64,000 bases of DNA from Mya arenaria (Eukaryota; Mollusca; Bivalvia; Myida; Myidae), in assembly GCF_026914265.1 (NCBI RefSeq), contig NC_069129.1:26333650-26397649 (forward strand). The letters run 5' to 3'. Numbering within the stretch: the stretch's first letter is position 1; every line of letters starts with the position of its first letter. Below, piece after piece: positions 1 to 64,000 of the stretch. The notes beneath the pieces were generated by a model. It saw only the letters and a list, made by a program, of their open reading frames with translations, was not told the DNA's origin and ran no database searches. A program made the translations under genes and the position numbers.

Positions 1-189
1 CCATTATGCTAGCTTGTTGAGACATCGGGCCCTATGTTTATTAAATGAATGTTCAAGGACAAACATTAGCATCAACATTGAGCTATTAAAACATTGCATG
101 AAGTTATTCTTGAAAATTAAAATCATTAACAATCTTCCAAATTTCTGTAACAACAAGTCGCTCAAAACAACAGTAAAGCAATTCCCTAC

Positions 190-316
190 CTTAACACATT
201 GCAGTACAGTAGTAAATACGCCCAGTCGCAGCTTTCCTATTGGATGGGCTAGAAGCTGTAACAGCAACTTCTTGTAACGGGCCTTGTGATCTTCATAGTG
301 CTGAGAACGACTACCA
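190..316 (-). CDS. RTTN: RTTN exon 14 (last exon in the window)
   Basis: An acceptor TTTACAG at 317 gives the phase-2 junction [17 protein letters not shown], followed by [19 protein letters not shown] and a GTAGGG donor. It matches the vertebrate block around LLHMLSHPLPRVKAET. A nearer AG at 301 would break phase. The gene continues left of the window. Confidence 0.87.
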
Positions 317-3300
317 CTGTAAAATTTATGCAGTGAATACTATCTTAGGCCTGCATTATTTTAAATAATATATTTTAAAACAAGGGAGTCAAAAGTCACA
401 AATATGCCAGTTCTGGTTTTAAGACGCCAAGCTTAAAGTGGTTGTAGTTGAGTCAAATTTGAGATAAGTGGTTTAACGTTAAGACAAATTCAGAGAGTAT
501 ACACTGTAAATTTAGTTTTTGCCATTTCAAGGGTCATAACTCTGGAATGACTGAGGCATAAGAGCTGGTTATCAAACCTGACCAAGACATTCTGCTCATA
601 CATATTCTGACTTAATATGATGATTGGATAAAGGATTCTGAATAATTGTTCAGACAATACTGATGTTAGGTAATTTCTTTAATTAAAGGATGATTACCCT
701 CGAGTGACTCTTGCAACATGGCACGTTATTCAACACTCCGAAATATAATGCCCATAAACATTCTAATGACCGAAGTTATTAATCGGACAATATCACTTTT
801 TTAAATTTCTAAAATTAAAGGGAGTTGACTCTCAAATGACTTGAGTAATATGGCTGGTTATCTTACTTGTTCAATATTTAATGTCCATACACATTCTGAT
901 CAAGTTTTAGGATGATTGGACAAAGGCTCCTAGAGTTATTGTTCTAAAAAGACAAATTCCAGGTAATTTCACTAGTTAAAGTGCAATAACTCTTGAGTGA
1001 CTTAATGATATGGCTGGTTATAAAAAAGTCAGATATATTATGTCAATTCACAATCTGATTATTTCCGTGATGATTAGATTCAGGCTTCAAAAGTTATGGA
1101 GGGGACAAGAACAATTTTAGGTAATTTCTAGTGATGGGCAATCGGCTTGAATTTTCATAATCGATTAATCGGAGACCCTGATCGATTGATTATCCGATTA
1201 ATCGGTTGTAATCGGACAGTATCACAAAAGCATCATTTTCTATTGTATATATCAATAAGGACCTTAGTTTTCATGTGTATTTCATTTCAGAAAACAGATA
1301 TTATTTCTGCCATATTAAATAATATCTAAAAATCATATAAAAAATAAGTATTTCCAAGGTTTATAAAAGAACATTTAATGTTGAGGTTTACGTAAGTTGA
1401 CTAATAAATTAATATACTTAAATATTTTTTATTATATATATATGTAAATTATTTTAAATAAAATAAGACATGGTTGACCATGGCGTTTGGTTGATAATTG
1501 CCCCAGTGCAAAGAATTAATGCCAGAGGGTACTTATTTTTCACTAGGGCAATTTTCAACCATGTCTTTTCCTGTATGATACATATGTTTTGTCATTTGGA
1601 GTTATCTAATTAAACAGGTTTTGCAAATTCAATTGAAAAAATGAGACATATCAAATTGGTTTTGAATGGCATTAGCTATTAAAAATAACACGAGTAATTC
1701 GAAATTAAAATAGCAAAACTTTCCTCACGTATTTTCGGAGTTTGACGGCAAACATTTCCATTCTTCAAATATTTCTTGTTTTTACATCGACTGATCTTGA
1801 CGTTCATTTCAATTTGTGAGCACAGCTGGGGTCGTTCAAGCCTAGTTTCATAAGAATCTGGGCATGAATGACCCAAACCATTTCGCTGGAATAATTTGCA
1901 CTTTTCCAGCAGCTGGAGGACCGTAAACCAGGGTAATCAAATATTTTCAAATCGATGTCCCCATAACCGTCCGCCATCATAAAGCGATTTGAACGCAAAG
2001 AAAAACTAAATGAAAATACTGTTAAAACTCAAAGTAGCAGTTACTTGCCTTAGCTCTAAGTTACTGCGCTATATAAAGTTGGAAATTTACTAGATTCAAG
2101 CAAACATTTTTTTTTCGATCATTCGATTATTGAACAATGAGGTCGCCTATCGCTGAATTACGAATGACTGCCGATATAATCGATTATCGGCGATCATCGG
2201 CCCATCACTAGTAATTTCTACATATAAAGAGCCTTAACACTAGAGTGCCTGAAGCAACAGGCTGGTTATCAAACTTGTCCGAAGCATAATGCCCATACAC
2301 ATTTTGACTAAATTTGGTGATGATTGGACAAAGGTTATAAGTTATTGATCAGACAAGACAGCTTTGAGATATAATCTATGAATAAAGGGCGATAATTCTC
2401 AAGTGACTCAAGCAATATGGTTAGTTATAAATGTAGTCTAAGATCCAATGCAAAATTCATATACTGAACAAATTTGGGGATGATTGGACAAGGGCTTCTA
2501 ATGTTATTGCGCAGACAACAAACTGGATGCATTTTTTTTTTAATTGATGCTTGAAGATTTGAAAAGAATCCCCTTATACACATCTCACCAATTTTTATTT
2601 TTGTTACTTTGAGTAAAATACAAAAACAAAAACATTACACTTTCCTTACACATCTCACCAATTTTTATTTTTGTTACTTTGAGTAAAATACAAAAACAAA
2701 AACATTACACTTTCCTTACATTGGTTTTGATTTCATAATCAAACATATGATCAATCTGAGCCGTGAAGCCAGAAGAAATATATATTAAGAAACAATGAGC
2801 TCATAACAAGTGATTAATTTATCTGAAATTGTCTGACCTTTATTTTTGTAAAACCTTCAACCTTCAGTATGCTAAAAAAAACTATGTTCAGAATGATGCA
2901 ATTCATTCAATTCAAAAATGGATAAATAAAAAAGTCGATAAGAAAAGCCATTGGCTGAACCACTCAGGTGACAGGCGGACACCTTAACCACTAGACAACT
3001 CCAACCCTGGCGAGGCTTGAACCCATTACCTCTCAGGTGAGAGGGGGACACCTTAATCACTAGACCACTCCCACCCTGATGGAGCTTGAACCCACAACCA
3101 CTCCACTTTCACACTTACGTTCTTGATGTAACTGGTCCTATTTAACTACAGCTAATTTAAACATAACATTTTTACAAACACAAACTATTTTCCATTCTAC
3201 CATAAACACAACATTTGATCAGCATTACATTCTGTACATTAATATTACATACAAGTACACCAGTACTAAGAGATAGAACACTTCAGAAAGTTTTATAACT

Positions 3301-6300
3301 TGACCAATAAAAGTAACAACCATTCCGTCACATGTAAAACACATGAAACTATACCCTTTGAAATAGGAATTAGTCAGAGAGCTATGTTAAAATACAAATA
3401 CCTGACATCAGCATTCTCATGTCTTTAAAAAAACAAAAACAATTTCAATGTAAAAAAAGAAAAGAAAAGTATATTTCAGTGACTGTTTTGACCAAAATAG
3501 TGAATTACCAATGCATACTTTTAAAGCTGCGCTCTCACTGATATACCATCTTTACAACTTTTTTAATTTTTGTCTTGGTGATGCCAATGATATAAGGTTT
3601 CTGACAATAAATTAATGTTTTATGGCTTAAACCGTTCCTAACAGTTTAAGAAAAATGCATATAACATCACTTTTTTAACTTAAATATAAAAATCTGTGAT
3701 CTTATTTTTTGCCAGCAGTCTTATATAACTTGTTTCCATGGGTTTTCACAAAAAATGGCTTGTTCCAAGACAAAAATAAACTAGAAGCGCCGCAATGCGA
3801 CGAAACCAGGTTTTTGTTATGGGCAATCAGAAATTATAGCCAATTAATTTGTTGTATGAGCAAGTTCAATCTGCAGCTTCATATAAGCTATATTTACACT
3901 AAGATTCATCACTATCCATCAATTCTAACTAAGTTATTGGGCAGAAACCATTTTTCTATTTTTAGTAACAGTAATCTTGACACCACCCCCCTCAAAAGAA
4001 ATTCCAAGCTTGCTCTTCACATAAGCTACTAGTACCTACACACAAAATTTCGTCAATATCTATCAATCCTAACTAAAGTTATTGGGCAGAAACCATTTTT
4101 CCAGTTTTAGTAATAGTGACCTTGACCTTAGCTCCACCCCTCTCAAAAGCAATCCCAAGCTAGCTCTGTACATAAGCTACCTACACACCAAGTTTTATCA
4201 ATATCTATCAATGCTAACTAAAGTTATTGGGCGGACACCATTTTTAAATTTTTAGTAACAGTGACCTTGACCATAGCCCCACTCCCCTCAAAAGCAATCC
4301 CAAGCTAGCTCTTTACATAAGCTACCAACACACCAAGTTTAATCAATATCTATTAATGCTATCAAAAGTTATTTGGCAAAAAACATTTTTCTTTTTCAAG
4401 TAACAGTGACATTGACCGTAGCCCCTCCCCACTCAAAAGCAATTCCAAGCTAGCTCTTCACATAATCAACTTACACACCAAGTTTCATCAATATCTATCA
4501 ATGCTAACTTATTTTATTGGGCAGAAACCATTTTTCTATATTTAGTAACAGGCGACCTTGACCTTAGCCCCAACCCCCTCAAAAGCAATCCCAAGCTAGC
4601 TCTTCCCATAAGCTACCTACACACCAAGTTTCATCAATATCTATCAATGCTAACTAAAGTTATTGAACAGAAACCAATGTTTGACGCCCGCCCGCCCCCT
4701 GTCCAACGACAACCTCATTCTAATAACCCGGTTTTCGTTGAAAACCTGGTTAAAAAAGCTGTCAAGACATTTAAATCTGTGAGAGTGCAGCTTTAAAGGG
4801 ACTGGACACCAGATGAAACAATTGTAAGGAAATAGAAAATTGTCAAAAATTTACATTAAAATTATTTGTTGTGTTAAACGCATTGAATATAATGTACATG
4901 TACTGATGTATCACATCACTTATGACAAATGTATCTATTGCAGTTTTTGTGTATTTTTCCAATTTAAAATTTACTTGGTTTGTCTTCCACATAAAAATAC
5001 CATTGAAATTTAAAAATAGCAATTTTCTTTTGATCATGTAACTTGATGTATTATCGGCCTCATACTAGCTTGTATGAACAAGGCTCATTTGAGGAAACGC
5101 TACATTTGCCGATTTTGGGACCATCTGAGGTCTTGTCCCTTTAAATGCTCCTTTACATTAATGAAACAAGACCCCAATGCGGCAACGCCGCATTAAAGCC
5201 GATTCTTTTATTTAACAATGCAATTTTGAAACCTAGGATTAGAGCTAGTGACCTAGTATTTATAACCAAAAAGACCCATTTTTAAACTTATCGGAGATAT
5301 CGTTCATACAAATAACCTGATCAACAGAATCTATCCCCTTTGTGTGAGGAAAAATGAACATTTTATAAATACATCAGCTTTTCCAATAAGATCTGTCCCA
5401 GAGATCTAGTTTTTGACCCTAGATGACACACTTTATCATCTAAGACTTCTTGTACACAATTTTTTTTTAAAGTTAATTAAAATTTAAATTTTTTAAAAAT
5501 ATGGGTAGATATGAAACTCATGATTGGGATGTTTGTTTATAAAATAGCAGTTCAATTTAGTTGTTGATTGAAATTGATAGGTTTGGTAAGCATAGAATTT
5601 TTCTATGACATTAGGAAAATATTTCCTAAGATTTGACCTAGATACCTAGTTTTTGATTTGAAGTGACCCATTTTCACAAATGTTTAAGAAAACATGTAGA
5701 CAAATATCCTGAACAAATTTAATAAAGATTTGACAGAAATTAATGAATTTTTATGACCGTGGAATTCTTTCTCCTAACATTTGACCTTGTGACCTAGATT
5801 TTGACCAGGGATAACCCATATAAAAGAACTTTCAAGATATTATGCAGACAAATATTCTGACCAAGTTTCATAAAGATTTGACAAAAATTGTTGAATTTAC
5901 ACATGGAAAGATTTTCTTAAGATTTGACCTAGTGACCTAGAATTTGACCTGGGATGACCGATATAAAAAATGAGCAAGATATTATGCAGACAAATATTCT
6001 GACCAAGTTTCATCAAGATATGAAAAAAAATGTTGAATTTTTGTCGTGGAAATATTTTTCCTAAGATTTGACCTAGTGATCTATATTTTGACCAGGGTTG
6101 ACCAATATTAAGAAATATGCAAGATATAATGCATACCAGCATTCTGACCATGTTTCATCCAGATTTGATAAAAATTGTTGAATTTATTACCGTGAAATAT
6201 TTCTTCTAAAGATTTACCCTTGTGACCTAGTTTTTGACCAAATCTGGCTAAAAACGATACACAAGAGAGAATCGTTTTTCTTTTCATCTAATTCAAAACA

Positions 6301-9300
6301 AAAAAAGAATTTGCAAACACAAAACCTGTGAAGGAAACATGTACTCACATATCGGAGCACAGTCTAACAGTCTCTGTGATGTAATTCATGTGACGGTGGT
6401 ACGGTAGGCTGTCAAAGGCTCCCTCACACAGGGAAAGTGTCTCCTTTGATAGTCGAGATGCCTGGAAAAAAAGAGAGAATTGAGCTTACTTCACTCTGGA
6501 AAGGTCGAGGCATGACAAATATTATCAACATATGTCAGTATTCTTAACTCCTCGCAATTAGGATTTGGTAAGTGATAAATGTGTCAAGTGGTAATGACCT
6601 TCATAAATATGCTCAGTTTAACTATAGTTTTGCCAACATTTTCTCAGCAATCAAACCAAGACCCCTGGTTAAACTTTCTATGTAGCCGTATACAGAGCAA
6701 TACAATTCATTTGACCTTAATTAAACTGATGTTTCTCTTTGCATATGAATAGGATTAATATAATAAAGGACTTCCACATATTTTAAGTTCACCTTTTGTG
6801 GGTACTATAGTATACTTTGTAATGCAACAGTAGTTGCTTTACCTGAAAACCTTAAAAGCAATGGGGTTTCACCAACAGTGGTTGCTTTAACTTAAACACA
6901 ATGGTGTCACCACACAAGGGTGGCAATTATCAGGATGCTCCACCTTAAGATGCAATGATTTAATAATGTACAAACCTCTTCCTGGGCCAGATTCATAAAC
7001 TTGCAAGTCCTCTGCAACGATTGGCAAATGGTTGCCGTAGCAACATACACAGAGTACCTTCCGTCGTCAAGGTACTGTAGGTAACCTAGCAACTGAAGCT
7101 GAAGGTCAGGAAGTGTGTTGCTAAGGGCTTCATCATATACAAGTGTGTTCATGATGGAAAGGAGATTCTCTGATATAACCCCTCGACACTGGAAAGGAAA
7201 ACACAAGTAATGCAGATATTCTTGATATTTGAAGGGTCTAAATTTTGAAATAGATCACATTCGATCAGGTTAACATATTTAAACCTGAAGAAACATTAAA
7301 CAACTGATGTGTTCTGATCACTAAATAATAGAAAAAGAGAATACTGGCATTGTGAATAAAAATAAAACTTGCCAAAATTTGTTTGAAAAAAATAACATGA
7401 AAGTTACATTTACAAAATTTAAAGCATAAAAATGACTTTTTTTTCATCTTTTAACTGTACATTTTGTGAGCTTACAGAACTAAAAACGACAGGCTCAAAA
7501 ATGATTTTAAGTCTATAGACATTGCTCAACCAAATGCAATGCAATTTTTATATTTCCTTTTTATTTACAGTTCTATTTTATTTTTGTCTAATTACTCAGG
7601 TGCAATGCAATAATCACAAACCTTGTCAAGTGGAACCAGAGGGTCAAGGATCCTAGCCAGAAGCGCATGTAGACCAACCAAGCACTGCCTCTGCTGTACA
7701 AGGTCACCAGGGTCATTATTAGTGTCATCAGGGTCAGACTTCAAGTTGCTATGGTGATGAAATTTCAATAGATCGGCCATGACATCTAGGCTTTCAATAA
7801 GCTTTTCACTCTGAAAATACATACATATATAACAAATAAAATTCATCAGGGTTATGACAGGTTTTTTGCCACTTCGTCGTTTTTCTGAGGTTAATTATTA
7901 ATCTGAATTGTGTTACTATTTCTAAGTTGTGCAAAAACATTTTCAACTTTCTATTATCTTAAGGACATTACTAATGATTAAGTGTACACAATGGGTTTGT
8001 TGGTTACTTGAAAATAATTTTGGAATAAAACATATACCTTTCTTAGGTTCTATACACAGATTTTGAATAAAGGCCAAGAGTTACAATGACAACCATTATA
8101 TCGAAGGTCATAGGTCAAAGGTTGCGTTCATGGTAATAACCAACATACCATAAGCCTCTCTTACACTGAAAATATCTGTCTTAAGACACACTTATACTTT
8201 CCCAAAAAGCCCTAGGCTGGCCCTGGCATAAGTGTTATCATGGTAACCACAATATCAAAAATACCACAATGTTACCATGGTAATGACCTTTGTAATCCAA
8301 TCCACATTTGTACATGATTCATCTACCGGACTACACTTACAATTGAGCTGCCATGGACAGATCATGCAGAAGGCCTTAGGTAACCATGGAAACCACAATT
8401 ACCAAGGTCAAGTCTACAAAATTAAATATTTCCATGGTAACAACCTACATACCAAAAGCCTATTAAATACATAACTTATCTACATATGCACTTACACATT
8501 CCCTAGCTGCCATAGACTGATCCTGCCATAGGCCTGGTGTTACCATGGCTATCACTATATCCAAGGTCAAGTGGAGAAGGTGAAGGACTTCCATGGTGAT
8601 GACCTTGAAAAAAAAAATGTTCTGACTTAAAACACAAAAAACTGGCCCTGTTTTGATAAAGATTTTAAAACTTATGTTCATAAACTTTCAGACATATCTC
8701 CATTTTTAGGGTAAACTGTGTTTCAAAACAATGGCATTTATTGCACAGATTCCGCCCATAACTCTAAGGGTATCCCCCAGCACTTTAAAGCAGCTTCAGG
8801 TTTAAGACTAAATTATCTTACTGCAATGGGCCAAGAATGATTAGTATTATTATACACTTAAAATCCATACTTTCCTTGCTTGTCCTGTATTTCATGTTAT
8901 AGTTTATATTTAAGACATTTCAGATGGTAGAATTGAAGTAATACCCTTATTTTCAAACAAAAACAGCCATAAACAACGAACACAAATGCTCATGTTTGTT
9001 TTTCTAGTAAAAGAAGGGGCATAACTCAACAATAAGTAAAGCTAGAGCCATGAACATAGGGACACATATGCCAAGGTTAAAGCTTTGGCATGATGCCAAC
9101 AATGACTGAGCCACCAAGGCTACGACAATACCCGGATTCTATGAAAAACAGACAAGCTGAAAAGATCATGGCAATACTATTCAGTTCATTAACAAAGAAC
9201 CGAAATGCTATCTTATTTTTCTTACCTGATCAGTAGAGCGTAGAAGTGGCAGTGCTCTCTCCAGAACCTGGGTACAAAACTGTGGAAGGGTTAACTGCAA

Positions 9301-12300
9301 GTATTGAAGGGCAGGGACATCCTCAAGGTCAATGGGTTCTCCTCTCCTGCCTTCCGGGCTTAAGCCCACACTGGAAGCCCGAGATGTCCTGTCATATAAA
9401 TATAAAGTTATTTGCTGAGGTCATGACAAGTTATATGGGCAATGTAAAGGAGCGATCTCTTCAAAGGTCAGTGGGATCCCACTGAGTATCAGTGAGCCAA
9501 GAATCATGAAAAAAAGATTATTAAAGGGGCTAGACACCAGATGGTCCCAAAATCTGAAAATACATTATGTCCACAAGACAAGCCTAGAATTGTCATTACA
9601 AACTAGTATGATGCCTAAAACACATCATTTCACATGATTAAAATATTATTTTGTCGCTGCCTCAGCTCAGTTTACTTGTTTAAAATAATGCTTAATGGTT
9701 TCCCAGTTTATCATGTGTATGTGAAAGCAACATGATTAGTACAGATACAGATATGCTGTTTTTAAATCAACTTGAATTTAAGTAGAGGACAAACCCAGTA
9801 AATTTTGAATTGAAAAAAATACGCAAAAACTGCGAAATATACATGTGTCATAAGAGATGAGTCCATGTTAAAGTAAAGAATATGTATACAGCATAAACAG
9901 TGTATACATGTGTATAGACTGCTTACAAGTGTGTATATACAGAGTATACATGTGTATATACAGCATATATATGTGTATATACAGGGTTTACAATTTTAAA
10001 AAAATGTGTTTATACAGTGTATATATTTGTGTTTACAGCGTATATATGTGTCAACATACCCAGTGGAAGAACCAGACGTATCTCCATCCCGGCCATCCCC
10101 CCGGGGGCGGGAATCTGTCCAACCAATCACCGATGGCCTTCCATCTCCTCCTCCATTTTGATTGGCTGATGAAGAACTGGAGGGTGTAGAGAATGGAGTT
10201 GGTGTGGTGCTGAAGTCTGAAATAACCAATGAAAAGGACTGTTTTATATTCCCTTTGAAGTATTCAACGCTCAGCCAATCACAGGTCCTTATTTCCTTAC
10301 TTTGATTGGCAATCAGAATTGAAACAAATGAAATAGAGTGGGCCTGTCACAAAAGGCATAAAAAACAATAAACAATGCATTACTGAATTATCATTATTTT
10401 AGTATTGTAATCCAAACAAGGACAACCTTCTGTATCCTCCTTTATATTGATTTGGTCAATCTTTTAGCATTAACCATGAGTTATAAGGGCATAAAGCATT
10501 TGACTACATGTATATTATTTGTTTATACACATGTTGTTTGTTCCCTCCTACATATGATTGAAACTCAAAACTTGAATGTTGTTCAATAATACAAAGACCT
10601 TTTTTAAACCAATTTTATCCTTTCTAGCAATGATAAATCACAAAGTACCAGCTAACCTTGTTTTGCTGTGTAAAAGTTAGGATCCTGATGACATCGTATT
10701 CTACTACGCAGACATGTGACATAGTCAGCCAATGTCCTTACAGCCTGAAGCCTCGCCACACCCCCTTCTTTGATTGGTCCACTCAGGAGTGAAAGCAGGT
10801 TCTAAAAATAAACCAGGTTCAAAATTATAACGTTTGCAGTAAAATTGAATTCTAATCCATTTATACAAACAAACAAACATGACATAGTAAACTCATAAAA
10901 GATGGCCACCTACCCTAGTAGTTTTCAATGATATGAAGCATTCAATAGAAAAAATCTGAGAGAATAAACCCCACAATAAGAGCACCTTGCATCACACATT
11001 TAAGGCTTTTTGAGTCTATAATATAAGGAAATTGTCAAATATTTAGTAATTTTCAGTCGTAAAATGTTGATATGGTCTAATTGCTTCTAATTTCACAGAA
11101 GATTTGTTTGATTTATGAACTTTAAGCAGTTACCTTGACAATATTAGGCCTCTGCAGGAAAATTTCAGCAGGAAAGTCTTGGAAGACAACGTCACTTAGA
11201 AACTCGCACGTGCTGACAAGCATTGAGGCCTCCCGACTCTGGAGAGAACTGAAACAAGAATTTTCACAACAGTATGATCAGATGAATAAATGATAAAAAG
11301 ACACAATATGAAAATCATCCAGTCTTTGTAAAAAGACCATGTTTTATATGATACTGCACCAAACATGATGTCTATCAAAAGAGGCAAACCTGAAGCCTTT
11401 TGAACCATATATTGGAGGCATTGACAGGCAAAGGTCTTATGTTCGATTTAAATATGTTGGAAATTGCTTGAGTTTCCAATCCCTTAGTTAGATTTTAAAG
11501 AAAGCACTAACAAAAGAACAATTTTCAAGCATTTCCTAGATTCTAAACGCCAACATAAGAGTGAAATTACAACAAACACCCTTAGCCTTCATTTGTTATT
11601 TCTGATTTCGAGATTCAAGCACTTGCCATTTTGTGGGAAACAATATTAAATTATATGCCCATGCATACTCACTTTTACTGGAGTATGCGTAGGTAGCCAC
11701 TGTTTGCCAAAGAGCAGACTTGACTATTTTCTGCCCAAAACACATGAGCTAAAAATGAAACACTGAATTACTGAATTCCACTCATGCCATTGGGTCTGAT
11801 TTTCCCATCAAGGCCACATACATATGAACACTATTTATATTACTGTAGAACAAACCTGTTGGTGGAGGAGAGAACATGTCTGTCTGTGGGTGTGAGTGAT
11901 AACCATGGAAATATGGTCATTCTAAAACAGCTACTGCCCTCTAAAAAATCAACGATTGTTTGTTGTTAAAAACATCTAGCCAATAACAGTTTCTATTTAA
12001 CCTTATAAGCATGCATGATATAAAGCAACCTTCCCGTAGCAGAAATTTCATAAAAATCCTGCAATTTTCCCCCAAATTATTTTCATTATCATTCAACTGT
12101 TTCACAATCACAAAAAAAAAAACCAATCCCCCACACAGAGACACACATCCCAAGATGATTGGCACCCCTCTCTTTTACCGTAAAAAGCTTTTGAGACAGT
12201 GCTCGATATATTTTATATAAACTTATTTATATTAAACTTCAACATTGTTTTGAAGGAAAAAACATGCATTTTAATCAAACAAAGTGTGTTTATGGTTATA

Positions 12301-15300
12301 TTTGCTAACAGCAGGCTCTTACATACCAAGCCCCAGATCAGCTGCTGTGGGGTGACCCCCGGACCCTGGAGTCATAGGCTGTTGCCCCAGATCTCCCTGA
12401 CACCCCTTAAAGAACCCCAAAGGTGGTTCCCTGTAATCTGGTAGTCTGGCTCCATGCTCAGAAGGGGCATTGGTGCTATGGGCGAGGGAATAATCCTGGG
12501 TATGACGGGTTGCTATGGTATCCACTGTGGTTTCTGCACCCGCTGTCATTCCTGAAAAATAAATACAAGACTTTATATTTCATTCCTGTTTGCGGATTTG
12601 GTCTCATCAAATATACAAACTTTACACTTGAAAACCATTATGCACTATATTTAAGCAGGTAAACTCACAGAAGACAGCTACAAAATATTATTTTAATCAT
12701 GTAAAATAATGCATAATTGGCATCATACTATCCATTGACAATTCTAGGCTTGTTTTGAGAAAATACTGTATTTGCATATTTTGAGACAGTATGCTGTCAA
12801 GTCCTTTTATGGCACTTTCACACCTTATTCCATGAGAAATGAATAACCCAATTCCTTGTTACAATAGGGATATTTGCCTTTGATGCACTGGATAACACTG
12901 AAATGTTTACTCATTGATATCAGGCTTTCATATCAACTAGAATTCTATAACAAATGTACTATAGAAATTGTAACAAGACTGGTGATACCAAACCACTGCA
13001 GGGCAAGCTGGCTTGGACTTCTTTAGAAAACTGTAAACTTTACTGCTGCAGGGCTAGCGGGCTTGGGCTTCAATTAACAACTGTATACTTTACCACTGCA
13101 GACAGGGCTACCGGGCTTGGGCTTCTATCAACAACTATAAACTTTACCAATGTAGGGCTAGCAGGCTTGGGCTTCTTTCAACAATAATAGACTTTTGCCA
13201 TCACATACCTGTATGGTTGTGTCTCTGATAGATACACTCTGGAGCATGGTCCAATCCAATATCAATGTCAGGCAGGCGCATGCAGTTCTCAAGCACCTGA
13301 TCGACAACTGGTTGCAGGGCCGATGTCACATCTTTTCGCAGACTGGTAAGAAACTCAATAGCACCAATGTCTTGTAAGGTTTCTGCACCGGATGTGTGCT
13401 ATATAAATAGAAAATAAATTACCAATAAGATTGAAAATCTCTAGGGATTAGCAATTAAAAGAGTTATGGAAGGGTGCTGCAATCTGTCCTTTTTTAGAAG
13501 CGACCTCTTGTAACAATGGTGAAAAGGATGAAAATCCTTTTTTAATTTATTGAAGTTTGCTTAAGACTGAAGAAAAATAGTTTTGTTTCGAAAAAGAAAA
13601 CTTACAATAAGTTCATCAATACATACAAACTTTACATATTTGGTTGTTCTAACCTACATTTGTAATTTTACTTTAATAAAGCACACTTCCTAACATTTTA
13701 GGACAAATTTATAATGTTAAGCCTGATACAATAAGGCCTAAAAAATCATTTGGTTCAGGTCAGCCGACCCTACCTATGAAAATAAGAGCTGACCATTTTT
13801 ATAGTCAGTTGGTATAAAAAAATCTTCTTCTTTTTAAGTGTGTGTTTTAATATTTAGTTTAAAACCTTTAAAGCTTTATACAGAAGAACAAATCTGTTTC
13901 AATTGTTTTTCTGGAATTTTGACTTCAACTTCTCACATATACTGTACCTCTGAAAGCCTGCAGAGTAGATTGAGGACATCTGAATGCCGGGAAGATTTCG
14001 GGTAGTTGAACCATTCAAGGAGGCGAATAAACAAGTGGCGTTCTTGGACAAGATCAGAGTCACATATAAGCTTGTGCTCTAACTTGGAAAGAATATTCTC
14101 CAAGGCTCGAACACGAATCTCATCCAGATGGTGACCTGCAAACACATTATGATTTAAAAATAAAATCTGTCTTGGTCAAGATATTAGAGACTATATAAGA
14201 ATCCAGATAAAGTTTTACACCAAAATTTGGATCTAATATCTGAGGTGGGAGAAAAAGTTCTCCGCCACACGATAGAACAGGGAGAACTACATTAAAAATT
14301 ATATTTCAAGTTATTGATATTCAAAACTACAATTATAAGAACCGTACAGCATTGATTTTACATTTCTTGTCTGTAACGACGTAAATCTGCAAACGAAAAG
14401 AAGGGGTTTCAAGTTGACTGTACTGTTAATATATTAGGATTGCAAACTACTATTTGAATATTCGACATTTAGATTGAAAAGTTATGACAAGATAAATTTG
14501 CATAAAGTGCATAAATAAATAACTTTTCGTGACTATGATAAATTTTGGGTTTTGAATTAGATAGATTCAATTTCCCTATATTACTTATAGATAGCAGTCA
14601 TTGAAATTAGACTTTTGGATGAACAAACCCAAATTCTTATACTTTTGCTTGGCATCAAAATTTTGAACAAGCCCTGCTATATAAAATTCAGAATTTGAGC
14701 AAGCCCGAAACATATTTTACCAGTGCAGGGCTAGTGTGCTTGTGTTAATTTCGACCACTGAGATAGTTCATTCCGGAGCAGGACTTTTCAACTCCAAGAT
14801 TTTTCAACCCCTTCTCAAAACGAGGACTTTTCAACCCTTAGACTTTTCAACCCCTATTTTAAAGACTTTTCAACCCCTACCTGTTTGGACTTTTCAACCC
14901 CTAAATCAAAGACTTTTCAACCCCTAGTTGAAATATTTTGATAGCCATATTGAAGACTTTTCAACCCCTATATCAAAGACTTTTCAACCCCTATTATAAA
15001 ATAATATTCCGAACATTAACAATGGTACGGTAAAGTAAGATTTTGGTGCCTGGTTACTCCGAACATGCAATTGTTGTATTATTCTGAAGGATATTACATA
15101 TCTCAGCAAATTCACATATATTATGTACAATGTTATTACCATAATTGTGTTCTTTAAATAACAAATTTGAATAATTACAAAAGAAAATGAATCCAAAGAA
15201 GAATTTACGGAACATTCTCCTTTTTGCGCCTGTATTATATATAAAAATGCCAATAAAAACCTGAATTTGAACATTTATAAAACTTTCATTGCTTTTAAAA

Positions 15301-18300
15301 AAGGTCAACAGTGGAAAGTTTTTTTGTAGTACCATATTGCTATTTCAGTACAGTTTGATTTTAATTCTTGATAATGTATTATCTAAAAATTCAGAGTTTG
15401 CGGGAATAAATAAATAAAATATATTTTTTGTTTGATTTTCAATCCTGAAAATTATACACAAAATGTATCAAGCTGGCCATAGTTTGGAATGATGGCCATG
15501 ATATATGAACCTTAATTAACTGTCACTTTCAAGTTACTATAACCTCAATTAAAGGTGTTATGAAGCCCCTTAATCCCTTAGGAATTTATGACCATGTCAC
15601 ACATGTTGCCCATTAATGAATGTGCGACCTTCATTCCATTCTTTAATTGCATATATGAAAAGACAATACAATGCTTATAGCATTTTTTTACATATATACC
15701 ACATTATAATAGAATGTCCTTATATTTTTTTAAACTGAGAAATAAAAAATGTTAATAAAATCTTATGTTACACTTATGTAATTTGAAAGCATTTGGAACT
15801 CAATCTATAATACATTTATAACATCTTTGAACTCAATGTATACTTTTGTATTTCTTAAACATTGTCTGCTAAATCATGATATTTTGAAGAATTTTATTCA
15901 AAGTTCAACTCATTTTATTGTCTTTTTTATTGATGACAAAATGTTTTAAAAAAAGTTTTTAAAAAAACTAAAAGAAAAACAAACGCTGTTTCAATTAATT
16001 GATGGAGCAGTACCATGCACATAATATATTGTGTGAGGATTTCCTCAGGGAGATAAGGAAGATTTATGGCTAAATGACTAAATAGCTAAATGGACAGTCG
16101 AGCATTTTTTTACTTATTTCAATGTAAATATTTAATGAATTATTGTATTATCATGTGTTTTAAGTATGTATATTTTGTATGTACATTGCATATTTTTTGT
16201 TTGTTATATTTTTAGTCTTAATATATTCTTGATTTTTAAAAGAAATTTCAAAATAAATTGTTTACTGTTGTAGTTATTTTCTTAAAAAGGTGAGAAATTA
16301 AGGGGTTGAAAAGTCTTCATTTATTAGGGGTTGAAAAGTCTTTGTTTAAAGTGGGGTTGAAAAGTCTTGGCACTTTTAGGGGTTGAAATGACAAAGGGGT
16401 TGAAAAGTCTTTGATTCCACAAATGCCAAAGGGGTTGAAAAGTCTTGGGGTTGAAAAGTCTGACAGCCGTTCATTCTGTCCAACAACATGCAATTGGTTT
16501 ACTGCGGCCTGGTTTCTTTGGCAATTGTTCATTACATACAACATTTAGCCACAATAATGCGCGTTTAGGGGACTTTTGTAACATTTGGATGTTCATTTTG
16601 TTCCCTAAAGTCGACTATTCCATATCAATGTAAAATATATTCTTTAACTGTTACTCCACAATTGTAAACACCTCGCTGTTAAATAAAAACACAAAAATTA
16701 CACTATAATTATTTTAGCCAATACCTTTCACTTATTACACATAAATTATAATGAAACACAAATAATAAGTTTAATTTACAGGGTTCTCAAAATGGTTGTA
16801 GAAACCATAAGGTCACATTCTTTTCTGACATATTTAATACTGATGATCTATCCTTACTTCGGCATATATGTAGGAGTCCTTCAGGTTCGAAATCGTATTG
16901 GTAAGAATTATCTGTAATTCGCGCATGCGCAGTTACGGTTACCTCTTAAAAGAAAACATTGCCGATGTCAAAAACATAGACACCCCAATAAAGTGGCAAA
17001 ATTACAACATCAGATTAACGTGACCATCTGCTAAAAAAAGATGTTTCGCTACGATGAACACTCGATATCTTCTAATTGGCCGTGATTGCAGATGGGTGTA
17101 GGAGACACATTTTGCTGACTGTATAATGCAAATATTTTTGATATTGTTCACCGAGTTAATTTTTTTCCACGTCCCAAATAAAACTGACTTTTTACTTATG
17201 TATTAATGATAAGGCTTTGCGTATACACAGGCTAAATTGCAGGTTTTATTAACATTTCATTAATCGTTACAATAATTAATCCGCAATAATCAATTGTTAT
17301 TTATTTCGCCTAATCCAAGTCCCATCCCATCACAAACAGCTGCGAAAGGATAACTAATTAACACATGTATTGCAATGTGTCGTGTATGTCAGCTGCAGAT
17401 CAAACGATTCACTTTGTGATGTCAGAGCACGAGCACACAACATTTTTCCATTTGATATGCAGCCGACATATACAACACATTTCAATACATGGTTAATAAG
17501 TTAAACTTGAGATTAAAGTCGCGTGGCAATGTATTGTATTTAAATTGGTCACTCGAATACCGTATGATCCCATTTTTCTCTAGGCTAGCCATTGTACTGT
17601 GTTTACCGCATCTGGGTCTAAATTGTAAAATTATCAGAAAAAATATAGTCAATAATCGTCCTGTGAGAAACTTCAAATCACGGCTGAAATGTTTGAATTC
17701 ACTGCAAATATGAATGAACTTTTATGATTCGCAAAATATGTATGTATGTCCGAATTATAAGTGTTTTTGGGTTTTTTTCACTTCAAAACTCCTAGAAAAA
17801 CAGTACCCAAATGGCTCAGAATCAGGAAATTGCATTCTTGTTTTCAATTTGGCCTGTTCAACTCAAACATTTTGAGAACCCTGATTTAGATCGACTTCTG
17901 TCAATAAAGCATCGCCATTTCGAAACCATCTAGCAGGTGCCCGTTATCTTTCCGCTCAATATACTTAGCGCTGGGATCTGTCATTCTGTGATAGGAAAAC
18001 AACAAGTGGGATATGGACGCGTAAATCCCAAATAAAAAATCGTCAAAGACTCTGAAGCGGCTGTTTATATGGACTAGTCTAGTCCGACATTCATTGAAAA
18101 ACCCTTCACCCTTCTTATAAAAAAACTTAACTAAAAGGTTGAAATCAGTCAATCTAACAAGCAAGTTAAACATTAACTGATATCAACCAATCCGATTTTG
18201 TTTTTTGTGCTCGGCAGAAAATCAAAAGACAAGCCCGTTATTAATAATAAACATCTTAAGATTAACAAATAGTAATCAACGAAACAAAATTTACCCAGCT

Positions 18301-18349
18301 TCTTGAACAGAGCATTGAAGTCAACATCTTGTCTTAACGTTGACCCCAT
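190..18349 (-). CDS. RTTN: Rotatin, 5' part of gene (14 exons, runs off the left edge)
   Basis: Rotatin is a large armadillo-like protein needed for centriole assembly and elongation and for cilia (fly orthologue Ana3). Fourteen exons read 18349 to 190, with GT/AG splice sites and mostly matching phases, giving about 680 residues; vertebrate rotatin is roughly 2,200, so the rest lies beyond the left edge. Recognition is by remembered similarity to vertebrate rotatin: an N-terminal KLG-H-LDEIR-RAL-ILSKLEH block, then [20 protein letters not shown] and LTLPQFC blocks, all in the right order and spacing. The start codon at 18349 is followed by 18 codons and a phase-1 donor. Intron 1 is about 4.2 kb and the last intron about 6 kb. 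One junction (exon 4/5/6 near 11.2-12.3 kb) does not keep phase as I read it, so a small exon may be missed there. Otherwise the frame is open. Confidence 0.9.
430..1120. repeat. Divergent tandem repeat, about 180 bp, left half
   Basis: Units share blocks such as GATTGGACAAAGG, AGTTATTGTTC, TGACT-AAG and AATATGGCTGGTTAT with spacing near 180 bases. The same family resumes at 2219-2530, so the field was split by the hAT-like element at 1129-2210. Confidence 0.7.
1129..2210. mobile_element. Non-autonomous hAT-like element with 8-bp target duplication
   Basis: 1,082 bases with terminal inverted repeats starting TAGTGATGGGC and ending GCCCATCACTA. It is flanked by a perfect 8-bp direct duplication GTAATTTC at 1121-1128 and 2211-2218. 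Eight-base duplications and TAGNGATGGGC-type ends are typical of hAT transposons. Subterminal ATCGATTAATCGG palindromes occur at both ends. No transposase is encoded; short open frames inside (for example 1804-1998 minus) resemble no protein I know. Confidence 0.85.
2219..2530. repeat. Divergent tandem repeat, about 180 bp, right half
   Basis: Continues the 430-1120 family after the hAT-like insertion, with the shared blocks GTTATCAAACTTGTCC, GATGATTGGACAA and CTCAAGTGACTCAAGCAATATGG. Confidence 0.65.
2581..2720. repeat. Perfect 70-bp tandem duplication
   Basis: The 70 bases from 2581 to 2650 are repeated exactly at 2651-2720 (each starts CATCTCACCAATTTTTATTT). The absence of any difference between copies points to a very recent duplication or an assembly artefact. 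Confidence 0.9.
2949..3105 (-). repeat. tRNA-derived SINE-like heads, tandem
   Basis: On the minus strand, two or three successive copies carry a pol III A-box-like TGGTCTAGTGATTAAGG and a B-box-like GGTTCAAGCC about 35 bases apart, as in tRNA-Glu/Leu-like SINE heads. The clearest is 3011-3072; diverged copies flank it (2949-3006, and 3073-3105 partial). Mismatched stems argue against a working tRNA. Confidence 0.6.
3106..3770. other. Intron, no feature seen
   Basis: AT-rich RTTN intron sequence with no open frame, splice pair or repeat structure that I can recognise. Confidence 0.5.
3780..4752. repeat. Tandem repeat, about 145 bp, six copies, in a bounded block
   Basis: The block AAAGTTATTGGGCAGAAACC recurs at about 3931, 4076, 4221, 4365, 4514 and 4660. 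Each unit includes GTGACCTTGACC, CAAAAGCAATCCCAAGCTAG and ATCAATATCTATCAAT. The field is bounded by GAAACCAGGTTTTTGT on the left and a related inverted AAAACCTGGTT on the right, suggesting the array sits inside a transposable element. Confidence 0.75.
4793..5145. mobile_element. MITE-like element with AAAGGGAC termini
   Basis: About 353 bases, with inverted ends TTTAAAGGGACTGGACACC and the reverse complement of GGTCTTGTCCCTTTAAA. Related partial copies occur at about 9522-9700 and 12650-12820, and a shorter relic lies at the end of each 4.1-kb unit (for example about 48533-48600). Confidence 0.65.
5220..6250. repeat. Tandem repeat, about 143 bp, GACCTAGTTTTTGACC family
   Basis: Units share TTTGACCTAGTGACCTAG, TTTTGACC, ATATTATGCAGACAAATATT and CTGACCAAGTTTCAT in the same order. 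About six diverged copies. A related field lies at 22940-23770. Confidence 0.75.
6349..6461 (-). CDS. RTTN: RTTN exon 13
   Basis: Starts after a poly-T tract and CCAG and ends at a GTGAGT donor in phase 2. It encodes [19 protein letters not shown] and then [17 protein letters not shown], matching the ADQALRSFSYHQHFPLI region. It joins in phase to exon 14 about 6 kb away. Confidence 0.88.
6976..7188 (-). CDS. RTTN: RTTN exon 12
   Basis: 213 bases, phase 0-0, acceptor TTTCCAG, donor GTTTGT. It encodes a long alpha-helical stretch with [20 protein letters not shown] followed by [11 protein letters not shown], matching the AYLEQLNSENYSIY and CTCNFL blocks of vertebrate rotatin. Confidence 0.9.
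7622..7810 (-). CDS. RTTN: RTTN exon 11
   Basis: 189 bases, phase 0-0, acceptor TTTTCAG, donor GTTTGT. It encodes [20 protein letters not shown], an acidic Asp/Asn-rich loop, then [20 protein letters not shown], helix repeats matching the MAFISISLFAVRLLQTLLP region of rotatin. Confidence 0.88.
8088..8444 (-). pseudogene. Three decayed tandem copies of RTTN exon 10
   Basis: Copies lie at about 8341-8444, 8195-8288 and 8088-8150, spaced about 140-160 bases. The nearest copy keeps an AG acceptor at 8445, most of the reading frame ([19 protein letters not shown]) and a GTAAGT donor, but has an in-frame TAA where exon 10 has a proline codon and is a few bases shorter. The other two copies align over the CATGGTRATRACC and CAAGGTCA blocks but are frame-broken. 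They look like tandem exon duplications that died. A regulated poison exon is an alternative for the nearest copy. Confidence 0.7.
8496..8603 (-). CDS. RTTN: RTTN exon 10 (symmetric phase 0-0)
   Basis: 108 bases, 36 codons, phase 0 on both sides, with acceptor TTTTCAAG and donor GTAAGT. It reads [20 protein letters not shown] and onward to SMAAREC. Degenerate copies of this exon with similar flanks follow it in the downstream intron (see the entry at 8088-8444). Confidence 0.88.
9226..9388 (-). CDS. RTTN: RTTN exon 9
   Basis: Phase-2 acceptor, phase-0 donor GTAAGA. It encodes [16 protein letters not shown], then [20 protein letters not shown] and ends at RSTDQ. The LPQFC-VLE-ALPLL block is characteristic of rotatin. 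Confidence 0.92.
9522..9700. repeat. Partial copy of the AAAGGGAC-type MITE
   Basis: Begins TTAAAGGGGCTAGACACCAG, then GATGGTCCCAAAATC, as at the ends of the element at 4793-5145. The right end is not clear. It lies in the intron between RTTN exons 8 and 9. Confidence 0.5.
9905..10050. repeat. Tandem TATACA-rich repeat, about 25 bp
   Basis: GTGTATATACAG and variants recur about seven times in the RTTN intron between exons 8 and 9, ending within 15 bases of the exon 8 donor. Open frames across it are a by-product of the repeat. Confidence 0.7.
10060..10216 (-). CDS. RTTN: RTTN exon 8 (Ser/Gly-rich linker)
   Basis: Phase-1 acceptor ATTTCAG, phase-2 donor GTATGT. It encodes a Ser/Pro/Gly-rich linker with a [19 protein letters not shown] block, matching a rotatin PSVVGRTGQRPRGDG block at the same place. 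A vertebrate-like linker this similar is strong support for orthology. Confidence 0.88.
10657..10801 (-). CDS. RTTN: RTTN exon 7
   Basis: Starts [14 protein letters not shown], continues with a helix-rich armadillo-like stretch containing YVTCLRSRI and ends [13 protein letters not shown], matching the CMYLRNRL and HRDPGFF blocks of vertebrate rotatin. The donor is GTTAGC, phase 1. Confidence 0.9.
11134..11248 (-). CDS. RTTN: RTTN exon 6
   Basis: Acceptor TTGTTTCAG and donor GTAACT. It encodes [11 protein letters not shown], then [19 protein letters not shown], nearly identical to the rotatin [15 protein letters not shown] block. It ends in phase 0 and joins cleanly to exon 7. Confidence 0.92.
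11673..11723 (-). CDS. RTTN: RTTN exon 5 (tentative short exon)
   Basis: A 51-base candidate between AAAATAG and GTGAGT. In phase 1 it reads [17 protein letters not shown]; in phase 0 it reads a WLPTHTP string that resembles the rotatin WLPLTTTD block. Neither reading keeps phase both with exon 4 and with exon 6, so the boundaries are provisional and another small exon may exist nearby. Confidence 0.45.
12327..12551 (-). CDS. RTTN: RTTN exon 4 (low-complexity linker)
   Basis: The phase-1 acceptor joins to [16 protein letters not shown] and the exon ends at a GTATGT donor. The content is polar, Pro/Gly/Ser-rich and weakly conserved, matching the unstructured linker that follows the first rotatin domain. 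It is assigned from position, splice sites and phase rather than from strong similarity. Confidence 0.75.
12985..13190. repeat. Tandem repeat, about 57 bp, four copies
   Basis: Units contain CTTTACCACTGCAGGGCTAG, GGGCTTGGGCTTC and CAACAACT. A further single relic (CCAGTGCAGGGCTAGTGTGC) is at about 14720. It lies in the intron immediately after RTTN exon 3. Confidence 0.7.
13209..13398 (-). CDS. RTTN: RTTN exon 3
   Basis: The acceptor TTTATATAG at 13399 gives phase 0, keeps the reading frame and preserves spacing to the DIGAIEFL block. A more pyrimidine-like AG 15 bases downstream would break the frame. The donor is GTATGT. The exon ends in phase 1. Confidence 0.88.
13948..14135 (-). CDS. RTTN: RTTN exon 2
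   Basis: Acceptor TTTGCAG at 14136-14142 and donor GTACAG. It encodes the rotatin N-terminal armadillo-like domain: an [18 protein letters not shown] block, then [18 protein letters not shown] and LLCRLSE, which follow vertebrate rotatin closely. This is the single most diagnostic exon for the gene identity. Confidence 0.92.
14779..16462. mobile_element. Transposon-like element with subterminal arrays of AGACTTTTCAACCCCT
   Basis: The left 220 bases hold nine copies of AAGACTTTTCAACCCC or close variants. The right 170 bases hold seven copies in inverted orientation. The outermost units start CAGGACTTTTCAAC and CAGACTTTTCAACCCC as an imperfect inverted repeat of about 38 bases. The middle (15.0-16.3 kb) is AT-rich with no coding signal. 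Clustered inverted subterminal motifs are typical of transposase-binding regions of non-autonomous DNA transposons. I see no convincing target duplication. It lies in RTTN intron 1. Confidence 0.6.
16779..17883. mobile_element. DNA transposon relic with CAGGGTTCTCAAAATG ends
   Basis: A 16-base perfect terminal inverted repeat CAGGGTTCTCAAAATG at 16779 and its complement ending at 17883. It is flanked by ATTTA on both sides (16774-16778 and 17884-17888), a possible 5-bp target duplication. The CAGGG end resembles hAT elements, but the duplication is shorter than their usual 8. No transposase frame. It lies in RTTN intron 1. Confidence 0.65.
18295..18349 (-). CDS. RTTN: RTTN exon 1 (start codon)
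   Basis: ATG at 18349-18347 begins [19 protein letters not shown], ending in phase 1 at a GTAAAT donor. The final KLG joins directly to the HHLDEIR start of exon 2, as in vertebrate rotatin, where the N-terminus is similarly short before this block. Confidence 0.85.
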
Positions 18350-19620
18350 TTAGTACTCCAAATGGAGACTGTCAGAGGTAGAAATCCCTATTTTATGTTA
18401 TGTTACGTTTTTGTCCGAACTTGTTTTGAAACATCCGCCATTGATTAAAGACTACTCAAGGGAAGTCATTCAGAATGAGTTGGACATATCGGTAAAACCT
18501 GAAACGGCTAAAAAAAAAAAAAGCCGATACGTCAAATGGGGATCTCATGTTTTTTATTATAAGACATTCAATATCAATTTGGATATTATCTGTCTCAAAA
18601 ATGTTAATGTTCTATTGATTTAGTTGAAATAAAAAACTTTCTGGAAGTATGAAATTTATTAACTTATTAACATGCAAATTAGCACCGTTCTGGCACAAGT
18701 TAAGTACTAGAATCTTTATCTGGTCTTTCGGGTATACATGTGACAACATTTTTTAGAAGTTAAATAGGGCTAGCTGTTCAAAATGATAACATCAACTAGT
18801 TTGTGTCCAATATTACGACATAGGTCTTCTGCAATTATTTATGCATTTAGTTGCCCCGCTCACGTTTACATAACGTTGCTAGGGTGAACATTACTAGCCT
18901 CTTATTTTGAATTTTGTAATTTTGCATCTGAAAATGAATAAAAGGTATATAGAGCTATGAATGCTTAAGAACATTGAGTACAAAGATTAAAATAAGAATG
19001 TAACGGCACTTGTCCCGAAACTTTCCGAACACCCCTCGTACCTCCGGCCTCTCCCTCATGAAGCTGCTAGCATGTCTGTGCTCCCAGCGTCCCCCAGACC
19101 AGGCGATTAATTGCCGCAGATGTCACCGACCAGCACCGAGCTCGAGCACCTGGTGTGGTTCAAGTAACAATAGCTATTCACGACTTTTCCTGGAAGCGAT
19201 TAAAAGTTTAAGTGTACCCATGTATGACTAAATTACTTAAAACGACATCGAGGCAGTCATTCATTGTGTACACACTTGACAAAATCGACGAACATTTGAT
19301 AAAGGTACTCGATGTACAACTATACCCGGAGTTCCTTAACAACTGTGCTAAAGTATGCAATGTTTTCTTTAAAATGCTGCTCGACAACATAAGACAATCC
19401 TAAAACAGTAATTTATATTTCATTTTCGAAGAAATATTGTTTAAATTAATAGGAAACAACTGTCTATTGATTTTAGCCGATGCATTATCATTGTTCTTAA
19501 TCGTTTGTAAGATCTGACTGGTATGCATCCTTAATTATAAATGTGACCAACGTAATGTGTATAAAACAAACGTGTTATAATTACTGTTACTGTGACACCC
19601 TATAATCTCGTTTCATTATT
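18350..19620. other. Region upstream of RTTN, no gene seen
   Basis: This should contain the RTTN promoter; no TATA box is evident at a usual distance. A GC-richer patch at 19000-19160 includes GGGTGTTCGGAAAGTTTCGG on the minus strand, which recalls mariner-type ends, but no second end or transposase frame was found. Confidence 0.4.
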
Positions 19621-19625
19621 ATGTA

Positions 19626-19772
19626 CACGGTCGAATCCCGTTGGTTCGAACTCGTTTGGCTCGAAGTCCTCGTTGGCTCGAACTAGGTAATCATTCCCGG
19701 TTGGCTCGAACTTTTCGAGGCGTAAGGTATTTTCGCTGGTCCATGGGAGTTCGAGCCGTCGGGGTTCGACTG
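19626..19772. mobile_element. Pogo/Tc1-like MITE with TA target duplication
   Basis: 147 bases flanked by TA on both sides (19624-19625, 19773-19774). The termini are inverted, with GGTCGAATCCCGTTGG on the left against a right end reading CAGTCGAACCCCGACGG on the other strand. Internal TTGGCTCGAAC motifs repeat. TA duplication and such ends are typical of pogo-like members of the Tc1/mariner group. Related ends occur at 46355-46500. Confidence 0.7.
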
Positions 19773-20399
19773 TACTATCAAATTTGTATTGTGTTTGTAA
19801 ATATTTATTCTTATGTATGTATTACGGTATTACCACACACCATGTACATCTCCAGAAAATGGAGGAAAAAAGCTATATTATACATATACTTGTAATCATA
19901 TATATATGAGTATATAACATATACTATGTAATTATCTATTATTCAACATCTAGCTAAAACATACATGCAGTATATACCATGATACATATTATGAAATCAA
20001 TAACCAAGAGTATAAAATATCCCCGTACAAATTCATTGCTAATGGATTAACGTATTTCATTTGTTTCTCGTGACTACAGTTTGATAAACACTCTTTATCA
20101 ATTTATACAACCATTACTCAAGGAACGTGTCAGGGAAAACATGTACGTGTAAACCGTGATGATAGATGTTTTTTACATTTTTTTTTTCTTTTCGACGGTT
20201 AGTGCACTTACGGCCGATGTTACTATGCGGAACTACAGCACGGTACACGTATATTAGTATGTAGTTGGTTACCATTTTTTAGAATAGCCTGTTAGAAAAA
20301 AGTATTTGCAAAGAACTGTGGCTTAATTTATCATGAAATTAAGAAACAAATAGATTTTGCTTACAAATTCAGAAACAGTAGTGTACCAATATAAGAGTT

Positions 20400-21830
20400 T
20401 ATTGCGAAGTTCAGCGACTATCCGCATTGCTCCAGAAAGCCATTCTGCGTGAATTTGCAATGTAATTCGAAATAAAAGAAAAGTAGGGTTCGGTGGCTTG
20501 GGACGCCAGACTGGAGTGCAAATCAGAATTCATTGCGAGAGCTTATCAAAACATTATTAGGGGACAATCCACATTGCTCCAGAATGCCATTCTGCATGAA
20601 TTGGCAATGTAAACGGGAATATTTTATTTGCAACGATTGAGGGGACCGGGGCTTCAGATGGTGGTGAAAATCAGTGCTCATTGCGAGAGCTAAGCGTAAA
20701 ATCTTCAGAAAAAAATCCGCATTGACACAGAATCACATTCTACTAAAATGGGCAATGTAATCCGGAATAAAAAAAATGGGGGGAAAGGTTGGACGGGTGC
20801 GGCAGGCTTGGATGCAAATCAGTGCTCATTGCGAGAGCTGTGCGTAAAATGTTCAAGTGACAATTAGCATCGCTCCATAATGGCATTCTTCGTGAAATGG
20901 CAATGTATTCCGGAATTAAAAGATTCAGGAGTTGGGTGGCTGGGACAGCAAACGGCGTTACATATTAGTGCTCATTGCGAGGCGTGTGCGTAAAATGTAT
21001 AAGGGACACTCCACATTGCTCCAGAATGCCATTCTGCGTGAATTTGCAATGTAATACGAAATGAATTAAACTGGGATTTGATGGCAGGGGGCGGCAGACT
21101 GTGTTACAAATCAGTGTTCATTGCGAGAGATGTGCGTAATAGTTCAGAGGGCAATCCGAATTGCTCAAGAATGCATTCTGTGTGAATGGCAATGTAATAA
21201 AAAAGAATGCCTTTTTGCGTGAATCAATGTCATCCAGAATATATGTTAAGGGAAAAAATCGGCATTCCTGCAGAATGCAATCTGCGTGAATTGGTTATAC
21301 AATCCGGAATAAAAACAATCGGGGTTCGAGTGGCCGGTGGCGGCAGACAGGGGTGAAGATCGGTGCTTATTTCGAGATCTGTAAGTAAAATGTTCAGAGA
21401 CCATCTGTATTGCTGAAGAATGCCACTCTGCGTGAAGTAGTAACGTAATCCGAAATAACAAAATGGGGGTCAGTTGACTACCGACAGGCGGGAGTTTTCA
21501 GAGTCAATGAAGTGCGTAAAAAAGTTCAGGGACCTATCCATAGTGTTCTTGAGTGAAACTCAGCGTGAAATGTAAATGTAATTTGAAAAAAATGGGAATT
21601 TGTTGACCATCCGATTTGCGTCCGAGTGCAATTAGGTGTTCAGTGTGTGTAAAATATTAAGGCGACTATTCGCACAGTTAGAAGGTTATCGCGTGAATTG
21701 GCAGTGTAATCCGGAATAAAAAATGGGATTGGGATTATTCTCCTCCGGGCGTCAGAGTGCATTTTTAATGTTCAGTGTCACTGCTGTGCGTTAGTAGTTG
21801 AGGGGACTATCCGCAGTGCTTAAACGCAAA
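20400..21830. repeat. Satellite of about 145 bp with hairpin core, about ten units
   Basis: Each unit carries CATTGCTCCAGAATGCCATT followed by CTGCGTGAATTGGCAATG, then a G-rich stretch and GTGCTCATTGCGAGAGC. CATTGC pairs with GCAATG and AGAATG with CATTCT, so each unit can form a stem-loop. Units near 20.4-21.1 kb are best conserved; they decay towards 21.8 kb. Confidence 0.75.
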
Positions 21831-22935
21831 GCAAACACTGTAATCAGGCCGGTGTATGCATGCTTTAAATCCAGATGTTCTTTAAATATAACATCAAAAC
21901 CTGACCAACTGACTGTTTTTTTTATATTTGTTTGTACAAACGAACCCATACTAAAGCTTTCCAAATAAGAGAATGTATGTACGAAGTCATTGCGCCTATG
22001 ATTATTTTACCAATTTTATTTTGGAACTATTTTCACAGCCAATATGCGATACTTATTTATGATAACTATTTTAAAACAAATACATTCCATTTTGTGTTGT
22101 TCCTTTTTTCTATTAATATTCGACAAGTTGTAACAGTCAGCTAGTAACCAGTTAAATATAAAACCATAGGATCTGTATCTTACATTATGCATTAAAAATA
22201 CTACAATATGATTATCCTATGAATAAATTACGGCTAAAACAAATTGTAGTATCATATTTGTCAGGAGCCGTGTACTTTGCCGAAATTTTGGGTGCAGGAC
22301 AAAGTGAACCACTTCCGAAGTGTACCATTTCAGGACCAAGTGAACCACATACACGTCATAGTAGTGGCTATCGTGTGATGACACACTGCATGAAATGGGA
22401 TAATAGCTAGTAATTATCACTGTTTTAATCCAATACTTTACTTTTAAAGTACAATTATTAATTAATTAAATCCAGATTTATTTGTTTTTATGACATGATT
22501 GAGTTGTAAAGAACAAACACAGAGATTTTTGTTTTAATAAATATCGAATAAAATTTAACATGTTTATACAAAGTATGAAGTATTCATAATATATTATTGG
22601 GTATTAAATGAAAAAGGGTAATTTTGTTGTTGGATTTTTAATATTTTTTTTTCAAAACGTTGTTATATCAAAATACAAAATACTAATAATTAAACACTTT
22701 TATATGGTCAATAATGTATTCATATTACCTTAAAATCATTAATCAAGAAAATAAAATTTTCAACTCCGAGAAACCTGAGTTGATCAAGATTTTTAGAAAA
22801 AAGCTTAGGATTTTTAAGACAGTCCTTTATAACCGTGGAAAGTGCTCTTTATTGGCTGGTTTATGGTCTTTATATGACATTTTTTCCCCCAATATTAAGA
22901 AAGTTATCTTTAAATAAGAGGATACTTAAAGGCCC
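21831..22935. other. Intergenic, no gene seen
   Basis: AT-rich sequence. Open frames of 60-71 codons occur on both strands, but none has splice signals or composition suggesting coding. Confidence 0.45.
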
Positions 22936-22939
22936 TGTA

Positions 22940-23770
22940 TCGCTTACCTGATCCAATAAAGATCATCAAGAATAACATTCTGATCAAGTTCTATGAACTA
23001 TGTGACCTCTAGAGTGCTTACAAGCTTTTCCAATGATTTGACCTAATGACCTAGTTTTTGATCACACATGACCCGGATTTAAACTCGACTTAGAGATTAT
23101 TAATATAAACATTCTGACCAACTTTCATGAAGATACAGTTATAAATGTGAGCTTTATAGTGTTAACAAGCTTTTCCTTAAATTTGACCTTGTGCCCTAGT
23201 TTTTGACCACATATGCCCAAGATTCGAACTTGGCCTAGAGCTAATCAATATATACTGGCCTAGAGCTAATCAATATATACTTTCTTACTAAGTTTTATAA
23301 ACATACAGTCATAAATGTGACCTCTAAGAGTGCTAACAAGCGTTTCCTATGATTTGACCTGGTGACCTTGTTTTTGACCGCACATGACCCAGATTTAAAT
23401 TTGACTTAAAGATTATTAATATAAACATTCCGACCAACCTTCATGAAGATACAGTCATAAATGAGTCCTCTACAGTGTTATCAAGCTTTTCAATTTGACC
23501 TGGTGACCTAGTTTTTGACCGCACATGACCCAGATTCGAACTCGACCTAGAGATTATTAATAATAACATTCTGACCAGGTTTCCTGAGGATACAGTCATA
23601 AATGTGACCTCTATAGTGTTGACAAACTTTTTCCTTTAATTTGACCTGGTGACCTAGTTTTTAACCCCAGATGACCCAATATCGAACTCGTCCAAGATTT
23701 TATTGAGGGTAAAATTCTGACCAAGTTTCAATAAGATTGTGCTCAAATTGTGACCTTTAGAGTGTTAACA
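22940..23770. repeat. Tandem repeat, about 145-150 bp, GACCTAGTTTTTGACC family
   Basis: About five and a half units sharing TTTGACCTGGTGACCTAG, TTTTTGACC, ACATGACCCAGATT and ATAAACATTCTGACCA. It is clearly related to the array at 5220-6250, though 17 kb away. Confidence 0.75.
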
Positions 23771-24104
23771 GTCAAATTGTTGACGACGGATGACTACGAC
23801 GGGCACGTTCACAATAGCTCTAATCCTACCTGAATCGAAATGTTTCTTTACATTTGTTGCCGTGTATTTATAGCTGCATACAACGACAAGGACAACAAAT
23901 AAATATAAGTTAAGCGCTGTTTTCCTTTCACTTTTTATCATTTTTGTAAATGTACGAGATGATAATTTATTAAATAACATAATGACAAAAATACAGAATA
24001 GAACAAATGAATGCTACAACATTAATGACGATGATGCGACTGTAGAAGCCGTGATTACAGACAGAATGTCAGACAACATATAAAACTTTCAATCTAAACA
24101 AGGA

Positions 24105-25000
24105 GCCTGTGCTTGGCCTTGGCCCACTGTGTCACCATCTGCTCGACCCAAGTCTCCATAAAGTTGGTGAAGGTGGGGCCGTCCATAGACACATGTAAGA
24201 TGGCGTTCAACGTTTCATTCTGTAGTCTGTCACGTTGTGCCGTTTTAACACCCTTCAAGGCCGAGAACCCTCGTTCGACAACAGAAGAAGCAGGCCAACA
24301 GTAGCTTATAAACCTAGGTTAGGCATGGCACCCCGCAACGTTCGGCCACCTTCTGCATCAGGACTGTTGTGGTTGCCTGGCGTAGTGTCGTGTCCTGCGT
24401 AATGATGTTTTTCAGCACTCGGTACTAAGAGACGGCTGCACTGGCATCTGGAAGAACGCAGGTAAATCGGTCCGCCAGCATCTGTAAATAGCAATGTCAG
24501 ATATGATTCTTATATTTGAATATTGAACTACACATGTCATGTTTCAATACAGTAATTATTAAGAGAATATTAGCAAAAAAAAATCTTAGAATTTTTGAAA
24601 CACAATTGCTATGTATTTTCATATCACTTCCGTAGTGACAATAACTTCCGTTGTGAATAACAGTCTGCTTTATTACCTTCGTCTGTGCAATGGTCATTTA
24701 ACTCTGCTTGGTCGTCGGCTGGCACGGTAGTAGGGTTGAATGCGCAGAATGTTTCTGACATGGGGATGTGTGGAAATTGCTTCTCCGGCGTCAATGAACT
24801 TGTCGTATACTTGCTCCTTGAAGTCAATGACTTCACACGGCTTTTGGCGGCTCAATCGGAACGACTGCTCGGTGAGATGGTCAATGGTCTGGGGAAGATG
24901 CTGGAGGTTCTGCCCAGGGTGCTCCTTCATTGAACGGACTGTTATGATAGCACCATTCACCAATGTACCGACCGCGTTGTATACCGCGTCCCTCATCTGA
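24105..25000 (-). pseudogene. hAT-family transposase, 3' part, broken
   Basis: The minus strand at 24105-24305 encodes a PASSVVERGFSALKGVKT block followed by QRDRLQNETLNAIL and a TAG stop after AKHRLLV, the classic C-terminal hAT dimerisation domain (ERGFS-KT-R-RL-L). Upstream, 24306-24490 reads LKNIITQDTTLRQATTTVL in another frame, with a TAG within it. The exon at about 24680-24998 (acceptor TCACTTCAG) reads MRDAVYNAVGTLVNGAI and later switches frame near 24790. At least one stop and two frame changes make this a dead copy. The host-domesticated alternative is unlikely given the breaks. Confidence 0.75.
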
Positions 25001-26180
25001 AGTGATGCAAAACACAAAATGCAAAAAGGAAAGTATCCAGTGACATGTTGGGACGTTGTATATATATATTCGGATATCAATCATGTGCACGAGCAATCGT
25101 TTTATATGCACGCCAATTTGTGTCATTCAAGAAAAAATGTTGAAGCTGTCTTAGTTTCATAGAATGTTCGAAAAATATGGAGCTATATGTATTTTATGAT
25201 ACTGTTATTTCTTGTAAATACCTACAGTGCAAGTGACAGATTTGCCAAGACTGGCAACACTCAGACATCATTCGGAGAACCGCCATGGATCTGTAATGCT
25301 GCATTAACACTGCCAACCCTTGTGTCACGGCGTCCCATCTTTCTATCGCCTCGGGTTCTAGACAACAAAGCGATCACGCTGGTAATAATTTAACGCTTTT
25401 ATGGGGGTTATTATCGGCACTAACAATTGTACCAAGTTCCTAAGGTCTAGTCTTAGAAAGCTGTAAATGTTTAAGTAGTTAAGTGGACAACTTGGTAAAT
25501 GGTGATTTATTAATGATAAAAAATGAAATTGAGAAGCATCACATTAAAGCCCGATTTTTCAATTTGACTATGGCGGGTTTTTAAAAAGCGTGTTGAAAGT
25601 AATTACAATTTGCTTTTTTCCTACCATTTATTGTTTGGAACAGAACTATATGTAAAAAGTGGATATGAATTGAAATATTCCGACCAAAAGTCATGAAAAT
25701 AGGATAAAAACGTTAGAAAATGAAACGAAAGGAATCAATGAAATTCATGATAACATCTCACCGGATGTGATGTCAAAATTTAAAAGAAAGCAAATTTCAC
25801 TAAAATTATAGTGGCTATGTAGCAATTCTTGCATGAAGAAAAGGCATTGACAATACTTGTGGAAATTGCAATTGCAATTGTCTATTAAATGACAACTACA
25901 ACCTGTCCTGTTTGTCTCCCCCCACCCCCCTGAGCGCCATGTTGGCGAGAATATTCGAACAATTGAATGAAATATGCATCGAAATGACTGTTGATTTGGC
26001 ATTGACATTAGGTGCCTTTGAGACAGTTTTAAGATTATGACCATTCAAAGTGTGAGGGCAGTATGTACAGTTTTCAATCATGTTCAGATGATGACATATA
26101 TTTGCAGATAAACATGTATCCTCTTAGCAGCAGGAAATAAGTAAATTTGAGGTAACTTCAATGACCATGTGTTGTAAACT
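25001..26180. other. Intergenic, no supported gene
   Basis: A plus-strand open stretch at 25187-25393 sits between AG at 25226 and a GTAATA, but resembles nothing I know. It may be antisense debris of the neighbouring transposon. The remainder is AT-rich. Confidence 0.4.
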
Positions 26181-26250
26181 TGACCTTTGATCTCAAAATC
26201 CTTAGAGTCATCTAAAGCTTCTGTTCAACCCCATAAGCTCTTCTGGCCTT

Positions 26251-26319
26251 TGGCCTCTGGTTTCGAACCGGGGTCCCCAAAATTGCAGTCCAGTGTTGTA
26301 TCCATTGTGCTACGAAGGC
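26251..26319 (-). repeat. tRNA-like sequence, probably a SINE head
   Basis: On the minus strand it begins GCCTTCGTAGCACAATGGAT (A-box-like) and has a B-box-like GGTTCGAAACC, ending AGAGGCCA, whose AGAGGC partly pairs with the 5' GCCTTC. The T-stem and anticodon stem carry mismatches, so a functional tRNA is unlikely. No isotype is assigned. Confidence 0.45.
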
Positions 26320-26824
26320 TTACCCTTAACGGTTGGAATATTTCAGCTATATACATAACTTGGGAATATCACGTGATAACATCGACTAGCCAATCACACA
26401 TAAGTAAAATATTCTACTAGGTAGACATACCTAGTAATCTTTTTTAATGGAAAAATACCAAAAAACTGCGAAGTTTCAATGCATTTTACACATCGATACC
26501 AAGTTTATGTCAGTTTTCGACATTTTTTTTTTTTTTTTTGCTATTTCATCATACGGAGTACAGCTCCTTTTAACCTCTCCATCAAAGCAGACAATGCTGC
26601 AGCAACACAACTGCGGTTATCAAAGTGGACACCTTTAAGCTTTGATGTTTGGTATACTCTTCATCAAAGGTGTTCAAATGGATAACCATGTGTGTACAAC
26701 AGCAATTCTGAATGATGGTGATGGTTTAGAGGATAAAGGCAGTCTTAAACTGTAAATAAACAATATCTAAAGGCAGTATTAATCCTTTGAATGATTTCAA
26801 ATATATCCCAGCACCACTTTTTAA

Positions 26825-26935
26825 GAAAAATATAGGAAAAAAATCCAAAATATAGGAAAATATAGGAAATATAGGATGTTTTGAAAAATATAGGAAATTT
26901 CTCAAAAATATAGGAAAATATAGGAATATAGGAAT
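26825..26935. repeat. ATATAGGAAA short tandem repeat
   Basis: AAATATAGGAAA and variants recur about nine times over 110 bases immediately before the CCATACACCATCC minisatellite. Confidence 0.85.
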
Positions 26936-26949
26936 TGGTCGACGGCCTG

Positions 26950-28680
26950 CAATTCTTACCATATACACATCCCCAGCCTATACACCATCCCCATCCCATT
27001 CACCATTTCCATCCAATACACAATCTTAACCTGATACAGCATCCCCACCCAATACACCATCCCCATCCAATTCACCATTTCCATCCAATACACTACCCTA
27101 ACCTCATACAGCATCCCCACTCAATACAGCATCCCCAACCCATACACTTTCCCACCCCATACACCATCCCCACCCCATACACCATCCCCAACCCATACAC
27201 CATCCCCAACCCATACACCATCCCCAACCCATACACCATCCCCAACCCATACACCATCCCCAACCCATACACCATCCCCAACCCATACACCATCCCCACC
27301 CCATACACCATCCCCAACCCATACACCATCCCCAACCCATACACCATCCCCAACCCATACACCATCCCCAACCCATACACCATCCCTACCCCATACACCA
27401 TCCCCAACCCATACACCATCCCCAACCCATACACCATCCCTACCCATACACCATCCCCAACCCATACACCATCCCCACCCCATACACCATCCCCACCCCA
27501 TACACCATCCCCAACCCATACACCATCCCCAACCCATACACCATCCCCAACCCATACACCATCCCTACCCCATACACCATCCCCAACCCATACACCATCC
27601 CCAACCCATACACCATCCCCAACCCATACACCATCCCTACCCCATACATCATCCCCACCCCATGCACCATCCCCAACCCATACACCATCCCCACCCCATG
27701 CACAATTCCCATAACATACCCACATACATCATTAGAAACCCTATACAGCATCCCTATCCAAACACCTTTCCCATCCCATACACCTTCCCCACGCTATACA
27801 CCATTCCATTACAATCCAAGATCCCCAAACATACATTATTCCAACCCCAAATACCATCCTCATCCAAAAAAAAACATTCTCATCCAATACACCTTCCCCA
27901 ACCCATACACCATCCTCATCCCATATACCTTCCTCACTAAATATAGCATTCTCACCCCACAAGCCATCCCCATACCATACACTATCCCCTCACCCATACA
28001 CCATTCCCACCAAATACACTATCCCCACCCAATCCAACATCCTTACACATACACCAACGTCATTACACCATCCTCATCACATACACCATCCTCATCCCAT
28101 ACATAATCCTTATCACATACACCATCCTCATCTCTTACACCATCCACATCACATACATCATCCTCACTCATCACATACAAATACACCATCCTCACTCCAT
28201 ACACCATTCCAATACAATCCAAGATCCCCAACCATACACCATCACAACTACAAATACCATCCTCATCCAAAACACCATTCTCACCCAATACACTATCCCC
28301 GACCCAATACAGCATCCCCACCCCATATACCATTCCCACTCAATACACTATCCCCTCACTCAATACACCATCCCCACCTCATACACCATCCCCACCTCAT
28401 ACACCATCCCCACCCCATACACCATCAATACCCAATACACCATCCCCACCCCATACACCATCCCCACCTCATACACCATCCCCACCTCATACACCATCCT
28501 CAGCCCATACACAATCCCCACCCTATACACCATCCAATCCCCACACACCATCCCCAGCTGATCCATCATCCTCACCAAATGTAGCATCCCCACCCCATCC
28601 ACCATCCTCACCATCCCAAACCTATATAATACACCATACCCACCCTATTCATCATCCCCACCCCATGCCCCTACTTTTCA
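26950..28680. repeat. Minisatellite of an 18-bp unit, about 1.7 kb
   Basis: The unit CCATACACCATCCCCAAC and close variants (CACC, TACC) repeat nearly without interruption from 27140 to 27710, with more diverged flanks to 28680. It has a strict purine/pyrimidine bias (C, A and T on the plus strand, almost no G). Because 18 is a multiple of three, it produces long meaningless open frames in several frames. Its right end lies 20 bases from the donor of the RTTN-like exon at 28699. Confidence 0.95.
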
Positions 28681-28698
28681 TCAACAAGTGGCCCTTAC

Positions 28699-28790
28699 CC
28701 CATGTCTAGCTTGTTCATCAAACAGCAACAACGCTAGGATATGAGACACCTCGTAGCATGTTCTTTCATCATTTGAAAATAGTTGCGTAA
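28699..28790 (-). pseudogene. RTTN-like exon B4
   Basis: Acceptor TTTTCCAG, donor GTAAGG. It encodes VTQLFSNDERTCYEVSHILA and LLLFDEQARHG, matching the rotatin GALFCLLLFDE block. No breaks in this exon. No following RTTN exon was found in 24-28.6 kb. Confidence 0.78.
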
Positions 28791-29157
28791 CTGGAAAACA
28801 GAAAACAAGAGTATGTATATGTTTGAATTAAACAAGAGGAATAATTCATGAAAAATTTGAACCAGTGTAATGGGTCTTCCCAAACATCTGCTCTATGTCT
28901 AGTTTTCTGTTCACACATAAACAACTCTCAAGTACAGAACCTGGTTTTGGACAATTTTGCATGGCTTAAAACTTGCGAAGCAATCATTAGGTCATTTGTG
29001 TTTTATTTTTGTTCAAACGAAAATATCATAAGGATTTCAAATTTCATTCTGACTAATTCTAGAAAATTTAACCCTTGAAAAACAAGAACAAGAGTTCCAC
29101 ATGCATGCATAAAGGCGTTTTTTACTGTCAAAAAGGGCATAAATCAACTATAATTTA

Positions 29158-30101
29158 TAGGGATGGCAACAAGTACCCGAGTACTCGAGTACTCGATCGA
29201 TCGTCCGAGTACTCGAGTACCAAATCACTACTCGAGTACTCGGATTTTTTTTAAAAAATGTATAAAAATCACCAAATACACGATTTACAGACGAAGTCAC
29301 AGAACTGGTTAGTTGCCAAGAGGACAATTTACGGTCCCTCTAATCCCCGCTGTGTACACAATAAACCCTAAAAAATTAGTTGAGAGTTGCAAACGGTCAA
29401 CAAAGGGCCCCTATTTCCAATTAGCACTGATTAGCGAAGTTTAGATAGAGAAACTTTCACCTAAATAATTCTATTGTTTACCAATTAGAGACCTTTCACC
29501 AAATAATGGACGCTAACGAGCGAACGAGTATCGACTGTTACGAGCATTGATTTCTTAATGGGCGTATTTTAACTATTTTTGCAATGATTATCACAATTGA
29601 TGTCTTAAATGAAGAATTATGAATATTAATGAGGTAAACAACAATAATACAGTACAAAGTAATTATTTTTATGTATGCTATTAATTTTCGTTCATTGTAA
29701 TTCTGATGTTCATTATAAATCTCGATTTATAATAATATCTAGACGCTCGAATAAAATCCGGGTTAAACTTCCCAGCTATTTTGTAGCTCATTTGCAGTGC
29801 ATACTAATTAATAAAATCATTAAAATGAAATGAAAAAGACAAAATTAAAAGCCTGAAACAACATTTGTTTTCCTTTTATTTAATTTTCTATTGAAGTTCA
29901 TAATGAAAGTCTAATTTAAAGATAAAAAATGACCAATAATACGACCAACGCACAATATACGTCATGAAAGATACATGTATACACAATCTTGTCTTTCCCG
30001 AAAACGAATTCATTTTTTCGGAGTAATCGAGTACCCGAGTACTCGATCGAAAGATTGTCCGAGTACTCGAGTACCAATTTTACTACTTGTTGCCATCCCT
30101 A
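29158..30101. mobile_element. Non-autonomous hAT-like element rich in CTCGAGTACTCG
   Basis: 944 bases, termini TAGGGATGGCAACAAGTA and its imperfect inverse (TACTACTTGTTGCCATCCCTA read on the plus strand in two parts), flanked by a perfect 8-bp duplication ATAATTTA at 29150-29157 and 30102-30109. Palindromic GAGTACTCGAGTACTCG clusters lie just inside both ends. No transposase. It sits in the intron between RTTN-like exons B3 and B4. Confidence 0.88.
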
Positions 30102-30269
30102 ATAATTTAAGTTACATATACATGTATACATAAAACTGGTAATAAGTATGTCATGTGAACATTTTGGATGTTTTTCGTATAACCACGCCAACAATGATGA
30201 TGACACCAACACTATTTTTGAAAAACAGACAAGCTTACAATCGACAGTAAGAAAAGTGTTACCAATAAA

Positions 30270-30548
30270 ACCTCTTACCTTGAACAAGAGTCAGGTATAA
30301 GCTAGTATCGTGTGCCAGTCTGTGTCTCAGGGAGAAGTCATTATAATGTATGCAATAAAACTGCTTACCTCTGACGAGTGTCAGGTACAAGCTAGTATCG
30401 TGTGCCAGTCTGTGTCTCAGGGAGAAGTCATTATAATGTATGAAATAAAACTGCTTACCTCTGACGAGTGTCAGGTACAAGCTGGTAGCATGTGCCAATC
30501 TGTGTCTCAGGGAGTAGCCATTAAAATGTATGCAATAAACTGCTTACC
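30270..30548 (-). repeat. 90-bp tandem duplication of an exon end and its splice donor
   Basis: Three extra copies of the 3' part of exon B3 plus the start of its intron follow the exon. Donor-type GTAAGC/GTAAGA sites sit at exon ends 30548, 30459, 30369 and 30279 (spacings 89, 90, 90). The last three copies read through in one open frame, with RLAHDTSLYLTLVRG repeated. The first junction is 1 base short and breaks the frame. Confidence 0.88.
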
Positions 30549-30668
30549 TCTGGCAAGTGTCAGGTTCAAGCTGGTATCATGTGCCAATCTGTGTCTCAGG
30601 GAGTAGTCATTATGAACTATGCTTCTCAGAATGTATAAACAACCAGGGAGGTATGCCTGCATGGCGCT
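30548..30668 (-). pseudogene. RTTN-like exon B3
   Basis: Acceptor TTTTTTCAG at 30669, donor GTAAGC at 30547. It encodes SAMQAYLPGCLYILRSIVHN and LRHRLAHDTSLNLTLAR, matching the rotatin CLVQPCLTLLRKVLCGDP region. It ends in phase 1, compatible with exon B4. Its 3' half and donor are tandemly repeated downstream (30270-30548). Confidence 0.78.
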
Positions 30669-30688
30669 CTGAAAAAATCCTTGTAATA

Positions 30689-30899
30689 CAGTCCAAACCC
30701 GCTATGTCAACGTCAGATATCTCAACTTTCCAGTTGTGACGACTTCTTTCATCGGACCCGAATTTATTCCTTCTTATTCTATATAAATTAAAACTGCTTG
30801 TGTTAAATTTTCTATCTCGATTTTTTCGCTATGTCGACCTCCTTTTTCAGCCCCTGTGGTTGAATTTCACATATTTTCTTTGTTATTTATGTCGAACTG
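30689..30899. mobile_element. Pogo/Tigger-like MITE with TA target duplication
   Basis: Starts CAGTCCAAACCCGCTATGTC and ends ATTTATGTCGAACTG, flanked by TA on both sides. Internal ATGTCGAC and ATCTCGA repeats. It lies only 20 bases upstream of the acceptor of RTTN-like exon B3, where the missing exon would be expected. Confidence 0.6.
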
Positions 30900-31189
30900 T
30901 AGATCAAGTTTTTATTGTTTTATATCAACTTGTTGTTTATTTTATTATCATTTGTCGCTACTTTTCTATTAAGAATATACAACTTATGTTATCATGTTGT
31001 CAATGAAATGATTACATAAGTTGTATAATCTTTAATATGACATTTAATATCCTTCCGGGCACTTAAGCTCATTTCCTTACAAGGGGCAAACTTGCATACA
31101 AGGGTTTAATTCACCCGTTTTGTATTTGCCTTTATCTGCAAAGGTAAATCTTGCCACATAATGTGACTATTGCTATTCTCAATACCAAC

Positions 31190-31290
31190 CTTGCAGTATA
31201 ATGGCAAGTTGGTCCACGGCAGATTTTTTTCACCCCAGGGTCAACTGTGAGGGATGTAAATATCTCATTCACCTTCTGCAACCCATCCAC
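31190..31290 (-). pseudogene. RTTN-like exon B2 with homopolymer frameshift
   Basis: Acceptor CTTTACAG, donor GTTGGT. It reads VDGLQKVNEIFTSLTVDPGV, matching the rotatin VEKVYEIFTSDDVD block. Seven A residues (31224-31230 on this strand) then shift the frame. With six, the next residues would be KKSAVDQLAIILQ, matching RKSAAEQLAVIMQ. The extra base could be a mutation or a sequencing error in the homopolymer. Confidence 0.78.
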
Positions 31291-32389
31291 CTGTAAAGCA
31301 TTACAAGACACTATAAGGATATTTATCATGAATGTAAAACATTCAACAATCCCTTTTTTAGAGACTAGCATGACAGTCAGCCTGTGAGTTCCTGGCATGT
31401 ATAATTCCAAGTCAGTTAGACTAAGAGCTATCACTGGGTGTGATTTTTTTTAATTTTTGTATGATTTTCTGTAAAATCATAATGACAAAAGAATGGCTCA
31501 CTCGATTCATTCATTCTGATTTTACCTAATATGTTTAAACTATTACAAAATAATAACAGTTATATATGCCAAACTTTATCATTATGAATCGTAAGATAAT
31601 TATGCACTGTGCTTTTTTACCAATTTAGGGCCAGTTTAGTTTGGCCACATAATTAATCTCAAAATGTATACTTTGTCATACTGTAAGTGAAAATAAAATT
31701 CCCATGTCTTTTTATTTATTTTTTAAAATTTATTTCTCAAACATTTTGACCCCATCACCTTTTTTTTGTGTGGAACAGGGAGGGGTTGACATTAACTATA
31801 TTTCGCAAGGATTCCAAAGAGGCTCCTACATATCAATAAAAGTGTCCCTTCTTGCAATCAAAGACACTGTCACTGTTACTGAAGACAAAGAAATTCAAGT
31901 TCATCTCTTATGATGCCCATTGTTATTGAGAATAATTTAACATTTCAGTATCCATTATCAAAACAATTGACAAAAATATTGACTTAAAAAAACTTTTATC
32001 CACCAAATAGGCAATCATTTGACTAATTGTTTTAATCAATTTGTACTCGGATATCCTTCTTACAGTAGTAGCATACTAATGACATTGACGAGCTATTAAA
32101 AAAACTTGCACTCTCTAATTTCGTCAATTTATTGATCAAGTTTTCAATATTGCTCTCTCAGATCAATACTTTTGACAATGTCCTATGTTGTCAATAATAA
32201 AATCCAAATCATGGATTGGATGCTTTAAAGAGACTCACTCATGTTTTGGTACCAAATTATTTCCCCTGGCAATGCATCTGAAAACACTATTTTACTCTTT
32301 AATACTCTCATTGTATAAAAACAAGAACTGTAACAGAGACAGCGCTCTCGACTATTCCGCCGCTTTTCAGTGTAAGGATTGAAAAGTTT

Positions 32390-33020
32390 TGGCGAAACAT
32401 GCATGGATCACTGTTAGATTAGATTTCAATGCAATACATGATGTGCTGAGATATTAACATTAATGTGGTTACATGGAAAATTTTAACCAGAATTTTTAAA
32501 TCTAATAAATAAAGGGCCATTATTTGCAAAATACAGTTATCTCACTTGGTTATTCAATTAGGTTGGGTGGTTGAATACCATATTTTATAAAGTCTCAATG
32601 CAATACATCACGTAGTTGCTGAGATAATATCCTGTGTGTGCTAACATGAAAGACCTTAACCAGAATTTCTAAGTCGCATAATAAAGGGGCAAAAATTATA
32701 TAACATGAAAGATAGAGTTATCTTATTTGATTAAAGAAGAAGGTTAAATGGTTGGGAGCCTGTGTGCAAAGTTTCAATGCAATACATGATGTATTCAATG
32801 AGGTTTTGCCAAAAATATGGTTACATGCAAAACCTTAACCAGAATTTCTATGTTGAATAAAAAAGGGGCCAATATTTGAATTTAATGCAAAGTAGAGTTA
32901 TCTAACTTGGTAAATTAAGTAGGCTGGATGGTTGAGTACCATTGTATAAAGTCTCAATGCAATACCTCAAGTAGTTGCTGAGATATTATCCTGTGTGTGC
33001 ATGCATGCAAAACCTTAACC
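32390..33020. repeat. Tandem repeat, about 180-200 bp, about three and a half units
   Basis: Units share TCAATGCAATACATGATG, TGCTGAGATATTATCCTGTG, AAAACCTTAACCAGAATTTC and AAAGGGGC in the same order. No coding signal. Confidence 0.75.
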
Positions 33021-33869
33021 AAGGTGTGAGGCCGACGCAGACGCTTGAGTGAGTAGTATAGCTCTCCATATTCTTTGAATAGTCGAGCGAAAAATACACT
33101 AAAAATATTACTTTTACATTTACAGTATTCTTGTCAGTTTTATTATTTTTGGAAGAGTGCTTTCTACCTCAAGTAAGTTACTTAAATCAAGAAAGAAAAT
33201 TATCCACTAAATCACAGAGGTTGCATGAAAGCTTGAGTATTTGTTTTCAAGTTCATTATTGTATTATATTTAGAGAAAACCTTAAAAATACTTGTTAAAA
33301 TATATAATTTCGAGATCTTTGACTTAAATAAAATTAAATTGAAAACATGAATCATTTTGATCATTCATGCATTAGAGCTGTAAGCATTCGATGTATAAAT
33401 CTCGGTCATACCCTAATTCTTAAATCTAGAATGTATTCCTACACTTTAAATTTGTTTCAAGGATATCAATTTACAAGGTATAATAGCCGAATGCAGTAAT
33501 TTACTGTGCTACAGATAAAATACTGCTTTTTTAAAAGCAAAATATGAGACACCTTATTATTATGACAATAATATTGAACTTTTTCTTCTTCTGCTTTAGA
33601 TTTGCATTGCTATATCAATTGATAAATCACAAATATCTTTTGGTTTATATAAGACCGATTTCATATCAGGCTTAGTTTCTTTTTCCACTAGTGTATCATT
33701 AAACTTCCTTGTTGAGAAATTATCACGCAAAGCACTATGGGATATGTATACAGTAGTCAAGGGGATAACGAGGCTTGAGATTATGATTGACATGGATATT
33801 TAAATCTTGTTGGAAATTGTGACATTTTACAGACAAATTGCACGGAATACTTAAACTTATTGGTTTAAA
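33021..33869. other. 5' flank of the TRIM-like gene
   Basis: AT-rich sequence with no exon detected. Any promoter or non-coding first exon of the TRIM-like gene would lie here. A TATATAA-like string is at about 33645, but its role is unproven. Confidence 0.35.
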
Positions 33870-36800
33870 ATGGCTTCAAAGCACACAAAGTCCTTCAAAG
33901 ACTCAATGTCAATGGCATCTGATTTGATCCATGACTTTGTCTGCTCTCCCTGTCAAGAAGACAAGCTTAATACTGAGGCCAAGTATTTCTGTGGGGACTG
34001 CTCAAAATACTATTGTGACAAGTGCCTGACTTTTCACTCCAAAATCCACAAACAGCATACTGTGTTGGGCCGTAAGGATGTGGACAAGTGGGTGGGGCAG
34101 GGTGATGCCCTCATTTCATGTGACTTTCACCCTGGTAAGGTCATTGAACTTCTGTGTGAGGACCATGCTGAGATGTGTTGCCACCTCTGTGTGTCCTTGA
34201 ATCACAGGTTAGTGATAATATTATGACTTATTTGACTGCATCTGTTTAATTGACACCAAGATTTCTTGGGATGAATAATTTAATCACTCAATGTTGACTA
34301 CTCTCATGATTTGAGAGGATACTAGAGCTATATGAACTGATCAACAACTAATTTTCAGTAAGGGTGAAAGGCCTAAAACTGTCCATTATGTCAGAGAAAG
34401 AACATACCGAGGCACGCATTTGGAAGGTTTTTTTTCCACTGACATAATGGACAGTTTGAGGTGTTTCACTAACTTAAAACAAGTTAACACAGAGGTTAAA
34501 ATCATGAATTTCATGGTGCTATTGTTAACTTATTGGACACTGTTATTTACCATTTGAAAAGATACTAATCATGCAAATCTCTTAGGCAAAGCAAAATATT
34601 TTTGCGCTAATTTACGTGTACATGTATATAAATTGTAAATAATTGTTTGGTTATCATTTAAAATAATCATTTTTAGAATACAACCTTTATTTACAGCTAA
34701 TGAAATTTCAGATCTAGGCAATCATTAAGTACTAGGCTTATGTGGATTAATCATTAAGAAATTCAACTTTTGCGGATGTTTAAAGATCAGCTTACTGCCA
34801 CTTATCCGAAACACAATCCCTGTGTCAGATTTTGCGTTGACAGTGTCAATCAATGAGGTTGTAATATAAGTCGGTAACATGACCTGAATTAAAATCTCAT
34901 GATTAAGAAGAGCTCGTTCGCAACGCTCTATATGGCTATTCTTAATCATTAAGATTTAATTAATCTAACTTTTACTGAAAATTCAACTTCTACAGACATA
35001 AAACAAGTGCAGACTGTGTTTTCATTGTTTATTATTCACGTAATACGGAAACCTTTTTGTTTGCATCCCTATAATGTTGTGAATATAGCTCTTGTAGCAA
35101 ATGTGTAACAATTGTTTCCATAAGTAAATTACTACAATTTTGACATCTCTTAGATGTTATAAAACAGCAAAGTCAATTGACACAGACGAAATAGCCCTCA
35201 AGGATATCCCCTGGTATTTGGGGATGGGGTATGACAGACACTTTTTGTGTATTAAAAATTCATATTTATTAACTGACTAAGCCATTTTGGACTGAAATTT
35301 ACAAAAAGAGGATTTTTTAAACCAATTTTTTAGTCCTTTTCATTTACTTAATTCCATCCGACAAGTCCAAATTGATCCAGACCAGCAAAATTGTCACTTT
35401 TAGAAGCCCTGTAAACAATCATCTCTTCTGAATTGACATTCTGTATGCGCTTTGATTGTGTACATAAACTTCATTCAAAGCTGAAATGTTGATTAACTTT
35501 TATCAGGTGAAATATAACAACTAAACGTTATTAAATACAAATGTAGCTTCAAAATTTATAGCTATATAGGACACTGTGTGACATATAAATGACACATAAA
35601 ACTTTTCTAGATTCTATAATGGTTAATACAGTCACACATTTACAATTATTACTTCCTTTAAAACAGGATGTGCAGAAGCATCAGCTTGATCTCAGACCTG
35701 GCTAAGGGCGTATACGAGATGGCCGATTTCAGGCTGCTTCCATCTAAGGTTGCTAAGGTAACAACAAGTCTGAACCAGGTCAGAGAGGTCAGAAAGAAGA
35801 ACCAAGTCTCCTTAAAGGCTTGTTGCAAGTACATGCTGACAAAGATCAAGGACCTGAGGAAGGCACTGAACCAGCTGCTAGATGAGCTGGAGAAGAGGAC
35901 AGTGAAACAGATGGACAGCGTCCTGGCTGACCTGGATGTCACACTACAGAAGGATATTGACTCCTGCACACATATTTATGACCAGCTCAATGCCATGATG
36001 GACACCATCCAAGCCCAGGGCAAGGACAACGAGCCAAGCTCCTACATTGGCTTCAGGAAGTGTGAAGAGAAGATGGCAAAAGCCAACAGCCTGCTCCAGG
36101 AGATGTCCACAAAACCTGAATTGACCGCCACTTTCAAGCCTGATACCAGAGTTACACAACTGCTGTCTGATATGCATTTATTAGGCAAGCTCCAAGGTAA
36201 TCAGGAAACACTGACAGGCCATCAAATGTCTGACATGAAGTCTTCTGAACAGATCAGGCCATTGCATGATATATCATGGGTTTACACAGTTAAAAACAAA
36301 TCAACCTTCAATGTGAAAATCAAGCAAGATACATTTACCTGTATTATTATGGGTATTACAGAACTTCCATCAGGAGAGATTATTCTTGTAGATAACAACA
36401 ATAACAGAGTGAAAATATTGAACAGGGAGTATAAGGTAATAGCCCAATATGATGTCCCTCAAAAGCCCCGGGACATCTGTCATGTGACTGGTAATCAGGT
36501 GGCTGTAGCAGTAGACTGTGATCATCCTGTCAGGCATGAGGTCCACTTTCTCACTGTGACAGCTGGCACCATCAAGATGACCAGGAAGTTCTCAGTTGAT
36601 CATCACTGCAGGTCCATCATGCACCATGGGAACCAGCTGTATGTGGGTTCCATGACTGCCCTGTACCTCTACACCACAGACGGCAAGCTAGTCAAGAAAA
36701 TGTATGAAGACACATCAAGAGGGATGACAGTGGCTAAATTTGCTATAAACCAAGATGGCAAGAGGATATACATCTGTGACTTTTACAATAACAAAATCAT

Positions 36801-37080
36801 TACAATTAACAACAATGGCAGCATTCTAGCCACACTGCAGGATCCAGACATTATAGGGCCAAATAGTGTACATGTGAGTGAGGGTGGACATGTGTTTGTG
36901 TGTTCATGGGACTCCAACACAGTGTTGCAGATTGACCAGGAAGGCAAGAAGAAGCTGGTCACACTGGTCAGGGGGGAAGAGGGCATCTTCTATCCAAAGG
37001 CAGTTTGGTACAGCACCCACACTTGCAGACTGATTGTGGGTGGACATCAAAATGACATTCTGGTGATGGAACTCCAGTAG
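33870..37080 (+). CDS. TRIM-like protein: two B-boxes, coiled coil, beta-propeller (no RING)
   Basis: Two exons, 33870-34207 and 35667-37080, with donor GTTAGT and acceptor TTTAAAACAG, give 583 residues. Residues 25-63 form a B-box-type zinc site (CSPC, CGDC, CDKC, H-KQH) and residues 84-112 a second (CDFH, CEDH, CCHLC, NH). Residues about 130-250 are a Lys/Glu/Leu-rich coiled coil. Residues about 310-583 form an NHL-like propeller (GEIILVDNNNNRVKILN, IYICDFYNNKIITI, VFVCSWDSNTVLQI). There is no RING upstream, so ubiquitin ligase activity cannot be assumed. Such RING-less B-box/NHL proteins resemble TRIM2/3/56/71-type proteins and are expanded in bivalves. The splice junction restores the second B-box (NHRMC). 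It is nested on the opposite strand of the RTTN-like fragment. Confidence 0.9.
34356..34475. repeat. Hairpin MITE-like palindrome in the TRIM-like gene intron
   Basis: The left arm AAACTGTCCATTATGTCAG pairs with the right arm CTGACATAATGGACAGTTT, separated by about 45 bases. Outer arms (GTGAAAGGCCT and AGGTGTTTCAC) pair more loosely. Confidence 0.75.
34690..34985. repeat. Imperfect inverted repeat with TTAATCATTAAG ends
   Basis: ATTAATCATTAAGAAATTCAAC near 34745 (read in two halves) and CTTAATCATTAAGATTTAAT near 34935 are related and partly inverted. It may be a small transposon relic inside the TRIM-like gene intron. The boundaries are unclear. Confidence 0.35.
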
Positions 37081-38512
37081 AGAGACAGTCAGTAAGTAAA
37101 AAAAAAGTTGGAAATAGTTGATGAAGTGAAGGAAGGAAAACATTGAGAGAGACAGAACATCAGATGCAAACCAGTAATATTACATATTGTAACTGTAAGT
37201 ACTTGAATGTGTTAATCATATTTAACTATGTGTAATTTAATTCATAATAATCTGTATGCTAATCTAGATTTTACTAATATGACTTTCAAAATACATTTCT
37301 AGATAAACAAGAAAAAACACACAGAAATAGTGTAAATATATAGTAAGTATGTGTGTTTGTTTATATTTAAAAATTGATATCTGTAATTGTTAATACCTTC
37401 TTTTAATTAACATTTGTATCATGCAAAACCTCATGAAATGATTCAATATTATCATAAATCAAACAGCACAATTTAGTATCACCAAAATCAAATATTCTAA
37501 TTAAGTATAATCAATAGTTATGTTAGCTGATGTATATATTATTATCATTTAAATGTCATTACTGTTAAAATACAATACATTTAAGTAAGATTTTTTAAAT
37601 TTACATGTGTATAATGCAATATATCTCATGAAATGATTTAATATTATCAAAAACAAATAAAGTGATTAACGCTAGTATCACCAAAAGAAATATCCTGATC
37701 TAGTATCCTAAACATCTTATACAGTAATAAATTGGTTTTGAAATGTATATTATTAGCTTAACTGACCCTTGAAAATAACATTGACCCAGAATAAGGCCAC
37801 ACTGTTTATTGTCATGGTTATTGTCAATTCCATTTCTCGACACCTGTCTTGGTATAGTGATCTGATTACAATACTCTCACAAGCAATAGTTCAAGAGATT
37901 GGCAGTGTCTTTTTTACCATTTTGGGAAGAGGCTAAGGGCTTTTTTCATTGAAAAAATGTGCCATTTTGACTATATTTAGGAATGCCAGTTAATTGCTTT
38001 AAAGTTAGACATAATAAGATTGTTTTCTTTGAGAATACATCAACTTTTCCGTAAAAAAACATACGTGGACCCAATTTTTTTTTTAAATCAACTTTTATTT
38101 TTACATTTTGGAAAAAGTATATGTTTTAACTTTGGAAGTGTGGCAGAAATTATTGGTCAGCATATTTTTCACTTGCTTGGTTATTTCTGGTTTCAGGAAA
38201 GGTTTTCAGTATACCAAGTAAACCTTAGATTTACATGAAACAAACTAGAGCTATCACAGAATTAATGAATGCCCCCAAAGACAGGGCGAGGCTGGAACTT
38301 GAGGACACAAATGCAACTCAATTATATCCCCAGCATATACCAAACTTAAGGCTGAATGAAGGTTTACCTTGTTATAAGGAAATGCTTATTTCGTGTCAAT
38401 ATCTTGACAGTTTTTCTTAACTGATGATAACAGTGATCACACCAAAGCTTGAACATTATATTATTCCCGCCCCCCCCCCCCCCCTAAAAAACAGACCAAC
38501 AACAAATCTTAC
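37081..38512. other. 3' flank of the TRIM-like gene; no further gene seen
   Basis: AT-rich. Probably contains the 3' UTR; several AATAAA-like strings exist (for example about 37655). A pure C tract of 15 or more lies at about 38468-38484, next to RTTN-like exon B1. Confidence 0.45.
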
Positions 38513-38681
38513 CTGAAACACAGACCGCCCTAAATCGTTATCTACTGAATGTGGTGTTTAAACTATCAGAAGATTTGCAAGGTCAGTAAGGTTCAGCTCC
38601 GAAAATATGGGTAACCGACGCACACCACCTTCCTCATTAGATAGGTACCAGGATAAGCGCTTCAGTGCCTCTGATCGTACC
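38513..38681 (-). pseudogene. RTTN-like exon B1 with in-frame stop
   Basis: Acceptor CGCATACAG at 38682 and donor GTAAGA at 38512. It encodes VRSEALKRLSWYLSNEEGG, then LNLTDLANLLIV, then TAA at 38560-38558, then LGRSVFQ in the same frame. It matches the rotatin SVRSLALKLLAFHLTSEEG block. Phase 0 at the donor joins correctly to exon B2. Confidence 0.75.
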
Positions 38682-39373
38682 CTGTATGCGGATTATGAAA
38701 TCAGTTTAATATATTTTTGCTATTTTATTCCACAATACTTTCTTGTTATTTTAGTTTCATACTTCTTTATATTTAACCTTTGAGAAACAAGTTATAACAA
38801 TATTAAACTAATCACTGTCATTGGCATAATGTTATGGCCTGGTGGTGTGTAAGCTCAATTATACTCGCACATGGGCCTTGCCCATTCACTAAAATTGAAA
38901 TGATTTAGATATTCAATAAAAAAAACAGCAATGTTTTGGCACTTTTAAACTTGGGAATTGTGGCTATTAAGCTATTAACCATCTTTTGACACCGTCAAAT
39001 GTGCATGTCACATTTGACGACTTTGCACATTTGAAGACTCTGGAACATGACATTCAATGGATATCGATCCTAAACAAACATGTGACGGACAAGTCATTCC
39101 TTTGTGTCTGCCATGCTAACCAGGTGACACAAAAGCAGACGAGCTTCAACTATTGTGTGATTCTTGACTCACCACAATTTTAATCAATCAATAAACTGCC
39201 TTAAGCTCTAAAAATCAAATATCACTACACATTCTGTACCTTCAACTAGGATAACATCACCTTCCCCTCCAATTTTTAGAATCAAATTCTTCTTTATATA
39301 AGGCTTATTCACTATCCACACAAAAGATAAGATTGTAGCTTAGAATAATCTACATGAAGATTACAATAATATA

Positions 39374-39547
39374 CAGTTGAACACCGCTAATCCGAACACC
39401 GTTTAGCCGAAATTATCGCTATTTCAAATTTATTTTTCGGTCCCGATTTTACTCCTTTTTTGTTTAACTAAATTTTTGGTCTTTAATCCGAAATCGCTAT
39501 TCCGAAATAATCGCTATTCCGAAGTAAAAATTACGGTCCCGTAATAA
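39374..39547. mobile_element. Pogo-like element fragment, left end
   Basis: Begins after TA with CAGTTGAACACCGCTAATCC, then repeated ATCGCTATTCCGAA motifs, as in pogo/Tigger-like termini. It ends where the foldback element at 39548 starts, so it was probably interrupted or truncated by that insertion. Confidence 0.5.
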
Positions 39548-41690
39548 CAGTGTGGACATACCACGTGTTTTGTGACGTCACATTTAGTTATAACGTGAAG
39601 TAAAATACCGCTCGACTCAAAAAGGATTATAGCTGTAAGTGTGTTATTTTTATATCATTTTTTATAAAACCTAGCGGAGGCTAAGCGGGAAAATGTACAC
39701 TACACTCGGTTACTAAGCGGCATGTTGAGTAATTTATAGTTTTTTCAAAAATCGTGGGCAAATGCTGAAAATGGACAAAATATTGTTTGTTATGACGAGA
39801 AGCAAATTACGTTTCTGGTCCAAAAAGTTGTTTATATATATATTCACCATGTTTGCCTTAAAACAGAAGTCTCGGAATGCATATTCTATCCTCAGGATAT
39901 ATACATACCTACAAATAAGGCATTCAGTATATAGAAATATCAAATGTTTGTATTTTGTTATGACGAAAAGCAAAACCTATTTGGTTATGACGAAAAGCAG
40001 TTTTTAGGAACAATTGCCGACCTCTCTCCATCTTGCAATGAGCCCACTTTGAACCTGTTTTGCAATGAGTATCGGTTATGTTTTACAGCAATTAAAAGAC
40101 ATATACAGATATGACAACTATATGTCACTGCTAAGTATGTCACTCAATTTTATTGATCCGAAAACTTCATGATTCCAACAACACATTGCATGTTCTTCAT
40201 AAGCTTGTCTGGTATTTTTTGACAAAAATGGAGATTATGTGTCGTCAGTAGGTTAGAAGTGCAACTTGATTAAATGCATATTGATAGACATATGTTAAAG
40301 TGGATACATAGTGATAAACCTTGATGTCGAACAACTGAAGCAAAACCATGTTTATCGGCACAATAAACATTGCCTCCTAAGCCACAATCTTTTCAATAAC
40401 CTTTTTATCTTTAAAGTTATGATACCTAACTAAGATGTCGATCGAAAAATATGTTTTTCGCCACATGCTGGACGCATACACTCAAAATTTTAAGAAAACG
40501 TCCACTTACCAGGCAAAAGTTGTTCCTGAATCAGTACTTTGTATTCTAAATCCGCCATTTTGTTTGTCATGAAACATTTTTCTCACTTAATGTTTGCATG
40601 AAACGAAATTACGTCCTCCCCCTTGTTTTTTCTTTGCTCGCCTGCTGCGCTTCCCCACGGCAAGGGGAGGTCGCATCATTCTGAAAAAAGAAAACATTTT
40701 GTTTGATTAAATCATTGACCCTCTTTATTGTGCCGATAAACATGGTTTTGCTTCAGTTGTTCGACATCTTCATTGTGCCGATAAACATGGTTTTGCTTCA
40801 AAGTCTATCACTGAAGTATCCACTTTAACATATGTCTATCAATATGCATTTAATCAAGTTTGATAATGAAAAAAGACAAAATGGCAACGTTTACTTCAAT
40901 GAACGTTTGTTTAACTTACATTCAAATGTTTTAAGTGTTTTAATTGAAACACAATTAATGTGAACTACATGTAGGTGCACTTCTAACCTACTGACGACAC
41001 ATAATCTCCATTTTTGTCAAAAAATACCAGACAAGCTTATGAAGAACATGCAACGTGTTGTTGGAATCATGACGTTTTCTGATCAATAAATTGAGTGACA
41101 TACTTAACAGTGACATGTAGTTGTCATATATGTATATGTCTTTTAATTGCTGTAAAACATAACCGATACTCATTGCAAAACAGGTTCAAAGTGGGCTCAT
41201 TGCAAGATGGAGAGAGGTCGGCAATTGTTCCTAAAAACTGCTTTTCGTCATAACCAAATAAGTTTTGCTTTTCGTCATAACAAAATACAAACATTTGGTA
41301 TTTCTATATACTGAATGCCTTATTTGTAAGTATGTATAAATCCTGAGGATAGAATATGCATTCCGAGACTTCCGTTTTAAGGCAAACATGGTGAATATAT
41401 ATATAAACAACTTTTTGGACCAGAAACGTAATTTGCTTCTCGTCATAACAAACAATATTTTGCCCATTTTCAGCATTTGCCCACGATTTTTGAAAAAACT
41501 ATAAATTACTCATCATGCCGCTTAGTAACCGAGTGTAGTGTACATTTTTCAGCTTAGCCTCCGCTAAGTTTTATAAAAATTGATATAAAAATAACACACT
41601 TACAACTTTAATCCTTTTTGAGTCGAGCGGTATTTTACTTCACGTTATAACTAAATCTGACGTCACAAACCACGTGGTATGTCCACACTG
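39548..41690. mobile_element. Foldback element with inverted arms of about 0.8 kb or more
   Basis: The left arm runs from 39548 (CAGTGTGGACATACCACGTG) to about 40380; the right arm is its inverse from about 40720 to 41690 (ending ATGTCCACACTG). Both flanks carry AATAA (39543-39547, 41691-41695), a possible 5-bp target duplication. The arms are nearly identical except for small changes and a 40-base local duplication of the GTGCCGATAAACATGG block near 40730-40790. TTATGACGAAAAGCA motifs recur three times per arm. The mirrored 81-residue frames at 39762 plus and 41231 minus are by-products of the inverted repeat. No transposase. Confidence 0.85.
40381..40720 (-). other. Unique centre of the foldback element with a possible captured first exon
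   Basis: On the minus strand, AACAAAATGGCGGATTTAG gives a good start-codon context. The frame MADLEYKVLIQEQLLPG then runs into GTAAGTGG, a strong donor. The neighbouring sequence is GC-richer than its surroundings. It could be exon 1 of a transposase or of a captured host gene. I cannot identify the protein, and no downstream exon is seen. Confidence 0.35.
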
Positions 41691-41695
41691 AATAA

Positions 41696-42470
41696 TGACA
41701 TTGAGCACGCGTATGTTACAAACATCGATGTCAGAAAAGGAGCGATTCATTTCGGTGATGTAGTATATAATTGCTGGTTAACACAATCTGAATATCATAC
41801 GAAAATGTCATCAGATGTATACATGTGCTGTCATTTTGTTTTAAATGTTTTATGTTGTTTTGATAAAGAAGTATAATAACGAATTATTTGTCAATTATTA
41901 AACAATAAATCAACAAATATTCTTATATACGAAAGATAACTCAAACCGAGTTTATCGTATTGGTAACATGTAAGCGACATTGCAATTTTCACAACTTAGT
42001 ATGTCAAGTATCCAGGGGTTTAATTTGAATAAACATGGTAGATAACCAAAAGACAATGTTACACACCAAATATTTAAGCACTAGGCCTCATAGTATTTGC
42101 CAAAAAAGTTTTGTAGTTTTTCCTTTAGGTTGCCATGGCAACCTGAGTTCTTCATGGAATTCATTTCTTTATACAAATTTGAAAAAGTACCAACCATGGA
42201 TCGTTCCTTTGTGCTCAGGTGAGCTAAAAAAAAGTGAAGTGTTGTTTGAAGTTTAGTAATAAACTTGAAACATCTTACAAAATAAAATTAGCATTATAAA
42301 TATATAAAGCATTATACCTGCAAAACCGGAAGTGCCCTGGCGAGTTCTTTTGACATTGTTCATTTCTATATGGTGGCATCGAAAAATGTTACCCATATTA
42401 AATCCCTTGCTCTTTATGTTCATACACTCATGTCAGCTATAGATAACACCTAATTTTGTTAACAAAGATA
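41696..42470. other. Intergenic, no gene seen
   Basis: Short open frames at 41679-41876 and 42035-42256 lack similarity and splice support. Confidence 0.4.
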
Positions 42471-42479
42471 CACAACTCT

Positions 42480-42590
42480 TATTTAGTTACATATATGCAT
42501 TTTGTTATATTTGATTTGCATTGTAACATGAATTATGGGCCTCCAGCCTTTCATTGAATAAACTTTCGTTCGTTCGTTCGCTCATCAGTA
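42480..42590 (+). mobile_element. Non-LTR retroelement-like 3' tail
   Basis: TTGAATAAACTTTCGTTCG followed by GTTC microrepeats is the kind of short-repeat tail left at the 3' end of 5'-truncated LINE or SINE copies. No coding remnant was identified. Confidence 0.4.
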
Positions 42591-42710
42591 ACTGACTCTA
42601 AAGAAGTAAGTCGCCAACCCGCTGGCTGTGATGACGACCTCAGAGATAAAACGAGTTAGATGGACACTTGGACACTACAACGGCCAAGATCTTAATTGAA
42701 GTGACCCCCT

Positions 42711-44531
42711 GGCCCCAATTTCTCGAAACTTCTTAAGTCTCTTATAACAGGATTAAGTTAAACCCACTATTTTTGTCTCAATTTTTTGCGTTGTATATAC
42801 TCCTTTAAATGTTTTAGAAATTAAGATAGGAATTATCGTTCCGATTATCACAATAAACCATTTTTTATTTATCAAAATTCAATTAAAGTATATATTTTGG
42901 CTGATTGAAATAAGTAACTTAAGTAGCATTGCAACATGACTTTTTTTTAATTAATTTGACATGCAAAAACCTTACATTTCTATTAATATACATATTTTGT
43001 GAGTATAAAAATGCAAGAATTATTGAAATATCTCATTTCAATGTGAATATATAGCCATTTGTATGCACCCACCCTTCACCGCCATTAAAATGCACTAACT
43101 GAAAAGTCACGAAATCCTGACCCAAGTTTTTATTTTCATTGTAAGGCATGTAGAACTGCTCAAAAGGCTTTTTTACTACATGCAAACATAATAACTGAAT
43201 AAAACACAGGAAATAAACAAACTAAAATAAATAAACAGTTTCGTTACAAACTGAAACGAGTTGTACATTAATTGCAATTACCGGTACAGTTTTTATTTAT
43301 TATACTGCTATTTAATAATGTGATATTGATGAAACCAATTATTATATTAATATTATATTATATTTAATAATGATTGTCAATTTATGAGTGAATTCCTTCT
43401 TTTTGCTGTTGTCTCATGTTAAATGGTTTATAAATACTAATTTGTGATTGATTTTAAACATGATTCCCATTTGTAAGTTATAATCACATATAAACATCAA
43501 CTCTATATTTAAATAGTACATTTACATTACTTTAAGGCATAAAAAAAGAAATGGGAAACATGCTTATTAATTTTCCAAATAAGCTTATGTTATTTGTGTT
43601 TAAAAAATAATCAAAATGAAGCCTTATTTGCATTCACTTAATATGTTGCCTTACTGTTTCAATTTATTTTCTACATTATGTAATATGTGATTTATATTTC
43701 ATATAACATGACCCATGATTGGAATAAAATTGATCTTATCTTATCTTTTCTTATTACACAAAACAACGTTTCAGTTAGAAAACTACTGATGTAACCTAAA
43801 TCTGGCATTTTTCTCGTTCTTTATTTTATATAAACACGTCTTACACACTGTAAACATATTTGAGAACGAAACGGTACGAAACTGGGGACGAACACAAACT
43901 TTGTGAAAAAACATTGTTTATTTTACAATTATTTAAAGAATATACATAAAATGTATTCATTCTTAATGTTTACACCTATTTACACAAGGTATACTTGAAG
44001 TTTGAAGCTGTCAGCAACTGTTTCATGCATTAGCCATTAAACATCTGACTAGGTGAAAACTAGTTTCATTTCGTGGCAGCCATTTTGGAATTTTGTTTAC
44101 ATTTTGGCAGTCTACAAATGGTCTAAGAACGTTTATAGTCCAATTGTTTTCGTATCAAAAGTGATAAAAAACTATGAGAGACCCCTCCCATGCTTAAAAA
44201 CAAACCAAATAATCCTTTGTACTTGCCTTAAAACATGAAAAAAACGTTTAATCAAATTTTCACTTTCGTTTTTCTTTTAGAAAAACCACGTTGTCAGTGA
44301 ACTTTGACTGATTTCCAAAATATTTCATCATCTAATTAACTATAAATAGCCGCATGGTTCTCCGCAAATGTTGATATATGTGTTTTAAAGAGTGTATAAA
44401 ACCGGTACCAATATTGGGTCGCCATCCGTGAAAAATTAATATTCATGAGATTCATAAAGGGAGACTACTACAATCGACTTGGCATCGCTACCTTAAGCCT
44501 GTTGAGCTTAAGAAGTTTCGAGAAATCGGGG
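42711..44531. mobile_element. Harbinger-like element bounded by GGCCCCAATTTCTCGAAA ends
   Basis: The left end GGCCCCAATTTCTCGAAA, then CTTCTTAAG, at about 42711 pairs with an inverted right end CTTAAGAAGTTTCGAGAAAT, then CGGGGCC, ending at about 44532. The flanking bases are CTG on the left and CAG on the right. The interior has no transposase frame. A LINE/SINE-like tail with TTATC microrepeats is at 43690-43755. The same terminus begins each unit of the array that starts at 44535, so the two are related. Confidence 0.65.
43690..43755 (+). mobile_element. Short-repeat tail (TTATC) of a truncated retroelement
   Basis: GGAATAAAATTGATCTTATC followed by TTATC-type microrepeats resembles a LINE/SINE 3' end nested in the Harbinger-like element. 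Confidence 0.4.
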
Positions 44532-44582
44532 CCAGGCCCCAATTTCTCGAAAATTCTTAAGTACGTTAACTCAATAACATGC

Positions 44583-44674
44583 TCAGTAAAAATAACGCTC
44601 TCAGCTGAGTAGGTTAACTAAATCCCATTTCTTGAACGTGCTCAATAAGCTACTCAACTGAGTAAAAATAACGC
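44583..44674 (+). promoter_or_regulatory. Paired AGTAAAAATAACGC motifs at unit start
   Basis: TCAGTAAAAATAACGC (44583-44598) and TGAGTAAAAATAACGC (44659-44674), with a CTCAGCTGAG palindrome between, occur just inside the unit terminus and about 100-190 bases before the start codon. The arrangement is repeated in every unit. It could be a subterminal binding site for the Myb-like protein or a transposase, or part of the promoter. Confidence 0.45.
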
Positions 44675-46354
44675 GATTATCTTTTCGGTCATTTCGGTTA
44701 AAAGAGAGCTCTTCGGTAAAAAAGGTAAGAAAGTATAAAGTTCGGGAAAATCTGACAACAGACGATAGAAATGAAAAAATCTTGCACAATGGACAATGGA
44801 AGCAAAAGAGCCCCCAACTGGACAGAAGCAGAAAAAAGCTACTGCCTCGAGCTGATATCAGTCGAGTCTGATGTACTGTTCGGAACATTTTGAGGGGCCA
44901 CACAAGGTGGCAAGCTAAAAAAAACAGCCTGGGAAGGCGTTTGTAAAAAGCTTAATGCGTAAGACACAGCCCTTTTGTTCACATTTATCAAACATGCATT
45001 ATTACAGTAATTAAATAACTATACGATACAATAAACATGTTTATACAATAATTTATTATTTTGTCATATGATTTATTAAACGGTAAACAATACGGGCATG
45101 AATTTCAAACTTTTGAAAGAATCTTACCGCAAAGAATCTAGTGCCTTCTATCTTTCATTGGCTGCAACTGTATCATTTTTATTTAATTGTTAAGTCCTGG
45201 TTCACATAGTTTATGTAACGTGTAAAGTTTAGTCCACCTGGTCCTTTGACGTTTATTATTTATTGTGCCAGACTCGAGACAGGGATACAGAAGAAATGTC
45301 AACATAATAAAAAATATCCCTGATCGCTCTCGATTATTGTGGCTATTGTAAATTTAGCTTCGATCATTGTGAAATATGCTAAAAGAATCCCGTAAAAATT
45401 GAACACACCGTTGAACACAGTTGTGTCTATTTTTATCAAGACACCTTCAGCATGATTTGTTTTCACTTCCTTTTTCTAAGTGTTTGTCGATGTAAGCTTT
45501 TATGTATGAGAAATTGGTTTCTTTCCATTGTCTGTAAAAATCACATGTTAAATGTACTGGAATAACAGCAACTATTGTATTAACTGAACCAAATCTGAGA
45601 AAGTAGATATGGAAATTCAGCCCTATTTCCATGCGGTACTTTATGTTAACTTTCACTGATTATATGTACATCATTATATCAGTATATTACAAAAATGTTA
45701 ACACGGATACACGATAATTATACATCCATTTTTCTCACAAATATTAGATTTGCACTGTGTAAAAGTATGACCGCTTTCCCTCAGGTCTGACGAATGACTG
45801 ATATTTTTGAAAACTTTACACATGTCAGGCATCGAACGATGACGTCATCTACACGAGCAATCAAACTGCGTGTGCGTGTTAAATTTGTGTGGTATAAAAG
45901 TTCATGTAATAGTGTATTGAATTTTTTTATCAACAGTCGTGACCCTTATTGGTTTAATACATAACGATACATATACAACAACCTTCAGTCGATCTATGTT
46001 TTATTTATTATGTCTTGCCATTACAGAACTATGGGATGTACTGCAATGTATCACCATTAATCGCAATTAATCAGTCCAGTGCTTTTATAATATGCATTCT
46101 ATTGAATGCTAGTCTTTGAAAAAAAATATATGATATTGTTTTACAATATTTTAACTTGTTTATATTCTATGTCCTAATTTTGTTTTAAGATTGACGTTTT
46201 GTTTGTCACCCTAACATTATGATGTAGAACTCGATAGTATTTTGTATCTTTTTTTTTAGCTCTGGTCTGGTTACGAACATGAGGAGTGTTGACGAGATTA
46301 AGACGATGTGGAGAAACGCAAAAGGACGAGGTTCGCTTAATACGCTTACTACGC

Positions 46355-46500
46355 TAAACTGTCTAACCCCGTTTGCTCTAACTCAGGAAAAATCGGGCTA
46401 GGTGGGATGTCTAACCTTCAGAATATAAACATCGGTCCTTCATATCCAGTTCGATCAGCAATTCTGGCCAAAAGAGTTCGAGCCAACGGGGTGCGGCTGT
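46355..46500. mobile_element. Pogo-like MITE in intron 2 of the array gene (one per unit)
   Basis: CTGTCTAACCCCGTTTGCTC on the left and, on the other strand at the right end, ACAGCCGCACCCCGTTGGCT form an imperfect inverted repeat. It is related to the MITE at 19626-19772. It begins about 25 bases after exon 2, and corresponding copies occur near 50450, 54548, 58642 and 62738. Its presence in all units shows insertion before amplification. Confidence 0.6.
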
Positions 46501-47100
46501 ATTTAAAAGTTGAATAATTATTCTTGTGTCGCCTGTACGTATGACTGACGGTCAGTCAAATATAAGGAACCGTTTGCCACAATGTATTATCTATAAAAAG
46601 GATAAAATTTACTTCAATATGCTGTACTATGTGAAGAATCTACGTCAATTAATTTGCCTTTGCTTTTAAATCACCGCCGCACGTATTTTGTTAACCGCAT
46701 GGTGATATTTACTATAAAGCATTGTAGCTGTACTGATACTTGAATTTTGCTTTCTGTTTTCAATGCATTTTCATACACGGACGTTATTTTATTCAGTAAA
46801 AGAAAAGGTAGATAAAAGTAAAATGACTGGTGCTGGTGTGATTGAGCCCCTAACAGCATGCGAAGAGTTCGTTAGCAACCACATATACGCTAACAATCAG
46901 TGCCAGTTGCTAGGGATTCCCGGAGGATCAGAAACAGGTGAGATTACTGAATTCGTACATATTTCGACTGTTGTGATTGTTCAATATGCATTATATTAAC
47001 GTTACTCAATCGCCAAAATTCAAAAACATGAGAAACATTAGAACGCTTTAAGGCCGTGCGTATTTGTGCGTAACGATCTGTAACTATAATGCACCAGTCA

Positions 47101-47374
47101 GTAACCACGGCCCCTCCAGGTCGGGGGAATAGCGGGGACTTTGACTTTCGGTACAGCCAACCCCAGGTAAAATCGCCACCCTGCGGGAACGAAGTGATGG
47201 TCAAATCCCCGCGAAATGCCCCCGCACCCCAGGGAGCCTAAGTAAGGCAAATTCTCCGCTTTTTTTGCGCAAATACAAAACCACCGCATTCAACCGGCAC
47301 TGCGGGGCCACATGAAAGGTAAAAACACGGCCCATTTCCCCGGCTGTCCCCGGACCTGGTGGGGGCGTGGTTAC
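47101..47374. mobile_element. GC-rich MITE in intron 3 of the array gene (one per unit)
   Basis: Ends GTAACCACGGCCCCTCCAGG and, inverted, GTAACCACGCCCCCACCAGG. About 274 bases, markedly GC-richer than the surroundings. Copies at 51196-51468, 55294-55567, 59388-59661 and 63484-63757. It creates misleading 63-122-codon open frames on the minus strand. No clear target duplication. Confidence 0.75.
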
Positions 47375-48868
47375 AATTGACTTGTGCATAATTGTTAAGA
47401 ATAATATATTGATTATTAATATGTTAATTCTTTTTTTCAGCCACTTATGTTGCACAGTCATTACCAAGCGGCCAAGAGATAACCAGAGACGATGGTCTGA
47501 TCGTGCTACACCTTGACGACAACATGAACATGTAACTTATACTTTACACAATAAATTGACAACTAATTATGTTAACATTTGCGAAAGGGAATATTTACCG
47601 AACTGTTGTCTGAAAATGACCGTATATCAGTAGTAGTATTGCAATGGAAGGTGATTATTGAAGAAGTACTAATTGACTTTATATGAAGAACATATTAGTT
47701 AAATTGTATGATGTGTATACAAAGTTCCTTGATGCATATCAGTTACTGAATGTATGTTTTGTTTTAGCTCGGATATAATACAAACCCCAAGCCCAGTGCG
47801 AGATGAACAAGATTGTGATCGTCAGGCGGCAGAAAAGAAGCCGATGTTAAAAGGTGGTAACTAAACCTTTATATAAAATCATCAATCTGTTTGAAGGCCT
47901 CATGACCGCAATTACAGATAGCCTTTACATTCAATGAGCACTTTTTAGAACTTAAATGTTATAGATTAAAGGCATAACACATGTTTGTCAATAAATGAAA
48001 ATCAAGAAATAACATACTAAATATTTATTAACAGGGAATAAAAGCACACTGAAAAGGAAAGGAGAAAGAACGGAGGATTTGTACGATCTTGAGGAGCAGC
48101 GCTTGAACGCTGAATTAAAATCATTTAGGGCCCAAGAGAGGTATTGGACGGAAAAGAACAAAAGGGAGGCAGCAGTTCATGAACTTAACATTGAACTTTT
48201 GAAGAGAAGAGTCGAAAACGAAAACTATACTTAAAATATATTTAAATGAATGTAAAAATTCCAACATCATCTTAAGAACCAATTCTTCGTATTTGTCATT
48301 TTTAGCTCGACTTTTCGAAGAATAAGGAGGGCTATACAACTCGCCCAACGTCTGCGTCCGGTTAACGTTTTAGGGCAATTTGGGCTTTTCACTATAAATC
48401 GAATAGCCTTCATCTAATTGACTTAATACTTCACACAGTTGTTCATGTCCGTTACAGGATGAGGTAAGGTTACTCCATATTATCCTTTATACAAATTATG
48501 GCCCCTAATTGATTATGGAACTTATGTTAAAGCAACTGTGCACCAGATGATTAATTTGCAAGAAAAAAGGAAATTGTCGAAACTGACAAAAACTTGGAAT
48601 TAATGTGTACAATTAATTGAAAATAACTAACCGGCCCCAATTTCTCGAAAATTCTTAAGTACGTTAACTTAATAACATATTCAGTAAAAATAACGCTCTC
48701 AGCTGAGTAGGTTAGCTAAATTCCATTTCTTGAACGTGCTCAATAAGCTACTCAACTGAGTAAAAATAACGCGATTATCTTTTCGGTCATTTCGGTTAAA
48801 AGAGAGCTCTTCGGTAAAAAAGGTAAGAAAGTATAAAGTTCGGGAAAATCTGACAACAGACGATAGCA

Positions 48869-51800
48869 ATGAAAAAATCTTGCACAATGGACAATGGAAG
48901 CAAAAGAGCTCCTAACTGGACAAAAGCAGAGAAAAGCTACTGCCTCGAGCTGATATCAGTCGAGTCTGATGTACTGTTCGGAACATTTCGAGGGGCCACA
49001 CAAGGTGGCAAGCTAAAAAAAACAGCCTGGGAAGGCGTTTGTAAAAAGCTTAATGCGTAAGACACAGCCCTTTTGTTCACATTTTTTTTATCAAACATGC
49101 ATTATTACAGTAATTAAATAACTATACGATACAATAAACATGTTTATACAATAATTTATTATTTTGTCATATGATTTATTAAACGGTAAACAATACGGGC
49201 ATGAAATTCAAACTTTTGAAAGAATCTTACCGCAAAGAATCTAGTGCCTTCTATCTTTCATTGGCTGCAACTGTATCATTTTTATTTAATTGTTAAGTCC
49301 TGGTTCACATAGTTTATGTAACGTGTAAAGTTTAGTCCACCTGGTCCTTTGACGTTTATTATTTATTGTGCCAGACTCGAGACAGGGATACAGAAGAAAT
49401 GTCAAAATAATAAAAAATATCCCTGATCGCTCTCGATTATTGTGGCTATTGTAAATTTAGCTTCGATCATTGTGAAATATGCTAAAAGAATCCCGTAAAA
49501 ATTGAACACACCGTTGAACACAGTTGTGTCTATTTTTATCAAGACACCTTCAGCATGATTTGTTTTCACTTCCTTTTTCTAAGTGTTTGTCGATGTAAGC
49601 TTTTATGTATGAGAAATTGGTTTCTTTCCATTGTCTGTAAAATCACATGTTAAATGTACTGGAATAACAGCAACTATTGTATTAACTGAACCAAATCTGA
49701 GAAAGTAGATATGGAAATTCAGCCCTATTTCCATGCGGTACTTTATGTTAACTTTCACTGATTATATGTAAATCATAATATCAGTATATTACAAAAATGT
49801 TAACACGGATACACGATAATTATACATCCATTTTTCTCACAAATATTAGATTTGCACTGTGTAAAAAGTATGACCTCAGGTCTGACGAATGACTGATATT
49901 TTTGAAAACTTTACACATGTCAGGCATCGAACGATGACGTCATCTACACGAGCAATCAAACTGCGTGTGCGTGTTAAATTTGTGTGGTATAAAAGTTCAT
50001 GTAATAGTGTATTGAATTTTTTTATCAACAGTCGTGACCCTTATTGGTTTAATACATAACGATACATATACAACAACCTTCAGTCGATCTATGTTTTATT
50101 TATTATGTCTTGCCATTACAGAACTATGGGATGTACTGCAATGTATCACCATTAATCGCAATTAATCAGTCCAGTGCTTTTATAATATGCATTCTATTGA
50201 ATGCTAGTCTTTGAAAAAAAATATATGATATTGTTTTACAATATTTTAACTTGTTTATATTCTATGTCCTAATTTTGTTTTAAGATTGACGTTTTGTTTG
50301 TCACCCTAACATTATGATGTAGAACTCGATAGTATTTTGTATCTTTTTTTTTAGCTCTGGTCTGGTTACGAACATGAGGAGTGTTGACGAGATTAAGACG
50401 ATGTGGAGAAACGCAAAAGGACGAGGTTCGCTTAATACGCTTACTACGCTAAACTGTCTAACCCCGTTTGCTCTAACTCAGGAAAAATCGGGCTAGGTGG
50501 GATGTCTAACCTTCAGAATATAAACATCGGTCCTTCATATCCAGTTCGATCAGCAATTCTGGCCAAAAGAGTTCGAGCCAACGGGGTGCGGCTGTATTTA
50601 AAAGTTGAATAATTATTCTTGTGTCGCCTGTACGTATGACTGACGGTCAGTCAAATATAAGGAACCGTTTGCCACAATGTATTATCTATAAAAAGGATAA
50701 AATTTACTTCAATATGCTGTACTATGTGAAGAATCTACGTCAATTAATTTGCCTTTGCTTTTAAATCACCGCCGCACGTATTTTGTTAACCGCATGGTGA
50801 TATTTACTATAAAGCATTGTAGCTGTACTGATACTTGAATTTTGCTTTCTGTTTTCAATGCATTTTCATACACGGACGTTATTTTATTCAGTAAAAGAAA
50901 AGGTAGATAAAAGTAAAATGACTGGTGCTGGTGTGATTGAGCCCCTAACAGCATGCGAAGAGTTCGTTAGCAACCACATGTACGCTAACAATCAGTGCCA
51001 GTTGCTAGGGATTCCCGGAGGATCAGAAACAGGTGAGATTACTGAATTCGTACATATTTCGACTGTTGTGATTGTTCAATATGCATTATATTAACGTTAC
51101 TCAATCGCCAAAATTCAAAAACATGAGAAACATTAGAACGCTTTAAGGCCGTGCGTATTTGTGCGTAACGATCTGTAACTATAATGCACCAGTCAGTAAC
51201 CACGGCCCCTCCAGGTCGGGGGAATAGCGGGGACTTTGACTTTCGGTACAGCCAACCCCAGGTAAAATCGCCACCCTGCGGGAACGAAGTGATGGTCAAA
51301 TCCCCGCGAAATGCCCCCGCACCCCAGGGAGCCTAAGTAAGGCAAATTCTCCGCTTTTTTGCGCAAATACAAAACCACCGCATTCAACCGGCACTGCGGG
51401 GCCACATGAAAGGTAAAAACACGGCCCATTTCCCCGGCTGTCCCCGGACCTGGTGGGGGCGTGGTTACAATTGACTTGTGCATAATTGTTAAGAATAATA
51501 TATTGATTATTAATATGTTAATTCTTTTTTTCAGCCACTTATGTTGCACAGTCATTACCAAGCGGCCAAGAGATAACCAGAGACGATGGTCTGATCGTGC
51601 TACACCTTGACGACAACATGAACATGTAACTTATACTTTACACAATAAATTGACAACTAATTATGTTAACATTTGCGAAAGGGAATATTTACCGAACTGT
51701 TGTCTGAAAATGACCGTATATCAGTAGTAGTATTGCAATGGAAGGTGATTATTGAAGAAGTACTAATTGACTTTATATGAAGAACATATTAGTTAAATTG

Positions 51801-52328
51801 TATGATGTGTATACAAAGTTCCTTGATGCATATCAGTTACTGAATGTATGTTTTGTTTTAGCTCGGATATAATACAAACCCCAAGCCCAGTGCGAGATGA
51901 ACAAGATTGTGATCGTCAGGCGGCAGAAAAGAAGCCGATGTTAAAAGGTGGTAACTAAACCTTTATATAAAATCATCAATCTGTTTGAAGGCCTCATGAC
52001 CGCAATTACAGATAGCCTTTACATTCAATGAGCACTTTTTAGAACTTAAATGTTATAGATTAAAGGCATAACACATGTTTGTCAATAAATGAAAATCAAG
52101 AAATAACATACTAAATATTTATTAACAGGGAATAAAAGCACACTGAAAAGGAAAGGAGAAAGAACGGAGGATTTGTACGATCTTGAGGAGCAGCGCTTGA
52201 ACGCTGAATTAAAATCATTTAGGGCCTAAGAGAGGTATTGGACGGAAAATAACAAAAGGGAGGCAGCAGTTCATGAACTTAACATTGAACTTTTGAAGAG
52301 AAGAGTCGAAAACGAAAACTATACTTAA
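48869..52328 (+). pseudogene. Myb/SANT-like protein, copy 2 (truncated by a stop in exon 6)
   Basis: Exons 48869-49056, 50355-50425, 50892-51032, 51535-51625, 51862-51947 and 52129-52328. The Myb-like domain is open, with one Glu-to-Lys change (NWTKAEKS). A TAA at 52227-52229 in exon 6 replaces a Gln codon and removes the last 33 residues, most of the second coiled-coil segment, leaving about 225 residues. A truncated DNA-binding protein could still be made, so calling it dead is inference. One T shorter than copy 1 in the MITE of intron 3. Confidence 0.8.
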
Positions 52329-52963
52329 AATATATTTAAATGAATGTAAAAATTCCCAACATCATCTTAAGAACCAATTCTTCGTATTTGTCATTTTTAG
52401 CTCGACTTTTCGAAGAATAAGGAGGGCTATACAACTCGCCCAACGTCTGCGTCCGGTTAACGTTTTAGGGCAATTTGGGCTTTTCACTATAAATCGAATA
52501 GCCTTCATCTAATTGACTTAATACTTCACACAGTTGTTCATGTCCGTTACAGGATGAGGTAAGGTTACTCCATATTATCCTTTATACAAATTATGGCCCC
52601 TGATTGATTATGGAACTTATGTTAAAGCAACTGTGCACCAGATGATTAATTTGCAAGAAAAAAGGAAATTGTCGAAACTGACAAAAACTTGGAATTAATG
52701 TGTACAATTAATTGAAAATAACTAACCGGCCCCAATTTCTCGAAAATTCTTAAGTACGTTAACTCAATAACATATTCAGTAAAAATAACGCTCTCAGCTG
52801 AGTAGGTTAGCTAAATTCCATTTCTTGAACGTGCTCAATAAGCTACTCAACTGAGTAAAAATAACGCGATTATCTTTTCGGTCATTTCGGTTAAAAGAGA
52901 GCTCTTCGGTAAAAAAGGTAAGAAAGTATAAAGTTCGGGAAAATCTGACAACAGACGATAGCA

Positions 52964-55900
52964 ATGAAAAAATCTTGCACAATGGACAATGGAAGCAAAA
53001 GAGCTCCCTAACTGGACAGAAGCAGAGAAAAGCTACTGCCTCGAGCTGATATCAGTCGAGTCTGATGTACTGTTCGGAACATTTCGAGGGGCCACACAAG
53101 GTGGCAAGCTAAAAAAAACAGCCTGGGAAGGCGTTTGTAAAAAGCTTAATGCGTAAGACACAGCCCTTTTGTTCACATTTTTTTTTATCAAACATGCATT
53201 ATTACAGTAATTAAATAACTATACGATACAATAAACATGTTTATACAATAATTTATTATTTTGTCATATGATTTATTAAACGGTAAACAATACGGGCATG
53301 AATTTCAAACTTTTGAAAGAATCTTACCGCAAAGAATCTAGTGCCTTCTATCTTTCATTGGCTGCAACTGTATCATTTTTATTTAATTGTTAAGTCCTGG
53401 TTCACATATTTTATGTAACGTGTAAAGTTTAGTCCACCTGGTCCTTTGACGTTTATTATTTATTGTGCCAGACTCGAGACAGGGATACAGAAGAAATGTC
53501 AAAATAATAAAAAATATCCCTGATCGCTCTCGATTATTGTGGCTATTGTAAATTTAGCTTCGATCATTGTGAAATATGCTAAAAGAATCCCGTAAAAATT
53601 GAACACACCGTTGAACACAGTTGTGTCTATTTTTATCAAGACACCTTCAGCATGATTTGTTTTCACTTCCTTTTTCTAAGTGTTTGTCGATGTAAGCTTT
53701 TATGTATGAGAAATTGGTTTCTTTCCATTGTCTGTAAAATCACATGTTAAATGTACTGGAATAACAGCAACTATTGTATTAACTGAACCAAATCTGAGAA
53801 AGTAGATATGGAAATTCAGCCCTATTTCCATGCGGTACTTTATGTTAACTTTCACTGATTATATGTAAATCATAATATCAGTATATTACAAAAATGTTAA
53901 CACGGATACACGATAATTATACATCCATTTTTCTCACAAATATTAGATTTGCACTGTGTAAAAAGTATGACCTCAGGTCTGACGAATGACTGATATTTTT
54001 GAAAACTTTACACATGTCAGGCATCGAACGATGACGTCATCTACACGAGCAATCAAACTGCGTGTGCGTGTTAAATTTGTGTGGTATAAAAGTTCATGTA
54101 ATAGTGTATTGAATTTTTTTATCAACAGTCGTGACCCTTATTGGTTTAATACATAACGATACATATACAACAACCTTCAGTCGATCTATGTTTTATTTAT
54201 TATGTCTTGCCATTACAGAACTATGGGATGTACTGCAATGTATCACCATTAATCGCAATTAATCAGTCCCGTGCTTTTATAATATGCATTCTATTGAATG
54301 CTAGTCTTTGAAAAAAAATATATGATATTGTTTTACAATATTTTAACTTGTTTATATTCTATGTCCTAATTTTGTTTTAAGATTGACGTTTTGTTTGTCA
54401 CCCTAACATTATGATGTAGAACTCGATAGTATTTTGTATCTTTTTTTTTTAGCTCTGGTCTGGTTACGAACATGAGGAGTGTTGACGAGATTAAGACGAT
54501 GTGGAGAAACGCAAAAGGACGAGGTTCGCTTAATACGCTTACTACGCTAAACTGTCTAACCCCGTTTGCTCTAACTCAGGAAAAATCGGGCTAGGTGGGA
54601 TGTCTAACCTTCAGAATATAAACATCGGTCCTTCATATCCAGTTCGATCAGCAATTCTGGCCAAAAGAGTTCGAGCCAACGGGGTGCGGCTGTATTTAAA
54701 AGTTGAATAATTATTCTTGTGTCGCCTGTACGTATGACTGACGGTCAGTCAAATATAAGGAACCGTTTGCCACAATGTATTATCTATAAAAAGGATAAAA
54801 TTTACTTCAATATGCTGTACTATGTGAAGAATCTACGTCAATTAATTTGCCTTTGCTTTTAAATCACCGCCGCACGTATTTTGTTAACCGCATGGTGATA
54901 TTTACTATAAAGCATTGTAGCTGTACTGATACTTGAATTTTGCTTTCTGTTTTCAATGCATTTTCATACACGGACGTTATTTTATTCAGTAAAAGAAAAG
55001 GTAGATAAAAGTAAAATGACTGGTGCTGGTGTGATTGAGCCCCTAACAGCATGCGAAGAGTTCGTTAGCAACCACATGTACGCTAACAATCAGTGCCAGT
55101 TGCTAGGGATTCCCGGAGGATCAGAAACAGGTGAGATTACTGAATTCGTACATATTTCGACTGTTGTGATTGTTCAATATGCATTATATTAACGTTACTC
55201 AATCGCCAAAATTCAAAAACATGAGAAACATTAGAACGCTTTAAGGCCGTGCGTATTTGTGCGTAACGATCTGTAACTATAATGCACCAGTCAGTAACCA
55301 CGGCCCCTCCAGGTCGGGGGAATAGCGGGGACTTTGACTTTCGGTACAGCCAACCCCAGGTAAAATCGCCACCCTGCGGGAACGAAGTGATGGTCAAATC
55401 CCCGCGAAATGCCCCCGCACCCCAGGGAGCCTAAGTAAGGCAAATTCTCCGCTTTTTTTGCGCAAATACAAAACCACCGCATTCAACCGGCACTGCGGGG
55501 CCACATGAAAGGTAAAAACACGGCCCATTTCCCCGGCTGTCCCCGGACCTGGTGGGGGCGTGGTTACAATTGACTTGTGCATAATTGTTAAGAATAATAT
55601 ATTGATTATTAATATGTTAATTCTTTTTTTCAGCCACTTATGTTGCACAGTCATTACCAAGCGGCCAAGAGATAACCAGAGACGATGGTCTGATCGTGCT
55701 AAACCTTGACGACAACATGAACATGTAACTTATACTTTACACAATAAATTGACAACTAATTATGTTAACATTTGCGAAAGGGAATATTTACCGAACTGTT
55801 GTCTGAAAATGACCGTATATCAGTAGTAGTATTGCAATGGAAGGTGATTATTGAAGAAGTACTAATTGACTTTATATGAAGAACATATTAGTTAAATTGT

Positions 55901-56427
55901 ATGATGTGTATACAAAGTTCCTTGATGCATATCAGTTACTGAATGTATGTTTTGTTTTAGCTCGGATATAATACAAACCCCAAGCCCAGTGCGAGATGAA
56001 CAAGATTGTGATCGTCAGGCGGCAGAAAAGAAGCCGATGTTAAAAGGTGGTAACTAAACCTTTATATAAAATCATCAATCTGTTTGAAGGCCTCATGACC
56101 GCAATTACAGATAGCCTTTACATTCAATGAGCACTTTTTAGAACTTAAATGTTATAGATTAAAGGCATAACACATGTTTGTCAATAAATGAAAATCAAGA
56201 AATAACATACTAAATATTTATTAACAGGGAATAAAAGCACACTGAAAAGGAAAGGAGAAAGAACGGAGGATTTGTACGATCTTGAGGAGCAGCGCTTGAA
56301 CGCTGAATTAAAATCATTTAGGGCCTAAGAGAGGTATTGGACGGAAAATAACAAAAGGGAGGCAGCAGTTCATGAACTTAACATTGAACTTTTGAAGAGA
56401 AGAGTCGAAAACGAAAACTATACTTAA
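52964..56427 (+). pseudogene. Myb/SANT-like protein, copy 3 (frameshift in exon 1 and stop in exon 6)
   Basis: Exons 52964-53152, 54453-54523, 54990-55130, 55634-55724, 55961-56046 and 56228-56427. One extra base in CTCCCTAACTGG (53004-53015) shifts the frame within the Myb-like domain and gives an immediate TAA. The TAA of exon 6 seen in copy 2 is also present, at 56326-56328. Exon 4 has one further substitution (CTACACCTT to CTAAACCTT). The most damaged complete copy. Confidence 0.82.
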
Positions 56428-57061
56428 AATATATTTAAATGAATGTAAAAATCCCAACATCATCTTAAGAACCAATTCTTCGTATTTGTCATTTTTAGCT
56501 CGACTTTTCGAAGAATAAGGAGGGCTATACAACTCGCCCAACGTCTGCGTCCGGTTAACGTTTTAGGGCAATTTGGGCTTTTCACTATAAATCGAATAGC
56601 CTTCATCTAATTGACTTAATACTTCACACAGTTGTTCATGTCCGTTACAGGATGAGGTAAGGTTACTCCATATTATCCTTTATACAAATTATGGCCCCTG
56701 ATTGATTATGGAACTTATGTTAAAGCAACTGTGCACCAGATGATTAATTTGCAAGAAAAAAGGAAATTGTCGAAACTGACAAAAACTTGGAATTAATGTG
56801 TACAATTAATTGAAAATAACTAACCGGCCCAAATTTCTCGAAAATTCTTAAGTACGTTAACTCAATAACATATTCAGTAAAAATAACGCTCTCAGCTGAG
56901 TAGGTTAGCTAAATTCCATTTCTTGAACGTGCTCAATAAGCTACTCAACTGAGTAAAAATAACGCGATTATCTTTTCGGTCATTTCGGTTAAAAGAGAGC
57001 TCTTCGGTAAAAAAGGTAAGAAAGTATAAAGTTCGGGAAAATCTGACAACAGACGATAGCA

Positions 57062-60000
57062 ATGAAAAAATCTTGCACAATGGACAATGGAAGCAAAAGA
57101 GCTCCCAACTGGACAGAAGCAGAGAAAAGCTACTGCCTCGAGCTGATATCAGTCGAGTCTGATGTACTGTTCGGAACATTTCGAGGGGCCACACAAGGTG
57201 GCAAGCTAAAAAAAACAGCCTGGGAAGGCGTTTGTAAAAAGCTTAATGCGTAAGACACAGCCCTTTTGTTCACATTTTTTTATCAAACATGCATTATTAC
57301 AGTAATTAAATAACTATACGATACAATAAACATGTTTATACAATAATTTATTATTTTGTCATATGATTTATTAAACGGTAAACAATACGGGCATGAATTT
57401 CAAACTTTTGAAAGAATCTTACCGCAAAGAATCTAGTGCCTTCTATCTTTCATTGGCTGCAACTGTATCATTTTTATTTAATTGTTAAGTCCTGGTTCAC
57501 ATATTTTATGTAACGTGTAAAGTTTAGTCCACCTGGTCCTTTGACGTTTATTATTTATTGTGCCAGACTCGAGACAGGGATACAGAAGAAATGTCAAAAT
57601 AATAAAAAATATCCCTGATCGCTCTCGATTATTGTGGCTATTGTAAATTTAGCTTCGATCATTGTGAAATATGCTAAAAGAATCCCGTAAAAATTGAACA
57701 CACCGTTGAACACAGTTGTGTCTATTTTTATCAAGACACCTTCAGCATGATTTGTTTTCACTTCCTTTTTCTAAGTGTTTGTCGATGTAAGCTTTTATGT
57801 ATGAGAAATTGGTTTCTTTCCATTGTCTGTAAAATCACATGTTAAATGTACTGGAATAACAGCAACTATTGTATTAACTGAACCAAATCTGAGAAAGTAG
57901 ATATGGAAATTCAGCCCTATTTCCATGCGGTACTTTATGTTAACTTTCACTGATTATATGTAAATCATAATATAAGTATATTACAAAAATGTTAACACGG
58001 ATACACGATAATTATACATCCATTTTTCTCACAAATATTAGATTTGCACTGTGTAAAAAGTATGACCTCAGGTCTGACGAATGACTGATATTTTTGAAAA
58101 CTTTACACATGTCAGGCATCGAACGATGACGTCATCTACACGAGCAATCAAACTGCGTGTGCGTGTTAAATTTGTGTGGTATAAAAGTTCATGTAATAGT
58201 GTATTGAATTTTTTTATCAACAGTCGTGACCCTTATTGGTTTAATACATAACGATACATATACAACAACCTTCAGTCGATCTATGTTTTATTTATTATGT
58301 CTTGCCATTACAGAACTATGGGATGTACTGCAATGTATCACCATTAATCGCAATTAATCAGTCCCGTGCTTTTATAATATGCATTCTATTGAATGCTAGT
58401 CTTTGAAAAAAAATATATGATATTGTTTTACAATATTTTAACTTGTTTATATTCTATGTCCTAATTTTGTTTTAAGATTGACGTTTTGTTTGTCACCCTA
58501 ACATTATGATGTAGAACTCGATAGTATTTTGTATCTTTTTTTTTAGCTCTGGTATGGTTACGAACATGAGGAGTGTTGACGAGATTAAGACGATGTGGAG
58601 AAACGCAAAAGGACGAGGTTCGCTTAATACGCTTACTACGCTAAACTGTCTAACCCCGTTTGCTCTAACTCAGGAAAAATCGGGCTAGGTGGGATGTCTA
58701 ACCTTCAGAATATAAACATCGGTCCTTCATATCCAGTTCGATCAGCAATTCTGGCCAAAAGAGTTCGAGCCAACGGGGTGCGGCTGTATTTAAAAGTTGA
58801 ATAATTATTCTTGTGTCGCCTGTACGTATGACTGACGGTTAGTCAAATATAAGGAACCGTTTGCCACAATGTATTATCTATAAAAAGGATTAAATTTACT
58901 TCAATATGCTGTACTATGTGAAGAATCTACGTCAATTAATTTGCCTTTGCTTTTAAATCACCGCCGCACGTATTTTGTTAACCGCATGGTGATATTTACT
59001 ATAAAGCATTGTAGCTGTACTGATACTTGAATTTTGCTTTCTGTTTTCAATGCATTTTCATACACGGACGTTATTTTATTCAGTAAAAGAAAAGGTAGAT
59101 AAAAGTAAAATGACTGGTGCTGGTGTGATTGAGCCCCTAACAGCATGCGAAGAGTTCGTTAGCAACCACATGTACGCTAACAATCAGTGCCAGTTGCTAG
59201 GGATTCCCGGAGGATCAGAAACAGGTGAGATTACTGAATTCGTACATATTTCGACTGTTGTGATTGTTCAATATGCATTATATTAACGTTACTCAATCGC
59301 CAAAATTCAAAAACATGAGAAACATTAGAACGCTTTAAGGCCGTGCGTATTTGTGCGTAACGATCTGTAACTATAATGCACCAGTCAGTAACCACGGCCC
59401 CTCCAGGTCGGGGGAATAGCGGGGACTTTGACTTTCGGTACAGCCAACCCCAGGTAAAATCGCCACCCTGCGGGAACGAAGTGATGGTCAAATCCCCGCG
59501 AAATGCCCCCGCACCCCAGGGAGCCTAAGTAAGGCAAATTCTCCGCTTTTTTTGCGCAAATACAAAACCACCGCATTCAACCGGCACTGCGGGGCCACAT
59601 GAAAGGTAAAAACACGGCCCATTTCCCCGGCTGTCCCCGGACCTGGTGGGGGCGTGGTTACAATTGACTTGTGCATAATTGTTAAGAATAATATATTGAT
59701 TATTAATATGTTAATTCTTTTTTTCAGCCACTTATGTTGCACAGTCATTACCAAGCGGCCAAGAGATAACCAGAGACGATGGTCTGATCGTGCTACACCT
59801 TGACGACAACATGAACATGTAACTTATACTTTACACAATAAATTGACAACTAATTATGTTAACATTTGCGAAAGGGAATATTTACCGAACTGTTGTCTGA
59901 AAATGACCGTATATCAGTAGTAGTATTGCAATGGAAGGTGATTATTGAAGAAGTACTAATTGACTTTATATGAAGAACATATTAGTTAAATTGTATGATG

Positions 60001-60521
60001 TGTATACAAAGTTCCTTGATGCATATCAGTTACTGAATGTATGTTTTGTTTTAGCTCGGATATAATACAAACCCCAAGCCCAGTGCGAGATGAATAAGAT
60101 TGTGATCGTCAGGCGGCAGAAAAGAAGCCGATGTTAAAAGGTGGTAACTAAACCTTTATATAAAATCATCAATCTGTTTGAAGGCCTCATGACCGCAATT
60201 ACAGATAGCCTTTACATTCAATGAGCACTTTTTAGAACTTAAATGTTATAGATTAAAGGCATAACACATGTTTGTCAATAAATGAAAATCAAGAAATAAC
60301 ATACTAAATATTTATTAACAGGGAATAAAAGCACACTGAAAAGGAAAGGAGAAAGAACGGAGGATTTGTACGATCTTGAGGAGCAGCGCTTGAACGCTGA
60401 ATTAAAATCATTTAGGGCCTAAGAGAGGTATTGGACGGAAAATAACAAAAGGGAGGCAGCAGTTCATGAACTTAACATTGAACTTTTGAAGAGAAGAGTC
60501 GAAAACGAAAACTATACTTAA
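57062..60521 (+). pseudogene. Myb/SANT-like protein, copy 4 (stop in exon 6)
   Basis: Exons 57062-57249, 58547-58617, 59084-59224, 59728-59818, 60055-60140 and 60322-60521. The Myb-like domain is open and lacks the Glu-to-Lys change of copy 2. Exon 2 has one substitution (CTGGTATGG for CTGGTCTGG). The shared TAA is at 60420-60422, predicting a product of about 225 residues lacking the last 33. Confidence 0.8.
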
Positions 60522-61155
60522 AATATATTTAAATGAATGTAAAAATCCCAACATCATCTTAAGAACCAATTCTTCGTATTTGTCATTTTAAGCTCGACTT
60601 TTCGAAGAATAAGGAGGGCTATACAACTCGCCCAACGTCTGCGTCCGGTTAACGTTTTAGGGCAATTTGGGCTTTTCACTATAAATCGAATAGCCTTCAT
60701 CTAATTGACTTAATACTTCACACAGTTGTTCATGTCCGTTACAGGATGAGGTAAGGTTACTCCATATTATCCTTTATACAAATTATGGCCCCTGATTGAT
60801 TATGGAACTTATGTTAAAGCAACTGTGCACCAGATGATTAATTTGCAAGAAAAAAGGAAATTGTCGAAACTGACAAAAACTTGGAATTAATGTGTACAAT
60901 TAATTGAAAATAACTAACCGGCCCCAATTTCTCGAAAATTCTTAAGTACGTTAACTCAATAACATATTCAGTAAAAATAACGCTCTCAGCTGAGTAGGTT
61001 AGCTAAATTCCATTTCTTGAACGTGCTCAATAAGCTACTCAACTGAGTAAAAATAACGCGATTATCTTTTCGGTCATTTCGGTTAAAAGAGAGCTCTTCG
61101 GTAAAAAGGGTAAGAAAGTATAAAGTTCGGGAAAATCTGACAACAGACGATAGCA

Positions 61156-64000
61156 ATGAAAAAATCTTGCACAATGGACAATGGAAGCAAAAGAGCTCCC
61201 AACTGGACAGAAGCAGAGAAAAGCTACTGCCTCGAGCTGATATCAGTCGAGTCTGATGTACTGTTCGGAACATTTCGAGGGGCCACACAAGGTGGCAAGC
61301 TAAAAAAAACAGCCTGGGAAGGCGTTTGTAAAAAGCTTAATGCGTAAGACACAGCCCTTTTGTTCACATTTTTTTATCAAACATGCATTATTACAGTAAT
61401 TAAATAACTATACGATACAATAAACATGTTTATACAATAATTTATTATTTTGTCATATGATTTATTAAACGGTAAACAATACGGGCATGAATTTCAAACT
61501 TTTGAAAGAATCTTACCGCAAAGAATCTAGTGCCTTCTATCTTTCATTGGCTGCAACTGTATCATTTTTATTTAATTGTTAAGTCCTGGTTCACATATTT
61601 TATGTAACGTGTAAAGTTTAGTCCACCTGGTCCTTTGACGTTTATTATTTATTGTGCCAGACTCGAGACAGGGATACAGAAGAAATGTCAAAATAATAAA
61701 AAATATCCCTGATCGCTCTCGATTATTGTGGCTATTGTAAATTTAGCTTCGATCATTGTGAAATATGCTAAAAGAATCCCGTAAAAATTGAACACACCGT
61801 TGAACACAGTTGTGTCTATTTTTATCAAGACACCTTCAGCATGATTTGTTTTCACTTCCTTTTTCTAAGTGTTTGTCGATGTAAGCTTTTATGTATGAGA
61901 AATTGGTTTCTTTCCATTGTCTGTAAAATCACATGTTAAATGTACTGGAATAACAGCAACTATTGTATTAACTGAACCAAATCTGAGAAAGTAGATATGG
62001 AAATTCAGCCCTATTTCCATGCGGTACTTTATGTTAACTTTCACTGATTATATGTAAATCATAATATCAGTATATTACAAAAATGTTAACACGGATACAC
62101 GATAATTATACATCCATTTTTCTCACAAATATTAGATTTGCACTGTGTAAAAAGTATGACCTCAGGTCTGACGAATGACTGATATTTTTGAAAACTTTAC
62201 ACATGTCAGGCATCGAACGATGACGTCATCTACACGAGCAATCAAACTGCGTGTGCGTGTTAAATTTGTGTGGTATAAAAGTTCATGTAATAGTGTATTG
62301 AATTTTTTTATCAACAGTCGTGACCCTTATTGGTTTAATACATAACGATACATATACAACAACCTTCAGTCGATCTATGTTTTATTTATTATGTCTTGCC
62401 ATTACAGAACTATGGGATGTACTGCAATGTATCACCATTAATCGCAATTAATCAGTCCCGTGCTTTTATAATATGCATTCTATTGAATGCTAGTCTTTGA
62501 AAAAAAATATATGATATTGTTTTACAATATTTTAACTTGTTTATATTCTATGTCCTAATTTTGTTTTAAGATTGACGTTTTGTTTGTCACCCTAACATTA
62601 TGATGTAGAACTCGATAGTATTTTGTATCTTTTTTTTTTTAGCTCTGGTCTGGTGACGAACATGAGGAGTGTTGACGAGATTAAGACGATGTGGAGAAAC
62701 GCAAAAGGACGAGGTTCGCTTAATACGCTTACTACGCTAAACTGTCTAACCCCGTTTGCTCTAACTCAGGAAAAATCGGGCTAGGTGGGATGTCTAACCT
62801 TCAGAATATAAACATCGGTCCTTCATATCCAGTTCGATCAGCAATTCTGGCCAAAAGAGTTCGAGCCAACGGGGTGCGGCTGTATTTAAAAGTTGAATAA
62901 TTATTCTTGTGTCGCCTGTACGTATGACTGACGGTCAGTCAAATATAAGGAACCGTTTGCCACAATGTATTATCTATAAAAAGGATAAAATTTACTTCAA
63001 TATGCTGTACTATGTGAAGAATCTACGTCAATTAATTTGCCTTTGCTTTTAAATCACCGCCGCACGTATTTTGTTAACCGCATGGTGATATTTACTATAA
63101 AGCATTGTAGCTGTACTGATACTTGAATTTTGCTTTCTGTTTTCAATGCATTTTCATACACGGACGTTATTTTATTCAGTAAAAGAAAAGGTAGATAAAA
63201 GTAAAATGACTGGTGCTGGTGTGATTGAGCCCCTAACAGCATGCGAAGAGTTCGTTAGCAACCACATGTACGCTAACAATCAGTGCCAGTTGCTAGGGAT
63301 TCCCGGAGGATCAGAAACAGGTGAGATTACTGAATTCGTACATATTTCGACTGTTGTGATTGTTCAATATGCATTATATTAACGTTACTCAATCGCCAAA
63401 ATTCAAAAACATGAGAAACATTAGAACGCTTTAAGGCCGTGCGTATTTGTGCGTAACGATCTGTAACTATAATGCACCAGTCAGTAACCACGGCCCCTCC
63501 AGGTCGGGGGAATAGCGGGGACTTTGACTTTCGGTACAGCCAACCCCAGGTAAAATCGCCACCCTGCGGGAACGAAGTGATGGTCAAATCCCCGCGAAAT
63601 GCCCCCGCACCCCAGGGAGCCTAAGTAAGGCAAATTCTCCGCTTTTTTTGCGCAAATACAAAACCACCGCATTCAACCGGCACTGCGGGGCCACATGAAA
63701 GGTAAAAACACGGCCCATTTCCCCGGCTGTCCCCGGACCTGGTGGGGGCGTGGTTACAATTGACTTGTGCATAATTGTTAAGAATAATATATTGATTATT
63801 AATATGTTAATTCTTTTTTTCAGCCACTTATGTTGCACAGTCATTACCAAGCGGCCAAGAGATAACCAGAGACGATGGTCTGATCGTGCTACACCTTGAC
63901 GACAACATGAACATGTAACTTATACTTTACACAATAAATTGACAACTAATTATGTTAACATTTGCGAAAGGGAATATTTACCGAACTGTTGTCTGAAAAT
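61156..64000 (+). CDS. Myb/SANT-like protein, copy 5 (partial, runs off the right edge)
   Basis: Exons seen: 61156-61343, 62643-62713, 63180-63320 and 63824-63914; exons 5 and 6 lie beyond the window. The visible 163 codons contain no stop or frameshift. Exon 2 carries one change (GGTTACGAAC to GGTGACGAAC). Whether exon 6 has the TAA shared by copies 2-4 cannot be seen, so this copy may be intact or truncated. Confidence 0.75.

Follow-up and report, generated by a model that had tools for sequence, protein, structure and literature searches.

The window, a 64 kb stretch of Mya arenaria DNA (C8:26333650-26397649), carries on its minus strand parts of two copies of rotatin (RTTN), a centriole gene, which we refer to as copy W and copy Y (Table 1; positions given without a contig are those of the window). 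It was examined together with its flanks as a stitched 264 kb region (C8:26203650-26467649, 0 N), which we queried with the full-length rotatin of Mactra antiquata (P0053, 2242 aa) and with Mya proteins, and genome searches were made in the 1.216-Gb, 18-contig assembly. Exons 1-3 of copy W, when joined, contain an RTTN_N domain (E 8.7e-29), which marks the N terminus of rotatin. Neither W nor Y has a match past about residue 1012 in the 264 kb, so neither amounts there to a full-length rotatin of ~2200 residues. A PDB search with the joined rotatin exons gave nothing useful (one match at E 0.86), and Rfam at gathering scores gave no match in the window.

Table 1. Rotatin exons and associated features in and beside the window
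Feature	Position	Strand	Evidence
Copy W (partial RTTN), exons 1-14	18349 to 187	-	Matches residues 1-689 of Mactra rotatin P0053
Copy W remainder: exons 15-17, uA, uC, uR, uD	C8:26333476-26310552, left of the window	-	Search of the stitched 264 kb
Unit junction	25620-26231	.	Left: 5' flank of Z; right: 3' flank of Z
Copy Y, exon uD	28790-28699	-	P0053 residues 980-1008, E 5.5e-6; frame open, AG/GT boundaries
Copy Y, uR and extra partial copies of the uR 3' end in a 90-bp tandem repeat (30263-30613)	30263-30653	-	Sequence repeats
Copy Y, exon uR	~30653-30549	-	P0053 residues 945-979, E 9.3e-6
Copy Y, exon uC	31290-31190	-	P0053 residues 870-895, E 6.4e-5
B-box/NHL (TRIM-like) coding segments	33855-37080	+	Antisense inside the uA-uC intron of Y
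Copy Y, exon uA	38681-38513	-	P0053 residues 775-874, E 3.4e-17
Copy Y, exon-16 remnant and flanking intron	42318-42713	-	90.5% to unit W over 42580-42713

The earlier note had described middle RTTN exons upstream of the RTTN start codon on the same strand, four exons at 38681-28699 against a start at 18349, with exons 1-14 covering roughly the first 680 residues; both descriptions hold, and the outer coordinates, 38681 and 28699, fall on exact AG/GT boundaries in the sequence. The four exons (uA, uC, uR and uD) are collinear and span residues ~775-1010 of bivalve rotatin, the tail they form lies ~10 kb upstream of the W start codon, and their order was identical when the Tegillarca protein P0039 and the protein P0040 served as queries. 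Judged from these alignments, four ordered rotatin matches on one strand are not chance. A stretch at 38385-38257 was rejected as an exon and is probably intron; the ends of the predicted proteins P0002, P0005 and P0008 read through overlapping or adjacent DNA.

Whether the gene to the left has its own four exons was the check proposed in that note, and all four are present, 3-23 kb beyond the window edge (uA at C8:26330293, uC at 26314172, uR at 26312007 and uD at 26310656). As the downstream copy W thus owns a separate uA, uC, uR and uD, the exons at 38681-28699 are the tail of the preceding unit, Y. The gene starting at 18349, which had been taken as the main RTTN, is itself one more partial unit: its exon 15, lying at C8:26333476-26333345 beside the left edge of the window, contains a stop codon, and its uR contains one too. 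The same tail-to-head arrangement, on one strand and with the end of each unit before the start of the next, as in tandem partial duplication, occurs three times in the 264 kb, with spacers of 10.3 kb from Y to W, 7.0 kb from W to V and 9.9 kb from V to Z, the last measured from the uR of V (its uD was not found) to exon 1 of Z. The units are uneven: in the 264 kb the only exons of V to be found were exon 1, uC and uR, Y is likewise reduced, and unit X, further upstream, consists of exons 16, 17, uA, uC, uR and uD, some of them broken.

The DNA between and within the exons is also shared among units. At the unit junction the left side matches blocks in 26243601-26252974, in the 5' flank of Z, and a 121-bp block at 83% may extend this match to 26167, while the right side matches 26206774-26209302, in the 3' flank of Z; these two flanks stand ~34 kb apart in Z itself. 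In this comparison, made with unit Z alone, the window junction has the look of a tandem junction, with the 3' flank of a unit joined to the 5' flank. Introns of W align with Z over 9882-14589 at 94.3%, the tail of Y aligns with that of Z over 30353-35023 at 93.9%, and long non-repeat blocks between units are mostly 76-94% alike (one 590-bp block is at 68%). DNA similar to the antisense TRIM-like segments is found in units W, Z, X and V as well. Since noncoding DNA was copied along with the exons, the units are genomic duplications and not retrocopies.

Copy Y is disabled by several lesions. Its uA contains an in-frame TAA (38560-38558), and in its uC an A run (31230-31224) has one base too many, a +1 frameshift. 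Its exon 16 is a degraded remnant (42356-42318), and the place at which exon 17 would be expected is taken up by a segment with inverted arms (39548-41690); in the 264 kb no exon 17 of Y was found, nor any of its exons 1-15. The arms are ~718 bp each and 96.8% alike, and the segment resembles a mobile element. The +1 occurs at the same uC position in unit Z and is absent from W and V, whilst X is broken differently there. With blocks under 80% identity or under 150 bp set aside, so that the values are floors, Y diverges by 6.1% from Z (12,384 bases), 8.7% from W, 9.5% from V and 9.9% from X. We rejected derivation of Y from the tail of W itself, as Y is nearer to Z than to W. A lesion common to Y and Z, combined with their separate divergence, indicates that an already damaged tail was copied, which speaks against a misplaced allele.

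The array extends well outside the window. A genome search with exon 2, in which all 11 first-look candidates were scored, gave at least ten matches, every one on C8: the minus strand has seven, from 25933196 to 26347597 and spaced 39-108 kb apart, and the plus strand has three, from 27765939 to 27852913. The uA region matched at least eight places among the matches listed, which did not include the window's own uA. Rotatin thus forms two clusters of opposite strand on C8, at 25.87-26.43 Mb and 27.76-27.92 Mb, each ending in a 3' half. Our own grouping of the matches gives 14 units, including fragments without exon 2 (B, V, X and Y); beyond the 264 kb the array is known from exon matches and 3.2-kb pieces, and the grouping into units there is inferred. 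For the 3' half of rotatin, taken as P0077 from about residue 125, 42 of 117 candidates were scored, so that remote fragments could be missed; among these it was seen in just two places, one on the minus strand (25.873-25.899 Mb, ~0.44 Mb from the window) and one on the plus strand (27.893-27.918 Mb, ~1.5 Mb away), in each case after the last 5' half of the cluster; 15 of 43 matches to it have a stop inside the matched stretch (an intron edge or a lesion). On the minus strand it is directly preceded, in correct order, by the unit at 25.914-25.933 Mb. The restriction of the 3' half to the cluster ends, among the candidates scored, marks the other units as 5'-half repeats, and both clusters are expected to finish with a putative complete RTTN gene.

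We conclude that the window exons are very probably the eroded, decaying tail of a neighbouring unit in a tandem array of RTTN 5' halves. The 5' half of RTTN, from exon 1 to about residue 1010, would have been repeated in tandem in Mya arenaria, most likely by unequal exchange, each repeat carrying with it the TRIM-like antisense intron DNA and a spacer of ~7-10 kb. Repetition of a 5' half places the end of each unit just upstream of the start of the next, and the exons at 38681-28699 would accordingly be the eroded 3' end of the unit preceding the one that starts at 18349. We infer that most partial copies yield no useful protein. The array itself is strongly supported, nothing having been found against it. 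The earlier note had weighed a partial tandem duplication with a decaying remnant against misassembly: the evidence supports duplication with decay and calls for no misassembly, and the partial tandem copying turns out to be an array in which exon 2 matches ten times.

A possibility compatible with this conclusion, although we consider it unlikely, is that the minus-strand array is real while the cluster on the plus strand (27.76-27.92 Mb) represents an alternate haplotype that escaped purging and was placed ~2 Mb off. The 3'-half models P0077 and P0081, which presumably stem from one cluster each, align over 1123 columns with 10 mismatches and 102 gap positions, and the DNA of units A and p3 diverges by 2.0%, as two haplotypes might; p3, however, is no nearer to A than to E (1.5%) or F (1.8%), and neither these divergences nor the likeness of the two proteins is decisive in either direction.

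Far less probable is that scaffolding or haplotype misplacement put DNA from a second allele, or from this gene itself, ahead of the start codon. Heterozygosity is high in bivalves, which would favour such an error, and some units are only 1.4-2.0% apart. The assembly, taken to be the one in the available text of PMC10663159, was built from PacBio reads with FALCON-Unzip, Hi-C scaffolding, PBJelly gap filling and haplotig purging (1.22 Gb in 17 scaffolds, contig N50 3.4 Mb), and the last three steps likewise count in favour of such an error. Against this, the Y tail stands 6.1-9.9% (floors) from four other tails, which we judge to be more than allelic, it has private lesions in addition to the one common to unit Z, and seven minus-strand copies of exon 2 are too many for two haplotypes. 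The 264 kb contain 0 N, in an assembly with the contig N50 given above in that text. That the upstream exons form part of an alternative or trans-spliced transcript of a split RTTN gene is hardly credible and was rejected: the models P0077 and P0081 do begin at uC, where P0001 stops, as if one gene had been cut in two, but the window uA has a stop, its uC a frameshift and no 3' half adjoins the window exons, and, with the unit at 25.914-25.933 Mb immediately followed by a 3' half in the proper order, the cut models look to be artefacts of annotation.

Some findings within the array of RTTN 5' halves speak against simple decay. We compared 11 of exons 2-13 (without exon 5) among ten copies (A, B, C, E, F, W, Z, p1, p2 and p3), a set that excludes D, X, Y and V and in which some exons are missing for some copies, and found no internal stops in those exons; exon 10 of copy Z has lost a single base, and a TAG is flagged in the uA of copy B. 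Among eight copies dN/dS was at most 0.25 in 25 of 28 pairs, the other three giving 0.36, 0.40 and 0.76. Divergence of nine units from W was 0.9-3.4% in exons and 2.9-9.6% in noncoding DNA, the exons being about 2 to 3.4 times less diverged, whilst X differed from W by 27.9% over 470 bases that included no exon bases. Pooled over eight partial copies, private changes comprised 20 nonsynonymous and 23 synonymous ones, which puts the nonsynonymous fraction under the neutral share (binomial 1.8e-5), a share assumed to be 0.767 from site counts with transition bias uncorrected; by copy, the synonymous and nonsynonymous counts were 7 and 1 in F and 0 and 4 in W. The tree of the copies was poorly resolved, with supports of 23-87. 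Plain pseudogene decay alone would not predict stop-free exons together with mostly low dN/dS. The exon constraint may have been inherited from before the duplications or maintained through conversion by the intact gene, or alternatively some half-genes may be working. We think it improbable that several 5'-half copies are working genes and that Mya makes truncated N-terminal rotatins under selection, which, if true, would add a clam-specific layer of dosage or interference to centriole building in an animal subject to a transmissible cancer whose genome is unstable.

An array of RTTN 5' halves accounts for the many Mya models labelled 'RTTN-like, partial' and is a caution against treating each of them as a complete gene. 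Protein searches, one of which scored 7,996 candidates, returned ten rotatin-like ids for Mya, each encoded on one 75.8-Mb contig, and the protein cluster P0038 has 17 member sequences. In Mactra antiquata the exon order and sequence of P0053 are the same as in the repeated half of Mya, and yet P0053 is one long protein model where Mya has ten partial ones. The C1q-domain and IAP families of bivalves appear to be families of whole genes, unlike the Mya array, in which repetition is confined to the 5' half and each cluster has a single 3' half. As described in the available parts of PMC6835236 and PMC7831173, those families expanded through tandem duplication, as the Mya array appears to have done. 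The closer likeness is to the partial tandem gene duplications studied in Drosophila yakuba, where, as far as the available text of PMC5460883 goes, part of a gene is copied and unit ends come to lie upstream of unit starts; the Mya array differs in being repeated about ten times or more, in a centriole gene of a bivalve, and in including TRIM-like intron DNA. The kind of event, partial tandem duplication with decay, is ordinary, and its scale and the gene concerned are unusual. A literature search for rotatin and bivalve as whole words returned no paper, and neither rotatin nor RTTN occurs in the main text of PMC10663159 so far as that text is available. If some of the partial copies are expressed, they would offer a natural test of the N-terminal half of rotatin acting alone.

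Several repeats accompany the exons. The 90-bp repeat at 30263-30613 is built from the 3' end of uR and the DNA beyond it, including a GT that resembles the uR 5' splice site, and strings of partial uR copies are likewise present in units W, Z, X and V. Just 3' of the uD of Y lies an 18-bp VNTR of ~95 copies (26963-28666), with similar repeats 3' of uD in W and Z. In the spacer, 24318-24097 contains a hAT dimerisation-like sequence (E 0.012, under the Pfam cut-off) within 24454-24097, and the Mya model P0038 terminates in spacer-like sequence (24454-24380). Just upstream of the eroded front of Y, a 4.1-kb unit is repeated in tandem about six times (24.6 kb), from 44535 to the window end at 64000 and on to C8:26402760, its copies being 98.9-99.7% identical to the query copy and an ORF in it encoding a Myb/SANT-like domain (PF13873, E 1.5e-5). 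The array with its VNTRs and this 4.1-kb satellite is a good spot in which to seek copy-number change.
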